DNA from: Lachnospiraceae bacterium
Lineage (GTDB): Bacteria; Bacillota; Clostridia; Lachnospirales; Lachnospiraceae
Assembly: GCA_024405115.1 (NCBI GenBank)
Contig: JAKSPD010000012.1
Coordinates: 1 to 45,515 of the forward strand
Direction: 5' to 3'
DNA: 45,515 bases
The notes under the pieces are model-generated. The model was not told where the DNA came from. It worked only from the letters and a program-made list of their open reading frames with translations, and ran no database searches. The translations under genes were made by a program, and so were the position numbers. Shown here in pieces: positions 1-45,515 of this stretch (position 1 is its first letter; each line of letters opens with the position of its first letter).

Positions 1-148
1 AGTCTGCGTTAGCAGACGTTTAACAGAAGTCTGCGTTAGCAGACGTTTAACAGAAGTCTGCGTTAGCAGACGTTTAACAGTAAGGGTGATGAGCAAGAAG
101 CGAAGCGGATTGCGAATCACACTTAGTCTGCGTTAGCAGACGTTTAAC
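1..148. repeat. 27-bp tandem hairpin repeat, four copies
   Basis: Three copies start at 1, 28 and 55 (period 27). A fourth is at 125-148, directly before the tRNA-Met. Each copy holds a perfect 6-bp inverted repeat, GTCTGC / GCAGAC, around a GTTA tetraloop, followed by GTTTAAC. The loop GTTA is complementary to the downstream TAAC of the same or a neighbouring copy. The array begins at the window edge and may extend leftwards. No T-tract follows, so these are not classic terminators. Their function is unknown. Confidence 0.85.
86..120. other. Long imperfect hairpin between repeat copies 3 and 4
   Basis: The 44-base gap between repeat copies holds a self-complementary segment. GTGAT (86-90) pairs with ATCAC (116-120), and GCAA (93-96) with TTGC (110-113). 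The helices are separated by symmetric GA/GA mismatches, and a further GA/GA step lies above the GCAA/TTGC helix. Tandem G-A pairs of this kind are compatible with one continuous RNA helix. No ORF or promoter was seen in it. Confidence 0.5.
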
Positions 149-149
149 T

Positions 150-223
150 GGTTCCTTAGCTCAGTTGGTTAGAGCAACCGGCTCATAACCGGTCGGTCCT
201 GGGTTCGAGTCCCCGAGGAACCA
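150..223 (+). tRNA. tRNA-Met (CAT anticodon)
   Basis: A full cloverleaf can be drawn. Acceptor GGTTCCT (150-156) pairs with AGGAACC (216-222), followed by discriminator A223. The anticodon stem ACCGG/CCGGT encloses loop CTCATAA with anticodon CAT at 184-186. The T-arm carries GGTTCGAGTCC. The terminal CCA is not encoded. The first base pair is G-C, so it is not the initiator tRNA. It is either elongator Met or a lysidine-modified Ile2 tRNA, which sequence reading cannot firmly separate. It lies 20 bases before tRNA-Leu and is probably co-transcribed. Confidence 0.93.
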
Positions 224-243
224 CTTTTGCTTTTAAGCAAGAT

Positions 244-329
244 GCCGGAGTGGCGGAATTGGCAGACGCCCGGGACTTAAAATCCCGTGAGCAGTGATGC
301 TCGTGCCGGTTCGACCCCGGTCTCCGGCA
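244..329 (+). tRNA. tRNA-Leu (TAA anticodon)
   Basis: Acceptor GCCGGAG (244-250) pairs with CTCCGGC (322-328), followed by discriminator A329. The anticodon stem CGGGA/TCCCG holds loop CTTAAAA with anticodon TAA, reading UUA/UUG. A long variable arm (TGAGC...GCTCG) is typical of class II tRNA-Leu. CCA is not encoded. A rho-independent terminator follows 14 bases later. Confidence 0.95.
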
Positions 330-342
330 GTATGAAAAGAAG

Positions 343-369
343 AAGCAGTCAGTGATGACTGCTTTTTTG
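343..369 (+). terminator. Rho-independent terminator of the tRNA unit
   Basis: Stem AAGCAGTCA (343-351) pairs perfectly with TGACTGCTT (356-364) around a GTGA loop, followed by a T-run to 368. The ribosome site of the next gene begins at about 374, leaving no space for a separate promoter between them. Confidence 0.9.
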
Positions 370-389
370 TTAAGAAGAGGAAGGTTAAA

Positions 390-1055
390 TTGAAAAAGAT
401 AAATATCAAAGATGCTTTATTAGATGAAAAGGTAATGGTAACAGTATCAGTGTTATCAGTTGTATTTAACTTGCTGTCGTTAGCAGTACTGTGGCTTTGT
501 CATGAGCTTCAACTGATGGCGATATTCGAAAAGACAGTTAAGATTACCATGACACTACTCACACTATGGACTTTTCGAAGCCTTAGATGGGATGCAATGA
601 AAGGAATGCTTGGCGGACTTCTTTTCAGCCTGCTTTATCAGGAGGCAATACTTGTTCTTGGCGGTCTATGGGGTGCAACATCTGATTTTGACTATTATTT
701 GATCATGGGGGTACAGGGAAGCCTTTATCTTGCTGCTCAGACTACGAGTTTTATGATGACTGTGATAATCATTCTGAATCATTTCGTTATAGATTACAGT
801 CACTGGGGGAATTATGCCAATCTGATTTTCAACAGAATATCCATCATATTTAAGATAATCCTATATCTCTCACTTATGATAATAAACGGAACGCTTGAAT
901 TACCGTCCCTCCTTCAGTTCAATGCCGGATTTGAATATGCAGCGGATCTGGCGGTAATTATTGCAGTCATCTGTATAGAGACACAGCTTGACAGCTTCAG
1001 AAGCTTAAGGCATGAGTTAATAGAGGAAAAAAGGAAAGTGGGTAAGAATGAATAA
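390..1055 (+). CDS. Multispanning membrane protein of unknown function
   Basis: The protein has 221 residues and starts at TTG, with a purine-rich ribosome site (AGAGGAAGG) about 6 bases upstream. It is almost entirely hydrophobic, with about six predicted membrane segments spread over residues 15-200, and a short charged tail (SLRHELIEEKRKVGKNE). No catalytic or binding motif was recognised. It overlaps the next gene by 8 bases, so the two are translationally coupled and probably form one membrane complex. Its ribosome site lies immediately behind the tRNA terminator, so expression may depend on read-through or on a promoter hidden in the terminator. The family is not recognised. Confidence 0.8.
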   Translation: MKKINIKDALLDEKVMVTVSVLSVVFNLLSLAVLWLCHELQLMAIFEKTVKITMTLLTLWTFRSLRWDAMKGMLGGLLFSLLYQEAILVLGGLWGATSDFDYYLIMGVQGSLYLAAQTTSFMMTVIIILNHFVIDYSHWGNYANLIFNRISIIFKIILYLSLMIINGTLELPSLLQFNAGFEYAADLAVIIAVICIETQLDSFRSLRHELIEEKRKVGKNE

Positions 1056-2022
1056 GAAGAAGATGATAATGGGCATATGGCTGATGATAATGACCCTGAT
1101 GTCCCAGACGGCATTCACAATGTATTTTGTTGCCCAGATGAGGTACAGTATCCTGCTTTATTCATACACTGCCCTGATGTTCAGCCAGATGTTTGCACTG
1201 ATCAGTTTCCTTATAGGAAAAGAAAAAATCAGGAGCAGGATTTTACAGATAGTTTACCGTTTATGCGTATTAGCCTCTTTTACCGTAATACCGGCATTCA
1301 TATTTATTTTTGAGGGGCTGGTTTCCCAGTACCACGCAGAAATTAAGGAAGCGGTCGTGATAAGCGACTCAGAAGGTGAAAAGCTTATACCCGGTGAAAA
1401 GTCGACAGTGTACAGAACTGATACATTTTATGTTTTTTTTCCTGAGTATTCACATGTGGATCTTGAATTGGAAAAAAGGCCCAGAAAGTCTGATAAGTCC
1501 ATTACCTGGTGCAGCGGGGCTGCATTTCAGCATGAAATAGAGTTTGGATTTTCAGATGTGAATATAGAAGGGTACCATGCCTCAAAAGGCAGGTATTCTG
1601 ACAGTCCGTACACAAAGGAAGGATTTGGCGCCGTTACATTTTATGACGGCGGGTTTAAATTTGAATTTGATGACCCAGAGACTGCCATGAAGGAGGCGGC
1701 CGCTAAGGGCGGAAGCGGATTCATGCAGTTCCGGCTGCTAAGGGACGGAGAACCTGTAAACAGTTTTACCATGCCGCGTGTACGCTCATACCGTGCAATA
1801 GCTGAGATTAACGGAAATCTTTGTATAATCGACACAATTGAAATGATGCATTTTGAGGACTTTCTTACTAAAATAAAGGAACTTTCGGTTACTAATGCCC
1901 TGTATATGGACATGGGTGCCGGATGGAACTATTCGTGGTATAGAACCGACAAAGGAAATGTCCGTTCCCTGTTTGGCCTCAAGGTACCGTGGTCACATAA
2001 CTGGCTGGTTTTCAGAAACTGA
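1048..2022 (+). CDS. Membrane-anchored protein with large extracytoplasmic domain
   Basis: The protein has 324 residues. Three hydrophobic segments (about 9-29, 35-57 and 67-92) are followed by a soluble domain of about 230 residues that should lie outside the membrane. The end of that domain (NGNLCIIDTIEMMHFEDFLTK, then LYMDMGAGWNYSWYR) faintly resembles the C-terminal part of phosphodiester-glycosidase (NAGPA-like) domains, where a conserved Asp precedes a Gly-rich turn. This is a weak resemblance only. The ribosome site AGGAAAGTGGG lies in the end of the previous gene, which it overlaps by 8 bases. A strong terminator follows. No function is assigned. Confidence 0.8.
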   Translation: MNKKKMIMGIWLMIMTLMSQTAFTMYFVAQMRYSILLYSYTALMFSQMFALISFLIGKEKIRSRILQIVYRLCVLASFTVIPAFIFIFEGLVSQYHAEIKEAVVISDSEGEKLIPGEKSTVYRTDTFYVFFPEYSHVDLELEKRPRKSDKSITWCSGAAFQHEIEFGFSDVNIEGYHASKGRYSDSPYTKEGFGAVTFYDGGFKFEFDDPETAMKEAAAKGGSGFMQFRLLRDGEPVNSFTMPRVRSYRAIAEINGNLCIIDTIEMMHFEDFLTKIKELSVTNALYMDMGAGWNYSWYRTDKGNVRSLFGLKVPWSHNWLVFRN

Positions 2023-2043
2023 CACTGAACCATGAATTATCGG

Positions 2044-2070
2044 AAAAGAGCAGCTTTTACTGCTCTTTTT
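2044..2070 (+). terminator. Rho-independent terminator
   Basis: AAAAGAGCAG (2044-2053) pairs perfectly with CTGCTCTTTT (2060-2069) around a CTTTTA loop and ends in a T-run. It closes the two-gene membrane-protein unit that starts at 390. Confidence 0.9.
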
Positions 2071-2149
2071 CTTAAATTGGCGTTTATCTTAACATTATTT
2101 TTTATTAAGAAGAAAATATATCAATATTCAAGATTAATCATGCGTAATC

Positions 2150-2158
2150 TGTTATAAT
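2150..2158 (+). promoter_or_regulatory. Extended -10 promoter of the DUF4349 gene
   Basis: TG-T-TATAAT (2150-2158) is a consensus extended -10 element about 50 bases before the start codon. It sits in an AT-rich stretch after a terminator. The -35 region is poor, as expected for an extended -10 promoter. The ribosome site AAAGGAG at about 2193-2199 fits the downstream gene. Confidence 0.65.
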
Positions 2159-2208
2159 AATATTAAGTGTGAACTGTCTTTTATTTTAAATGTAAAGGAG
2201 AATTCAGA

Positions 2209-3333
2209 ATGAAAAGAATCGTTGTATTGTTAATGACCGTTATCATGACTGCTTCTCTCTGCTCATGCGGAAGCGCTAAGAGTCAGGGAAGTTATGTATA
2301 TGAAACGACGGCTGCCGCAACCGCATTTTCAGGTAACGGTTATTACGGAGCAGCTGACTACGCAATGAAAGAGATGGCATATGAGGAGGAAGCGCCATAT
2401 GCCTCTGAAATGCCGGCTCCAGGAGTGGGCTCTTATAACAGCGGAAGCGAGAGCGGACAGAATGCAACCACACAGACCAATGACACGTCAGAGGCCGATC
2501 ATGGACGCAAACTAATAAGAAATGTAAACGTAAACATGCAGACTCTTGAATTTGACGCACTTTTTGAAGGCATCAAGACAAAGATATCGGCGTTAGGCGG
2601 ATACATAGAAAACTCAAGCGTCTATAATGGAAGCTACAGCAGCTATTCCATGAGAAATGCAAACATCACGGCACGCATTCCCCAGACAAGGCTTGATGAA
2701 TTCCTTAATACGGCATTTGTGAATGCAACAATAACAAACATGTCGGAAAGCACCGAGGACATCACCTTAAGGTATTCTGACATAGAATCCAAAGTCGCTT
2801 CACTGAGAGTGGAGCAGGAACGCCTGATGGAACTTCTGGAGAAGGCTGAAAGCGTTGAGGACCTTATTACAATAGAAGAAAGACTTTCAGAAGTGCGTTA
2901 TGAAATTGAAAGCTATCAGTCAAGCCTTAAAAACTATGACAATCAGGTGACTTACAGCACGGTCTGGATCTACATTGATGAAGTTAAGAACATCACGCCA
3001 CCCGTTAAGGCAACGTTTGGTGAGAGGATCAGGACCGGCTGGCAGAAGAACACGGCTGAGCTTGGAGAGGACATTGAGGACTTCTTTGTATGGCTTATCA
3101 CGAACTTCCTTGAAATAATTCTTACGATTGCAATCATCTTTGTGGCAATAGTGGTTCTTAAAAAGGTTTTCAGGTGCCTTTTCGGAAAGAGGGAGCCAAA
3201 ACCCAAAAAGGAAAAAAAGAACAGAAAAAATAAGAAGAACACTGTCGAAACACCCACCGCTCCCATGACAATGGCTGCACAGGATGAAAAAGTTCCGGAG
3301 TCTTCCGCCAATGACACCACTACAGAAAAATAA
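2209..3333 (+). CDS. DUF4349-domain lipoprotein
   Basis: The protein has 374 residues. An N-terminal lipoprotein signal ends at L-C-S-C, making Cys20 the likely lipidated residue. A low-complexity region (20-100) leads into a DUF4349 core (about 100-265: RKLIRNVNVNMQT, GGYIENSSVYNGSY, and a coiled-coil-rich stretch around EERLSEVRYEIESYQ). A membrane helix follows at about 297-318, then a very Lys-rich cytoplasmic tail. DUF4349 proteins are envelope proteins of unproven function. The combination of a lipid anchor and a C-terminal helix means both ends contact the membrane. It has its own extended -10 promoter and is monocistronic, or possibly co-transcribed with the next gene through a terminator. 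Confidence 0.88.
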   Translation: MKRIVVLLMTVIMTASLCSCGSAKSQGSYVYETTAAATAFSGNGYYGAADYAMKEMAYEEEAPYASEMPAPGVGSYNSGSESGQNATTQTNDTSEADHGRKLIRNVNVNMQTLEFDALFEGIKTKISALGGYIENSSVYNGSYSSYSMRNANITARIPQTRLDEFLNTAFVNATITNMSESTEDITLRYSDIESKVASLRVEQERLMELLEKAESVEDLITIEERLSEVRYEIESYQSSLKNYDNQVTYSTVWIYIDEVKNITPPVKATFGERIRTGWQKNTAELGEDIEDFFVWLITNFLEIILTIAIIFVAIVVLKKVFRCLFGKREPKPKKEKKNRKNKKNTVETPTAPMTMAAQDEKVPESSANDTTTEK

Positions 3334-3362
3334 AATCGTAATATACAAAGATTAAACTTGAT

Positions 3363-3401
3363 AAAAGCCTTGACTTGTGAGAAAATAGTCAAGGCTTTTT
3401 T
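3363..3401 (+). terminator. Strong hairpin terminator or leader attenuator before the GGGtGRT pair
   Basis: AAAAGCCTTGACT (3363-3375) pairs with AGTCAAGGCTTTT (3387-3399) over 13 bp, with a T-run. It ends about 15 bases before the ribosome site of the next gene. It can therefore be the terminator of the DUF4349 gene, a leader attenuator for the following operon, or both. Confidence 0.85.
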
Positions 3402-3430
3402 ATGCGAATCTTTTTGAAAGGAGTTTTTTC

Positions 3431-4135
3431 ATGACTTATACAAAGGAAGTTGAGATGATGTGCCCGGTTAAGCAGGGTGTACATCATGGTGCTGCTCCCA
3501 TTCCGGAAGAGGGAAAATGGGTTCAGGCAAAGGAAGTTAAAGACATTTCAGGTTTTACACACGGCGTAGGCTGGTGTGCTCCGCAGCAGGGTGCCTGCAA
3601 GCTTTCACTTAATGTTAAGGAAGGCATCATCCAGGAGGCGCTTGTTGAGACACTCGGATGCTCAGGAATGACACATTCAGCAGCTATGGCAGCAGAGATC
3701 CTTCCCGGACTTACAGTAATGGAGGCACTCAATACTGACCTTGTATGTGATGCCATCAACACAGCCATGAGAGAGCTTTTCCTTCAGATCGTTTACGGAC
3801 GTTCACAGTCTGCTTTCTCAGATGACGGACTTACAATCGGTGCCGGACTTGAGGACCTTGGAAAGGGACTCCGTTCACAGGTTGGTACAATGTACGGAAC
3901 ACTTGCAAAGGGACCCAGATACCTCGAGATGGCAGAAGGTTATGTAACAGGCATTGCTCTTGACGAGGAAGACCAGATTATCGGATATCAGTACGTTAAC
4001 CTTGGAAAGATGACTGATTTCATCAAGAAGGGTGACGATCCCAACACCGCATGGGAAAAAGCAAAGGGCCAGTACGGCAGAGTAGCTGACGCTGTAAGGA
4101 TCATTGATCCCCGTACAGACAAGGAAAATAAATAA
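3431..4135 (+). CDS. NifU-like iron-sulfur scaffold family protein (GGGtGRT partner)
   Basis: The protein has 234 residues, and ATG follows ribosome site GAAAGGAG. It resembles the clostridial proteins annotated as iron-sulfur cluster assembly scaffold proteins that are always paired with a GGGtGRT protein. Visible Cys positions include MMCPV (11), GWCAP (about 49), GACKL (about 57) and a NifU-like LGCSGMTHSAAMAAE (about 76). The spread of Cys residues suits metal or cluster binding, but the assignment is by family resemblance and the substrate is unknown. It is followed 20 bases later by the GGGtGRT gene, certainly one operon. Codon choice looks optimised, suggesting high expression. Confidence 0.85.
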   Translation: MTYTKEVEMMCPVKQGVHHGAAPIPEEGKWVQAKEVKDISGFTHGVGWCAPQQGACKLSLNVKEGIIQEALVETLGCSGMTHSAAMAAEILPGLTVMEALNTDLVCDAINTAMRELFLQIVYGRSQSAFSDDGLTIGAGLEDLGKGLRSQVGTMYGTLAKGPRYLEMAEGYVTGIALDEEDQIIGYQYVNLGKMTDFIKKGDDPNTAWEKAKGQYGRVADAVRIIDPRTDKENK

Positions 4136-4155
4136 GGGTTAAGGAGGAAAAAATA

Positions 4156-5166
4156 ATGGCACTTTTCGAAGGTTACGAGAGAAGAATTGAAAACATTACC
4201 AAAGTCCTTAACTCATACGGTATTAAGGACGTAGAAGAAGCAAGGAAGATTACCGAGGATGCAGGTCTTGACGTTTACAGCCTCATCAAGGGAATCCAGC
4301 CCATCTGCTTCGAGAACGCTTGCTGGGCTTATATCGTGGGCGCAGCAATTGCCATCAAGAAGGACTGCCGCAATGCAGCTGATGCTGCAGCAGCAATCGG
4401 AGAAGGCCTTCAGGCTTTCTGCATCAAGGGTTCAGTAGCTGACAACCGTAAGGTTGGTCTCGGACACGGAAACCTTGGCAAGATGCTCCTTTCAGAGGAT
4501 ACGGAATGCTTCTGCTTCCTTGCAGGACACGAGTCATTCGCAGCAGCTGAGGGCGCTATCGGTATCGCAAACAATGCGAACAAGGTACGTAAGAACCCCT
4601 TAAGAGTCATCCTTAACGGACTTGGAAAGGACGCTGCGCTCATCATCTCACGTATCAACGGTTTCACATACGTAGAGACAGAGTATGATCCCTATTCAAA
4701 CACTGTAAAGGAAGTTTACCGTAAGGCTTACTCAAACGGCCCCAGGGCTAAGGTTAACTGCTACGGTGCTAACTCAGTTCCGGAAGGTGTTGCAATCATG
4801 TGGAAGGAGAACGTTGACGTGTCCATCACCGGTAACTCAACCAACCCCACACGTTTCCAGCATCCCACAGCAGGAACATATAAGAAGGAACGTATCGAGG
4901 CCGGCAAGAAGTACTTCTCAGTTGCTTCAGGCGGCGGCACAGGCCGTACGCTTCATCCCGACAACATGGCAGCAGGTCCTGCTTCCTACGGAATGACAGA
5001 TACACTTGGACGTATGCATTCAGATGCTCAGTTCGCAGGCAGCTCATCAGTTCCCGCTCACGTTGAGATGATGGGACTCATCGGCGCAGGCAACAACCCC
5101 ATGGTTGGTATGACTGTTGCCACTGCAGTTGCAATCGCAGAAGCAGCTAACGCAGGAAAGTTCTAA
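4156..5166 (+). CDS. GGGtGRT family protein
   Basis: The protein has 336 residues. It carries the family signature SVASGGGTGRT (about residues 255-265), followed by the conserved Gly/Met-rich tail (HPDNMAAGPASYGMTDTLGR, then GLIGAGNNPMVGMTVATAVA). Several Cys residues lie in the N-terminal half (ICFENACWAYI, FCIKG, CFCFLAG). The family is strictly linked to the scaffold-like gene directly upstream. The biochemical role of the pair is not established. The ribosome site AAGGAGG precedes ATG, and a terminator follows within 20 bases. Like its partner it has the codon bias of an abundantly expressed protein. Confidence 0.9.
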   Translation: MALFEGYERRIENITKVLNSYGIKDVEEARKITEDAGLDVYSLIKGIQPICFENACWAYIVGAAIAIKKDCRNAADAAAAIGEGLQAFCIKGSVADNRKVGLGHGNLGKMLLSEDTECFCFLAGHESFAAAEGAIGIANNANKVRKNPLRVILNGLGKDAALIISRINGFTYVETEYDPYSNTVKEVYRKAYSNGPRAKVNCYGANSVPEGVAIMWKENVDVSITGNSTNPTRFQHPTAGTYKKERIEAGKKYFSVASGGGTGRTLHPDNMAAGPASYGMTDTLGRMHSDAQFAGSSSVPAHVEMMGLIGAGNNPMVGMTVATAVAIAEAANAGKF

Positions 5167-5184
5167 ATTTAATCGAATTCACTT

Positions 5185-5212
5185 AAGGCGGAGTCTTTTG
5201 GCTCCGTCTTTT
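5185..5212 (+). terminator. Rho-independent terminator of the GGGtGRT operon
   Basis: AAGGCGGAG (5185-5193) pairs with CTCCGTCTT (5202-5210), 9 bp including one G-T pair, with T residues at the 3' side. It lies 18 bases after the stop codon. Confidence 0.75.
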
Positions 5213-5224
5213 GATACTAAAGCA

Positions 5225-5301
5225 AAGGCTCCCGGCAACCACAGGTGTGCGCAGGACTAAGCTCGCTTCGCTCGCGCACGACGCGGCTGCACGAGAGCCT
5301 T
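5225..5301. other. Nested stem-loop element in the pre-eut intergenic region
   Basis: AAGGCTC (5225-5231) pairs with GAGCCTT (5295-5301). Inside it GTGCGC pairs with GCGCAC around a loop carrying GCTCGCTTCGCTCGC. The GC content is much higher than the AT-rich flanks. No credible ORF was found. It resembles a mobile or structural intergenic repeat, but no second full copy was seen here. The sequence from 5400 to 5470 holds nothing I can identify. Confidence 0.5.
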
Positions 5302-5350
5302 CTGCTCTTAATATCAAAAATTGTGACGTAAATGATGTAATCGAGCATGG

Positions 5351-5381
5351 AAAGCGGTTTTTGAGGAGAAAAACCGCTTTT
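5351..5381. terminator. Terminator-like hairpin upstream of the EutS mini-unit
   Basis: AAAGCGGTTTTT (5351-5362) pairs with AAAAACCGCTTT (5369-5380), a 12-bp stem with GAGGAG in the loop, A-rich on one side and T-rich on the other. It could terminate in either direction. It insulates the GGGtGRT operon from the eut promoter about 95 bases downstream. Confidence 0.65.
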
Positions 5382-5473
5382 CATGCGAAAACTTATTTTA
5401 GTCATTATTGATATTTTTTCTGAGCATATTCTGTGAAAGATAACCAAAGATTACGGAATTCTTAACTACCATA

Positions 5474-5503
5474 TTGCTTTTACTGTGAAAATTGTGGTAT
5501 AAA
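5474..5503 (+). promoter_or_regulatory. Promoter of the EutS-EutS-EutP unit
   Basis: TTGCTT (5474-5479) lies 18 bases before an extended -10, TG-G-TATAAA (5495-5503). Transcription should start near 5510, leaving a leader of about 60 bases. A T7 run (about 5531-5537) lies in that leader with only a poor hairpin before it, so leader attenuation is possible but not shown. Confidence 0.6.
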
Positions 5504-5569
5504 TTCAATCGGAGCAGACTCTGGATGCGCTTTTTTTACAATGTTAACATCTTTGAAGGACATAAAAAA

Positions 5570-5932
5570 ATGAGTGATAAGCCCGAGAAAATTAGAATAG
5601 TTCAGGAAACCGTCTGTGGTAAGGAAATAACCCTTGCTCACGTCATGGGCGGGCCGTCCCCGATTATCTATCAGAAACTGGGACTGAATCCTGACATTGA
5701 TTACAGGACTTCTGCAATCGGCATTATGAACATGACTCCTCCGGAATCAGCCGTTATCGCTTCGGATATAGCCTTAAAGAGCGGTACCATTTATCTTGGA
5801 TTTGCGGACAGATTTACCGGAACGCTCATCATTACTGGTGAGATAGGTGACGTTGAGAGTGCCGTAAGGGAAGTGGTAAGTTACTTTAAGAACATTCTGG
5901 GGTATGTGACCTGTAACGTCACTAAGAAGTGA
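5570..5932 (+). CDS. eutS: EutS-type circularly permuted BMC shell protein (copy 1)
   Basis: The protein has 120 residues. EutS hallmarks are all visible: the GKEITLAHVMGG strand after a short N-terminus, AIGIMNMTPPESAVIASDIALKSG, and LGFADRFTGTLIITGEIGDVESAV. EutS forms bent hexamers in the shell of ethanolamine microcompartments. The ATG at 5570 was chosen because GAAGGA lies 9 bases upstream. A start further upstream at 5492 would fall inside the promoter. The family-conserved DRFxGSL appears here as DRFTGTL. It is the first gene of a three-gene unit and is followed directly by a second EutS-like gene. It differs clearly from the canonical copy at 8560, so it is not a recent duplicate. Confidence 0.9.
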   Translation: MSDKPEKIRIVQETVCGKEITLAHVMGGPSPIIYQKLGLNPDIDYRTSAIGIMNMTPPESAVIASDIALKSGTIYLGFADRFTGTLIITGEIGDVESAVREVVSYFKNILGYVTCNVTKK

Positions 5933-5934
5933 TC

Positions 5935-6372
5935 ATGATAGACGGAAAGAGACTTACAAGAGAAGAACTTCTCGAGAAAATTTTTTCCGCTCACCGTGAG
6001 AACCTTGAAGAAGACCGGTTAAGGATCACCCGTGTGAGAATCCCCGGAAAGGAAATGATGTTTGCAGATATCATCGGACATCCGTCCGACAGGGTGTATG
6101 TGAACCTGGCGCTTAACATAGGTTCACATCAGGGAGAGGACCACAGGGGAGAAAGTATCGGTCTCATGCAGTTTACTCCATGGGAATCGGTCGTGATAGC
6201 TGCAGATGTGGCCACCAAGGAAGCGGATGTGAGCATAGGCTTCATGGATCGCTTCAACGGGTCGCTGATAATTCTTGGCGAGCTTTCAAATGTCCGTACG
6301 GCATGTGAGGGAATAGAAAGGTTCTTCACAAAGGAACTGGGATTTACGTCCACTGGGATTTATGAGGTATGA
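5935..6372 (+). CDS. EutS-like BMC shell protein with N-terminal helical extension (copy 2)
   Basis: The protein has 145 residues. From about residue 35 it is EutS-like: IPGKEMMFADIIGHPSDRVY, IGLMQFTPWESVVIAADVATKE, IGFMDRFNGSLIILGELSNV. It is longer than usual because of an extra N-terminal segment of about 30 residues (GKRLTREELLEKIFSAHREN), predicted to be an amphipathic helix like BMC encapsulation peptides. A loop insertion, GSHQGEDHRGES, is also present. The start is ATG 5935, with AAGAAG 5 bases upstream. GTG 5929, overlapping the previous stop, is an alternative. It overlaps eutP by 4 bases. The extension is unusual for a shell protein and may tether cargo or GTPase to the shell. Confidence 0.85.
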   Translation: MIDGKRLTREELLEKIFSAHRENLEEDRLRITRVRIPGKEMMFADIIGHPSDRVYVNLALNIGSHQGEDHRGESIGLMQFTPWESVVIAADVATKEADVSIGFMDRFNGSLIILGELSNVRTACEGIERFFTKELGFTSTGIYEV

Positions 6373-6860
6373 GAACTCTTTTTCTTATGGGCAGGAGTGA
6401 GGCCGGAAAGACTTCGCTCATGCAGGCCTTAAGGGGCGAAAAACTTCATTATGTAAAGACGCAGTTCACCGGCGTGGACAGGGGCGGAGTTGACACCCCT
6501 GGAGAGTATGCGGAATCAAAAAACGTGGGAGTAGGACTTGCATGCTTTTCATTTGAGGCGGATGTAGCCGCAATCATATGTGCGGCGAACGAACCCTTCT
6601 CAGTATTCGAGCCGAACAACAACTGTTTCCTTAACAGGCCGCTCATAGGCATTATTACGAAGATAGATCTTCCGGATGCAAACGTTCCGATGGTGCGGCA
6701 GTGGATGATAAATTCAGGCTGTGAAAGAGTGTTCTGCGTCAGCAATGTGACCCGGGAGGGCATCGATGAGCTGAAAGAATACCTCTCCCAGGAGACTCCG
6801 AAACTGTCACTTATGGAGGCAATTGAAAAGCAGAACAGGGGCCTCAGGGACTGGGATTAA
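6369..6860 (+). CDS. eutP: EutP/PduV-family P-loop GTPase-like protein (copy 1)
   Basis: The protein has 163 residues. It has a Ras-like fold signature: P-loop GRSEAGKTS near the N-terminus, DTPGEY as the G3 motif, TKIDLP as G4. EutP/PduV proteins associate with BMC loci. Salmonella EutP has been reported to act as an acetate kinase, and PduV has been linked to compartment movement. Which activity applies here is unknown. Its ATG overlaps the stop of the EutS-like gene (ATGA), so it is translationally coupled. It is the last gene of the mini-unit, followed by a terminator at 6916. It is clearly diverged from the second EutP at 8920. Confidence 0.9.
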   Translation: MRTLFLMGRSEAGKTSLMQALRGEKLHYVKTQFTGVDRGGVDTPGEYAESKNVGVGLACFSFEADVAAIICAANEPFSVFEPNNNCFLNRPLIGIITKIDLPDANVPMVRQWMINSGCERVFCVSNVTREGIDELKEYLSQETPKLSLMEAIEKQNRGLRDWD

Positions 6861-6915
6861 GAGTTTTTGTTTTTAATAAAGTACATAAATTAATAAAAGC
6901 GTAAGTTTTGAGCAC

Positions 6916-6940
6916 GACAGGCGTAAGCCTGTCTTTTTCT
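6916..6940 (+). terminator. Rho-independent terminator separating the two eut units
   Basis: GACAGGC (6916-6922) and GCCTGTC (6927-6933) form a perfect 7-bp stem around GTAA, followed by TTTTTCTTT. It makes the EutS-EutS-EutP genes a self-contained transcription unit. Confidence 0.88.
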
Positions 6941-6994
6941 TTGTGCAAAATAAACAAAAAATTAACATGAAATAAGGTCGTTATGCTGATTTTA

Positions 6995-7048
6995 CAATAG
7001 GTGTTTGACTTAATTCTTAAGGCGATGGTATACTCTCAATAGGTGTTT
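6995..7048. promoter_or_regulatory. Candidate operator: 12-bp direct repeat flanking the main eut promoter
   Basis: CAATAGGTGTTT occurs exactly at 6995-7006 and 7037-7048. The first copy runs into the -35 box and the second covers the predicted transcription start. The copies are 42 bp apart, about four helical turns, so a dimer or tetramer could bind both on one face. No regulator gene is nearby. Direct sequence observation; the operator role is inference. Confidence 0.5.
7005..7034 (+). promoter_or_regulatory. Main eut operon promoter
   Basis: TTGACT (7005-7010) lies 18 bases before an extended -10, TG-G-TATACT (7026-7034). The predicted start point is near 7041. This is one of the best promoter matches in the window and sits 60 bases before the first gene of the 20-gene unit. 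Both sides are overlapped by the direct repeat described in the next entry. Confidence 0.8.
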
Positions 7049-7093
7049 TTGCGTACATTTTTTTAGTGAGCATGAATTGAGCACAGGAGAAAT

Positions 7094-7408
7094 ATGGCAG
7101 CTGTTACTATAAGAATTATGAAGACGGTTTCGACGGGAACGAAACAGATAATTATGCGCCGCGCCCGTATGGAAAACCTTCCTGTTCTTTTTGAAGAAAA
7201 CTCTGCACTTGCCCTTCTCAACGGAAATGTCACAGACCTTATTTACGCAAGTGATGTTGCCCAGAAGGCTTCGGCCGTACAGGTTTTCGAAATCAGCGGT
7301 AACTGTCCGCAGCATCTCACATGTCTCGCGGTCCTTGGTGACCCGGCAGCAGTCGATGAGGCGGTCAAGGCAATTAAGATCAAGCTATCAGCGGAGGTTG
7401 AACTGTGA
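7094..7408 (+). CDS. Divergent EutS-like (permuted BMC) protein
   Basis: The protein has 104 residues, and its start has AGGAGA 6 bases upstream. It has no clear named family, but it lines up with EutS along its length. TIRIMKTVSTGTKQIIMRRA matches the EutS IIQEFVPGKQITLAH strand. DLIYASDVAQKASAVQVFEI matches the GAIIAADVASKAGGVQIGFV core. LAVLGDPAAVDEAVKAI matches the last helix. The signature DRFNGSL is missing, and its place is taken by GNCPQHL with a Cys that could line a pore. It opens the main operon and overlaps the alcohol dehydrogenase start by 4 bases. It may be a minor shell tile or an adaptor for the dehydrogenase. Function unknown. Confidence 0.75.
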   Translation: MAAVTIRIMKTVSTGTKQIIMRRARMENLPVLFEENSALALLNGNVTDLIYASDVAQKASAVQVFEISGNCPQHLTCLAVLGDPAAVDEAVKAIKIKLSAEVEL

Positions 7409-8544
7409 AAAGCTTTTATTTGAAACCGCATGTTTACATGGATTCGGATGGCGTTACTGAAATCCTTAATAGAAGAAAACGTGCATTCATCGTATGTGAT
7501 GGTTTCATGGTAAAAAGTGGCATGACCAGATACCTGACAGATGTCATGGACGAACTTTGCATTCCTTATATGATCTTTTCGGATGTAAAGCCGGATCCCG
7601 ATATCGCAACCATCGCAGCAGGAATGAGCATGATGGAACAATTTGAGCCGGATGTCCTCTTCGCGCTAGGCGGAGGATCGGCGATAGACGCGGCAAAGGC
7701 CATGAACTACCTGCTCTGGCAGGACGGGCGTCTTCCGAAATGCTATTTCGCGGCAGTTCCCACAACGAGTGGAACAGGAAGTGAGGTCACTTCTTTTGCA
7801 GTAATAAGTGATCCTTCCACAAAGTCAAAGTACCCGCTCATTTCAGAAGAACTTCTTCCGGATGCGGCAGTATTGGACGCAAAACTTACAGTGACCGTTC
7901 CGCCGTCAATTACGGCAGACACGGGAATAGACGTTTTCACACACGCCATTGAGGCATTTGTATCCACCAATCAGGATGATTTCACGGATGCATGTGCTGA
8001 AAAGGCAGCAAAGCTTGTAAGAAGCAATCTTCTTAAAGCTTATAAAAATCCCCAGGACATGGAGGCAAGACAGAAGATGCATCATGCATCCTGTCTCGCG
8101 GGAATGGCATTCTCGAATGCAGGACTGGGACTTAACCACGGAATGGCACATGCGCTGGGCGCACACTTCCATATCCCGCACGGAAAGGCAAACGCTTTAC
8201 TTCTTCCTTATGTAATGAGTTTTAACTGCGGATGCCAGGACGGATTAAGGGACGATACCGCAAAGAGGTATGCAAGGCTTGCAAGAGCCTGCTGGATCGA
8301 TTCAGGAAGCGTAAGGCAGAGTGCCTTCCAGATGATAAGGTCGACAAAGGGTCTTATCGCAAACCTTGGTTTCCCGGCATGCGTTAAGGACATGGGAATT
8401 AAGGAAAAGGAATATAAGGAAGCAATTCCGGAGATGGCGGTAGCGGCGCTTAATGACAGATGCACGGCTACGAACCCCAGGATACCGACCCAGGCGGACA
8501 TCGAGGAAATGTATGTAGAAGCTTACATAGGAAGGACTATTTAA
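7405..8544 (+). CDS. eutG: Iron-containing alcohol dehydrogenase (EutG/PduQ type)
   Basis: The protein has 379 residues and starts at GTG with GGAGG 7 bases upstream. The NAD-binding motif GGGSAIDAAKA is at about 92-102. The metal ligands typical of group III alcohol dehydrogenases are visible: ADTGIDVFTHAIEA (Asp and first His) and LNHGMAHALGAHFHIPHGKAN (the remaining His). The enzyme reduces acetaldehyde to ethanol inside the microcompartment and regenerates NAD+ for EutE. No separate encapsulation peptide is obvious, so it may be held by the coupled EutS-like protein before it. The gene could equally be named pduQ by homology; context favours eutG. Confidence 0.92.
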   Translation: MKSFYLKPHVYMDSDGVTEILNRRKRAFIVCDGFMVKSGMTRYLTDVMDELCIPYMIFSDVKPDPDIATIAAGMSMMEQFEPDVLFALGGGSAIDAAKAMNYLLWQDGRLPKCYFAAVPTTSGTGSEVTSFAVISDPSTKSKYPLISEELLPDAAVLDAKLTVTVPPSITADTGIDVFTHAIEAFVSTNQDDFTDACAEKAAKLVRSNLLKAYKNPQDMEARQKMHHASCLAGMAFSNAGLGLNHGMAHALGAHFHIPHGKANALLLPYVMSFNCGCQDGLRDDTAKRYARLARACWIDSGSVRQSAFQMIRSTKGLIANLGFPACVKDMGIKEKEYKEAIPEMAVAALNDRCTATNPRIPTQADIEEMYVEAYIGRTI

Positions 8545-8559
8545 AGTCGGGAGGCATAA

Positions 8560-8916
8560 ATGGCTTTTTATGACGAGCACAACAAAGAGCGAATAATTCA
8601 GGAATTCGTCCCCGGCAAGCAGATAACACTTGCACACATAATTCCAAATCCCGTTCCGGACCTGTACGCGAAGATGGGACTTTTAAACGGAAAGGGTGCG
8701 ATCGGAATATTCACCATTACCCCCAGTGAGGGTGCCATTATAGCAGCCGATGTGGCAAGCAAGGCAGGCGGAGTTCAGATAGGTTTTGTGGACAGATTCA
8801 ACGGCTCACTGGTCATAACAGGACAGGTTGGTGAGGTAGAAGCAGCAATGAAGGGCGTTATTGAAGTTTTATGCGACAGGATGGCCTTCGCAAAGCCCAT
8901 AGTAACGAGGTCGTAA
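8560..8916 (+). CDS. eutS: EutS shell protein (canonical copy)
   Basis: The protein has 118 residues, with ribosome site GGGAGG before ATG. It is the closest of the four to textbook EutS: RIIQEFVPGKQITLAHIIPNP, GAIGIFTITPSEGAIIAADVASKAG, IGFVDRFNGSLVITGQVGEVEAAM. It lies between the alcohol dehydrogenase and the second eutP, the usual Firmicute eutS-eutP order. It is three bases apart from eutP. It probably forms the structural bent hexamers of the shell, while the other copies have altered roles. Confidence 0.96.
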   Translation: MAFYDEHNKERIIQEFVPGKQITLAHIIPNPVPDLYAKMGLLNGKGAIGIFTITPSEGAIIAADVASKAGGVQIGFVDRFNGSLVITGQVGEVEAAMKGVIEVLCDRMAFAKPIVTRS

Positions 8917-8919
8917 GTA

Positions 8920-9387
8920 ATGCCCGAAGATTTCAAGACCAGGATCATCCTTATAGGAAGGTCCATGGCAGGTAAAACAACATTAATTCACTATCTTACG
9001 GATGGTGATCTTGGTTACAAAAAGACACAGACAGTTGAGATATTCAACCAGAACATGATAGACACACCCGGTGAATATCTCGAAAGAAGATATTTCAGGG
9101 GAGCCCTGATGGTCACGGCGGCGGATGCAGAGGTAATAGTATTCGTACAGCAGGCCACCGAGCACGGAACAATGTTTCCTCCCGGATACGCCAGCAACTT
9201 TCCAAAGCCCTGCGTAGGAGTGGTCACAAAGGCTGACCTGGCAACACCTGAGGAGATAGAGGACGCAAAGAAATACCTTGAAATAGCGGGAGCTACAAAA
9301 ATCTTCGTTACGTCAAGTTACGAAGGCACAGGATTTGAAGGCTTTATCGAGTACATTGAGGAGGCGGCAGAACAGTGCAGGAAATAA
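8920..9387 (+). CDS. eutP: EutP GTPase-like protein (copy 2)
   Basis: The protein has 155 residues. P-loop GRSMAGKTT, G3 DTPGEY and G4 TKADLA are visible. It is placed between eutS and eutA as in Enterococcus/Clostridium-type eut loci, and it overlaps eutA by 13 bases. It is the syntenic EutP, whereas the copy at 6369 belongs to the separate mini-unit. In this operon no eutD or acetate kinase gene is present, so the reported acetate-kinase activity of the family would be useful here to make ATP from PduL-derived acetyl-phosphate. That is inference. Confidence 0.93.
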   Translation: MPEDFKTRIILIGRSMAGKTTLIHYLTDGDLGYKKTQTVEIFNQNMIDTPGEYLERRYFRGALMVTAADAEVIVFVQQATEHGTMFPPGYASNFPKPCVGVVTKADLATPEEIEDAKKYLEIAGATKIFVTSSYEGTGFEGFIEYIEEAAEQCRK

Positions 9388-10805
9388 TTTTCAGCGTTGG
9401 AATTGACATCGGTACTTCCACTACTCAGCTCATATTCAGCCGGCTGACTATTGAAAATGAAGCAACCAGTTATGTTGTCCCAAGGATCAACATAGTAAAA
9501 AAGGAAGTTATCTACAGAAGTGACATTTACTTCACACCTCTCCTTTCAGCGACAGAGATCGACATGGAGAAGGTAAAGCAGATAATTAAGAAGGAATACG
9601 AAAAGGCCAACATGAAGCCGGAGGACCTCACGACAGGTGCCGTAATCATCACCGGTGAGACTGCAAGAAAGCAGAATGCGAGCATAGTGCTCGAGGCACT
9701 TTCCGAGATGGCAGGTGATTTCGTGGTTGCAACGGCAGGTCCGGACCTTGAGTCAGTCCTTTCAGCTAAAGGCGCAGGAGCAGATGCCATTTCGAAGGAA
9801 GACCGTACGGTTGTAGCGAACCTTGACGTAGGCGGCGGAACCACTAACATCGCATTCTTCAAGGTAGGAGAGCTTAAGGGAACGAGCTGCCTTGACATCG
9901 GCGGAAGGCTGATAAAGATAACGAACGGAAAGATAAGCTACATCTTCCGCGGGACTAAGGAACTGGCAGAGACAAACGGCATCTACATCAACGTAGGCGA
10001 CGATGCAGATGAAAAGAAGCTCTATAAGATTTGTGAACTGATGGCTGACCAGCTTGCAATGGCAATCCACTTAAAGGAGCCGGATGCAATGCATGCAAAG
10101 CTTTACACAAACGCAGGAAAGCCGCTTCCGAAGGAACCGAAAATTCAGGCAATCACATATTCAGGAGGAGTGGCAAGCTGTTATTACGAAGGTGAGCCTG
10201 CAAATGTCTTCCAGTATGGGGACATCGGAGTACTCCTTGCAAGGGCAATTAAGAATAATCCGTCACTGCAGAAGATGAAGACACTTCAGGCAGTCGAAAC
10301 GATAAGGGCAACCGTCGTGGGTGCAGGATCGCATACCACGAGCGTCAGCGGAAGTACGATAGCATACTCAGATGGAAGACTTCCGGTGAAGAACATTCCG
10401 GTACTAAAGTTAAGTGATGACGATGAAAAGAATCCGGAACAGTTCGTTGCAACACTTAAGAGAAAGCTTTCACTTTACAGAAGCGAAGGCAGCCTCGAAC
10501 AGATAGCCATTGTTTTCCCGGGCTATCACCATCAGAGCTTCATGGAAGTTCAGGAGCTTGCAAAGATGGTTGCCGAAGGGGCAAGGGAAATCATTGACGG
10601 ACCATTCCCGCTCATAGTAGTGGTCGAGAATGATATTGCAAAAGTGCTCGGCAATGCACTGAACGTGCTGTTGGAACGTAAAAAACCGTTCGTGTGCATT
10701 GATAGCATATATGCAAATGATGGGGACTACATCGACATCGGCGTGCCGGTTGCCGGAGGACGTGTGGTGCCCGTGGTGATCAAAACACTTATATTTAATT
10801 CTTAA
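9375..10805 (+). CDS. eutA: Ethanolamine ammonia-lyase reactivating factor
   Basis: The protein has 476 residues and starts at GTG with GAGGAGG about 10 bases upstream, inside eutP. It has an actin-like ATPase fold: phosphate-1 motif GIDIGTSTTQLIF near the N-terminus and phosphate-2 motif NLDVGGGTTNIAFF around residue 150. EutA uses ATP to release damaged cobalamin from EutBC so the lyase can take up fresh AdoCbl. Length and placement directly before eutBC match the family. The gene overlaps eutP, showing tight translational coupling. The end of the protein (GVPVAGGRVVPVVIKTLIF) is typical of EutA. Confidence 0.95.
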   Translation: MQEIIFSVGIDIGTSTTQLIFSRLTIENEATSYVVPRINIVKKEVIYRSDIYFTPLLSATEIDMEKVKQIIKKEYEKANMKPEDLTTGAVIITGETARKQNASIVLEALSEMAGDFVVATAGPDLESVLSAKGAGADAISKEDRTVVANLDVGGGTTNIAFFKVGELKGTSCLDIGGRLIKITNGKISYIFRGTKELAETNGIYINVGDDADEKKLYKICELMADQLAMAIHLKEPDAMHAKLYTNAGKPLPKEPKIQAITYSGGVASCYYEGEPANVFQYGDIGVLLARAIKNNPSLQKMKTLQAVETIRATVVGAGSHTTSVSGSTIAYSDGRLPVKNIPVLKLSDDDEKNPEQFVATLKRKLSLYRSEGSLEQIAIVFPGYHHQSFMEVQELAKMVAEGAREIIDGPFPLIVVVENDIAKVLGNALNVLLERKKPFVCIDSIYANDGDYIDIGVPVAGGRVVPVVIKTLIFNS

Positions 10806-10855
10806 ATAAGTGACTGATACCGCAATCGCTTATAAAACAAAAGGAGGGCAAAGAT

Positions 10856-12223
10856 TTGATCTTAAAAACCAAATTACGTGGAAAAGTGTATGAATTCGGT
10901 TCTCTGCGTGAAGTAATGGGAAAAGCCAACGAAGAAAAGTCCGGCGACAAGTTGGCAGGAGTAGGTGCAGCAAGTGTTGAGGAAAGAGTTGCAGCAAAGG
11001 CTGTTCTTTCACACATCACTCTTAAGGACCTTTATGAGACTCCCGCAGTTCCCTACGAGCAGGATGAAGTAACCAGAATCATCATTGATGCTGTAGACCC
11101 CATCGTTTACGCAGGCATCAAGAACTGGACTGTTTCAGAGCTCCGTGAGTGGATCCTTGACACAGCAACAACAGGCGAAATGATCAGGACCGTATCGGCA
11201 GGTCTTACATCAGAGATGGTTTCAGCTGTATGTAAGCTGATGACCAACCTTGATTTGGTCTACGCTGCAAAGAAGCTGAGAGTTCACGCACACTGCAACA
11301 CAACGATCGGTAAGGAGGGAACATTCTCTTCAAGACTTCAGCCGAACCACACCACTGATGATCCCAAGGGTATCCTTGCATCAACAATGGAAGGTCTTTC
11401 ACTCGGCTGTGGTGATGCCGTAATCGGTATCAACCCCGTTGATGACTCCGTAGAGAGCGTTACAAGACTTCTTAATTCACTGACAGATCTCAAGAACAAG
11501 TGGGAGATCCCCACACAGATCTCTGTTCTTGCACACGTTACCACACAGATGGAAGCAGTTGAGAAGTTCGGTGCTCCCACAGACTGCCTGTTCCAGTCGA
11601 TCGCCGGCTCTCAGAAGGGTAACGAAGCATTCGGTCTTACCGCTCAGATGCTGGATGACGGTTATGCAATGATGGTTGAGAAGTCAACCGCTGCAGGTCC
11701 CAACTACCTCTATTTCGAGACAGGACAGGGATCAGAGCTTTCATCAGACGCTCATAACGGCTGGGATCAGCTTACAATGGAAGCAAGATGCTACGGATTC
11801 GCAAAGAGATATCATCCGTTCCTTGTAAACACTGTTGTAGGATTCATCGGACCCGAGTATCTGTATGATTCAAAGCAGGTTACACGTGCAGGTCTTGAGG
11901 ACCACTTCATGGGTAAGCTTACCGGTATCCCGATGGGATGCGATGCATGCTACACCAACCATATGAAGGCTGACCAGAACGACATCGAGAACCTCGCAAC
12001 ACTCCTTGTAGCTGCAGGCTGCAACTACGTAATGGGCGTTCCGCAGGGTGACGACTGCATGCTGATGTATCAGTGCACAGGCTTCCACGAGGCAGCAGCT
12101 CTCCGTGAAGCATTCGGACTTCGTCCCATCAAGGAATTCGACGAGTGGCTCGAGAAGATGGGATTCTCAAAGGACGGAAAGCTTACACCGCTCGCAGGTG
12201 ATGCTTCTGTATTCTTAGCATAA
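10856..12223 (+). CDS. eutB: Ethanolamine ammonia-lyase large subunit
   Basis: The protein has 455 residues, very close to the family's usual 453. The start is TTG 10856, with AAGGAGG 8 bases upstream. It has a TIM-barrel catalytic subunit. Active-site segments known from E. coli EutB are all present: SSRLQPN (Arg and Asn), VIGINPV (Asn), YFETGQGS (catalytic-site Glu), and GCDACYTNHMKADQ (Asp). It binds ethanolamine and, with EutC, AdoCbl, and catalyses radical conversion to acetaldehyde and ammonia. Codon use is strongly biased, consistent with high expression. eutC starts 18 bases after the stop. Confidence 0.98.
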   Translation: MILKTKLRGKVYEFGSLREVMGKANEEKSGDKLAGVGAASVEERVAAKAVLSHITLKDLYETPAVPYEQDEVTRIIIDAVDPIVYAGIKNWTVSELREWILDTATTGEMIRTVSAGLTSEMVSAVCKLMTNLDLVYAAKKLRVHAHCNTTIGKEGTFSSRLQPNHTTDDPKGILASTMEGLSLGCGDAVIGINPVDDSVESVTRLLNSLTDLKNKWEIPTQISVLAHVTTQMEAVEKFGAPTDCLFQSIAGSQKGNEAFGLTAQMLDDGYAMMVEKSTAAGPNYLYFETGQGSELSSDAHNGWDQLTMEARCYGFAKRYHPFLVNTVVGFIGPEYLYDSKQVTRAGLEDHFMGKLTGIPMGCDACYTNHMKADQNDIENLATLLVAAGCNYVMGVPQGDDCMLMYQCTGFHEAAALREAFGLRPIKEFDEWLEKMGFSKDGKLTPLAGDASVFLA

Positions 12224-12241
12224 TATAAGGAGGTGGACATT

Positions 12242-13120
12242 TTGGTAAGCGAGAAAGAATTAAAAGACATTATTGCTCAGGTCCTCTCTGAGATGAATGT
12301 TGCTGCCCCCGCTGAAAAGGCAGCTCCCGCTGCAGCATGTGCTTGTGAAGTTGAAGACGGCTTCATCGAGGATGTTGCAATTATCGACATCAAGAAGCAG
12401 TATCTTGTTGAGAATCCTGTAGCAAGAGACGCTTTCTATGAGCTTAAGCAGTACGCTCCCTGCCGTCTTGGTATCGGCAAGGCAGGTGCACGTTATAAGA
12501 CACTCCCCGTACTTGAGTTCCGTGCAGCACATGCAGCAGCTCAGGACGCCGTATTCAAGGATGTAGATCCCGAAGTAGTAGAAGGTCTTGGACTTTTCTC
12601 AGTTCAGACACAGTGCGACTGCAAGGATACATATCTTACAAGACCTGACCTCGGCCGAGTACTTTCAGATGAAGCTGTAGCAGAGATCAAGTCGAAGTGC
12701 AAGATGAATCCCACAGTTCAGATCTATGTATCTGACGGACTTTCATCAGCTTCAATCGCTGCTAACGTTAAGGACGTTCTTCCCGCAATCCTTCAGGGAC
12801 TTAAGAGCTACGGAATCGATGCAGGAACTCCGTTCTTCGTAAAGTACGGCCGTGTTGGTGCTATGGATCAGATCTCTGAGATCACAGGTGCTGATGTTAC
12901 CTGCGTTCTTATCGGAGAGAGACCCGGCCTTATCACAGCAGAGTCAATGTCAGCATATCTTGCATACAAGGCAACCGTAGGTATGCCCGAAGCAAGAAGA
13001 ACCGTTGTATCAAACATCCATAAGGATGGAACGATCCCGGCTGAAGCAGGTGCTCACATTGCCGATGTTATTAAGAAGATCCTTGATGCTAAGGCATCAG
13101 GAACTGATTTGAAGCTTTAA
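12242..13120 (+). CDS. eutC: Ethanolamine ammonia-lyase small subunit
   Basis: The protein has 292 residues. TTG 12242 was chosen as start because AAGGAGG (12227-12233) lies 8 bases upstream; the in-frame GTG at 12233 overlaps that ribosome site. The first 18 residues (VSEKELKDIIAQVLSEMN) form an amphipathic helix typical of a BMC encapsulation peptide. An Ala/Pro/Cys-rich linker (about 20-40) follows, then the conserved core with LGIGKAGARYKT, the cobalamin-binding region (VQIYVSDGLSSASIAANV) and the tail GERPGLITAESMSAYLAYKA. With EutB it forms the AdoCbl-dependent lyase packaged in the compartment. Confidence 0.97.
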   Translation: MVSEKELKDIIAQVLSEMNVAAPAEKAAPAAACACEVEDGFIEDVAIIDIKKQYLVENPVARDAFYELKQYAPCRLGIGKAGARYKTLPVLEFRAAHAAAQDAVFKDVDPEVVEGLGLFSVQTQCDCKDTYLTRPDLGRVLSDEAVAEIKSKCKMNPTVQIYVSDGLSSASIAANVKDVLPAILQGLKSYGIDAGTPFFVKYGRVGAMDQISEITGADVTCVLIGERPGLITAESMSAYLAYKATVGMPEARRTVVSNIHKDGTIPAEAGAHIADVIKKILDAKASGTDLKL

Positions 13121-13145
13121 TTATCAGAATTGGAGGATATTGAAA

Positions 13146-13823
13146 ATGAAAAGAGATCCTTTACCGGCAACCGTCCTTGCCAGCAAATTGATTCCCAATG
13201 CTACTCCCAAGATGGTTCAGGACCTTATCGCTGCATCAGGCCTTGACATCGAGTACGATCCCGTTCGTCACAGATCACTTGCACTTGTAACAGCTGACTG
13301 CGATGATGTTACATACACAGCTCTTGACGAAGCTACAAAGAAGGCTGACGTTGAAGTTATCTACGCTCGTTCATTCTACGGCGGTGCTGCAAATGCAAAC
13401 ACCAAGCTCGCAGGTGAAATCCTCGGCGTACTTGCAGGACCCAACCCCGCAGAAGCAAGAAGCGGCCTTGAGGCTTGCTGCGACTTCATCGAGAACGAAG
13501 CTCACTTCGTATCAGCAAATGAAGATGACACAATTCCTTACTATGCACACTGCATTTCAAGAACCGGTTCATATCTTTCAAGATCTAACGGTATCGAAGA
13601 AGGCGAAGCAATTGCATACCTTATCGCTCCTCCGCTTGAGGCTATGTATGCAATCGATGCTGCTGTAAAGGCTGCTGATGTTTCTATCATCGCTCTTTAC
13701 AACCCGCCGTCAGAGACCAACTTCGGTGGCGGACTTCTTACAGGCACACAGTCAGCTTGTAAGGCAGCTTGCGACGCATTCGCAGCAGCTGTAGAGTTCG
13801 TAGCTGATCAACCCAAGGAATAA
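13146..13823 (+). CDS. eutL: EutL tandem-BMC trimeric shell protein
   Basis: The protein has 225 residues. ATG 13146 was preferred over TTG 13140 because GGAGGA (13132-13137) is then 8 bases away. It has two permuted BMC domains. Family motifs visible are LGLI-type LALVTADCDDVTYTALDEATKKADVEV, AGPNPAEARSGLEACCDFIE, SRTGSYLS, AIAYLIAPPLEAMYAIDAAVKAADV and PPSETNFGGGLLTGTQSACKAACDAF. EutL trimers have gated pores, in E. coli closed by ethanolamine binding, and are thought to pass large cofactors. Place after eutC is standard. Confidence 0.97.
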   Translation: MKRDPLPATVLASKLIPNATPKMVQDLIAASGLDIEYDPVRHRSLALVTADCDDVTYTALDEATKKADVEVIYARSFYGGAANANTKLAGEILGVLAGPNPAEARSGLEACCDFIENEAHFVSANEDDTIPYYAHCISRTGSYLSRSNGIEEGEAIAYLIAPPLEAMYAIDAAVKAADVSIIALYNPPSETNFGGGLLTGTQSACKAACDAFAAAVEFVADQPKE

Positions 13824-13858
13824 TCGGCGTCTTTCAGGCAAAGGTAGAGGTATAGGTG

Positions 13859-14470
13859 ATGAATGCATTAGGAATGATTGAAGTATACGGATACCTTGCA
13901 GCCGTGGAAGCACTTGACAGTGCATTAAAGGCAGCCAATGTAAGAAGAGAGAAGGTTGAACTTGTAACAGGCGGACTTGTTGCCGTACTGGTTACAGGCG
14001 ATGTTGGAGCCGTTAAGGCTGCAATGGATGCTTCTGCAGCAGCTGCTGAAAGAGTCGGTAAGGTCATATCTGTTCACGTTATTCCGAGACCGCACAGCAT
14101 GATAGATGACATGCTCAATGGGCCGAAGGAACCCCCAAAGGCACCCGCACCGGTTGCTCCCAAGGAACCCGAAGCTTCCGCTGAGCCAGAGGTTGTAAAA
14201 GAGCCAGAGCCAGTCATCCCTGAACCTGTAAAGGAACCGGAACCTGCAAAGGAAGCTCCGAAGCCGGCGAAGAAGCCAGCCGAGAAGAAGCCAGCCGCAG
14301 AAAAGAAGCAGACAGATCTTACTCCTGAAACAGTTCAGGGAATGTCAGTTCCGAATCTGAGAGCTCTTGCAAGAGAACTCGATATCGACAACATGACACG
14401 TGCCGAAATCAGGTACGGCAAAAAGGATGAACTGGTCAGAAAGATATCCGAATTCTTAGGATGGGAGTGA
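13859..14470 (+). CDS. EutK-like BMC protein with Pro/Glu/Lys linker and SAP/Rho-N-like tail
   Basis: The protein has 203 residues. Residues 1-80 form a BMC domain starting MNALGMIEVYGYLAAVEALD, close to E. coli EutK. Residues 85-150 are a linker rich in Pro, Glu, Lys and Ala. Residues 155-203 (GMSVPNLRALARELDI, then GKKDELVRKISEFLGW) look like a SAP or Rho N-terminal-type helix-extension-helix, a small nucleic-acid-binding fold. E. coli EutK also has a nucleic-acid-binding-like tail, but of a winged-helix type. So this is a EutK counterpart with a different C-terminal domain. Which face of the shell bears the tail is unknown. ATG 13859 was chosen over the adjacent GTG. It ends 6 bases before eutE. 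Confidence 0.85.
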   Translation: MNALGMIEVYGYLAAVEALDSALKAANVRREKVELVTGGLVAVLVTGDVGAVKAAMDASAAAAERVGKVISVHVIPRPHSMIDDMLNGPKEPPKAPAPVAPKEPEASAEPEVVKEPEPVIPEPVKEPEPAKEAPKPAKKPAEKKPAAEKKQTDLTPETVQGMSVPNLRALARELDIDNMTRAEIRYGKKDELVRKISEFLGWE

Positions 14471-14476
14471 TGACAA

Positions 14477-15952
14477 ATGCAATTATACGATGAAGATTTG
14501 TTATCAGTACAGGAAGTCCGTGAACTCGTAGCCACGGCCAAGAAGGCCCAGGAAGCTTATCAGAGGATGAGCCAGGACCAGGTTGATGCTATCATCAAGT
14601 CAATAGCAGAGGCTGGTGTCCGCAATGCCAGAAGGCTTGCTAAAATGGCACATGAAGAAACAGGCTTCGGTGTTGAAAACGACAAAGTAATTAAAAACGT
14701 ATTCGGCAGCCGCGGTGTTTATGAATCCATCAAGGACATGAAGACCATCGGTATAGTAGATTTTGACGAAGCCAACAAGCTCGTTAAAATTGCCGTTCCT
14801 GTGGGAGTTGTTGCAGGACTTATCCCCTCAACAAACCCGACTTCCACAGTATTTTATAAGGCTGAAATAGCCCTTAAATCGGGTAATGCAATTATTTTCT
14901 CACCGCATCCCAATGCAAAGAACTGCATCATGGAGACCGTTAAAGTCATCAAGGAGGCAATTGCAGAGGCAGGCGGAGACGAGAACCTCGTAAACGTAAT
15001 TACAATACCCACACTGCAGGCAACATCTAACCTTATGCAGCATCCGGACGTTGCAATGATCCTTGCAACAGGCGGAAGCGCAATGGTAAGGGCAGCATAT
15101 TCATCAGGAACACCGGCCATCGGTGTAGGCCCCGGAAACGGCCCCGCTTACATTGAGAAGACTGCAGATGTTCCGACAGCCGTAAAGATGATCTTTGACT
15201 CAAAGACATTTGATAACGGTACGATATGTGCATCAGAACAGTCAGTTGTCTGCGACTATGACATGGTTGACTGCGTTAAGGCAGAAATGGAAAAGCAGGG
15301 TGCTTATTTCCTTAATGATGAGGAGATTACCAAGCTTTCAAAGTTCATCCTTCGTGCAAATGGAACCATGAATCCTGCCATTGTTGGTAAGAGCGCACAG
15401 GTAATCGCAAACCTTGCAGGAATAAAAATCCCTGAGGGTATAAGAGTACTTGTTGCAAAGGAAACAGGAATTGGAAAGGGTCATCCGTATTCAAACGAGA
15501 AGCTCTGCCCCATTCTTGCATTCTATACAGCTGAAGACTACAAGGCAGTATGTGAACTGTGTGAGGAGATCCTTCGTCATCAGGGAGCAGGACATACATT
15601 CGCAATCCATTCTCAGGACCAGAAGGTTATTGAGTACTTCGCAATGCGTATCCCGGCTTCAAGAATCGTAGTCAACTCACCCAGCGCCCTTGGCGGTATC
15701 GGAGCTACAACAAAGCTTCTTCCCTCACTCACACTTGGTTGTGGAGCTATCGGCGGAAGCGCAACATCAGAGAATGTCGGACCTATGCACCTTCTTAACA
15801 TCAAGTATGTTGCATGGGGAATCAAGGACATGGACATCATCCGCAAGGAAGTTAATCAGACGATTGACCAGAAGTGCGAGTGCTGCCAGACCGGCGATGT
15901 TGACGTAGATGCACTTGTTGCTGAAATCGTTAAGAGACTTAAAGCATTATAA
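14477..15952 (+). CDS. eutE: CoA-acylating acetaldehyde dehydrogenase
   Basis: The protein has 491 residues. It has an aldehyde dehydrogenase fold with catalytic Cys in DNGTICASEQ (about residue 255), nucleotide-binding segments AGLIPSTNPTST and ILATGGSAMVRAAYSSGTPAIGVGPGN, and the tail ALGGIGATTKLLPSLTLGCGA of acylating enzymes. It oxidises acetaldehyde with NAD+ and CoA to acetyl-CoA. The C-terminus has a Cys-rich turn (KCECCQTGD) then an amphipathic helix (VDALVAEIVKRLKAL) with the pattern of an encapsulation peptide. Salmonella EutE carries its signal at the N-terminus, so the C-terminal position here differs from that model. Confidence 0.96.
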   Translation: MQLYDEDLLSVQEVRELVATAKKAQEAYQRMSQDQVDAIIKSIAEAGVRNARRLAKMAHEETGFGVENDKVIKNVFGSRGVYESIKDMKTIGIVDFDEANKLVKIAVPVGVVAGLIPSTNPTSTVFYKAEIALKSGNAIIFSPHPNAKNCIMETVKVIKEAIAEAGGDENLVNVITIPTLQATSNLMQHPDVAMILATGGSAMVRAAYSSGTPAIGVGPGNGPAYIEKTADVPTAVKMIFDSKTFDNGTICASEQSVVCDYDMVDCVKAEMEKQGAYFLNDEEITKLSKFILRANGTMNPAIVGKSAQVIANLAGIKIPEGIRVLVAKETGIGKGHPYSNEKLCPILAFYTAEDYKAVCELCEEILRHQGAGHTFAIHSQDQKVIEYFAMRIPASRIVVNSPSALGGIGATTKLLPSLTLGCGAIGGSATSENVGPMHLLNIKYVAWGIKDMDIIRKEVNQTIDQKCECCQTGDVDVDALVAEIVKRLKAL

Positions 15953-15983
15953 TTTCAAGATATCTATTTAGGAGGATATAAAA

Positions 15984-16268
15984 ATGTCAATTACACAGGC
16001 TTTAGGAATGATTGAGACTAAGGGTCTTGTTGCTTCAATCGAGGCAGCAGATGCTATGGTAAAGGCTGCTAACGTTACCCTTATCGGTAAGGTTCATGTA
16101 GGTGGCGGACTTGTTACAGTTATGGTACGTGGCGATGTAGGAGCTGTTAAGGCTTCTGTAGACGCTGGTGCTGCTGCAGCAGAGCGTGTTGGAGAGCTTA
16201 TCTCTGTTCATGTTATTCCGAGACCACACGAGGAAGTTGAAGGAATTCTTCCGAAGATCGAAGGCTAA
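15984..16268 (+). CDS. eutM: EutM major hexameric BMC shell protein
   Basis: The protein has 94 residues, and AGGAGG lies before ATG. It has a canonical single BMC domain: [58 protein letters not shown]. EutM/PduA-type hexamers are the most abundant shell tiles and form facet sheets with small central pores. The gene is followed by a perfect GC-rich hairpin without T-run, which may stabilise its part of the mRNA and raise its copy number over neighbours. Confidence 0.97.
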
Positions 16269-16279
16269 ACCTGATTTTG

Positions 16280-16303
16280 TCGGTGCGGCCTGAAGGCCGC
16301 ACC
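16280..16303 (+). other. GC-rich intercistronic hairpin after eutM
   Basis: CGGTGCGGCC (16280-16289) and GGCCGCACCG (16294-16303) form a perfect 10-bp stem with TGAA loop. No T-tract follows (GTAACATG), so it is unlikely to be an efficient intrinsic terminator. Position directly after the major shell gene suggests an mRNA processing or 3'-end-protection element, or partial attenuation. Confidence 0.75.
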
Positions 16304-16338
16304 GGTAACATGCAATCGTCAGGAGGTGGCAATTCAAA

Positions 16339-17157
16339 ATGAAAGTTATAACCGAAGCAATCTTAAGAGATGAGCTGAGAGATGAAATCCCGGAAGTATA
16401 CACAATACCCGAGGGAAAGATACTTTCTCCCGCTGCAAGGGAATACCTTCAGCAGCTCAAGGTAAAGATTGCGGACAACAAAAAAAAGAATAGGCCGCTT
16501 CAAAGATACGAAGCTGAAGTCGAAGCTGAAAAAGCTTCGGGTGCACAGGAACCTGTACGTACTGTAACGGCACAGGCAGCCGCTGACAGCAAACCCAAAT
16601 ATGTCGACGAACAGACAGGAGCTTATTACTTTGAGAAGCCGGAGCATATGACTCAGCTTCATGGTAATCTCCTTGTTACGAAAGATGATAAGAGGATTGC
16701 TTTCAGAGGAAAGCTTGACAGCCTTGAGGCAACTTTTATCCTCGAGCAGACAGAGCTCATGGGTATGGGTGAACAGGCAATCGTGGAGAATCTTGAGGAT
16801 ATTCTCGGAAGTTTACGTGAGATGATGCGCTGTGACGTTCTGAACCTGCCTTTCAGCAGAGACAGGATGATCGGCCTGACACACGAGGAACTGAGGGATC
16901 ATTCGCATAATCCCATGAAGTACTACAAAGTTAAACAGATGGTGCTCCCGAACTATTCATTGGGCAAGACATATGCAATCCTTAACTACCTGCGTACACA
17001 GGTAAGAGAGACAGAGGTTGCAGCTGCCACTGCATTCAACAATGGAAAAGGCTTTGACAGGGCGGATATTATAGAGGAACTGAACCGAATGTCAAGCGCC
17101 CTGCATATACTTATGTGCAGATACCTTGCTAAGAAGCAGTCCGGAGAGGAGAGATGA
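16339..17157 (+). CDS. eutT: EutT-type corrinoid adenosyltransferase
   Basis: The protein has 272 residues, with ribosome site AGGAGGTGG before ATG. The N-terminal part carries TEAILRDELRDEIPEVYTIPEG and a charged linker (55-85). The core has KPEHMTQLHGNLLVTKDDKRIAFRGKLDSLEA, followed by helices like those of EutT/PduO-type ATP:cob(I)alamin adenosyltransferases. It makes AdoCbl, the cofactor of EutBC. The Cys-rich HX11CCX2C metal motif described for the Salmonella enzyme is not seen. Stop overlaps the next start (ATGA). Confidence 0.9.
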   Translation: MKVITEAILRDELRDEIPEVYTIPEGKILSPAAREYLQQLKVKIADNKKKNRPLQRYEAEVEAEKASGAQEPVRTVTAQAAADSKPKYVDEQTGAYYFEKPEHMTQLHGNLLVTKDDKRIAFRGKLDSLEATFILEQTELMGMGEQAIVENLEDILGSLREMMRCDVLNLPFSRDRMIGLTHEELRDHSHNPMKYYKVKQMVLPNYSLGKTYAILNYLRTQVRETEVAAATAFNNGKGFDRADIIEELNRMSSALHILMCRYLAKKQSGEER

Positions 17158-17768
17158 TGCAGATAGCTGATCAGGTCGTTGATTCAATTCTGAATTCAGG
17201 CCTTGTTGAAGTAGAAGTCTCTGCGAGACATGTACATCTTTCTCAGGAGGATGTTGAGAAGCTGTTCGGAAAAGGAGCAGAACTTCATTTTAAGCGTCCC
17301 CTTTCACAACCCGGACAGTTCCTGAGCGAGGAACGTGTTTCAATTAAAGGCTCAAAAGGCAAAATGGAGCGCGTGGCGGTGCTGGGACCTGTAAGAAAAG
17401 CTACTCAGGTGGAAATATCCATCAGTGATACGATTGCCCTTGGTGTTACTGCACCGGTCAGGGAATCCGGTAAGCTTGACGGCGCCGGAGCTATAACGAT
17501 CGAAGGCCCATGCGGCACACTCGAAGACGTACCCGCAGCCATCGTGGCACATAATCACATACATGTGCCGGTAGATGTTGCAGCACGGCTCGGACTTAAG
17601 GACGGGGAACGTGTAAGCACACAGATACTTACCGAAAGGCCGGTTACGTTTGAAGATGTCGTAATAAGGGTCAGTGATAAATTCAGGTTCAAGATGCACA
17701 TTGACTTCGATGAAGCCAATGCGGCCATGGTTAAAGGTTTTACCTTAGGCAGGATAATAAAAAGATAA
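17154..17768 (+). CDS. pduL: BMC phosphate propanoyl/acetyltransferase PduL
   Basis: The protein has 204 residues. ATG 17154 (or ATG 17157) lies behind GGAGAGGA. Two beta-barrel half-domains are visible. The first has VEVSARHVHLSQEDVEKLFG, the second AIVAHNHIHVPVDVAARLGLKDGE; the His residues of these motifs bind the catalytic zinc ions in PduL structures. It converts acetyl-CoA plus phosphate to acetyl-phosphate plus CoA and thereby recycles CoA in the compartment. The short N-terminal helix (IADQVVDSILNSG) fits an encapsulation peptide. No eutD-type phosphotransacetylase is present, so PduL fills this role. Confidence 0.95.
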   Translation: MMQIADQVVDSILNSGLVEVEVSARHVHLSQEDVEKLFGKGAELHFKRPLSQPGQFLSEERVSIKGSKGKMERVAVLGPVRKATQVEISISDTIALGVTAPVRESGKLDGAGAITIEGPCGTLEDVPAAIVAHNHIHVPVDVAARLGLKDGERVSTQILTERPVTFEDVVIRVSDKFRFKMHIDFDEANAAMVKGFTLGRIIKR

Positions 17769-17786
17769 ATTTCGGAGCAGTATTTT

Positions 17787-18599
17787 ATGGATTTAAACAG
17801 TATCGAGAGCTATATGAGAAAGGTAAGCGAGTCAGAGCATACCACCTTTAAACCCGAAGGAAGGTTGAAATGTGGGCTCGACCTTGGTACCGCTTATATA
17901 GTAATGGTGGTCCTTGATGAATATGATAACCCGGTTGCCTGCGAAAAAAGGGCAGCCAGCGTCTTAAGGGACGGAGTGGTTGTCGATTTCAAGGGGTCAA
18001 GGGATATTGTAAAGGAACTGAAAGCAAAGCTTGAAGAAAGACTCGGAAGGGAAATTACACAGTGTGCAATAGCAATGCCCGCAGGAACTGAAAGCAGCAC
18101 AAGGACACATGCATATGTGGCTGAGGGTGCAGGCATGGAGGTTACGGCAGTGCTTGATGAACCAAGTGCGGCAAACGCAGTTTACCACATTGAGGATGGT
18201 GTAATCGTTGACGTAGGTGGCGGAACAACAGGACTTGCAATCATTAAAAATGGAGAAGTTGTAGATATTTACGACGAGCCCACAGGAGGAACACATCTTT
18301 CCCTGGTACTTTCCGGAAACTACCACATTCCGTTCGAGGAAGCTGAGAAGATTAAGATGGATTACTCAAAACATGCAGAAATCCTTCCCATCTTAAAGCC
18401 TGTAATCGAAAAGATTGCAACAATCATCAAGAAAAACGTGAACCCTGATGAGATTGATACGATCTATCTTTGCGGAGGTACCTGCTGTCTTACCGGAATG
18501 GAAAAAATAATAGAGAAGGAAACAGGAATCAGGACCATAAAGCCCGAGGATCCGTTCCTTGTCACACCTGCCGGAATAGCAATGAATTGTAAATTATAA
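17787..18599 (+). CDS. eutJ: EutJ actin-like chaperone family protein
   Basis: The protein has 270 residues. It has an Hsp70/FtsA-like ATPase fold: phosphate-1 LKCGLDLGTAYIVMVVLDEY (about 28-47), EPSAANAVYHIEDGVIVDVGGGTTGLAIIKNGEV as the central region, and CGGTCCLTGMEKII as the adenosine motif. EutJ is found in nearly all Eut loci. It is thought to help folding or assembly of compartment enzymes, but its client is not established. It lies between pduL and the flavoprotein-like gene, the order seen in Firmicute eut operons. Confidence 0.94.
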   Translation: MDLNSIESYMRKVSESEHTTFKPEGRLKCGLDLGTAYIVMVVLDEYDNPVACEKRAASVLRDGVVVDFKGSRDIVKELKAKLEERLGREITQCAIAMPAGTESSTRTHAYVAEGAGMEVTAVLDEPSAANAVYHIEDGVIVDVGGGTTGLAIIKNGEVVDIYDEPTGGTHLSLVLSGNYHIPFEEAEKIKMDYSKHAEILPILKPVIEKIATIIKKNVNPDEIDTIYLCGGTCCLTGMEKIIEKETGIRTIKPEDPFLVTPAGIAMNCKL

Positions 18600-18610
18600 G
18601 GAGGCAGCAT

Positions 18611-19321
18611 ATGGAATTTGAAGCTCTTGTCAATGCGATATGTGCTAAAGTCCAGGAACGCATCGCCGCCTGTGAAGAAGTGAAGGTAGCAGATAAGCCG
18701 AAGATGCTCGTATTAACAGACGAACATGGGACAAAGTGCCATGAATGTCTTGAATGTCCAGAGCTCGGTGCCCACTTCGATATGGAATGTGCCCTTACAA
18801 AAGAGTATGCATTTGATTTAGCTGACTACGAGGGAATCGTGGCGTTCAACCTTACAAATGCAAACCTGGCAAAGATTGCCCTTGGCATTCTGGACACACC
18901 CTATACCAAAGCGTTTGGAGAGGCTATCCTTCTCGGCAAAAAGATTTTCGTTCCCAAGGAAGAAGTCGAATTCTACGCATATAAAGAGACTTCGCCAAAA
19001 GGTTACCTGAATAAGTTTGAGGAATATTTAAATCTTCTCCGTCAGTGCGGAGTTACCGTACTTCCGGCAAAGGAACTTCATGAAGCAATTCTTGATGAGG
19101 CACCGGCACCGGTACCGGTATCAACAGTATTCGTAAGTAACCGTGCGGATAAGGAAATAGTAATTAAGAAAAAAGTTGTAACAGAAAGAGATCTTATCGA
19201 AGCAAGGGCAGCTGAGGCTACACTCCTTGTGGCTGATGAGAAATCAATCATCACAGATCTAGCAAAGGACTATGCCGGAAGATTCGGCATCGTTATCGAA
19301 CGGAGAAAAGGCGTAAGATAA
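18611..19321 (+). CDS. Conserved ethanolamine-utilisation protein of the TIGR02536 type
   Basis: The protein has 236 residues, with AAGGAGG before ATG. It resembles the conserved but uncharacterised protein found after eutJ in Firmicute eut operons. The first 20 residues (MEFEALVNAICAKVQERIAA) form an amphipathic helix like an encapsulation peptide, so it is probably lumenal. A cluster of Cys and His follows (GTKCHECLECPELGAHFDMEC, about 40-60). The core has a Rossmann-like pattern (YEGIVAFNLTNANLAKIALGI, ILLGKKIFVPKEEVE), similar to flavoprotein folds. The tail (ERDLIEARAAEATLLVADEKSIITDLAKDYA) is shared with other Eut/Pdu proteins. Reaction unknown. Confidence 0.82.
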   Translation: MEFEALVNAICAKVQERIAACEEVKVADKPKMLVLTDEHGTKCHECLECPELGAHFDMECALTKEYAFDLADYEGIVAFNLTNANLAKIALGILDTPYTKAFGEAILLGKKIFVPKEEVEFYAYKETSPKGYLNKFEEYLNLLRQCGVTVLPAKELHEAILDEAPAPVPVSTVFVSNRADKEIVIKKKVVTERDLIEARAAEATLLVADEKSIITDLAKDYAGRFGIVIERRKGVR

Positions 19322-19342
19322 TAAGCAGAAAGGAGTCCCACA

Positions 19343-19633
19343 TTGAAAACAGGTAGAGTTATCGGAAACATATGGGCTACCAGGAAGGATGAAAAACTTT
19401 CAGGTGTAAAACTGCTAATTGTTCAGCCTCTTGATCTTGTCACAGGCAAAACGGTAGGTGACCCGTTAGTGGTTGCGGATTACATCGGAGCAGGAGAAGG
19501 TGAAAGAGTTATCTACACCAGCGGAAGCTCTGCAAGAAAGGCAGCCGAAAGGGATTTCATACCGATAGACGCAACTGTAGTAGGCATTATTGATGATCAG
19601 GAAATAGACCGAAGTCTGTTGGAAAACGAGTGA
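19343..19633 (+). CDS. eutN: EutN pentameric BMC vertex protein
   Basis: The protein has 96 residues, with a TTG start and AAAGGAG about 7 bases upstream. EutN/CcmL family features are visible: GRVIGNIWATRKDEKLSGVKLLIVQPLD, VVADYIGAGEGERVIYTSGSSAR, and VVGIIDD. Pentamers of this family cap the vertices of the icosahedral shell. It is followed 4 bases later by pduS. Confidence 0.96.
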   Translation: MKTGRVIGNIWATRKDEKLSGVKLLIVQPLDLVTGKTVGDPLVVADYIGAGEGERVIYTSGSSARKAAERDFIPIDATVVGIIDDQEIDRSLLENE

Positions 19634-19637
19634 TGAA

Positions 19638-20978
19638 ATGGAATTTATAGAAGCTATAAAAAAAGCAGGTGTTGTGGGAGCCGGCGGTGCCGGTTTCCCC
19701 ACATACGTAAAGCTCAATGCCAAGGCAGAGTACCTTATCATCAATGCCGCTGAATGCGAGCCTATGATTGAGACGGATAAATATCTCTGCAGGACATTTG
19801 CGGACCGTATAATAAAGACGGTAGATGCCATGGGAGCACACCTTGAGGCTTCCCACAAGATAATTGCCCTTAAGGCAAAGTATAAGAGGGAGATAGAGGC
19901 ACTTGAGGCTGCGATAAAGGCAGCCGGCTCTGATGTAATCGTTTGCGGAATGAGGACTTATTACCCCGCTGGTGATGAGCAGATTATGGTGCAGGCGGTT
20001 ACCGGCAGAAGCGTACCGGAGAGGGGACTTCCCCTTAATGTAGGATGCGTTGTTGTAAATGTAGGAACTGTTCTTTCAATTGCGGATGCACTTGAAGATA
20101 CTCCCGTTTCAATGAAGTATCTTTCTGTAACAGGTGCTGTTAAGGAGCCTACAATGTGGAGAGTTCCGCTTGGAACACCCATAAAGGAAATTCTGGCAGC
20201 AGCTCCGCTTACAGTGACGGATTATGCGGTTATCATGGGCGGCCCCATGATGGGTAAGATGCTCGGAACAAAGGAACTCATAGAGAATGCAGTGGTTACG
20301 AAGACCACAGGCAACCTGCTTGTTGTTCCGGCCGATCACTATCTTGTCAGAAGGACACAGCTCAGCATAGAAACGATGATGCATCAGGCTGCATCTTCAT
20401 GTATCCAGTGCTGTCAGTGTACTGACCTTTGTCCCAGAGAGGTAATTGGACATGATGTAAAGCCGCATCTTATAATGAGAAATGTCTGGAGACAGGCGCA
20501 GATTACAGACAACGCGGAATTTGAAAGAGTATTCGGACATGCCGCTAACTGCTCAAGCTGCGGAGCCTGCGAGATGTTCTCATGCCCCATGGGTCTTTCA
20601 CCCAGAAAAATGAATGATTATGTTAAGGGCCTTCTTCGTGAGAGAGGAATCAATCCCGCAAAGAATCAGGCACCTGTAGCAAAATCATATATAGAGGATC
20701 GCAGGATCCCCACAGGACGTCTTATCGCAAGACTGGGACTTTCACAGTACGAGACACATGTACTTCCCGAATTTGCGGAGCTTACTCCCGAAGAAGTGAT
20801 CATTCCTGTATCACAGCATATCGGAAAGCCTGCGGCACCGGTTGTCAAAGTTGGAGACAAGGTGGCGGCAGGTGACCTTATAGCAGCGGCTCAGGAAGGT
20901 CTGTCAGCAAACATTCATACTGGATTTGCAGGAACCGTTACTGAAATCGGTCCTCGCGGAATCCGCATAGTGAAATAA
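19638..20978 (+). CDS. pduS: PduS-type RnfC-like cobalamin reductase
   Basis: The protein has 446 residues. An N-terminal RnfC-like flavin/NADH-binding region contains GVVGAGGAGFPTYVKL, INAAECEPMIETDKYL and GGPMMGKMLG. Two 4Fe-4S motifs follow: SCIQCCQCTDLCP (about 254-267) and NCSSCGACEMFSCP (about 304-317). A C-terminal lipoyl/SLBB-like segment (VVKVGDKVAAGDLIAAAQEGL) completes it. PduS reduces cob(III)alamin with NADH, feeding EutT with substrate for AdoCbl repair. It pairs with the adjacent pduT. Confidence 0.94.
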   Translation: MEFIEAIKKAGVVGAGGAGFPTYVKLNAKAEYLIINAAECEPMIETDKYLCRTFADRIIKTVDAMGAHLEASHKIIALKAKYKREIEALEAAIKAAGSDVIVCGMRTYYPAGDEQIMVQAVTGRSVPERGLPLNVGCVVVNVGTVLSIADALEDTPVSMKYLSVTGAVKEPTMWRVPLGTPIKEILAAAPLTVTDYAVIMGGPMMGKMLGTKELIENAVVTKTTGNLLVVPADHYLVRRTQLSIETMMHQAASSCIQCCQCTDLCPREVIGHDVKPHLIMRNVWRQAQITDNAEFERVFGHAANCSSCGACEMFSCPMGLSPRKMNDYVKGLLRERGINPAKNQAPVAKSYIEDRRIPTGRLIARLGLSQYETHVLPEFAELTPEEVIIPVSQHIGKPAAPVVKVGDKVAAGDLIAAAQEGLSANIHTGFAGTVTEIGPRGIRIVK

Positions 20979-20991
20979 GGAGGGATAAAGC

Positions 20992-21531
20992 ATGTCAAAA
21001 GCAATCGCAATGGTAGAGCTTAACAGCATCGCCCGCGGAGTAGAAGTGAGTGATGATATGGTTAAGGCTGCACGTGTGGAGCTGCTTCGTGCCTCCACAG
21101 TGTGCCCGGGTAAGTATATCGTAATAGTCGGCGGAGATACAGGAGCTGTAAAGGCTTCTCTCGCAGCCGGAATTGCAAAAGGCGCAGAGTATGTGGTGGA
21201 TCATCTTATGATCCCCAGTGTACATGAGCAGCTGTTCCCTGCAATCCAGGGAGTTCAGGAAGTTAAGAATCCTGAGGCTATCGGAGTTGTTGAGTATTAC
21301 TCAATCGCTTCTGCCGTTCTGGCAGCCGATGCCGCAGCTAAGGCAGCTCAGATAACACTTATTGAGGTTCGAACCGGTTTTGCAATCGGCGGAAAGGGCT
21401 TCTTCACACTTACAGGTGATGTTGGAGCTGTTCGTGCGGCAGTAAAGGCGGCTGAGAGCATTGGAGATCTGTTCATCGGCAGCACGGTTATTCCGCGTCC
21501 TGCTCCGGCAGTTGTCCAGTCACTTTTATAA
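20992..21531 (+). CDS. pduT: PduT tandem-BMC shell protein with iron-sulfur pore
   Basis: The protein has 179 residues, with AAGGAGGG before ATG. Two BMC domains are present (about 1-90 and 95-179). Cys38 lies in STVCPGKY, the exact position of the Cys that binds a central 4Fe-4S cluster in the trimer of known PduT structures. PduT is thought to carry electrons across the shell, together with PduS. Its presence behind pduS indicates a redox port for cobalamin reduction in this Eut compartment. Confidence 0.95.
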   Translation: MSKAIAMVELNSIARGVEVSDDMVKAARVELLRASTVCPGKYIVIVGGDTGAVKASLAAGIAKGAEYVVDHLMIPSVHEQLFPAIQGVQEVKNPEAIGVVEYYSIASAVLAADAAAKAAQITLIEVRTGFAIGGKGFFTLTGDVGAVRAAVKAAESIGDLFIGSTVIPRPAPAVVQSLL

Positions 21532-21555
21532 TCAAAAGCTTTAAAGGGGGAATTT

Positions 21556-22794
21556 ATGTTTAAACAGTTAATTGGCGAACTTGGCGCTGCCATTAAGCCA
21601 GAAGTTTTCACTGAGAGTATTGGAGCCTGGGTTAAAGGTCTTTCAATCAACACAATTATCATTTTCATAATGATGATCTTCATGCTTATCGGTGCATGGG
21701 ACAAGATCCAGGGCAACAAGCGTGGATATGGTGAGAAGTTTGATGATGGTCTTAACGCTATGGGACCTCTTGCAGCAGCTATGGCAGGCGTTGTAGCAGC
21801 AGCACCCGTTCTGAGCCTTATCCTCAGCCCGATCATCGTTCCGATTTATGGTCTTCTTGGCGCTGACCCCTCAATGTTCGCTACAACACTTCTTGCATGC
21901 GACATGGGTGGTTATCCCCTCGCAATGAAGATGGCTGCCAATGAGTCAGTTGGTAACTACGCAGGACTTCTTCTTGGAACAATGATGGGACCCACAATCG
22001 TATTCACAATCCCCGTTGCTCTTTCAATCATTAAGGAAGAAGACAGACCTTACCTCGGCGCCGGCGTTCTTGCAGGTCTTATCACAATCCCGATCGGATG
22101 TATCGTTGGTGGATTTGTAATGAAGGCTACCGGATTTGACATCACTGTTGGTGAGATCCTTGTTAATATGATCCCCGTTATCATCATTGCAGGTCTTATC
22201 GTAGCAGGTCTCTGGTTCATCCCCGACAAGATGATTTCAGGCTTCAACAAGTTTGGTACAGGCGTTACAATCGTTATTACAGCTCTTACAGCAATCGCTG
22301 TATTCGAGTATGAGACAGGAATCCAGTTCCCGCTCTTCTACCTCATGGTAGACGACAACGGAGCTTGCGGTCTTGAGGATGGTCTTCTTGTTTGCGGACA
22401 GATCGCTATCGTACTTATCGGTGCATATCCGATGGTTGAGTGGATCACACGTAAGTTTGGTAAGGCTCTTGGCAAGGTTGGTGACAAGCTTGGCATGAAC
22501 GCTGAAGGATCAACCGGTCTTGTAGCAACTCTTGCTAACAACATCGCTATGTTCAACATCATGGACGGCATGAACCCCAAGGGAAAACTCATGAACGTTG
22601 CATTCGCAGTTTCTGCAGCATTCGTATTTGGTGATCACCTCGGATTCGCAGCAGGTAACAACCCTGACATGATCGCATCCATGGTAGTTGGTAAGCTCGT
22701 TGCAGGTATTACAGCTCTCGTAGTTGCTAATGCACTTGCTCCGAAGCTTCTTGAGAAGGTTCAGGCTTCAATCAACGCAATGAAGAAGGACTGA
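21556..22794 (+). CDS. eutH: Ethanolamine transporter
   Basis: The protein has 412 residues, with AAAGGGGG before ATG. It is highly hydrophobic with about 10-11 membrane segments. Family stretches include FDDGLNAMGPLAAAMAGVVAA, ATTLLACDMGGYPLAMKMAANE, GLLLGTMMGPTIVFTIPVAL, NIAMFNIMDGMNPKGKLMNVAF and FGDHLGFAAGNNPDMI. EutH brings ethanolamine into the cell, which matters mainly when its diffusion is low. It is the only transporter in the locus. A structured spacer separates it from eutQ. Confidence 0.97.
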   Translation: MFKQLIGELGAAIKPEVFTESIGAWVKGLSINTIIIFIMMIFMLIGAWDKIQGNKRGYGEKFDDGLNAMGPLAAAMAGVVAAAPVLSLILSPIIVPIYGLLGADPSMFATTLLACDMGGYPLAMKMAANESVGNYAGLLLGTMMGPTIVFTIPVALSIIKEEDRPYLGAGVLAGLITIPIGCIVGGFVMKATGFDITVGEILVNMIPVIIIAGLIVAGLWFIPDKMISGFNKFGTGVTIVITALTAIAVFEYETGIQFPLFYLMVDDNGACGLEDGLLVCGQIAIVLIGAYPMVEWITRKFGKALGKVGDKLGMNAEGSTGLVATLANNIAMFNIMDGMNPKGKLMNVAFAVSAAFVFGDHLGFAAGNNPDMIASMVVGKLVAGITALVVANALAPKLLEKVQASINAMKKD

Positions 22795-22795
22795 T

Positions 22796-22856
22796 CAGTC
22801 AAAGCGTAACAAAAGTTAACGGCGGACCGGTCTGACCGGCCCTGCCTGACTGGAGG
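22796..22856 (+). other. Structured intercistronic spacer between eutH and eutQ
   Basis: CAGTCA (22796-22801) is complementary to TGACTG (22847-22852), whose last base is the first G of the eutQ ribosome site GGAGG. Inside lies CCGG-TCTGA-CCGG. The 68-base spacer is the longest inside the main operon, apart from the one after eutM. It could tune eutQ translation; no T-run is present. Confidence 0.4.
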
Positions 22857-22862
22857 TTTACA

Positions 22863-23300
22863 ATGAACGTAAGTGAAGAACTTATTCGTGCCATAGTTGA
22901 AAAGATTCTTAAGGAAGCAGAACCCGCTCCCGCAGAAGACTTTGTAAAGGAAAAGGATCCCAGCGGCATTATCAAGGTCGTAACGGATACCGTAAAGACA
23001 GAGCGTTTTGAGGTTGATGGCGTTTCACTTAAGGATGTCCTTACTCTTGAGGAAGCTCCCAGAATGGGATGCGGACTTATGGAATTAAAGGACGGTGCTG
23101 CACTTGAATGGACACTTACATACGACGAGTATGACTGCGTTCTTGAGGGAACACTTGAGATCGAAATTGACGGACGTATTGTAAGTGCGGCTCCTCACGA
23201 GGTTATCTATATCCCGAAGGGATCACACATTCATTTCCAGACCCCCGATTATGCAAAGTATTACTACTTTGTATATCCGGCAAACTGGGCAGAGCTTTAA
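22863..23300 (+). CDS. eutQ: EutQ, short cupin-only form
   Basis: The protein has 145 residues, compared with about 230 in enteric EutQ. The N-terminus (NVSEELIRAIVEKILKEAE) is an amphipathic encapsulation-peptide-like helix. The rest is a cupin domain: LEEAPRMGCGLMELKDGAALEWTLTYDEYDCVLEGTLEIEIDGR, HEVIYIPKGSHIHFQTPDYAKYYYFVYPANW. Salmonella EutQ has reported acetate-kinase activity; whether this shorter form has it cannot be told. It is the last gene of the operon, with a terminator 9 bases after the stop. Confidence 0.93.
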   Translation: MNVSEELIRAIVEKILKEAEPAPAEDFVKEKDPSGIIKVVTDTVKTERFEVDGVSLKDVLTLEEAPRMGCGLMELKDGAALEWTLTYDEYDCVLEGTLEIEIDGRIVSAAPHEVIYIPKGSHIHFQTPDYAKYYYFVYPANWAEL

Positions 23301-23308
23301 TGAAAAAC

Positions 23309-23334
23309 AAGCCGCCGGTAATCCCGGCGGCTTT
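23309..23334 (+). terminator. Terminator of the main eut operon
   Basis: AAGCCGCCGG (23309-23318) and CCGGCGGCTT (23324-23333) form a perfect 10-bp stem. The T-run is short (TTTATAAAA), so some read-through into the following gene, which starts only 8 bases later, is likely. Confidence 0.75.
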
Positions 23335-23341
23335 ATAAAAA

Positions 23342-23881
23342 ATGATAAACAATAACGAAATTACAGTAAAGAAAATAACGATGAAGGGACTGGCTGCCTA
23401 TGCAGACATTCAGAACACACGTTCCCAGTGTGAGAAGTGTCCGCGCTATAACAACAGCTGGTCATGCCCTCCGTGTACCCCGGATATTACAAAGTATACC
23501 GGGAAGTTTCGCTTTGCATATGTAATTGCCGTTAAAGTTGGATATCCTGAGGAACTCTGTGACAGTGAGGCTGACAGGAAGCAGATGGTTGCAGAAAGAA
23601 CCAGGTATTATGACATGCAGCGCCGCAGGATTCAGACCATGCTTTTAGGGCTTGAAAAGAAACACCCCGGTTCATACAGCGTAAGCACATGCCTTATATG
23701 TGAAAAATGCGCAAGGAGCGAGGGCCTTCCATGCAGGCACCCCGACAAGATGCGCTATTCCATGACTACACTCGGACTTGATTTCACACGTCTTTTGAAA
23801 AAGGAGTTCGGGGTTGAACTTTCATGGTCAGGTGAGAAACTGTCAGAGGCAGATTACTGCATTGCTGCACTTTTTGTGTAA
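23342..23881 (+). CDS. DUF2284 putative metal-binding protein
   Basis: The protein has 179 residues. It is Cys-rich: CEKCPRYNNSWSCPPCTPD (about 31-49) is the family signature, with a second cluster CLICEKCARSEGLPCRHPDK (about 119-138). DUF2284 proteins are predicted metal or iron-sulfur binders with no established function. The ATG directly follows the eut terminator, and no ribosome site is seen before it or before the next Met (residue 14). The gene may be expressed by read-through, possibly with reinitiation. A near-consensus promoter lies just after its stop codon. Confidence 0.85.
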   Translation: MINNNEITVKKITMKGLAAYADIQNTRSQCEKCPRYNNSWSCPPCTPDITKYTGKFRFAYVIAVKVGYPEELCDSEADRKQMVAERTRYYDMQRRRIQTMLLGLEKKHPGSYSVSTCLICEKCARSEGLPCRHPDKMRYSMTTLGLDFTRLLKKEFGVELSWSGEKLSEADYCIAALFV

Positions 23882-23887
23882 AATCTC

Positions 23888-23916
23888 TTGACTTAAAATC
23901 CTTATAATCTTATAAT
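23888..23916 (+). promoter_or_regulatory. Near-consensus orphan promoter directed towards the uvrB 3' end
   Basis: TTGACT (23888-23893), a 17-base spacer and TATAAT (23911-23916) form an almost perfect sigma-A promoter. A second TATAAT at 23903-23908 is too close to serve with this -35. Transcription would start near 23923 and run right, antisense to the end of uvrB. No plus-strand gene follows; only an 8-codon ORF (23943-23969) is seen. Confidence 0.6.
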
Positions 23917-23984
23917 AAAGATACTCTTAAATCAGTGGGCAAATGCCACGCCCGGATTCACATTTATAAAACTGAATATTATGG

Positions 23985-24007
23985 CTTTATGATTTACTGT
24001 CATAAAG
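23985..24007. other. Perfect hairpin spanning the uvrB stop codon
   Basis: CTTTATGA (23985-23992) and TCATAAAG (24000-24007) form an 8-bp stem with a 7-base loop. On the plus strand, TAG then TTTT follows, so it may end an RNA from the orphan promoter at about 24014, weakly. On the minus strand it contains the uvrB stop codon. No clear U-rich terminator for uvrB was seen. Confidence 0.45.
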
Positions 24008-25972
24008 TAGTTTTCGTATTTCAATGAGCCTGTCACGTAAGGAGGCAGCCTCCTCAAAGTTAAGTTCTGCAGCGGCTACACGCATCTGCTTATCAAGTTC
24101 TTTTTCGAGCTTTTTAAGTTCAGGTATGCTCATTGACTCAGGATCCTTTGCATTCTTTGAATTTGATCCTTCAGCGGTACGCTTTATGGTTATCAGGTCA
24201 CGGACCGCCTTTTTTATGGTCTGTGGTGTAATGCCGTGTTCCTTGTTGTATGCGTCCTGTACGGCACGGCGGCGGTTTGTCTCATCAATGGCTTTTTTCA
24301 TTGAGTCAGTGACTGTATCGGCATACATGATGACATGTCCGTCCGCATTTCTGGCAGCTCTTCCTATTGTCTGAATAAGCGAAGTTTCGCTTCTGAGAAA
24401 TCCCTCCTTATCAGCATCAAGTATGGCAACAAGGGATACCTCAGGAATGTCAAGACCTTCCCTTAAAAGGTTGATTCCGACAAGGACGTCAAATACATCA
24501 AGTCGCATGTCCCTGATGATTTCTGAACGTTCCATAGTGTCTACGTCAGAGTGCAGGTAACGGACACGGATACCGATGTCCTGCATGAATTTTGTCAGGT
24601 CTTCTGCCATTCTTTTAGTGAGTGTCGTCACAAGGATTTTATTTCCATTAGCGGTTTCTTTTCTTATCTCGGATACAAGGTCGTCGATCTGTCCTTCGAC
24701 AGGATGAATTTCAATCGAAGGATCAAGAAGCCCTGTGGGCCTTATGATCTGTTCGGCACGGAGAAGTTCATGGGAAGCTTCGTAATCACCGGGAGTTGCC
24801 GATACGAACAGCATCTGGTCAATTTTCTCCTCAAATTCCGCAAAATTCAAAGGACGGTTGTCGAGTGCGGAAGGAAGGCGGAAACCATAATCCACCAGGA
24901 CCATTTTTCTGGAATGGTCACCTGCATACATTCCCCTTACCTGCGGCAGGGTTATGTGGGACTCATCGATTATGATCAGAAGATCTTTCGGAAAATAATC
25001 TATCAGGGTATATGGAGGGTCACCTGCCTTTGTGCCGGCGAGATGTCTGGAATAGTTTTCAATGCCTGAGCATATGCCGGTTTCCTTAAGCATTTCCACG
25101 TCAAATGTGGTACGCTCACGTATACGCTGTGCCTCGATGAATTTTTCCTCGGATGTAAAGAATTCGACACGCTCAGACATTTCCTTCATGATTTCTCCGC
25201 AGGCGGCATCCATTCGCTCCTTCGGAACGACATAATGCGATGCGGGGAATACGATGCAGTGGTTCAGTGAATCCTTTTTCCTTCCTGTCACTGAGTCTAT
25301 GGAAGTGATACGGTCTATTTCATCCCCGAAGAACTCTATCCTGTAGGCTTCACCGCCGGAGTAGGAGGGATAGATTTCAAGAACGTCACCATGGACGCGG
25401 AATGAACCTCGTTTAAAGTCCATTTCGTTCCTTACATACTGCATGTCAATGAGTCGCCTCATTATTTCTTCACGGTCGTATGTGACGCCCGGGCGGAGTG
25501 AAACGGTCATGTTTCTGTAATCGATGGGAGAACCAAGTCCGTAAATACAGGATACTGAAGCAACAATTATGCAGTCATTACGTTCAGAAAGCGCAGCAGT
25601 AGCTGAATGACGCAGCTTGTCGATCTCGTCGTTTATGTCCGAGTCTTTTTCTATGTATGTGTCAGTCGAAGGGACATATGCCTCAGGCTGATAATAATCG
25701 TAGTAAGACACGAAATACTCGACACAGTTTTCCGGGAAGAATTCCTTCATTTCCCCGTAAAGCTGTGCGGCCAGGGTCTTGTTATGTGAAATGATGAGCG
25801 TGGGGCGGTTGAGTCCGGCAATGATGTTTGCCATTGTGAATGTCTTGCCTGAACCGGTTGAACCGAGAAGGGTCTGAAACTGGTTTCCCGCATTAAAACC
25901 GTCCACGAGCTCTTTTATGGCCCGTGGCTGGTCGCCGGTAGGTTTATATTCTGAATGAAGCTTAAATTCCAT
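23987..25972 (-). CDS. uvrB: Excinuclease ABC subunit B
   Basis: The protein has 661 residues from [16 protein letters not shown], the conserved UvrB start. Walker A GSTGSGKT is at 37-44. The damage-probing beta-hairpin is at about 90-120 ([15 protein letters not shown], then a Tyr-rich segment), with the DESH helicase box and IGRAARN in motif VI. A C-terminal UVR domain ([26 protein letters not shown]) contacts UvrC. It verifies DNA damage in nucleotide excision repair. It is convergent with the DUF2284 gene and divergent from gpmI. The start codon lies only 6 bases after an ideal extended -10, without a ribosome site, so the mRNA may be leaderless. No SOS box was recognised. Confidence 0.97.
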
Positions 25973-25978
25973 GCGCCC

Positions 25979-25987
25979 ATTATAACA
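25979..25987 (-). promoter_or_regulatory. Extended -10 promoter of uvrB
   Basis: On the minus strand TG-T-TATAAT reads from 25987 to 25979. The last base is 6 nucleotides before the A of the uvrB ATG (25972), which places the expected transcription start at or next to the initiation codon. Confidence 0.6.
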
Positions 25988-26031
25988 CAGCACAGACTGT
26001 TAAAAAAGACAGTAAACAAACACGGCTTAAC

Positions 26032-26060
26032 TTTACTAGACAACTTTGTTGTGATAAGAT
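26032..26060 (+). promoter_or_regulatory. Promoter of gpmI
   Basis: TTTACT (26032-26037), a 17-base spacer and TG-extended TAAGAT (26055-26060) match a sigma-A promoter. The start point would be near 26067, giving a leader of about 36 bases with ribosome site GGGAGGA at about 26091. It is divergent from the uvrB promoter. Confidence 0.55.
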
Positions 26061-26102
26061 TAACGGCGGTTCAAAATCACAATAAAGCAGGGAGGATATG
26101 AA

Positions 26103-27644
26103 ATGAAGGATAAACCTGTAGTACTGTTAATCATGGACGGTTTCGGATTAAGGAAGGAAACCGATGGCAACGCAATTTATGAGGCAAAGACTCCGAATCT
26201 CGACAAGCTCATGAAGGAATGCCCCTTTGTTGAGGGATATGCTTCAGGACTTGCAGTAGGTCTTCCGGACGGTCAGATGGGTAACTCGGAAGTGGGACAC
26301 CTTAACATGGGTGCCGGGCGTATCATATATCAGGAACTTACAAGAATAACAAAGTCCATAGAGGACGGGGATTTCTTCCTGGTTCCGGAGCTTAAAAAGG
26401 CAGTTGATAACTGCAGGAAGAATGATTCAGCAATGCATCTTTACGGTCTCCTTTCAGACGGCGGAGTGCATTCACATATCACACACCTTTTCGGCCTTCT
26501 GGAGATGTGCAGGCGTGAAGGCCTCAGGAAGGTATTTGTTCACTGCTTCATGGACGGACGTGACACTCCTCCGGATTCAGGCCTTTCCTACATAAAGGAA
26601 CTTGAGTCAAAGATGAAGGAGCTTGGAGTAGGTGAGATAGCATCCATTTCAGGACGTTACTATGCCATGGACCGCGACAAGAACTACGACAGGACAAAGA
26701 AGGCTTATGACTGCCTTACAAAGGGTGAGGGAAATACAGCTGAAAATGCGGTTGAGGCAATGGAAGCATCATATGCGGCTAAGGTTTATGATGAGTTTAT
26801 AATTCCCACTGTCATAACAAGGTGTGGAAAACCCGTTGCAACTATAAAGGATAATGATTCAATCATATTCTTCAATTTCCGTCCCGACCGTGCAAGACAG
26901 ATCACCAGATGCTTCTGTGACGATGACTTCACGTTCTTTGACCGTGGAGAAAGAATCAGGGTTCAGTATACCTGTTTCACGGATTACGATGAGACAATAA
27001 AGAATAAGGACATTGCGTTCCACAAGGAAGAAATCAAATGCACGTTTGGTGAATTCCTTGCCCAGAACAATCTTACCCAGTGCCGTGTGGCTGAAACAGA
27101 GAAGTATGCACATGTTACGTTCTTCTTCAACGGTGGTAATGAAGTACCCTCAGAGGGGGAGGACAGGGTCCTTGTTCCTTCACCGAAGGAAGTTCCAACA
27201 TATGACCTTAAGCCCGAGATGAGCGCTCCGGCCGTATGTGATGAGCTCGTAAAGGCAATTGAGAGTGGTAAGTATGATGTTGTCATCTGTAATTTTGCAA
27301 ACTGCGACATGGTTGGACACACCGGTGTTGAGGCAGCAGCTGTCAAGGCAGTTGAAACCGTTGACACGTGTGTAGGCAGGGCCTGCGAAGCAGTTAAGAA
27401 GACAGGCGGTGTAATGTTCATCTGTGCTGACCACGGAAATGCTGACATGATGATCGATCCATGTACCGGTGACCCGTTCACGGCACATACAACAAACCCC
27501 GTTCCGTTCATCCTCTTCAACGCGGAACCGTCACTTAAGCTTAAGGAAGGCGGAGTGCTTGCTGACATCGCACCCACGCTGGTTGAGCTCTTAGGACTTC
27601 CGAAGCCCAAGGAGATGACAGGAAAGTCACTTCTCACAAAGTAA
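26103..27644 (+). CDS. gpmI: 2,3-bisphosphoglycerate-independent phosphoglycerate mutase
   Basis: The protein has 513 residues, the usual length. It belongs to the alkaline-phosphatase superfamily: metal-binding LLIMDGFGL at the N-terminus, phosphoryl-acceptor Ser62 in GQMGNSEVGHLNMG, substrate-binding HCFMDGRDTPP and the metal site CADHGNADMM near the C-terminus. It interconverts 3- and 2-phosphoglycerate in glycolysis using two Mn ions. A Shine-Dalgarno GGGAGG precedes ATG. It probably shares a transcript with comEC, 29 bases downstream. Confidence 0.98.
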   Translation: MKDKPVVLLIMDGFGLRKETDGNAIYEAKTPNLDKLMKECPFVEGYASGLAVGLPDGQMGNSEVGHLNMGAGRIIYQELTRITKSIEDGDFFLVPELKKAVDNCRKNDSAMHLYGLLSDGGVHSHITHLFGLLEMCRREGLRKVFVHCFMDGRDTPPDSGLSYIKELESKMKELGVGEIASISGRYYAMDRDKNYDRTKKAYDCLTKGEGNTAENAVEAMEASYAAKVYDEFIIPTVITRCGKPVATIKDNDSIIFFNFRPDRARQITRCFCDDDFTFFDRGERIRVQYTCFTDYDETIKNKDIAFHKEEIKCTFGEFLAQNNLTQCRVAETEKYAHVTFFFNGGNEVPSEGEDRVLVPSPKEVPTYDLKPEMSAPAVCDELVKAIESGKYDVVICNFANCDMVGHTGVEAAAVKAVETVDTCVGRACEAVKKTGGVMFICADHGNADMMIDPCTGDPFTAHTTNPVPFILFNAEPSLKLKEGGVLADIAPTLVELLGLPKPKEMTGKSLLTK

Positions 27645-27673
27645 AAAAGGCGGTGTAAGCCGCACTCATAAAA

Positions 27674-29878
27674 ATGAAACATCCGCTAGTAGTCTTTGTT
27701 GCGGCCGTGCTGTCCGGAATACTTATCGGCGTTAACGAGACTCCACCACCATGGAGGGCGGCATGTCTTTTTATGACTGTAATTGCAGTCTTAAAGGCGT
27801 ACAGAAAATGCAGGGATCTTAGAAAAAAGACCCTGCTTTTTTGTGCGCTTTTTGTATTTGCCGGATTCATCTGCGGCTTTTTAAGGGCTTTTCATGTATC
27901 AGAAGAGTTTTCCGAAGGTGAGAAGACGGCATTTTTCAGAAAATATGAAGCGACAAATCCCGGAGAATTCGATTACGCACTTTACCTGAAATCGCTTGGA
28001 ATCAGCGATGAGGCTGCAAGAAAAAGACTTAAGGAAAAGGAACCTGATCCCGGGTCGTGGCTTGAGGTATCGCTCGACAGGCTGAACAGGAAGGCCGGAT
28101 CTGTTCTTGATGGAAACCTTTCAGAACATGATGCCGGGATAATGCGGGCCATGCTTTTAGGCGACAAGTCTGAAATGGATACGGCCGTAAAGGAGCTCTA
28201 TCAGTCATCGGGCATAGCGCACCTTTTAGCAGTCAGCGGACTCCATGTATCACTCATCGGCATGAGCCTTTACAGCATCTTAAGAAAAAAAGTAAAAGTG
28301 CCCGTTCTGGCTTCAGTCATTACGGCATCAGTGGCAACATTTGCCTATTCACTTTTCACGGGAGGTTCCGGATCATCCTTAAGGGCTGCAATCATGCTGA
28401 TAATAAGCCTTTTGGCGATACTTTCAGGAAGGACATATGACCTTGTATCCTCGCTTTCAATAGCCGCCGTAATTCTTCTGCTCTGGAGACCATACATGAT
28501 CCTTCAGAACGGGTTTCAGCTTTCCTTTGGGGCGATAGTAGGGATATTTGCCGGCTCTTCCCTGACTTCGGAGGGAGTTTTCAGAAGCAGCGCCAAAGAT
28601 GAAGGCATTTTTAATAAGGCCCTTAAAATGATTTTGCCCGCTTTCTCAGTGACAATGTTCACCCTGCCCACGATAGCCGCTGATTATTTTTACATTCCAA
28701 TGTACAGCGTGCTTCTTAATGTCATTGTGATTCCGCTAATGACAGTTGTCATGGTTTCAGGGATACTGACGCTGTTTTCAGGAATGATACTGCCGGCCGG
28801 AAGAATCCGCGGACTTGTGTCATTGGCGTTTTCGGCTCCCGGACATTACGTGCTGAAACTGTATGAGATCCTTTGTGATTTTACCGCCAGGCTCCCGTAT
28901 TCAGGTGTTCTTCTGGGAAAGGCCGGACCATGGCAGGTGATTATATATTACATCCTTCTATGTTTTGTCATCACCGTTTTAAGGAGGGCCTGTCTTACCG
29001 GCAGCAAAAGGATACTGGCCGGGGTTTGTGGAATCATTTTACTCCTGATCCTTCCGTCAGCTGTCAAATACCATGAAACGGACGGTTTTTATGTCTGTGC
29101 GGTTGATGTGGGGCAGGGTGACTGTTTTCATATTCACTATGGGAAAACGGATGTTCTCATTGACGGAGGCTGCTCTGGATATGACAAAATCGGCCCGAAT
29201 ACGATTGAGCCTTATCTGCTTTCAAAGGGAATCAGCAGGATTTCGCTTGTTATAGTGAGTCATGCCGATTCTGACCATATAAACGGGATAGAGTATCTTA
29301 TCTCGGAGGATTCAAAAGTCGAGGTGGAGAGAATCATGCTTCCTGCGATGGCTAAAAAAGACGATAAGTATAAAACGTTTCTGGAAAGTGAAATACCGGT
29401 TCAGTACTCGAAAAAGGGAGAAGAACTGCGAAGCGACAACGGTATCCTCTTAAAATGCCTTTACAGCGCCGAGGAGGGGCCTGCCTTAAATGACACGAAC
29501 AGACAGTCATCCGTTTATCTTCTTGGCTTTAAGGGCTTCAGAATGCTTTTTACGGGGGATATCACCAAAGAGGATGAAATGATCGTATGCAGCCTGTATG
29601 AAGAAGGTGCTGACCTGAAGGGAATCGATGTCTTAAAGGCGGCACATCATGGTTCAAAGACTGCCACCTCTGAAACTTTTGTCGACAGGGTCAGACCTGA
29701 GTATGCCCTCTTATCCTATGGGGAAGGAAACCGTTTCGGACATCCGCATGAAGAGACGCTTGTGACCCTGTCAGAACACGGTGTGAAAGTGCTGGAAACC
29801 GCCAAAATGGGTGCGGTTACCATAAAAGTGAATGAAGACGGATACAGTATTTCCGGCTTCAGGGAGAAGGGAGGTTGA
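27674..29878 (+). CDS. comEC: ComEC/Rec2 DNA-uptake channel protein
   Basis: The protein has 734 residues. Hydrophobic segments at the N-terminus enclose a soluble OB-like loop. The competence domain contains SSGIAHLLAVSGLHVSLIGM (about 175-195) and several membrane helices to about 450. From about 470 it is a metallo-beta-lactamase-like domain: CAVDVGQGDCFHIHYGKTDVL, VIVSHADSDHINGIEYL and AAHHGSKTATSE. It transports single-stranded DNA across the membrane in transformation. No clear ribosome site stands before ATG 27674; a small GGCGG hairpin lies there. It runs into the next gene with a GGGAGG ribosome site in its last codons. Confidence 0.95.
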   Translation: MKHPLVVFVAAVLSGILIGVNETPPPWRAACLFMTVIAVLKAYRKCRDLRKKTLLFCALFVFAGFICGFLRAFHVSEEFSEGEKTAFFRKYEATNPGEFDYALYLKSLGISDEAARKRLKEKEPDPGSWLEVSLDRLNRKAGSVLDGNLSEHDAGIMRAMLLGDKSEMDTAVKELYQSSGIAHLLAVSGLHVSLIGMSLYSILRKKVKVPVLASVITASVATFAYSLFTGGSGSSLRAAIMLIISLLAILSGRTYDLVSSLSIAAVILLLWRPYMILQNGFQLSFGAIVGIFAGSSLTSEGVFRSSAKDEGIFNKALKMILPAFSVTMFTLPTIAADYFYIPMYSVLLNVIVIPLMTVVMVSGILTLFSGMILPAGRIRGLVSLAFSAPGHYVLKLYEILCDFTARLPYSGVLLGKAGPWQVIIYYILLCFVITVLRRACLTGSKRILAGVCGIILLLILPSAVKYHETDGFYVCAVDVGQGDCFHIHYGKTDVLIDGGCSGYDKIGPNTIEPYLLSKGISRISLVIVSHADSDHINGIEYLISEDSKVEVERIMLPAMAKKDDKYKTFLESEIPVQYSKKGEELRSDNGILLKCLYSAEEGPALNDTNRQSSVYLLGFKGFRMLFTGDITKEDEMIVCSLYEEGADLKGIDVLKAAHHGSKTATSETFVDRVRPEYALLSYGEGNRFGHPHEETLVTLSEHGVKVLETAKMGAVTIKVNEDGYSISGFREKGG

Positions 29879-29882
29879 AAAC

Positions 29883-30998
29883 ATTAAAAGAATAGTTAAA
29901 TGTATGTTCTTTCTGTTTGTGCTGTCTTTTACATGCAGTATGCCGGGGTATGCCGGTGACCTTACGGTATGGATGGAAAGGGCGAAGGAAGTTCAGGCGG
30001 AAATGATGAATCAAAAAGCGGAAAACATACCGGATTCATCAGTGGTCTGTGAAACCAGGGGAAAGGCAGAGGAAAGACTGATAAGCGCGTTTTCAGCATT
30101 AAGTGACGGCAGGCCACGGGAAGTATGGGTAATAGGAAAAGACATCATTCCAGTGGGTACATGCCTTAAGGAACACTTTGGGGAAAACGCTGTCTACTCG
30201 AATGATTCAATGGACATTATTGAAAACAAAGATGGTACATACCACGTACACAGGTTTGTTATTCAGAAGAAGAATTTAAAGGAGGGAAAAGATAATTCAA
30301 TGGATACGTATAAAATGCCGGATGCAAAGAACCACTGGGAGGTGGGGGATGAAACAGGAGCTTTCATTGACGGAAACCCGTATTTTTTTACATGTATTGA
30401 CAGTGATTATAAGGGAGGGGCCCTTTTCCTGTGTAACACAGTGATACCGGCCGATTTTGGAACTGATTATGAAATATATTATTCGCCTGGTCCCATCGGA
30501 TACTTTGGGGAAACAAACGACTATGAGACTTCAAAAATAAGGAGCTTTCTTGACAGTCAGACGGCCTCATACATGAAAAGAAGCCTGATAGGAATAAATG
30601 AATCGGCATCAGGAAGTACCATGGAAGGAAAGTTCGGCGCCACTGACAGCATCGGGGTTAAAAGGTACTCAATAGGCTTTCAGCAGATAACGCAGGGCCT
30701 TTTCATTTTTTCCCTGAACGAGGCAATTATGTATGCTAAATGGCTGTGGCGTTTTGAAGGTTCAGAAAGTGACAACCCAAAGACGGTATTAAGCCCCTTT
30801 TTAAGTGCATACTGGCTCAGGACACCTTACGGAAACGGTTTTGATTATGAAAGTTCAGACATGGTGTATGTGGTTGACCTTGAAAAAGGAAACATTCACC
30901 CGGCGTCAGTCCGTCCCGAATCTTCTGTAGGTGATGATTATACGGACCTGTTCACTGCCGTGGGGATAAGGCCGGCATTTGTTTTGGATAACGACTAA
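29883..30998 (+). CDS. Secreted DUF6273-like protein, probable AUU start
   Basis: The protein has about 371 residues. With ATT 29883 as start it begins MKRIVKCMFFLFVLSFTCSM, a normal signal peptide ending near PGYAGD, and the ribosome site GGGAGG (29869-29874) is 8 bases upstream. Alternatives are ATG 29832, inside comEC, with a poor ribosome site, and ATG 29904, which loses the basic n-region. Residues about 150-371 look like DUF6273: IRSFLDSQTASYMKR, DSIGVKRYSIGFQQ, IFSLNEAIMYAKWLW, AYWLRTPYGNGFDYE, VGIRPAFVLDND. Such domains occur in large secreted clostridial proteins; role unknown. First of four consecutive surface protein genes. Confidence 0.8.
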   Translation: MKRIVKCMFFLFVLSFTCSMPGYAGDLTVWMERAKEVQAEMMNQKAENIPDSSVVCETRGKAEERLISAFSALSDGRPREVWVIGKDIIPVGTCLKEHFGENAVYSNDSMDIIENKDGTYHVHRFVIQKKNLKEGKDNSMDTYKMPDAKNHWEVGDETGAFIDGNPYFFTCIDSDYKGGALFLCNTVIPADFGTDYEIYYSPGPIGYFGETNDYETSKIRSFLDSQTASYMKRSLIGINESASGSTMEGKFGATDSIGVKRYSIGFQQITQGLFIFSLNEAIMYAKWLWRFEGSESDNPKTVLSPFLSAYWLRTPYGNGFDYESSDMVYVVDLEKGNIHPASVRPESSVGDDYTDLFTAVGIRPAFVLDND

Positions 30999-31008
30999 CG
31001 GAGGGAGT

Positions 31009-34000
31009 ATGAAAAGAATTTTTTCAGCCATGATGGCGGTTTTACTGTTTCTTGTATCTTCTGTAACGGCGTTTGCCGATGAAACGGCTGAGATATATAA
31101 GGATACAGATATTATTGCGGTGGAAGTTGAGAATGTCACTGAAGGGGTATATGAAACAGCTACCCCTTCAGAGTTTTCCAATTCCGTTTTGCTGGGCACA
31201 TCGGCACTTGGAGACAGATGGGAAGGCTGGGATGAGTATGCCACGGATTTATATAAGCCGCTTGGAGAAGGGACTGCTGACATGCCGTACGGAATAAGAA
31301 CCCCGGGGAATCTGATGTGGCTTTCTGTTAACGTGGCAAAGGGGACCCCGGGAGTTTCTACCGCACATTACATACTTCAGAATGACATTGATCTTACAGT
31401 CGTGGCAACTGCTTCCGGAGACGGTGACTGGAACCCCATAGGCTGGTACCAGAACAGGAGCACCCCTGATACGTTTAATGCATTTAAGGGAACTTTTGAC
31501 GGTAACGGTTACACGGTTACGGGTTTATATATTTCCGACCCGGACGGAAGCAGGAAAAAATATGTGGGACTGTTCGGGGTTCTTAACGGAGCGGTGATAA
31601 GGAATCTGAATGTTACGGGGGCATATGTAAAAGGTTATGACCACGTGGGGCTTCTGTGCGGCATGGCTGTTGGTACCACGGAACTTCACGACGTGACGGT
31701 ATCGGGATTTGCGGGATCAGCTTCATTGGTAAGTGAAACAGCAGACCTGGGCGGAATTGCCGGCAGCGTGAAAGGAAACGGTACAGGGGCATCGGAGTCA
31801 GTGGTACTTGAAAACTGCAGCGCCGTAAATTTCAGTGCATATTCAAATGGTTCGGTGTCATCCATCGGGGGAATTGCGGGAAAGGCTGAAAATGCATACA
31901 TAGTGGATTCGTTCGTACAGGCAGGCTCGACATCGGTTAAAGGTACCGGATATGTGGGAGGAATTGTAGGAGAGCAGGTAAATACCTGTATTTATAACGC
32001 TTATATAAATGGAACGGTCGGAGGTTCTGGAACGCTTGCGGCCGGCGGAGTGACGGGAAAGTTCTGTTCAGGTGAAATATTCCTCATACAGATGGATGGC
32101 TCGATAGGATCCACCAATCAGGTAGTGGCACACGAGGGGATATTTGTAGGAACCAGGGACGCATCGTCTGGCCTTACGTTAGGAAACACAAAGACAGACA
32201 ACATGGCGTATCTCTTTTATGATGAGGAACTGAACGGATGGCCGTTGTCAGCCTCCGGGTTAAGCAGGGATTCGCGAAGTGAAACCCGTTCCGCCCATGT
32301 GGGATTCTGGACATCCAATGAACTCAAGTACTCGCTTACAGAAGGGTCAAATGAATTTCCCTGCGGCGATGACAGGTATTTTTATGAGGAACTTGAGGAT
32401 GGTGTAAGGTTCATAATTACCGAAAAGCTTAACCGCAAGTTTTCGGTAAACGACTATGATAAAGGACTCAGGTTCAGTATTGACCATTTTGCCCCTGGCG
32501 TATCAGGCTCTCCCGTAAAAGGGCATCTTCTTTCAATTCCGCAGATCAATTCCCGCAACTCATCTGACTATGACGTGGCATATCTTACAGCCATTGCAGG
32601 GGGCGGAAGCATTTATTACAAGGTGATGGACAAGGAGAGTGCCGGGGCGGTTGCCCCGGGGACGCTGGTCACGGTAACGAGCAGTTCAAAAAATGACAGG
32701 GCTAACGGCAAGTACTTCCAGAGGGTGGTTGATGAAACCGTAAGTCCGGAAAAGGCAGTGCGCCCGACCTATACGGATGCCTCCGGAGGCGTTGTTGAGG
32801 TATTTGAAATGGACTATCAGTCCGGAGGTGCATATACCTTCATAATGCCAAACAGCGACACTGAGATAAACATCCTTTATGAAAAAGTGCTGTCAGAGGT
32901 AATAACAGATCCGCTTTCAACATCGTTTTCGGTTACTGAAATACGCACCGGGGACCGCAAAAATCCTGACATTACATGGAACATTTCTGATGAAAACGGA
33001 CACTCGCTATGTACAAATGTTTCGAAAAAAAGGACTGAAGGCAATCCGCTTACTGAACAGATGCTGCTGACATCTGAGGTGACGCCGGTTGACGTCAGTG
33101 TCATTTTCAACAGTGTTTCATCAGACAATAAGGTAATGTGGTCGATTGACGATCCTTCACTGATAAGCATTGAAGGGACCGATACGGGATACACCGGAAG
33201 CTCCGCAAAAATACGGCCGGTGCCGGATATGGGAAATACCTGGCTGCTTTCGGTTTTAAGCCGTCTTGAAAAGACACAGGCAGAAAGCGGATATGCATTG
33301 ACAATTCCTTCGACGGAATACGAGAAGAGTGCGGTCCTGACAGCCACTACTGACCCTGAACACTCAATAAACAATAAGGCACAGTATGCGCACTGCACAG
33401 TGACGTTCAAGTTCAAGGTGATTGATGAGACTTCACTGCTGGCTGAGGATGTGGCCGTCAGCAGGGATAAAGTGGCTTTTAATGTCATCAGGAAATTAAG
33501 CGGAAAAAGGTATGCCCCAAAGGAAACCTTTGAAGTGACCGGCCCTGAGTCCGTCATCGCCATGGTAATCCCGGATGGAGCGGACATTAAGAATGTGACA
33601 TGGGAGCTGACGGGAGATGCGGCTTCATCATTAAGGTCTTCAGTATCAGGAGAATATGGGCAGAGCATCCTTATTTCACAGGTTTTCAATTCTTCGGATA
33701 TCACGACCCTTCCTGCGTGGATGAAGGAAATCTATGAAAAAGACAATCAGATCAGGATGAATGACAAAAACGCAGTACTAAATGGAAATGGCACAAGGTC
33801 AGGCAAAATCACCGTTACAGCGGTGGACAGGGAACTGGGAATACATAAGGCTTCCTGTGTTTTAACGGTGAGCTACAGCACATCTGATGAGACAAGGATA
33901 AGTTCCGGGGGATCTTCCGGGTCTTCAGGAGGCGGCGGAGTCTCCGGCGGAGGAACAACCACTACAAAATCGACAAAAGGAAGTGTCACAGGACTTCCAT

Positions 34001-34461
34001 CGTATGTGGTGGGCGGAAACTGGTCACTTGGCGGAAACGGAATGTGGCGCTTTGCCTCTACTGACGGGCATACATACACCTCTGAATGGGGGGCGATTTA
34101 CAATCCGTATGCAGGAAACGGGCAGGCACAGTTTGACTGGTTTTCATTTGATTCTGATTCAAACATGAGAACAGGCTGGTTTACTGATTCTGACGGGGAA
34201 GTATATTACCTTTTTGAAAAAAGCGACGGAACGCTCGGGCACATGGTTGTCGGGTATCAGTACATTGATGGATTCTGGTATTACTTTCAGGAGAAATCAG
34301 ACGGGCATAGGGGAAGGCTCATAAAAAACGGATACACGCCAGCTGGCGAGCCGACCGGCCCTGACGGGCGTGTGCTCATCAGCGCTATACCGGTGAATGA
34401 CCCTGTGGCATTTACGGAAACAAAAAACACGACCGAAAGCCTAAAGGCTGCAGGCATCTGA
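31009..34461 (+). CDS. Secreted protein with GLUG repeats and cell-wall-binding tail
   Basis: The protein has 1,150 residues, from ATG 31009 behind GGAGGGAG. The signal peptide ends at about AFA-DE (23/24). Residues about 90-350 hold GLUG-type repeats (FKGTFDGNGYTVTGLYI, KYVGLFGVLNGAVIRNLNVTG, LGGIAGSVKGNG, YVGGIVGEQVN), a beta-solenoid pattern. The middle (350-950) has unassigned beta-rich domains, including stretches resembling bacterial Ig-like folds. A Gly/Ser linker (about 965-985) leads to cell-wall-binding repeats (994-1120: GGNGMWRFASTDGHTYTSEWG, MRTGWFTDSDGEVYYL, GYQYIDGFWYYF). These are typical of Lachnospiraceae surface proteins held non-covalently to the wall. Ligand unknown. Confidence 0.85.
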   Translation: MKRIFSAMMAVLLFLVSSVTAFADETAEIYKDTDIIAVEVENVTEGVYETATPSEFSNSVLLGTSALGDRWEGWDEYATDLYKPLGEGTADMPYGIRTPGNLMWLSVNVAKGTPGVSTAHYILQNDIDLTVVATASGDGDWNPIGWYQNRSTPDTFNAFKGTFDGNGYTVTGLYISDPDGSRKKYVGLFGVLNGAVIRNLNVTGAYVKGYDHVGLLCGMAVGTTELHDVTVSGFAGSASLVSETADLGGIAGSVKGNGTGASESVVLENCSAVNFSAYSNGSVSSIGGIAGKAENAYIVDSFVQAGSTSVKGTGYVGGIVGEQVNTCIYNAYINGTVGGSGTLAAGGVTGKFCSGEIFLIQMDGSIGSTNQVVAHEGIFVGTRDASSGLTLGNTKTDNMAYLFYDEELNGWPLSASGLSRDSRSETRSAHVGFWTSNELKYSLTEGSNEFPCGDDRYFYEELEDGVRFIITEKLNRKFSVNDYDKGLRFSIDHFAPGVSGSPVKGHLLSIPQINSRNSSDYDVAYLTAIAGGGSIYYKVMDKESAGAVAPGTLVTVTSSSKNDRANGKYFQRVVDETVSPEKAVRPTYTDASGGVVEVFEMDYQSGGAYTFIMPNSDTEINILYEKVLSEVITDPLSTSFSVTEIRTGDRKNPDITWNISDENGHSLCTNVSKKRTEGNPLTEQMLLTSEVTPVDVSVIFNSVSSDNKVMWSIDDPSLISIEGTDTGYTGSSAKIRPVPDMGNTWLLSVLSRLEKTQAESGYALTIPSTEYEKSAVLTATTDPEHSINNKAQYAHCTVTFKFKVIDETSLLAEDVAVSRDKVAFNVIRKLSGKRYAPKETFEVTGPESVIAMVIPDGADIKNVTWELTGDAASSLRSSVSGEYGQSILISQVFNSSDITTLPAWMKEIYEKDNQIRMNDKNAVLNGNGTRSGKITVTAVDRELGIHKASCVLTVSYSTSDETRISSGGSSGSSGGGGVSGGGTTTTKSTKGSVTGLPSYVVGGNWSLGGNGMWRFASTDGHTYTSEWGAIYNPYAGNGQAQFDWFSFDSDSNMRTGWFTDSDGEVYYLFEKSDGTLGHMVVGYQYIDGFWYYFQEKSDGHRGRLIKNGYTPAGEPTGPDGRVLISAIPVNDPVAFTETKNTTESLKAAGI

Positions 34462-34553
34462 AAAAAAGCCGCAGAATGAAGAGCGGCAGTCTGAAAGCAC
34501 ATTGAAAACTGAATACCGGAGAGACGACCTGATAAAAACAAAGAGGAGAAACA

Positions 34554-35693
34554 ATGACTGAATACGTACAGGATTATGACAGGATCATGATATCCAAAGA
34601 AATGAGATATTACAAAAATACACAGATAAGACCATTTTCAGACCTTAAGAATAAATTATCAGAAATTGAGAAAACAGTCAGTGGAGGAGAGCATGTCTTG
34701 ACAAAAAACGGGCATGGCAGGGGATGTGTTTTTCTGTCACTGGTGTTCCTGCTGTCCGGTTTAATGGCATTTAATGCAAAGGCCGCTGCATATTCAGAAT
34801 ACTGGAAACAGGATAATGACGGTTCATGGTATGTGGAAGAACCCGGTGGAATGAGAGTGAGGAACGCATGGCTCTGTGATGATGCAGTTTATGAAAACGG
34901 AAAGGATGTCTGGTACCTGATAGACAATGACGGAAGTATGGTGGTGAGCCCTTTAGTGAGGGATGGAACCGGAAACTATTATTCACTTGAAACAGAACAC
35001 AATGGTCATTACGGAATGCTGCGTTATAAAACGGGAACTTATGAAGGAGTTGAGTTAAGGCTGCAGGGGGAACATGATGGAAACTTTGCGGCACTCCTTA
35101 ATGAAGACGGGAAGGCGGCACTGGAAGCGGTTTACGGAGTTACCGACGTGGCACATATTGACAATTCAAGATGTGTATACACAGGGGATTTTCTAAGGAC
35201 TGCGGATGATACTTATTCTGGAAGGGAAAGCGGGAACATAAAAGCGTCATCGGAGGAAAAGGCCGGAGGCGACAGTCAGAAAGGCGCGAAGGCAATGGCA
35301 TCGGATGTGGATGAGGAACTTTGCGCCGGATATTTCATGGAATACCTTAACGATTACCGGAGAGAGATTGGGCGTGGCGATCTGGAGATTTCTTATGATC
35401 AGATGGAGTATGCAAAAGAAAGGGCTGAAAGAGAATCAGTTTCCCATGAAGGAAATCTGGCGGCATATGAAATCTGCTGCACCCATGGAGTCCTGCCTTC
35501 CGAGTACGAAGACATAAGCGTGGAAGAGGCTGTTGCCCAAAATGCGCTTAAGGCTTTTAAAGCTTCAGCATCTCATAATTCCATACTGAAGCTTAAAACC
35601 ATAAGTACGATGGGTGCGGGATTTCACGTGATAGGAGATAAGGGTAACGGCACGTTTAATTTTTACTACTGCGAAGCGAATTTTGAGAAATGA
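34554..35693 (+). CDS. Cell-wall-binding-repeat and CAP-domain protein, two possible starts
   Basis: The long form has 379 residues (ATG 34554, AGAGGAG 5 bases upstream). The short form has 331 residues (TTG 34698, GGAGGAG 8 bases upstream), beginning TKNGHGRGCVFLSLVFLL, a regular signal peptide that ends at FNAKA. Cell-wall-binding-like repeats follow (YWKQDNDGSWYVEEPGG, KDVWYLIDNDGSMVVSPLV). A CAP/SCP domain lies in about residues 256-379 of the long form (MEYLNDYRREIGRGDLEI, AYEICCTHGVLPSEYED, ASHNSILKLKTISTMGAGF). CAP proteins of bacteria are secreted with mostly unknown function. The 48-residue extension is charged and would make a very long signal peptide. Confidence 0.8.
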   Translation: MTEYVQDYDRIMISKEMRYYKNTQIRPFSDLKNKLSEIEKTVSGGEHVLTKNGHGRGCVFLSLVFLLSGLMAFNAKAAAYSEYWKQDNDGSWYVEEPGGMRVRNAWLCDDAVYENGKDVWYLIDNDGSMVVSPLVRDGTGNYYSLETEHNGHYGMLRYKTGTYEGVELRLQGEHDGNFAALLNEDGKAALEAVYGVTDVAHIDNSRCVYTGDFLRTADDTYSGRESGNIKASSEEKAGGDSQKGAKAMASDVDEELCAGYFMEYLNDYRREIGRGDLEISYDQMEYAKERAERESVSHEGNLAAYEICCTHGVLPSEYEDISVEEAVAQNALKAFKASASHNSILKLKTISTMGAGFHVIGDKGNGTFNFYYCEANFEK

Positions 35694-35732
35694 AGGGAAG
35701 TCTTTCCGGCATTTACGTCAGGCTTCCTTTTT
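35694..35732 (+). terminator. Possible weak terminator
   Basis: AAGGGAAG (35693-35700) can pair with CTTCCTT (35723-35729) with one bulged G, and a T-run follows. The distance to the next start is only about 20 bases, so full termination would silence the giant gene unless a promoter overlaps. Weak call. Confidence 0.3.
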
Positions 35733-35752
35733 GATTTGAAGTGGTGAAAATA

Positions 35753-38700
35753 ATGGCAAAAAGAGTAAAGATAATAAGAGAGGTTCAAAGAAAGGCGACT
35801 GCGGTATTGCTTACGGCAGTGCTTATATTCAGTGCGGCCTTTCCGGATGTTTTAATATCATATGGTTCCACACTGGGGGATGTCGGTACCGTCATTCCAA
35901 GGCTGGGGCCATACATGGACAATACCCTGCAGTGCATCGATGCATATGCGGAACTGGGACCGCAGGGCGGATATGAGCATGATGGGGATTCATATGTACG
36001 AGTACTGCCTTCGTCCACACTTACTAAGTATGAGGAAGGGCTTTTATTCTGGGGGAGCTTTTTCCTTTTTGCCGTGATTCCCGCTTCAGATGAAGATGGT
36101 TTTTCAGATATGGATTTAGACGGTATCCGTAATGGCTATGATTCGCTTCTGTCTGCAGGGCTGCCGGTGGAAGGAATATACTATCAGGATTTTAACCGCC
36201 TCATCCATAATTCGTCCATACAGTCAAAATATCCTCTTATAAAAAGCCTGGCAGCAGATGACACAAAGGCACGGCAGTATCTTGACGCCATGGGACTCAT
36301 GGGGGGTTTAGGAGGAGAAGCCGGAATTGGCGGCAGAACGGTACCGTCAGTATTTTCAGGCCATATGAGCCTTGATACAAGGCTGGTCATCGGGACTTCA
36401 TTAAGTGTAGATACCGGGGATCCGGAGTTTCTTCGGCAGGTAAAAATCGAGTTTGCCCCGTATGATGATTCGGAAAACTTTTCCACTGTTCCATGTGGCG
36501 GATGGTCATATGTCATTAACGGAGGAGAGGTAGCTTTTTCAAATCCGGATGAAGACGCAAAAGGAGCTTTTATCAGATTCAATACCGAGGGAACCGACTA
36601 TATGGCAGCAGGCGGGTCTTTTGCGACACCGCTTGACGCATATGAGGAACTCCTTGAAGTATGGATTGTGGAAAACTGCAATGGCGGAAATAACGGGGGC
36701 ATTCTGGAAGCCTCAAGGCATCAGAGATTCGCCTCACTTTCGTTCGATGGCGGAAATACTGTAATGCCATATGCAGAACTGGGCAGAACAACTCCCTTAG
36801 GCGGAGGAGACGGGGCTTTTTCTTTTACTTCATACAGTCACGAGGAAAAATTCACCTCACACTATAATCTGAAGATTTTTAAAGGAGATTACGAAACAGG
36901 CAAGCCACTTTCCGGGGCATCCTTTACGGTATATGAAAGTACAGACGGAATAAACTTTACAGACATAGGAGGTGTGACTACAGGAACAGACGGGACGGCA
37001 GGGAAGACAGTGGAGCATCATGAGACATTCCGTGCTACCTTCTGTGACGGTCATCCTGCTCCGGCCTTTACTGAAGTGCCTGAAGAAGAAACAGATCCGG
37101 AAACAGGCCTTTTACTGAATGAGGATGAAATACTGTCGGCACAGGAAGCCAATATGGCGGCGGCTTCAGGATGGCTTACAACACTTTCTGAATGTGAGGC
37201 TTTTTCCGGCAATGGACATTACCATTATGTGATGGAAGGTGTATCCGAAGCTGAAATAAGTTCTGTTGCCTCATACGGCGGTTATCCCGGTGATGTTCCC
37301 GATGCAGGACCATCATGCTCTGATGATGGAGGGACCGCCTTCGTGAAATCAGGATGCAAGTCTGCCCGGGACCTTTCTTATGAAAGGTTCATACATAAAG
37401 AATATCATTATACTTTCAGGGAAATAAACGCACGCTCAGGATATGTATTGCACGGGGGACATCAGGATGACATGCCAATAGAAGTAATAAGGACAAATTC
37501 ATCCGAAGCGGGCGCGGTAAGTGCCTTTACAGGTAAATATTCTGATGACATTTCCACTGGCGGGGGATTATTTGGCGTGACAGTGCTTTCCGCATCTAAA
37601 AAGCTTTCTGACATTAAGAAGGAACATAAGGTGAACGTGCCGGAAGAAACAGAAAAAAGAGAATTATCATTCGGTGTACTTTTAAAATCAGCTGTAAGTT
37701 CCATTATTGGTGAAGGAAAAGGCACTCCTTCAGAAGCAGAAAAAAACATTCAGAAGGAAAATGAAGAAACCGTCACCAAAACGACTGAAAGTGCACAGGG
37801 TTACGGTGAACATGTGACACCTGTTGAAATTCTGGAAGAAGACACATCGGAAAATGTAGAAGACGTGGAGGAGGTCATCGAACTCCCGGTGGAAAATACC
37901 ATTACTGAATTCTTTGATGGGGCCGTGAAAAAGGTACGGGGCCTGTTTACAATCGAGTCCTTTGCGGCCGAAGGCACCGGCCCGGATGGCATTTTTTATG
38001 AGGGTTATGGAGAATCAGCTTACCAGCCGGCGGGCACAGGTGTAATAAAAGGTCCGTCTGACAACCAAAGCCACTGTAACGACGTGGACGGCGAGGGAAA
38101 CATGTGGAGAGTATATGATCACCGTACAGAAGGTGAAATCCACATTAATAAACGTGACCTGGACCTGTCAGACAATGTCTCGTCATTGTTCGACGACTAT
38201 GGAAGGGAGAACGGTGACGGAACACTTACGGGGGCATTGTACGGGCTATTTGCAGCTTCTGACATAATTCATCCCGACGGACATACAGGAGTGGTATACG
38301 CGGCAGATGACCTTGTTTCAATAGCAGAAACGGACATTGACGGAAATGCCTCATTCCTTGTCAACAGGGTAGGACCTGACTGCACATTTGATTATGTGAC
38401 AGGTACGGTCACAAGAAGAAACAATCGTGACATTTCGACGGTTACAAACCTGTATGATCATTCGCACACTGAAACTGACTATTCGGAAGGGGGACACGAA
38501 AGGATATATGAGGACCTGAAAACTCAAAGCGGCAGTGAATGGATTGGACGTCCCTTACTTCTGGGATCGTATTACGTAAAGGAACTGAAACGGTCTGAAG
38601 GTTATGAGCTGTCAATAGGGAAAAAGGATGGAATCATTACAAACTTCGGTCAGGACCTGAATGCTGATACCGGAGGAACGGTTTCCCGGGGAATGGCTGC

Positions 38701-41700
38701 GGTTTCTAAAAAGCCGTGGTCAGATGTTCAGATAAGAGGGGGAAGGAGTCTTTATGATTATCCGGATCCCGGCGACCATGATTACAATGAAATATATTTT
38801 GACGTTATTTCAACGGGGACGGGAGCGGAAGGCTTTGACATGAAGCTTTCAGGCTTTCCTTCCGGCACAAAGCTGTACCGCCTTGATGAGGGCAGCGGTA
38901 CAGTGACATATGAAGTGGGAACAGGAATATATGACCTTGTGAACGTACTTGATGAGTCTGGGAATCCGGTTGAACTGCAGGCTGTGACAGGATATGACTA
39001 TCCTGTGTATGACTCAATGGGTATGCCTGAAACATACGTGACATATCCGGATGCTGAGGTTAAAAACATACAGAAACTGTCTGAAAAACCATTAAATCCG
39101 GATAAAGTCAGCGAAGCCCTGTCAGCCGGGGAAGAAGGCATGGATGAGGGCGAAGTTTTCCTGGCCCTTTCAGATACATTCAATGCATCAGACTATTTTC
39201 TTTTTGTAAAAGCCAAGACTGAGCGCATTCTTAGGGCCAACGGAAGAAAAACACCTTTGGAAGGCGGAAGATATTCCGGAGTGTCATTTGGGTCCTTTGA
39301 TGACGGTGACACTGTGGCCGGGACATATGGAGCCCCCGTAGTGACGGTCAGCATACCCGGGCCTCTCTCTAATGCGGACCTGATTGAAAGCATAGTTTCA
39401 TTTTATGCCGATTCTGCATATTTCACATACGGAGGCGTTAAGTCTGTTACGGATGACGGTTCTTTCTACAGAGTTGAACTTTATGCCGGAACGTCATCAA
39501 TGAAAACGTTTTATACAGAGGTATCGGGAGTACCGGCAGTGTTTTGTCCGGTTGAGCATGAATCTTCATCAGATGACATGCAGCGGTATGTATGGGCAGT
39601 GTATACGGACGTCATGATGACAAATCTGCCGGACGGGATACCGGTATTTGGAAGATATGAAGCCATCAATGAAACATCAGGGCTTTTGTCTGCGTATCTT
39701 AAGCCGAAAGCATCTGCGAAAGATCCTGTCTCATATGACCTTCAGTCATACGAAGAGGTTAAGACCGGGTTTTACCCGGCTGGTACATGTCCTGTTTATG
39801 ACGCCCTCGGAAACATTATATATAAAACTGAGTATAGGGAGCGTAAGGTATCAAGGACCGTAAATGCAGTCACATCCGCATGGACTTATCTTAGTGATGT
39901 GGATGAGGGAGGGATAATCCATATTGATACTTCATACACTGACCATTACGGCATCCCTCATGATGATGCGCTTTCTGAGACCATTGGATTTCTTGCAGTA
40001 GTGCCGTCTGATGAAGGAAGGCATGTGACACTTACTGAGTCAGACATTGTTTCGATGGGAGAGATGAATGCCTGCGGATATGCTGCGGGAGACAGTGTAT
40101 CCATAGGTGAGTATTACACACTTGTAAAAAAGGTGTCAGTATCAGTAAAGACCGGCATGGGACATCTTTCGGGGCTGACAGGGCCGGAAAGCTATATTGC
40201 TGTCTGTGATCTTGATTATCCGGGGCAGGAAAAAGTCAAACAGGATGCCGGCACTTTGGATAACAGGATCATAGTCCATGAGCGCCCTGTAAGGCAGTCA
40301 GTAAAGGTAAGAAAAACAATTGCGCTTAACGGCGACTGTAACGGGGATGGAACAGGCGATTCCTACATGAATAATACCTATGGCGTTGATGAAGTCATAA
40401 AGGAGACAAATTTCCGCTTTAAGGCGTACCTGAAAAGTAACCTTGAGAGGCTTTCCTGTGATGATGACGGAAACATTGTCTGGGTGGATGAAGGAGAATG
40501 GCCCGATATAGATAAGAGCACAGGAACCGGTGACTCCATGTCCATCATTTCAGTCAATGTCCGCACGATAGATGTAATTCCAGGAAGCAGAAAGATACTG
40601 GAGGTTAAGGACGGTTTTTATAATTATGAGAAATTCTTTGATGCCGTCGATGCCGCTAATACTGATAAGTGGGATGATGATGCACCCACTTACAGCAGTT
40701 TCAGGCCGATTGGTAATTATGTAAACCGTTCCGCCTATCAGGTCCAGAATGCCAAAAGGAGCGACCGGGTGCGTCAGTTTGCCATCACATGGTATCTGGA
40801 GGATGAGGTCAAGGCCCTTACCAGAGATGTGCCGAATTCTTTTACAGGTATCGGGTTTACAGAAAGGGAGGCGGACAGGCTGATAAGTGAGAACACTTAT
40901 CAGGGGACGGTTTTTGATGAGGCACTCTATAATGCAATACTGAAAGCGGAGGAATACCTCAGGCCTTTCTACAGATATGACATTGACGGCATATATTCAA
41001 TAAGATGGGACCATGAGGAAGGAGGCGGTACGGACGGGGACTATACCACACTGTCCGCGGACGTCCACGACCTGGAGGAAACAGCCGGCCGTTCGGCATA
41101 TCTGCCATATGGAAAATATGTAATAGTAGAGCAACAGCCGAGATACACCGGTGAAGAAGCCGGTGCGTTCAATGATTTCATCAATAAATGGTACAGGACA
41201 GATGCCCCGAAAGAAATCGAGGTCCCGAAAGTTTATGATGGTTCATACACACACAGGGAGATACCGTATACACTTACAGTTCCCACTTCCTGGACATATT
41301 ATGACAGCACGTCATTTACAGGTTTTTCGGATGCCGTTTTCACAAATGAGCTTTATTATACAAGGCTGCGTATAGAAAAGACAGATTCTGAGACTCATGA
41401 GGACATCCTCCACGATGACGCGGTTTTTGCAGTATATAAGGCTGAACGTGACATGAGTACCGGCAATGTGATCTTTTATGAGGCGGACACTGAAATCACG
41501 GGTTCAAAGGAATTCATGGAAGGATACTGCAGAAAGGAAACCGTGGTGCCGGTGAGCGACGGTGTATATAAGGGCATCGTGGCAGCAGGTACTCCAAAAT
41601 GCAGCGAAAGCGGTCTTATAACACTTTCAGGCACTGATGAGTATTCAACAAAGATGAATATAGTAGCAAAAAAGGAGGAAACCAACCTGTCGACAGTACC

Positions 41701-44700
41701 TCCCACCTTTATCTCCCAGAATACCGGTTATCTGGAAACACCGAAGCCGCTTGGCGCGGGAACATACGTGCTGCTGGAAATAAAAGCTCCGGCCGGATAT
41801 GTGCGCTCTGACCCCGTAGCAGTGGAAATATATTCTGACAAAGTCACCTATTACAGCGAAGGTCAGAGGAAAGAGGCACCACAGTTTCCGGATGATGGTA
41901 AATCGGAGCTTTTTATAGAGGATGAGCCCATAAAGCTTACGGTAGAAAAAGTAAAGGAATCATCAGCGGAATCCAGCGATAAAAACTCGGGAAAGGCCGT
42001 GACATACCGGTATTCCGGAAGAGTGGACGGCAGCATTAACGAACTTTCAGATAAAAGCAATTTTGTGTATGCATTTAATGATTCCGGCAATTACCAGGGA
42101 TACGCCTGGAAAAAAGGAACCCTTGAGTATCTGGCACGCATAAAGGAATTTTTTGAAAATGATGCGGATCCGCTTACTAAAGTTGAGATAGTCTATAACG
42201 GTAACCTTTTTGCAGGTTACGGATACATTACCAGACCTCTGCTGACAGCGGACGACGGAAATAAATACGTGACAGGAGCCACTCTCACACTGTTTGAGGC
42301 AGTGGAACTTGAAAGAAACAGTGACCGCGAGTTTGGAAGGAGCGACCACTCATTTTCCGGTCTTTCCGTAGTCCGTGACGTGAACGCTTCGGTTAAAGGA
42401 ATTAAGGCGGAAGGGAGGGACATCCTTTTTTATTCACTGGATTCCCTCGAGGTAACTGAAACAAGGAGAATAAACGGAACTGATGTCTTATACGGGTATG
42501 ACATGAACCATTGTCCTGTGCCTTTAAGACAGCTCATTTCGGACAGCTTGAATTATCATAAAGACGACAGGGAAATATCCGTTTATGCATTTCAGGGAGG
42601 AACCCCCGTTTTTGAACTCACAGGCGGGAATCTGGAAATGATAAGCTACTCCAGGATCAACAAAACGCTTACGGTTGATAAAGATACAATGGTTTATCAT
42701 CTTGATGCAGATGGAAACAGGGATTCGCTTGTTGATCCTTACACCGGTATGGCATATGTCATCGAAAGGGACGACGGAAAAACGAAATACTTGGCATGGG
42801 CTGTGGAAGTCATTCGTGACGAAAGCGGAAACGTGGTTGCAATGGATAAGATCACGACAGCAAGAACTGCCACCATAGGAGAAAACGATGTAACGCTGTC
42901 TGGTGATTCAATCACTGTCTCAAGGGCATTAAGGCCGGATGGTGAAATGGTTTCGGGTATGGCGGCGTCATATGATTATCCGGAGACCGGTTCTATATCA
43001 GGAACCTGGAAATCGGACGGAAGCGGACAGTCACATGTACAGACATCCTTAAGGAAAGATAAGATGGGCGGCAACATGAACGGGGAACCCCTTACCACTG
43101 ACAATAACGGAACGTTCAGAAAGGAGTATGATCCGGTTTATGACAGTTACGGGAACACTGTTTATTATCAGAGAAGTAATGAAACTTATTCAAAAGGTAC
43201 CGATGTTCATGACAGGAACGGTAACTATGTAAGGTATGATTATTCGGATGAAATAAAGGAGTATGACAGTGCATCTTATGCGTGCCGCGAAGACACAGAT
43301 GAAGCTGTAAATATATATCACCGTTACGGTGAGGGATACGTACTTCAGAACACATGGGTCACTTCAGAATATGCACCGAATGATCCTTTTAATGAGATGA
43401 TGACTGACGGACAGGCTGACATAATAAAAAGACTTCCGGAAGGCACATACATCATGGAAGAACTTAAGACACCGGACGGATACGTAAGTTCATTTCCTGT
43501 GGGAGTTACGGTAAAAGAGCAGGAAACAATGCAGTATGCGAAGATGGTGGATTACACGACAAAGCTTGAAATATCCAAATTGTCATCGGAAACGCACATG
43601 CCTTTAGGCGGTGCGGAGCTTGCGCTTTTTCCCGCAAGGAGGATATACAGCACGGATTATGAGAAATACCCAAAGGGATATTTCCTTGTGAAGACCTCTG
43701 TTGAACCGGTTACCTATAAGAGCACGGAATGGACTGTCTCTGACCAGGTCATGCTGACCGCAAGATGGATAACAACGGATGAGGGACCTGTTTATCTGGA
43801 AGGCATTCCAGAAGGGGAATATATCCTGGAAGAACTTTCGGCACCGGATGGGTTCAGAAAGGCAGCACCGGTTGAAATCGAAATTGATTCCCTGCCTGAG
43901 GTTGTGAATGTCACCATACATGATGACTGTACGGAAGTGGTGGTGGAGAAATACTGCATAGAAACCGGGACATCATTAAGGAAAAAGCTGAAGGGGGCGG
44001 AGTTTACCCTGCATGAAGCAGAAACGGACGCTTTTGGGAATCTTGTCCATGATGAAAACGGATCCGTAAGGTACAGGCCTTCAGTGCTTTCTGCATGGAC
44101 CTCATCAAATGAGAACGAGTGGACGGGATTTGCCGAAAAATTTCGTGAGGCTTACAGGGCACACGGCAGTGAGATGGTATCGTTCGGGTTTTCGGATGAT
44201 GAGGGTGTAAGTCATACCGCCATGGTCACGGGATTGATCACGCTGGATGCCGCACTGGCTGGCGGGTTATCCATGAAATATCCTACGAACGCACTGTTCA
44301 CGGTTGAGGATGAGCTTGGAAGGATAACAAGGGTCAGGGCCTACGGACAGAGGCCATCTGACGGAAAACCTGACTTTGCGTTAGAATTCCAGTTTGATTA
44401 CAAAGAGCTTTCCCCTGTAAATGAAAACGCTTTTTCCTACACTTCGCTTTCAGGGGAGAGGCATTTCAAAGGCTTAAGCGTGGAAGGAAAATACGTGGCA
44501 GTGGAAGTAACTTCCCCTGCCGGCTATGAAAAGGCAGGATTGACAGTCATTGAGGTGAATGATGGGAGAGATCCTCAGAAGTTCTATATCAGGGACATGG
44601 AAACCGAAACCCCGCCGGTCCCGGTAACAAAAGAAACAGAAGTCCATTTTCATAAAACAGACGCCGTAACCGGGGAAGAACTTCCAGGTGCCCATGTGGA

Positions 44701-45475
44701 GGTAAGGGACAGCGAGGGCAGGCTTATAGATGAATGGACTTCTTCAGACAAACCACATGAAATAAAGGGAATCCTGGAAGCCGGAAAAAAATACCGCTTC
44801 ATTGAAACGGTAAGTCCGGATGGCTACGCGCTTTCAGAGTCAGTTGAGTTTGAGGTAAATGACGACGGAACGATCCAGAATGTCTACATGGAAGATAAGC
44901 CTGTGGAAAAAGTGCCGGATCCCACATTTGGACCGGAGCCGGAGACAACGGAACCGGAAGAAACTGAAACACACTCAGAACATGAAACAGTTCCGGAAAC
45001 GACGAAACATTTTACACCATATGATGAACCTTCGGGTGAAACCGTAAAAACTTCGCATCCGGAAAGAGAGTTCATTGTCACTGTAAGAAAAACTGACGGA
45101 GTGTCGGGAAAGGGAGTAGAAGGAGCGGAGTTTACGCTCTATGACAGGGAGACCGGCATTAGGTTAATGAAGCTTCAGACTGATGAGTCAGGGGGATGCG
45201 TTTTTTCCGGTCTGAAAGAAGGAGGGCATTACATCGTAAAAGAAACCGGGGCACCGGAAGGATATACGTTATCGCCTGAGGAAAGGTACCTGACCGTAAA
45301 GGGAACGTATAAGAATGACGCGGTCATATACTGGGTGGATCAGCCGGAAAGGTTCAAAAAATTCGGCCTCCTTTATGCAACCGGGGACACATCCCCTTCG
45401 GTACCGCTTCTTCTTACAAACCTTGTGGCTTTACTGTTGCTTTATCTTTTTATATGCAGAAAGGAGGAACCTTAA
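35753..45475 (+). CDS. Giant SpaA/Cna-B-type surface adhesin
   Basis: The protein has 3,240 residues. ATG 35753 is preferred over GTG 35741, with GTGGTGA upstream. A basic signal peptide (1-38) is followed by an N-terminal region (40-360) of unknown fold with LQCIDAYAELGPQGGY. SpaA/Cna-B-like domains recur at about 362-560, 793-950, 1510-1600, 1867-2035, 2602-2700, 2726-2930, 2962-3050 and 3105-3195. They show paired KxD starts (VRKTDGVSGKGVEGAEFTLY) and ExxAPxGY ends (VKETGAPEGYTL), the Lys and Glu expected for isopeptide bonds. A Thr/Glu/Pro-rich spacer lies at 3050-3105. The tail is YATGDTSP, a hydrophobic helix and RKEEP: a sortase-type anchor with an unusual motif. No sortase gene is in the window. 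Confidence 0.88.
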   Translation: MAKRVKIIREVQRKATAVLLTAVLIFSAAFPDVLISYGSTLGDVGTVIPRLGPYMDNTLQCIDAYAELGPQGGYEHDGDSYVRVLPSSTLTKYEEGLLFWGSFFLFAVIPASDEDGFSDMDLDGIRNGYDSLLSAGLPVEGIYYQDFNRLIHNSSIQSKYPLIKSLAADDTKARQYLDAMGLMGGLGGEAGIGGRTVPSVFSGHMSLDTRLVIGTSLSVDTGDPEFLRQVKIEFAPYDDSENFSTVPCGGWSYVINGGEVAFSNPDEDAKGAFIRFNTEGTDYMAAGGSFATPLDAYEELLEVWIVENCNGGNNGGILEASRHQRFASLSFDGGNTVMPYAELGRTTPLGGGDGAFSFTSYSHEEKFTSHYNLKIFKGDYETGKPLSGASFTVYESTDGINFTDIGGVTTGTDGTAGKTVEHHETFRATFCDGHPAPAFTEVPEEETDPETGLLLNEDEILSAQEANMAAASGWLTTLSECEAFSGNGHYHYVMEGVSEAEISSVASYGGYPGDVPDAGPSCSDDGGTAFVKSGCKSARDLSYERFIHKEYHYTFREINARSGYVLHGGHQDDMPIEVIRTNSSEAGAVSAFTGKYSDDISTGGGLFGVTVLSASKKLSDIKKEHKVNVPEETEKRELSFGVLLKSAVSSIIGEGKGTPSEAEKNIQKENEETVTKTTESAQGYGEHVTPVEILEEDTSENVEDVEEVIELPVENTITEFFDGAVKKVRGLFTIESFAAEGTGPDGIFYEGYGESAYQPAGTGVIKGPSDNQSHCNDVDGEGNMWRVYDHRTEGEIHINKRDLDLSDNVSSLFDDYGRENGDGTLTGALYGLFAASDIIHPDGHTGVVYAADDLVSIAETDIDGNASFLVNRVGPDCTFDYVTGTVTRRNNRDISTVTNLYDHSHTETDYSEGGHERIYEDLKTQSGSEWIGRPLLLGSYYVKELKRSEGYELSIGKKDGIITNFGQDLNADTGGTVSRGMAAVSKKPWSDVQIRGGRSLYDYPDPGDHDYNEIYFDVISTGTGAEGFDMKLSGFPSGTKLYRLDEGSGTVTYEVGTGIYDLVNVLDESGNPVELQAVTGYDYPVYDSMGMPETYVTYPDAEVKNIQKLSEKPLNPDKVSEALSAGEEGMDEGEVFLALSDTFNASDYFLFVKAKTERILRANGRKTPLEGGRYSGVSFGSFDDGDTVAGTYGAPVVTVSIPGPLSNADLIESIVSFYADSAYFTYGGVKSVTDDGSFYRVELYAGTSSMKTFYTEVSGVPAVFCPVEHESSSDDMQRYVWAVYTDVMMTNLPDGIPVFGRYEAINETSGLLSAYLKPKASAKDPVSYDLQSYEEVKTGFYPAGTCPVYDALGNIIYKTEYRERKVSRTVNAVTSAWTYLSDVDEGGIIHIDTSYTDHYGIPHDDALSETIGFLAVVPSDEGRHVTLTESDIVSMGEMNACGYAAGDSVSIGEYYTLVKKVSVSVKTGMGHLSGLTGPESYIAVCDLDYPGQEKVKQDAGTLDNRIIVHERPVRQSVKVRKTIALNGDCNGDGTGDSYMNNTYGVDEVIKETNFRFKAYLKSNLERLSCDDDGNIVWVDEGEWPDIDKSTGTGDSMSIISVNVRTIDVIPGSRKILEVKDGFYNYEKFFDAVDAANTDKWDDDAPTYSSFRPIGNYVNRSAYQVQNAKRSDRVRQFAITWYLEDEVKALTRDVPNSFTGIGFTEREADRLISENTYQGTVFDEALYNAILKAEEYLRPFYRYDIDGIYSIRWDHEEGGGTDGDYTTLSADVHDLEETAGRSAYLPYGKYVIVEQQPRYTGEEAGAFNDFINKWYRTDAPKEIEVPKVYDGSYTHREIPYTLTVPTSWTYYDSTSFTGFSDAVFTNELYYTRLRIEKTDSETHEDILHDDAVFAVYKAERDMSTGNVIFYEADTEITGSKEFMEGYCRKETVVPVSDGVYKGIVAAGTPKCSESGLITLSGTDEYSTKMNIVAKKEETNLSTVPPTFISQNTGYLETPKPLGAGTYVLLEIKAPAGYVRSDPVAVEIYSDKVTYYSEGQRKEAPQFPDDGKSELFIEDEPIKLTVEKVKESSAESSDKNSGKAVTYRYSGRVDGSINELSDKSNFVYAFNDSGNYQGYAWKKGTLEYLARIKEFFENDADPLTKVEIVYNGNLFAGYGYITRPLLTADDGNKYVTGATLTLFEAVELERNSDREFGRSDHSFSGLSVVRDVNASVKGIKAEGRDILFYSLDSLEVTETRRINGTDVLYGYDMNHCPVPLRQLISDSLNYHKDDREISVYAFQGGTPVFELTGGNLEMISYSRINKTLTVDKDTMVYHLDADGNRDSLVDPYTGMAYVIERDDGKTKYLAWAVEVIRDESGNVVAMDKITTARTATIGENDVTLSGDSITVSRALRPDGEMVSGMAASYDYPETGSISGTWKSDGSGQSHVQTSLRKDKMGGNMNGEPLTTDNNGTFRKEYDPVYDSYGNTVYYQRSNETYSKGTDVHDRNGNYVRYDYSDEIKEYDSASYACREDTDEAVNIYHRYGEGYVLQNTWVTSEYAPNDPFNEMMTDGQADIIKRLPEGTYIMEELKTPDGYVSSFPVGVTVKEQETMQYAKMVDYTTKLEISKLSSETHMPLGGAELALFPARRIYSTDYEKYPKGYFLVKTSVEPVTYKSTEWTVSDQVMLTARWITTDEGPVYLEGIPEGEYILEELSAPDGFRKAAPVEIEIDSLPEVVNVTIHDDCTEVVVEKYCIETGTSLRKKLKGAEFTLHEAETDAFGNLVHDENGSVRYRPSVLSAWTSSNENEWTGFAEKFREAYRAHGSEMVSFGFSDDEGVSHTAMVTGLITLDAALAGGLSMKYPTNALFTVEDELGRITRVRAYGQRPSDGKPDFALEFQFDYKELSPVNENAFSYTSLSGERHFKGLSVEGKYVAVEVTSPAGYEKAGLTVIEVNDGRDPQKFYIRDMETETPPVPVTKETEVHFHKTDAVTGEELPGAHVEVRDSEGRLIDEWTSSDKPHEIKGILEAGKKYRFIETVSPDGYALSESVEFEVNDDGTIQNVYMEDKPVEKVPDPTFGPEPETTEPEETETHSEHETVPETTKHFTPYDEPSGETVKTSHPEREFIVTVRKTDGVSGKGVEGAEFTLYDRETGIRLMKLQTDESGGCVFSGLKEGGHYIVKETGAPEGYTLSPEERYLTVKGTYKNDAVIYWVDQPERFKKFGLLYATGDTSPSVPLLLTNLVALLLLYLFICRKEEP

Positions 45476-45515
45476 GTTTCAATAAACATTGATAATAGTG
45501 ATTAAATGTGTTTAA

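Follow-up and report, generated by a model that had tools for sequence, protein, structure and literature searches.

A eutK-position microcompartment shell protein of a Lachnospiraceae bacterium ends in a Rho_N/SAP-type helix-extension-helix domain

The gene directly following eutL in the window analyzed here, a 45,515-nucleotide stretch of Lachnospiraceae contig JAKSPD010000012.1, encodes what is most likely the subunit that occupies the EutK position in a clostridial ethanolamine microcompartment, and this subunit carries a small C-terminal tail beyond its BMC domain. Almost certainly, the tail belongs to the Rho_N/SAP type of helix-extension-helix (HeH) domains and shares ancestry with the N-terminus of Rho. 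Judging from sequence comparisons, we lean modestly towards the view that the tails may point outwards and, acting in numbers, tether the compartment to nucleic acid and so determine its place in the cell.

The gene, its domains and its neighbors are listed in Table 1. Pfam matches PF00936 at residues 3-78 of the window protein (E 2.7e-23), and the full-length AF2 model, built from a 28-row alignment (mean pLDDT 83.5, pTM 0.46), contains a single BMC domain whose strand and helix order is canonical and not circularly permuted, together with tail helices at residues 156-160, 164-174, 181-186 and 189-200. A relative in the same genus is 59% identical and matches residues 1-200. The BMC domain had been described in the initial annotation as matching EutK; the gene position after eutL agrees with this description, but the NCBIfam scores favor EutM (87.8 bits) over EutK (77.6 bits, where the equivalog cut-off is 218), both under cut-off. 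Because the BMC domain scores higher with EutM than with EutK, the label 'EutK-like' rests on gene position.

Table 1. The eutK-position gene, its domains and the surrounding eut genes in the window
Feature	Position	Strand	Basis
eutA, eutB, eutC	9375..13120	+	Relatives ordered as the annotated eutA, eutB, eutC of Listeria and C. difficile
eutL (EutL shell protein), directly upstream	13155..13823	+	TIGR04502, E 3.9e-99, over cut-off
eutK-position BMC-H shell gene with HeH tail	13859..14470	+	ATG at 13859, stop ends at 14470, 203 aa
BMC (PF00936) domain, aa 1-87	13859..14119	+	Pfam; AF2 block means 92-98 over aa 1-80
Pro/Lys/Glu-rich linker, aa 88-155, predicted disordered	14120..14323	+	pLDDT block means 52-69, aa 91-150
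HeH tail, Rho_N/SAP type, aa 156-203	14324..14467	+	Basic R168, R172, R181, R185, K188 and K189 conserved
eutE-type acetylating aldehyde dehydrogenase, directly downstream	14477..15952	+	Relative in Listeria at annotated acetaldehyde dehydrogenase, same order
EutM-type BMC-H, 94 aa, no tail	15984..16268	+	NCBIfam EutM, E 1.1e-37, 128.3 bits (cut-off 133)

Elsewhere in the window, the front of the eut operon encodes four short BMC-type proteins (5492-5932, 5929-6372, 7094-7408 and 8560-8916), the first EutS-like by NCBIfam, the remaining three matching Pfam BMC from residue 46-76 onwards, as well as two EutP/PduV GTPases (6369-6860 and 8920-9387), an arrangement that looks like a duplicated module. 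Two probable surface proteins are encoded further downstream, one of 1160 residues with a weak choline-binding-repeat match (30979-34461) and one of 3244 residues, close to the end of the contig, that contains four SpaA (prealbumin-like) stretches (35741-45475).

Taken alone, the window tail scores below the Pfam gathering cut-offs for both Rho_N (E 2.8e-4, 21.2 bits, cut-off 24.9) and SAP (E 0.0035, 17.4 bits, cut-off 23.9), so that the single sequence is only suggestive and it is the relatives that settle its identity. Among 28 tails including that of the window, Pfam at E<=1 matched Rho_N in 23, SAP in 19 and HeH/LEM in 4. A profile of the 27 other tails, searched against the organism's own genome (1.97 Mb, 79% complete), matched the window tail at E 2.9e-12 and gave no second match at E<=10. 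When the tails were compared by hhalign with the N-termini of seven clostridial proteins, all of them Rho by Pfam, the relationship was returned at 95.7% (E 9.6e-9). An AF2 model of the tail alone (window 14300-14467; pLDDT 84.7) predicts helices at residues 9-14, 17-27, 34-39 and 42-53 of that piece, and the predicted fold finds its best structural alignment in the N-terminus of Rho; a structural match to PIAS-1, in an entry titled p53-binding domain, was also obtained. The SAP/Rho_N-type assignment made from the window sequence is thus borne out by the Pfam matches of the family, the tail model, the fold alignment and hhalign, and structure prediction, which had been suggested as a check, yielded the HeH fold.

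The tail is widely distributed. We collected 51 distinct proteins with a BMC domain, a linker and an HeH tail (from 59 ORFs, after removal of copies of one genome present in two collections; L032, a further carrier, lies outside these counts, and L114, almost a copy of L112, does not figure in the 28-row alignments). In 46 of the 51, eutL lies <=200 bp upstream of the tail gene, and a eutE-type aldehyde dehydrogenase gene lies <=300 bp downstream in 46/51. At least 17 named genera carry the HeH tail, spanning Clostridia, Bacilli, Halanaerobiaceae and Endozoicomonadaceae; carriers include Maledivibacter, Geosporobacter, Natronincola, Lutispora, Oceanirhabdus, Petrocella, Halanaerobium and Acetoanaerobium, the gammaproteobacterial Kistimonas and Endozoicomonas, and the EutK proteins of L. 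monocytogenes and C. difficile. The three carriers whose annotation was checked (Listeria, C. difficile and E. raffinosus) are annotated merely as 'BMC domain-containing protein'. Nor is the tail tied to ethanolamine, because three carriers sit in glycyl-radical loci: the tail gene of E. raffinosus adjoins annotated cutC/cutD (choline, cut locus), and those of L079 and L080 adjoin PFL-like/glycyl-radical enzymes.

A class sample of 391 genomes gives a measure of recurrence. EutL was present in 23 of these genomes, and of 26 EutL places, 18 remained as uncut eutABC-L loci once L144 (at a contig end), L139-L143 (no eutABC beside) and two weak cases were set aside. The tail was found by profile in 14 of the 18 loci, nine of which had helped build the profile while five (L130, L131, L132, L136 and L137) were independent of it; a survey of clostridial EutK-position C-termini, proposed along with the original reading, accordingly finds the HeH tail to be recurrent. 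In one of these loci, L136, a EutM gene lies between eutL and the tail gene. The tail must also be dispensable, since it is missing by profile from 4 of the 18 loci, which counts against a tether. At L134 a degenerate HeH can be made out by eye and its congener L135 has none; L133 and L138 have no BMC-H directly after eutL, and in L138 the eutA-B-C-L locus is followed by a membrane-type protein, no BMC-H at all being detected after eutL.

The charge of the tails bears on what they might bind. Over up to 47 residues each, the 51 tails have a mean net charge of +3.7 (44 positive, five zero and two negative), whereas 521 other ORFs from the same loci average +0.05 at their C-termini. Several figures count against a tether, namely that 9.8% of the background C-termini equal or exceed the mean tail in positive charge, that 7/51 tails are neutral or negative, and that the window tail itself has a net charge of 0. 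Basic residues nonetheless recur at defined positions: at those of R168 and K189 in all 51 tails, R172 in 48, R185 in 42, K188 in 40 and R181 in 37, and at position 163 in 39, and the window tail keeps six of these seven mostly basic positions, the exception being Ser at 163. Surface charge, which the initial annotation had named as a criterion, is compatible with nucleic-acid binding over the family, the window tail itself being neutral. The N-terminal 47 residues of Rho have a charge of -3 to +1 in seven of the eight proteins listed (the eighth, at +8, has a doubtful start), and since Rho N-termini are mostly near neutral or acidic, the HeH fold needs no basic surface, a further point against the tether. 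The shell tails have moved towards basic charge, which the Rho-type fold alone does not imply. The linkers run the other way, with a mean charge of -8.7 and negative values in 49/51 (-2 in the window protein).

These patterns leave little room for an inert or assembly-only extension, in which the tail would be a spacer or a solubility or capping element with no binding role. The loss of the tail in L135 and the highly variable linker length (17-133 residues, median 59) would suit such an extension; however, the domain is kept across all four of the groups named above while the linker drifts, and R, A, R and L are invariant across the 28 aligned tails, as is the basic character of the R168 and K189 positions across all 51. 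We regard this explanation as very improbable.

The tether towards which we lean would operate as follows. The BMC domain would form hexamers within the shell, either by itself or together with EutM. Up to six HeH domains per hexamer would then reach into the cytosol on arms that are flexible and mostly acidic, given that BMC-H proteins of unpermuted order release their C-termini at the outer face; both termini of BMC-H proteins, like their concave faces, have been placed on the outside of the shell (PMC6787980). Each HeH domain would bind nucleic acid weakly and with little sequence preference, and together the domains might anchor compartments to the nucleoid, or else to mRNA/polysomes, such that they would be spread and placed in the cell. 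Enteric EutK could do the same job through an unrelated domain of winged-helix type. In favor of the tether count the Rho-related domain itself, its recurrence at a fixed place in the loci, the basic charge of most tails with its conserved positions, and the unpermuted BMC fold. There is also a precedent in Salmonella, where Eut compartments become more static and mostly polar once eutK is deleted, and where a ParB-like, nucleotide-binding tail has been proposed for EutK (PMC12487888). The same paper also credits Salmonella PduK with a role in localization, and as PduK lacks an HeH domain, this counts against the tether. In Listeria, EutK-mCherry was described as immobile puncta (PMC11334477); these puncta fit a tether, yet show no DNA link.

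Alternatively, the tail could be a docking module, with HeH binding another Eut protein or a cytosolic partner; EutE, EutQ and the actin/Hsp70-like EutJ-type protein are suggested partners. LEM domains, which are of HeH fold, bind proteins, and protein binding by HeH folds counts against the tether. Docking can be likened to that of LEM or of the peripheral subunit-binding domain on the Pro/Ala-rich arm of 2-oxoacid dehydrogenase E2, but the E3-binding Pfam family is unmatched by the window tail at E<=10 and is absent among the 22 Pfam families matched by any of the 28 tails at E<=1. The basic charge of 44/51 tails with their conserved R/K positions, and Rho as best match by both profile and fold, likewise speak against docking, as does a C-terminus that should face the cytosol, away from the lumen enzymes (PMC6787980). 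On this evidence docking seems unlikely, although it is the foremost of the alternatives.

Less probable still is that the tail acts on RNA in particular, as a tether or regulator binding eut mRNA or nascent transcripts rather than the nucleoid, in which case it would localize translation and shell assembly or affect termination. The closest homolog found is, after all, the N-terminus of Rho, and RHON1 of plants, a protein with a Rho-N domain, is described as RNA-binding in paper titles or abstracts. The main RNA contacts of Rho, however, lie in the OB fold that follows its N-terminal domain, and the OB fold is absent from the shell tail; moreover, an eut-specific RNA target is unlikely because the subunit is shared by eut loci and glycyl-radical loci, including one with a cut annotation.

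If the tail is indeed a tether, it would act beside genes that offer no carboxysome-type positioning pair, as no ParA/McdA-type Pfam match was obtained at E<=1e-4 in the 20 ORFs of window 390-25993, 4 of which were without any match. The eut operon in this region also encodes a EutJ-type protein of actin/Hsp70 fold (17787-18599; PilM, MreB, FtsA and HSP70 matches), a possible placement partner.

The second unrelated domain at the eutK position turns a single-lineage guess into a comparative argument. Klebsiella EutK matches EutK_C PF16365 at E 6.3e-25, whereas this family gave no match in the window protein at E<=10 or in the 28 tails at E<=1, and hhalign of the HeH tails with two enteric EutK tails detected no relation (0.1%, one column). 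With neither a EutK_C match nor a profile relation, the enteric and HeH C-terminal domains differ, as the initial annotation had supposed. Its further proposal, independent acquisition on the same subunit, stands as regards two unrelated tails at one gene position; descent of the subunits from a common ancestor is left aside by a BMC-domain tree (86 rows x 97 columns) that is poorly resolved on enteric EutK kinship, with 40/81 inner branches open. In E. coli STEC411 (L145:4577-5082), eutK is unannotated and its frame is split into two overlapping frames, unlike three other E. coli records in which eutK matches in one piece.

Fusobacteria may add a third solution. The proteins right after eutL in Fusobacterium (L128:11515-11961) and Cetobacterium (L129:11543-11974) couple a BMC domain to a short C-terminal end of basic character in place of a folded tail (SKNKKTKSKK and NRRDKTKK; +6 and +4 in the last 15 residues), with no second domain above cut-off, and everything beyond the BMC domain sums to -1 and -7. 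For F. nucleatum, one paper states that an EutK homolog was not found (PMC11796344). Similar Lys-rich ends occur in L042 and L045; L040, L043, L044, L046 and L047 are EutM-like BMC-H proteins whose frames extend upstream into Lys-rich N-terminal stretches of ~40-70 residues, each maybe an overlapping reading frame or a real extension.

It is tempting, if on balance doubtful, to generalize that different lineages have equipped one exposed subunit of the shells of ethanolamine and choline microcompartments with nucleic-acid-binding domains unrelated to each other (Rho-type HeH in Firmicutes and Endozoicomonadaceae, a winged helix in enterics and, in fusobacteria, a disordered end of basic charge), and that direct DNA or RNA tethering would be a general, ParA-independent means of placement. 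Were this true, it would help account for the cellular distribution of catabolic microcompartments that have no evident McdAB pair, and the HeH tail would provide a testable convergence argument with a small, 50-residue domain. The nucleic-acid idea for enteric EutK is already in print in three papers (PMC5821096, PMC12058022, PMC12487888), the first of which calls the C-terminal domain 'mysterious'. Among the matches listed from the open-access literature searched, no report of a Rho_N/SAP domain on a Gram-positive EutK was found.

Several known systems serve for comparison. McdAB, a system also named in PMC12487888, holds the carboxysome to the nucleoid via an adaptor. It resembles the proposed tether as a works-like analogy only, McdAB pairs having a ParA-type McdA of which none was seen among the 20 window ORFs scanned. 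Rho_N, SAP and HeH/LEM domains share with the shell tail both fold and sequence profile; relative to Rho, the shell tail has approximately five more residues between its two main helices, including the short extra helix at residues 181-186, and is not followed by Rho's RNA-binding domain. PduK, like the window protein, combines BMC-H, a long linker and a small C-terminal module, but in PduK this module is a Cys motif instead of HeH (PMC12058022); the PduK-type proteins L117-L121 and L123 show this layout, ending in CNxCxDxxC...C...H, and no HeH was found in them. Enteric EutK (E. coli, Salmonella and Klebsiella) likewise has a single BMC domain with a C-terminal domain of nucleic-acid-binding type and, as in the window, is encoded directly after eutL; its tail is EutK_C, of helix-turn-helix type, rather than HeH, and in the Klebsiella and E. 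coli stretches compared eutK is followed by eutR where the window has the eutE-type gene. Closest are the Listeria monocytogenes and Clostridioides difficile proteins, named EutK in publications whose available portions do not mention the tail domain (PMC8547011, PMC3483176): both match the HeH-tail profile in a 7-protein search (E 1.8e-16 and 1.9e-10, respectively) and share with the window protein the same layout of BMC domain, linker and HeH tail and the same gene order.
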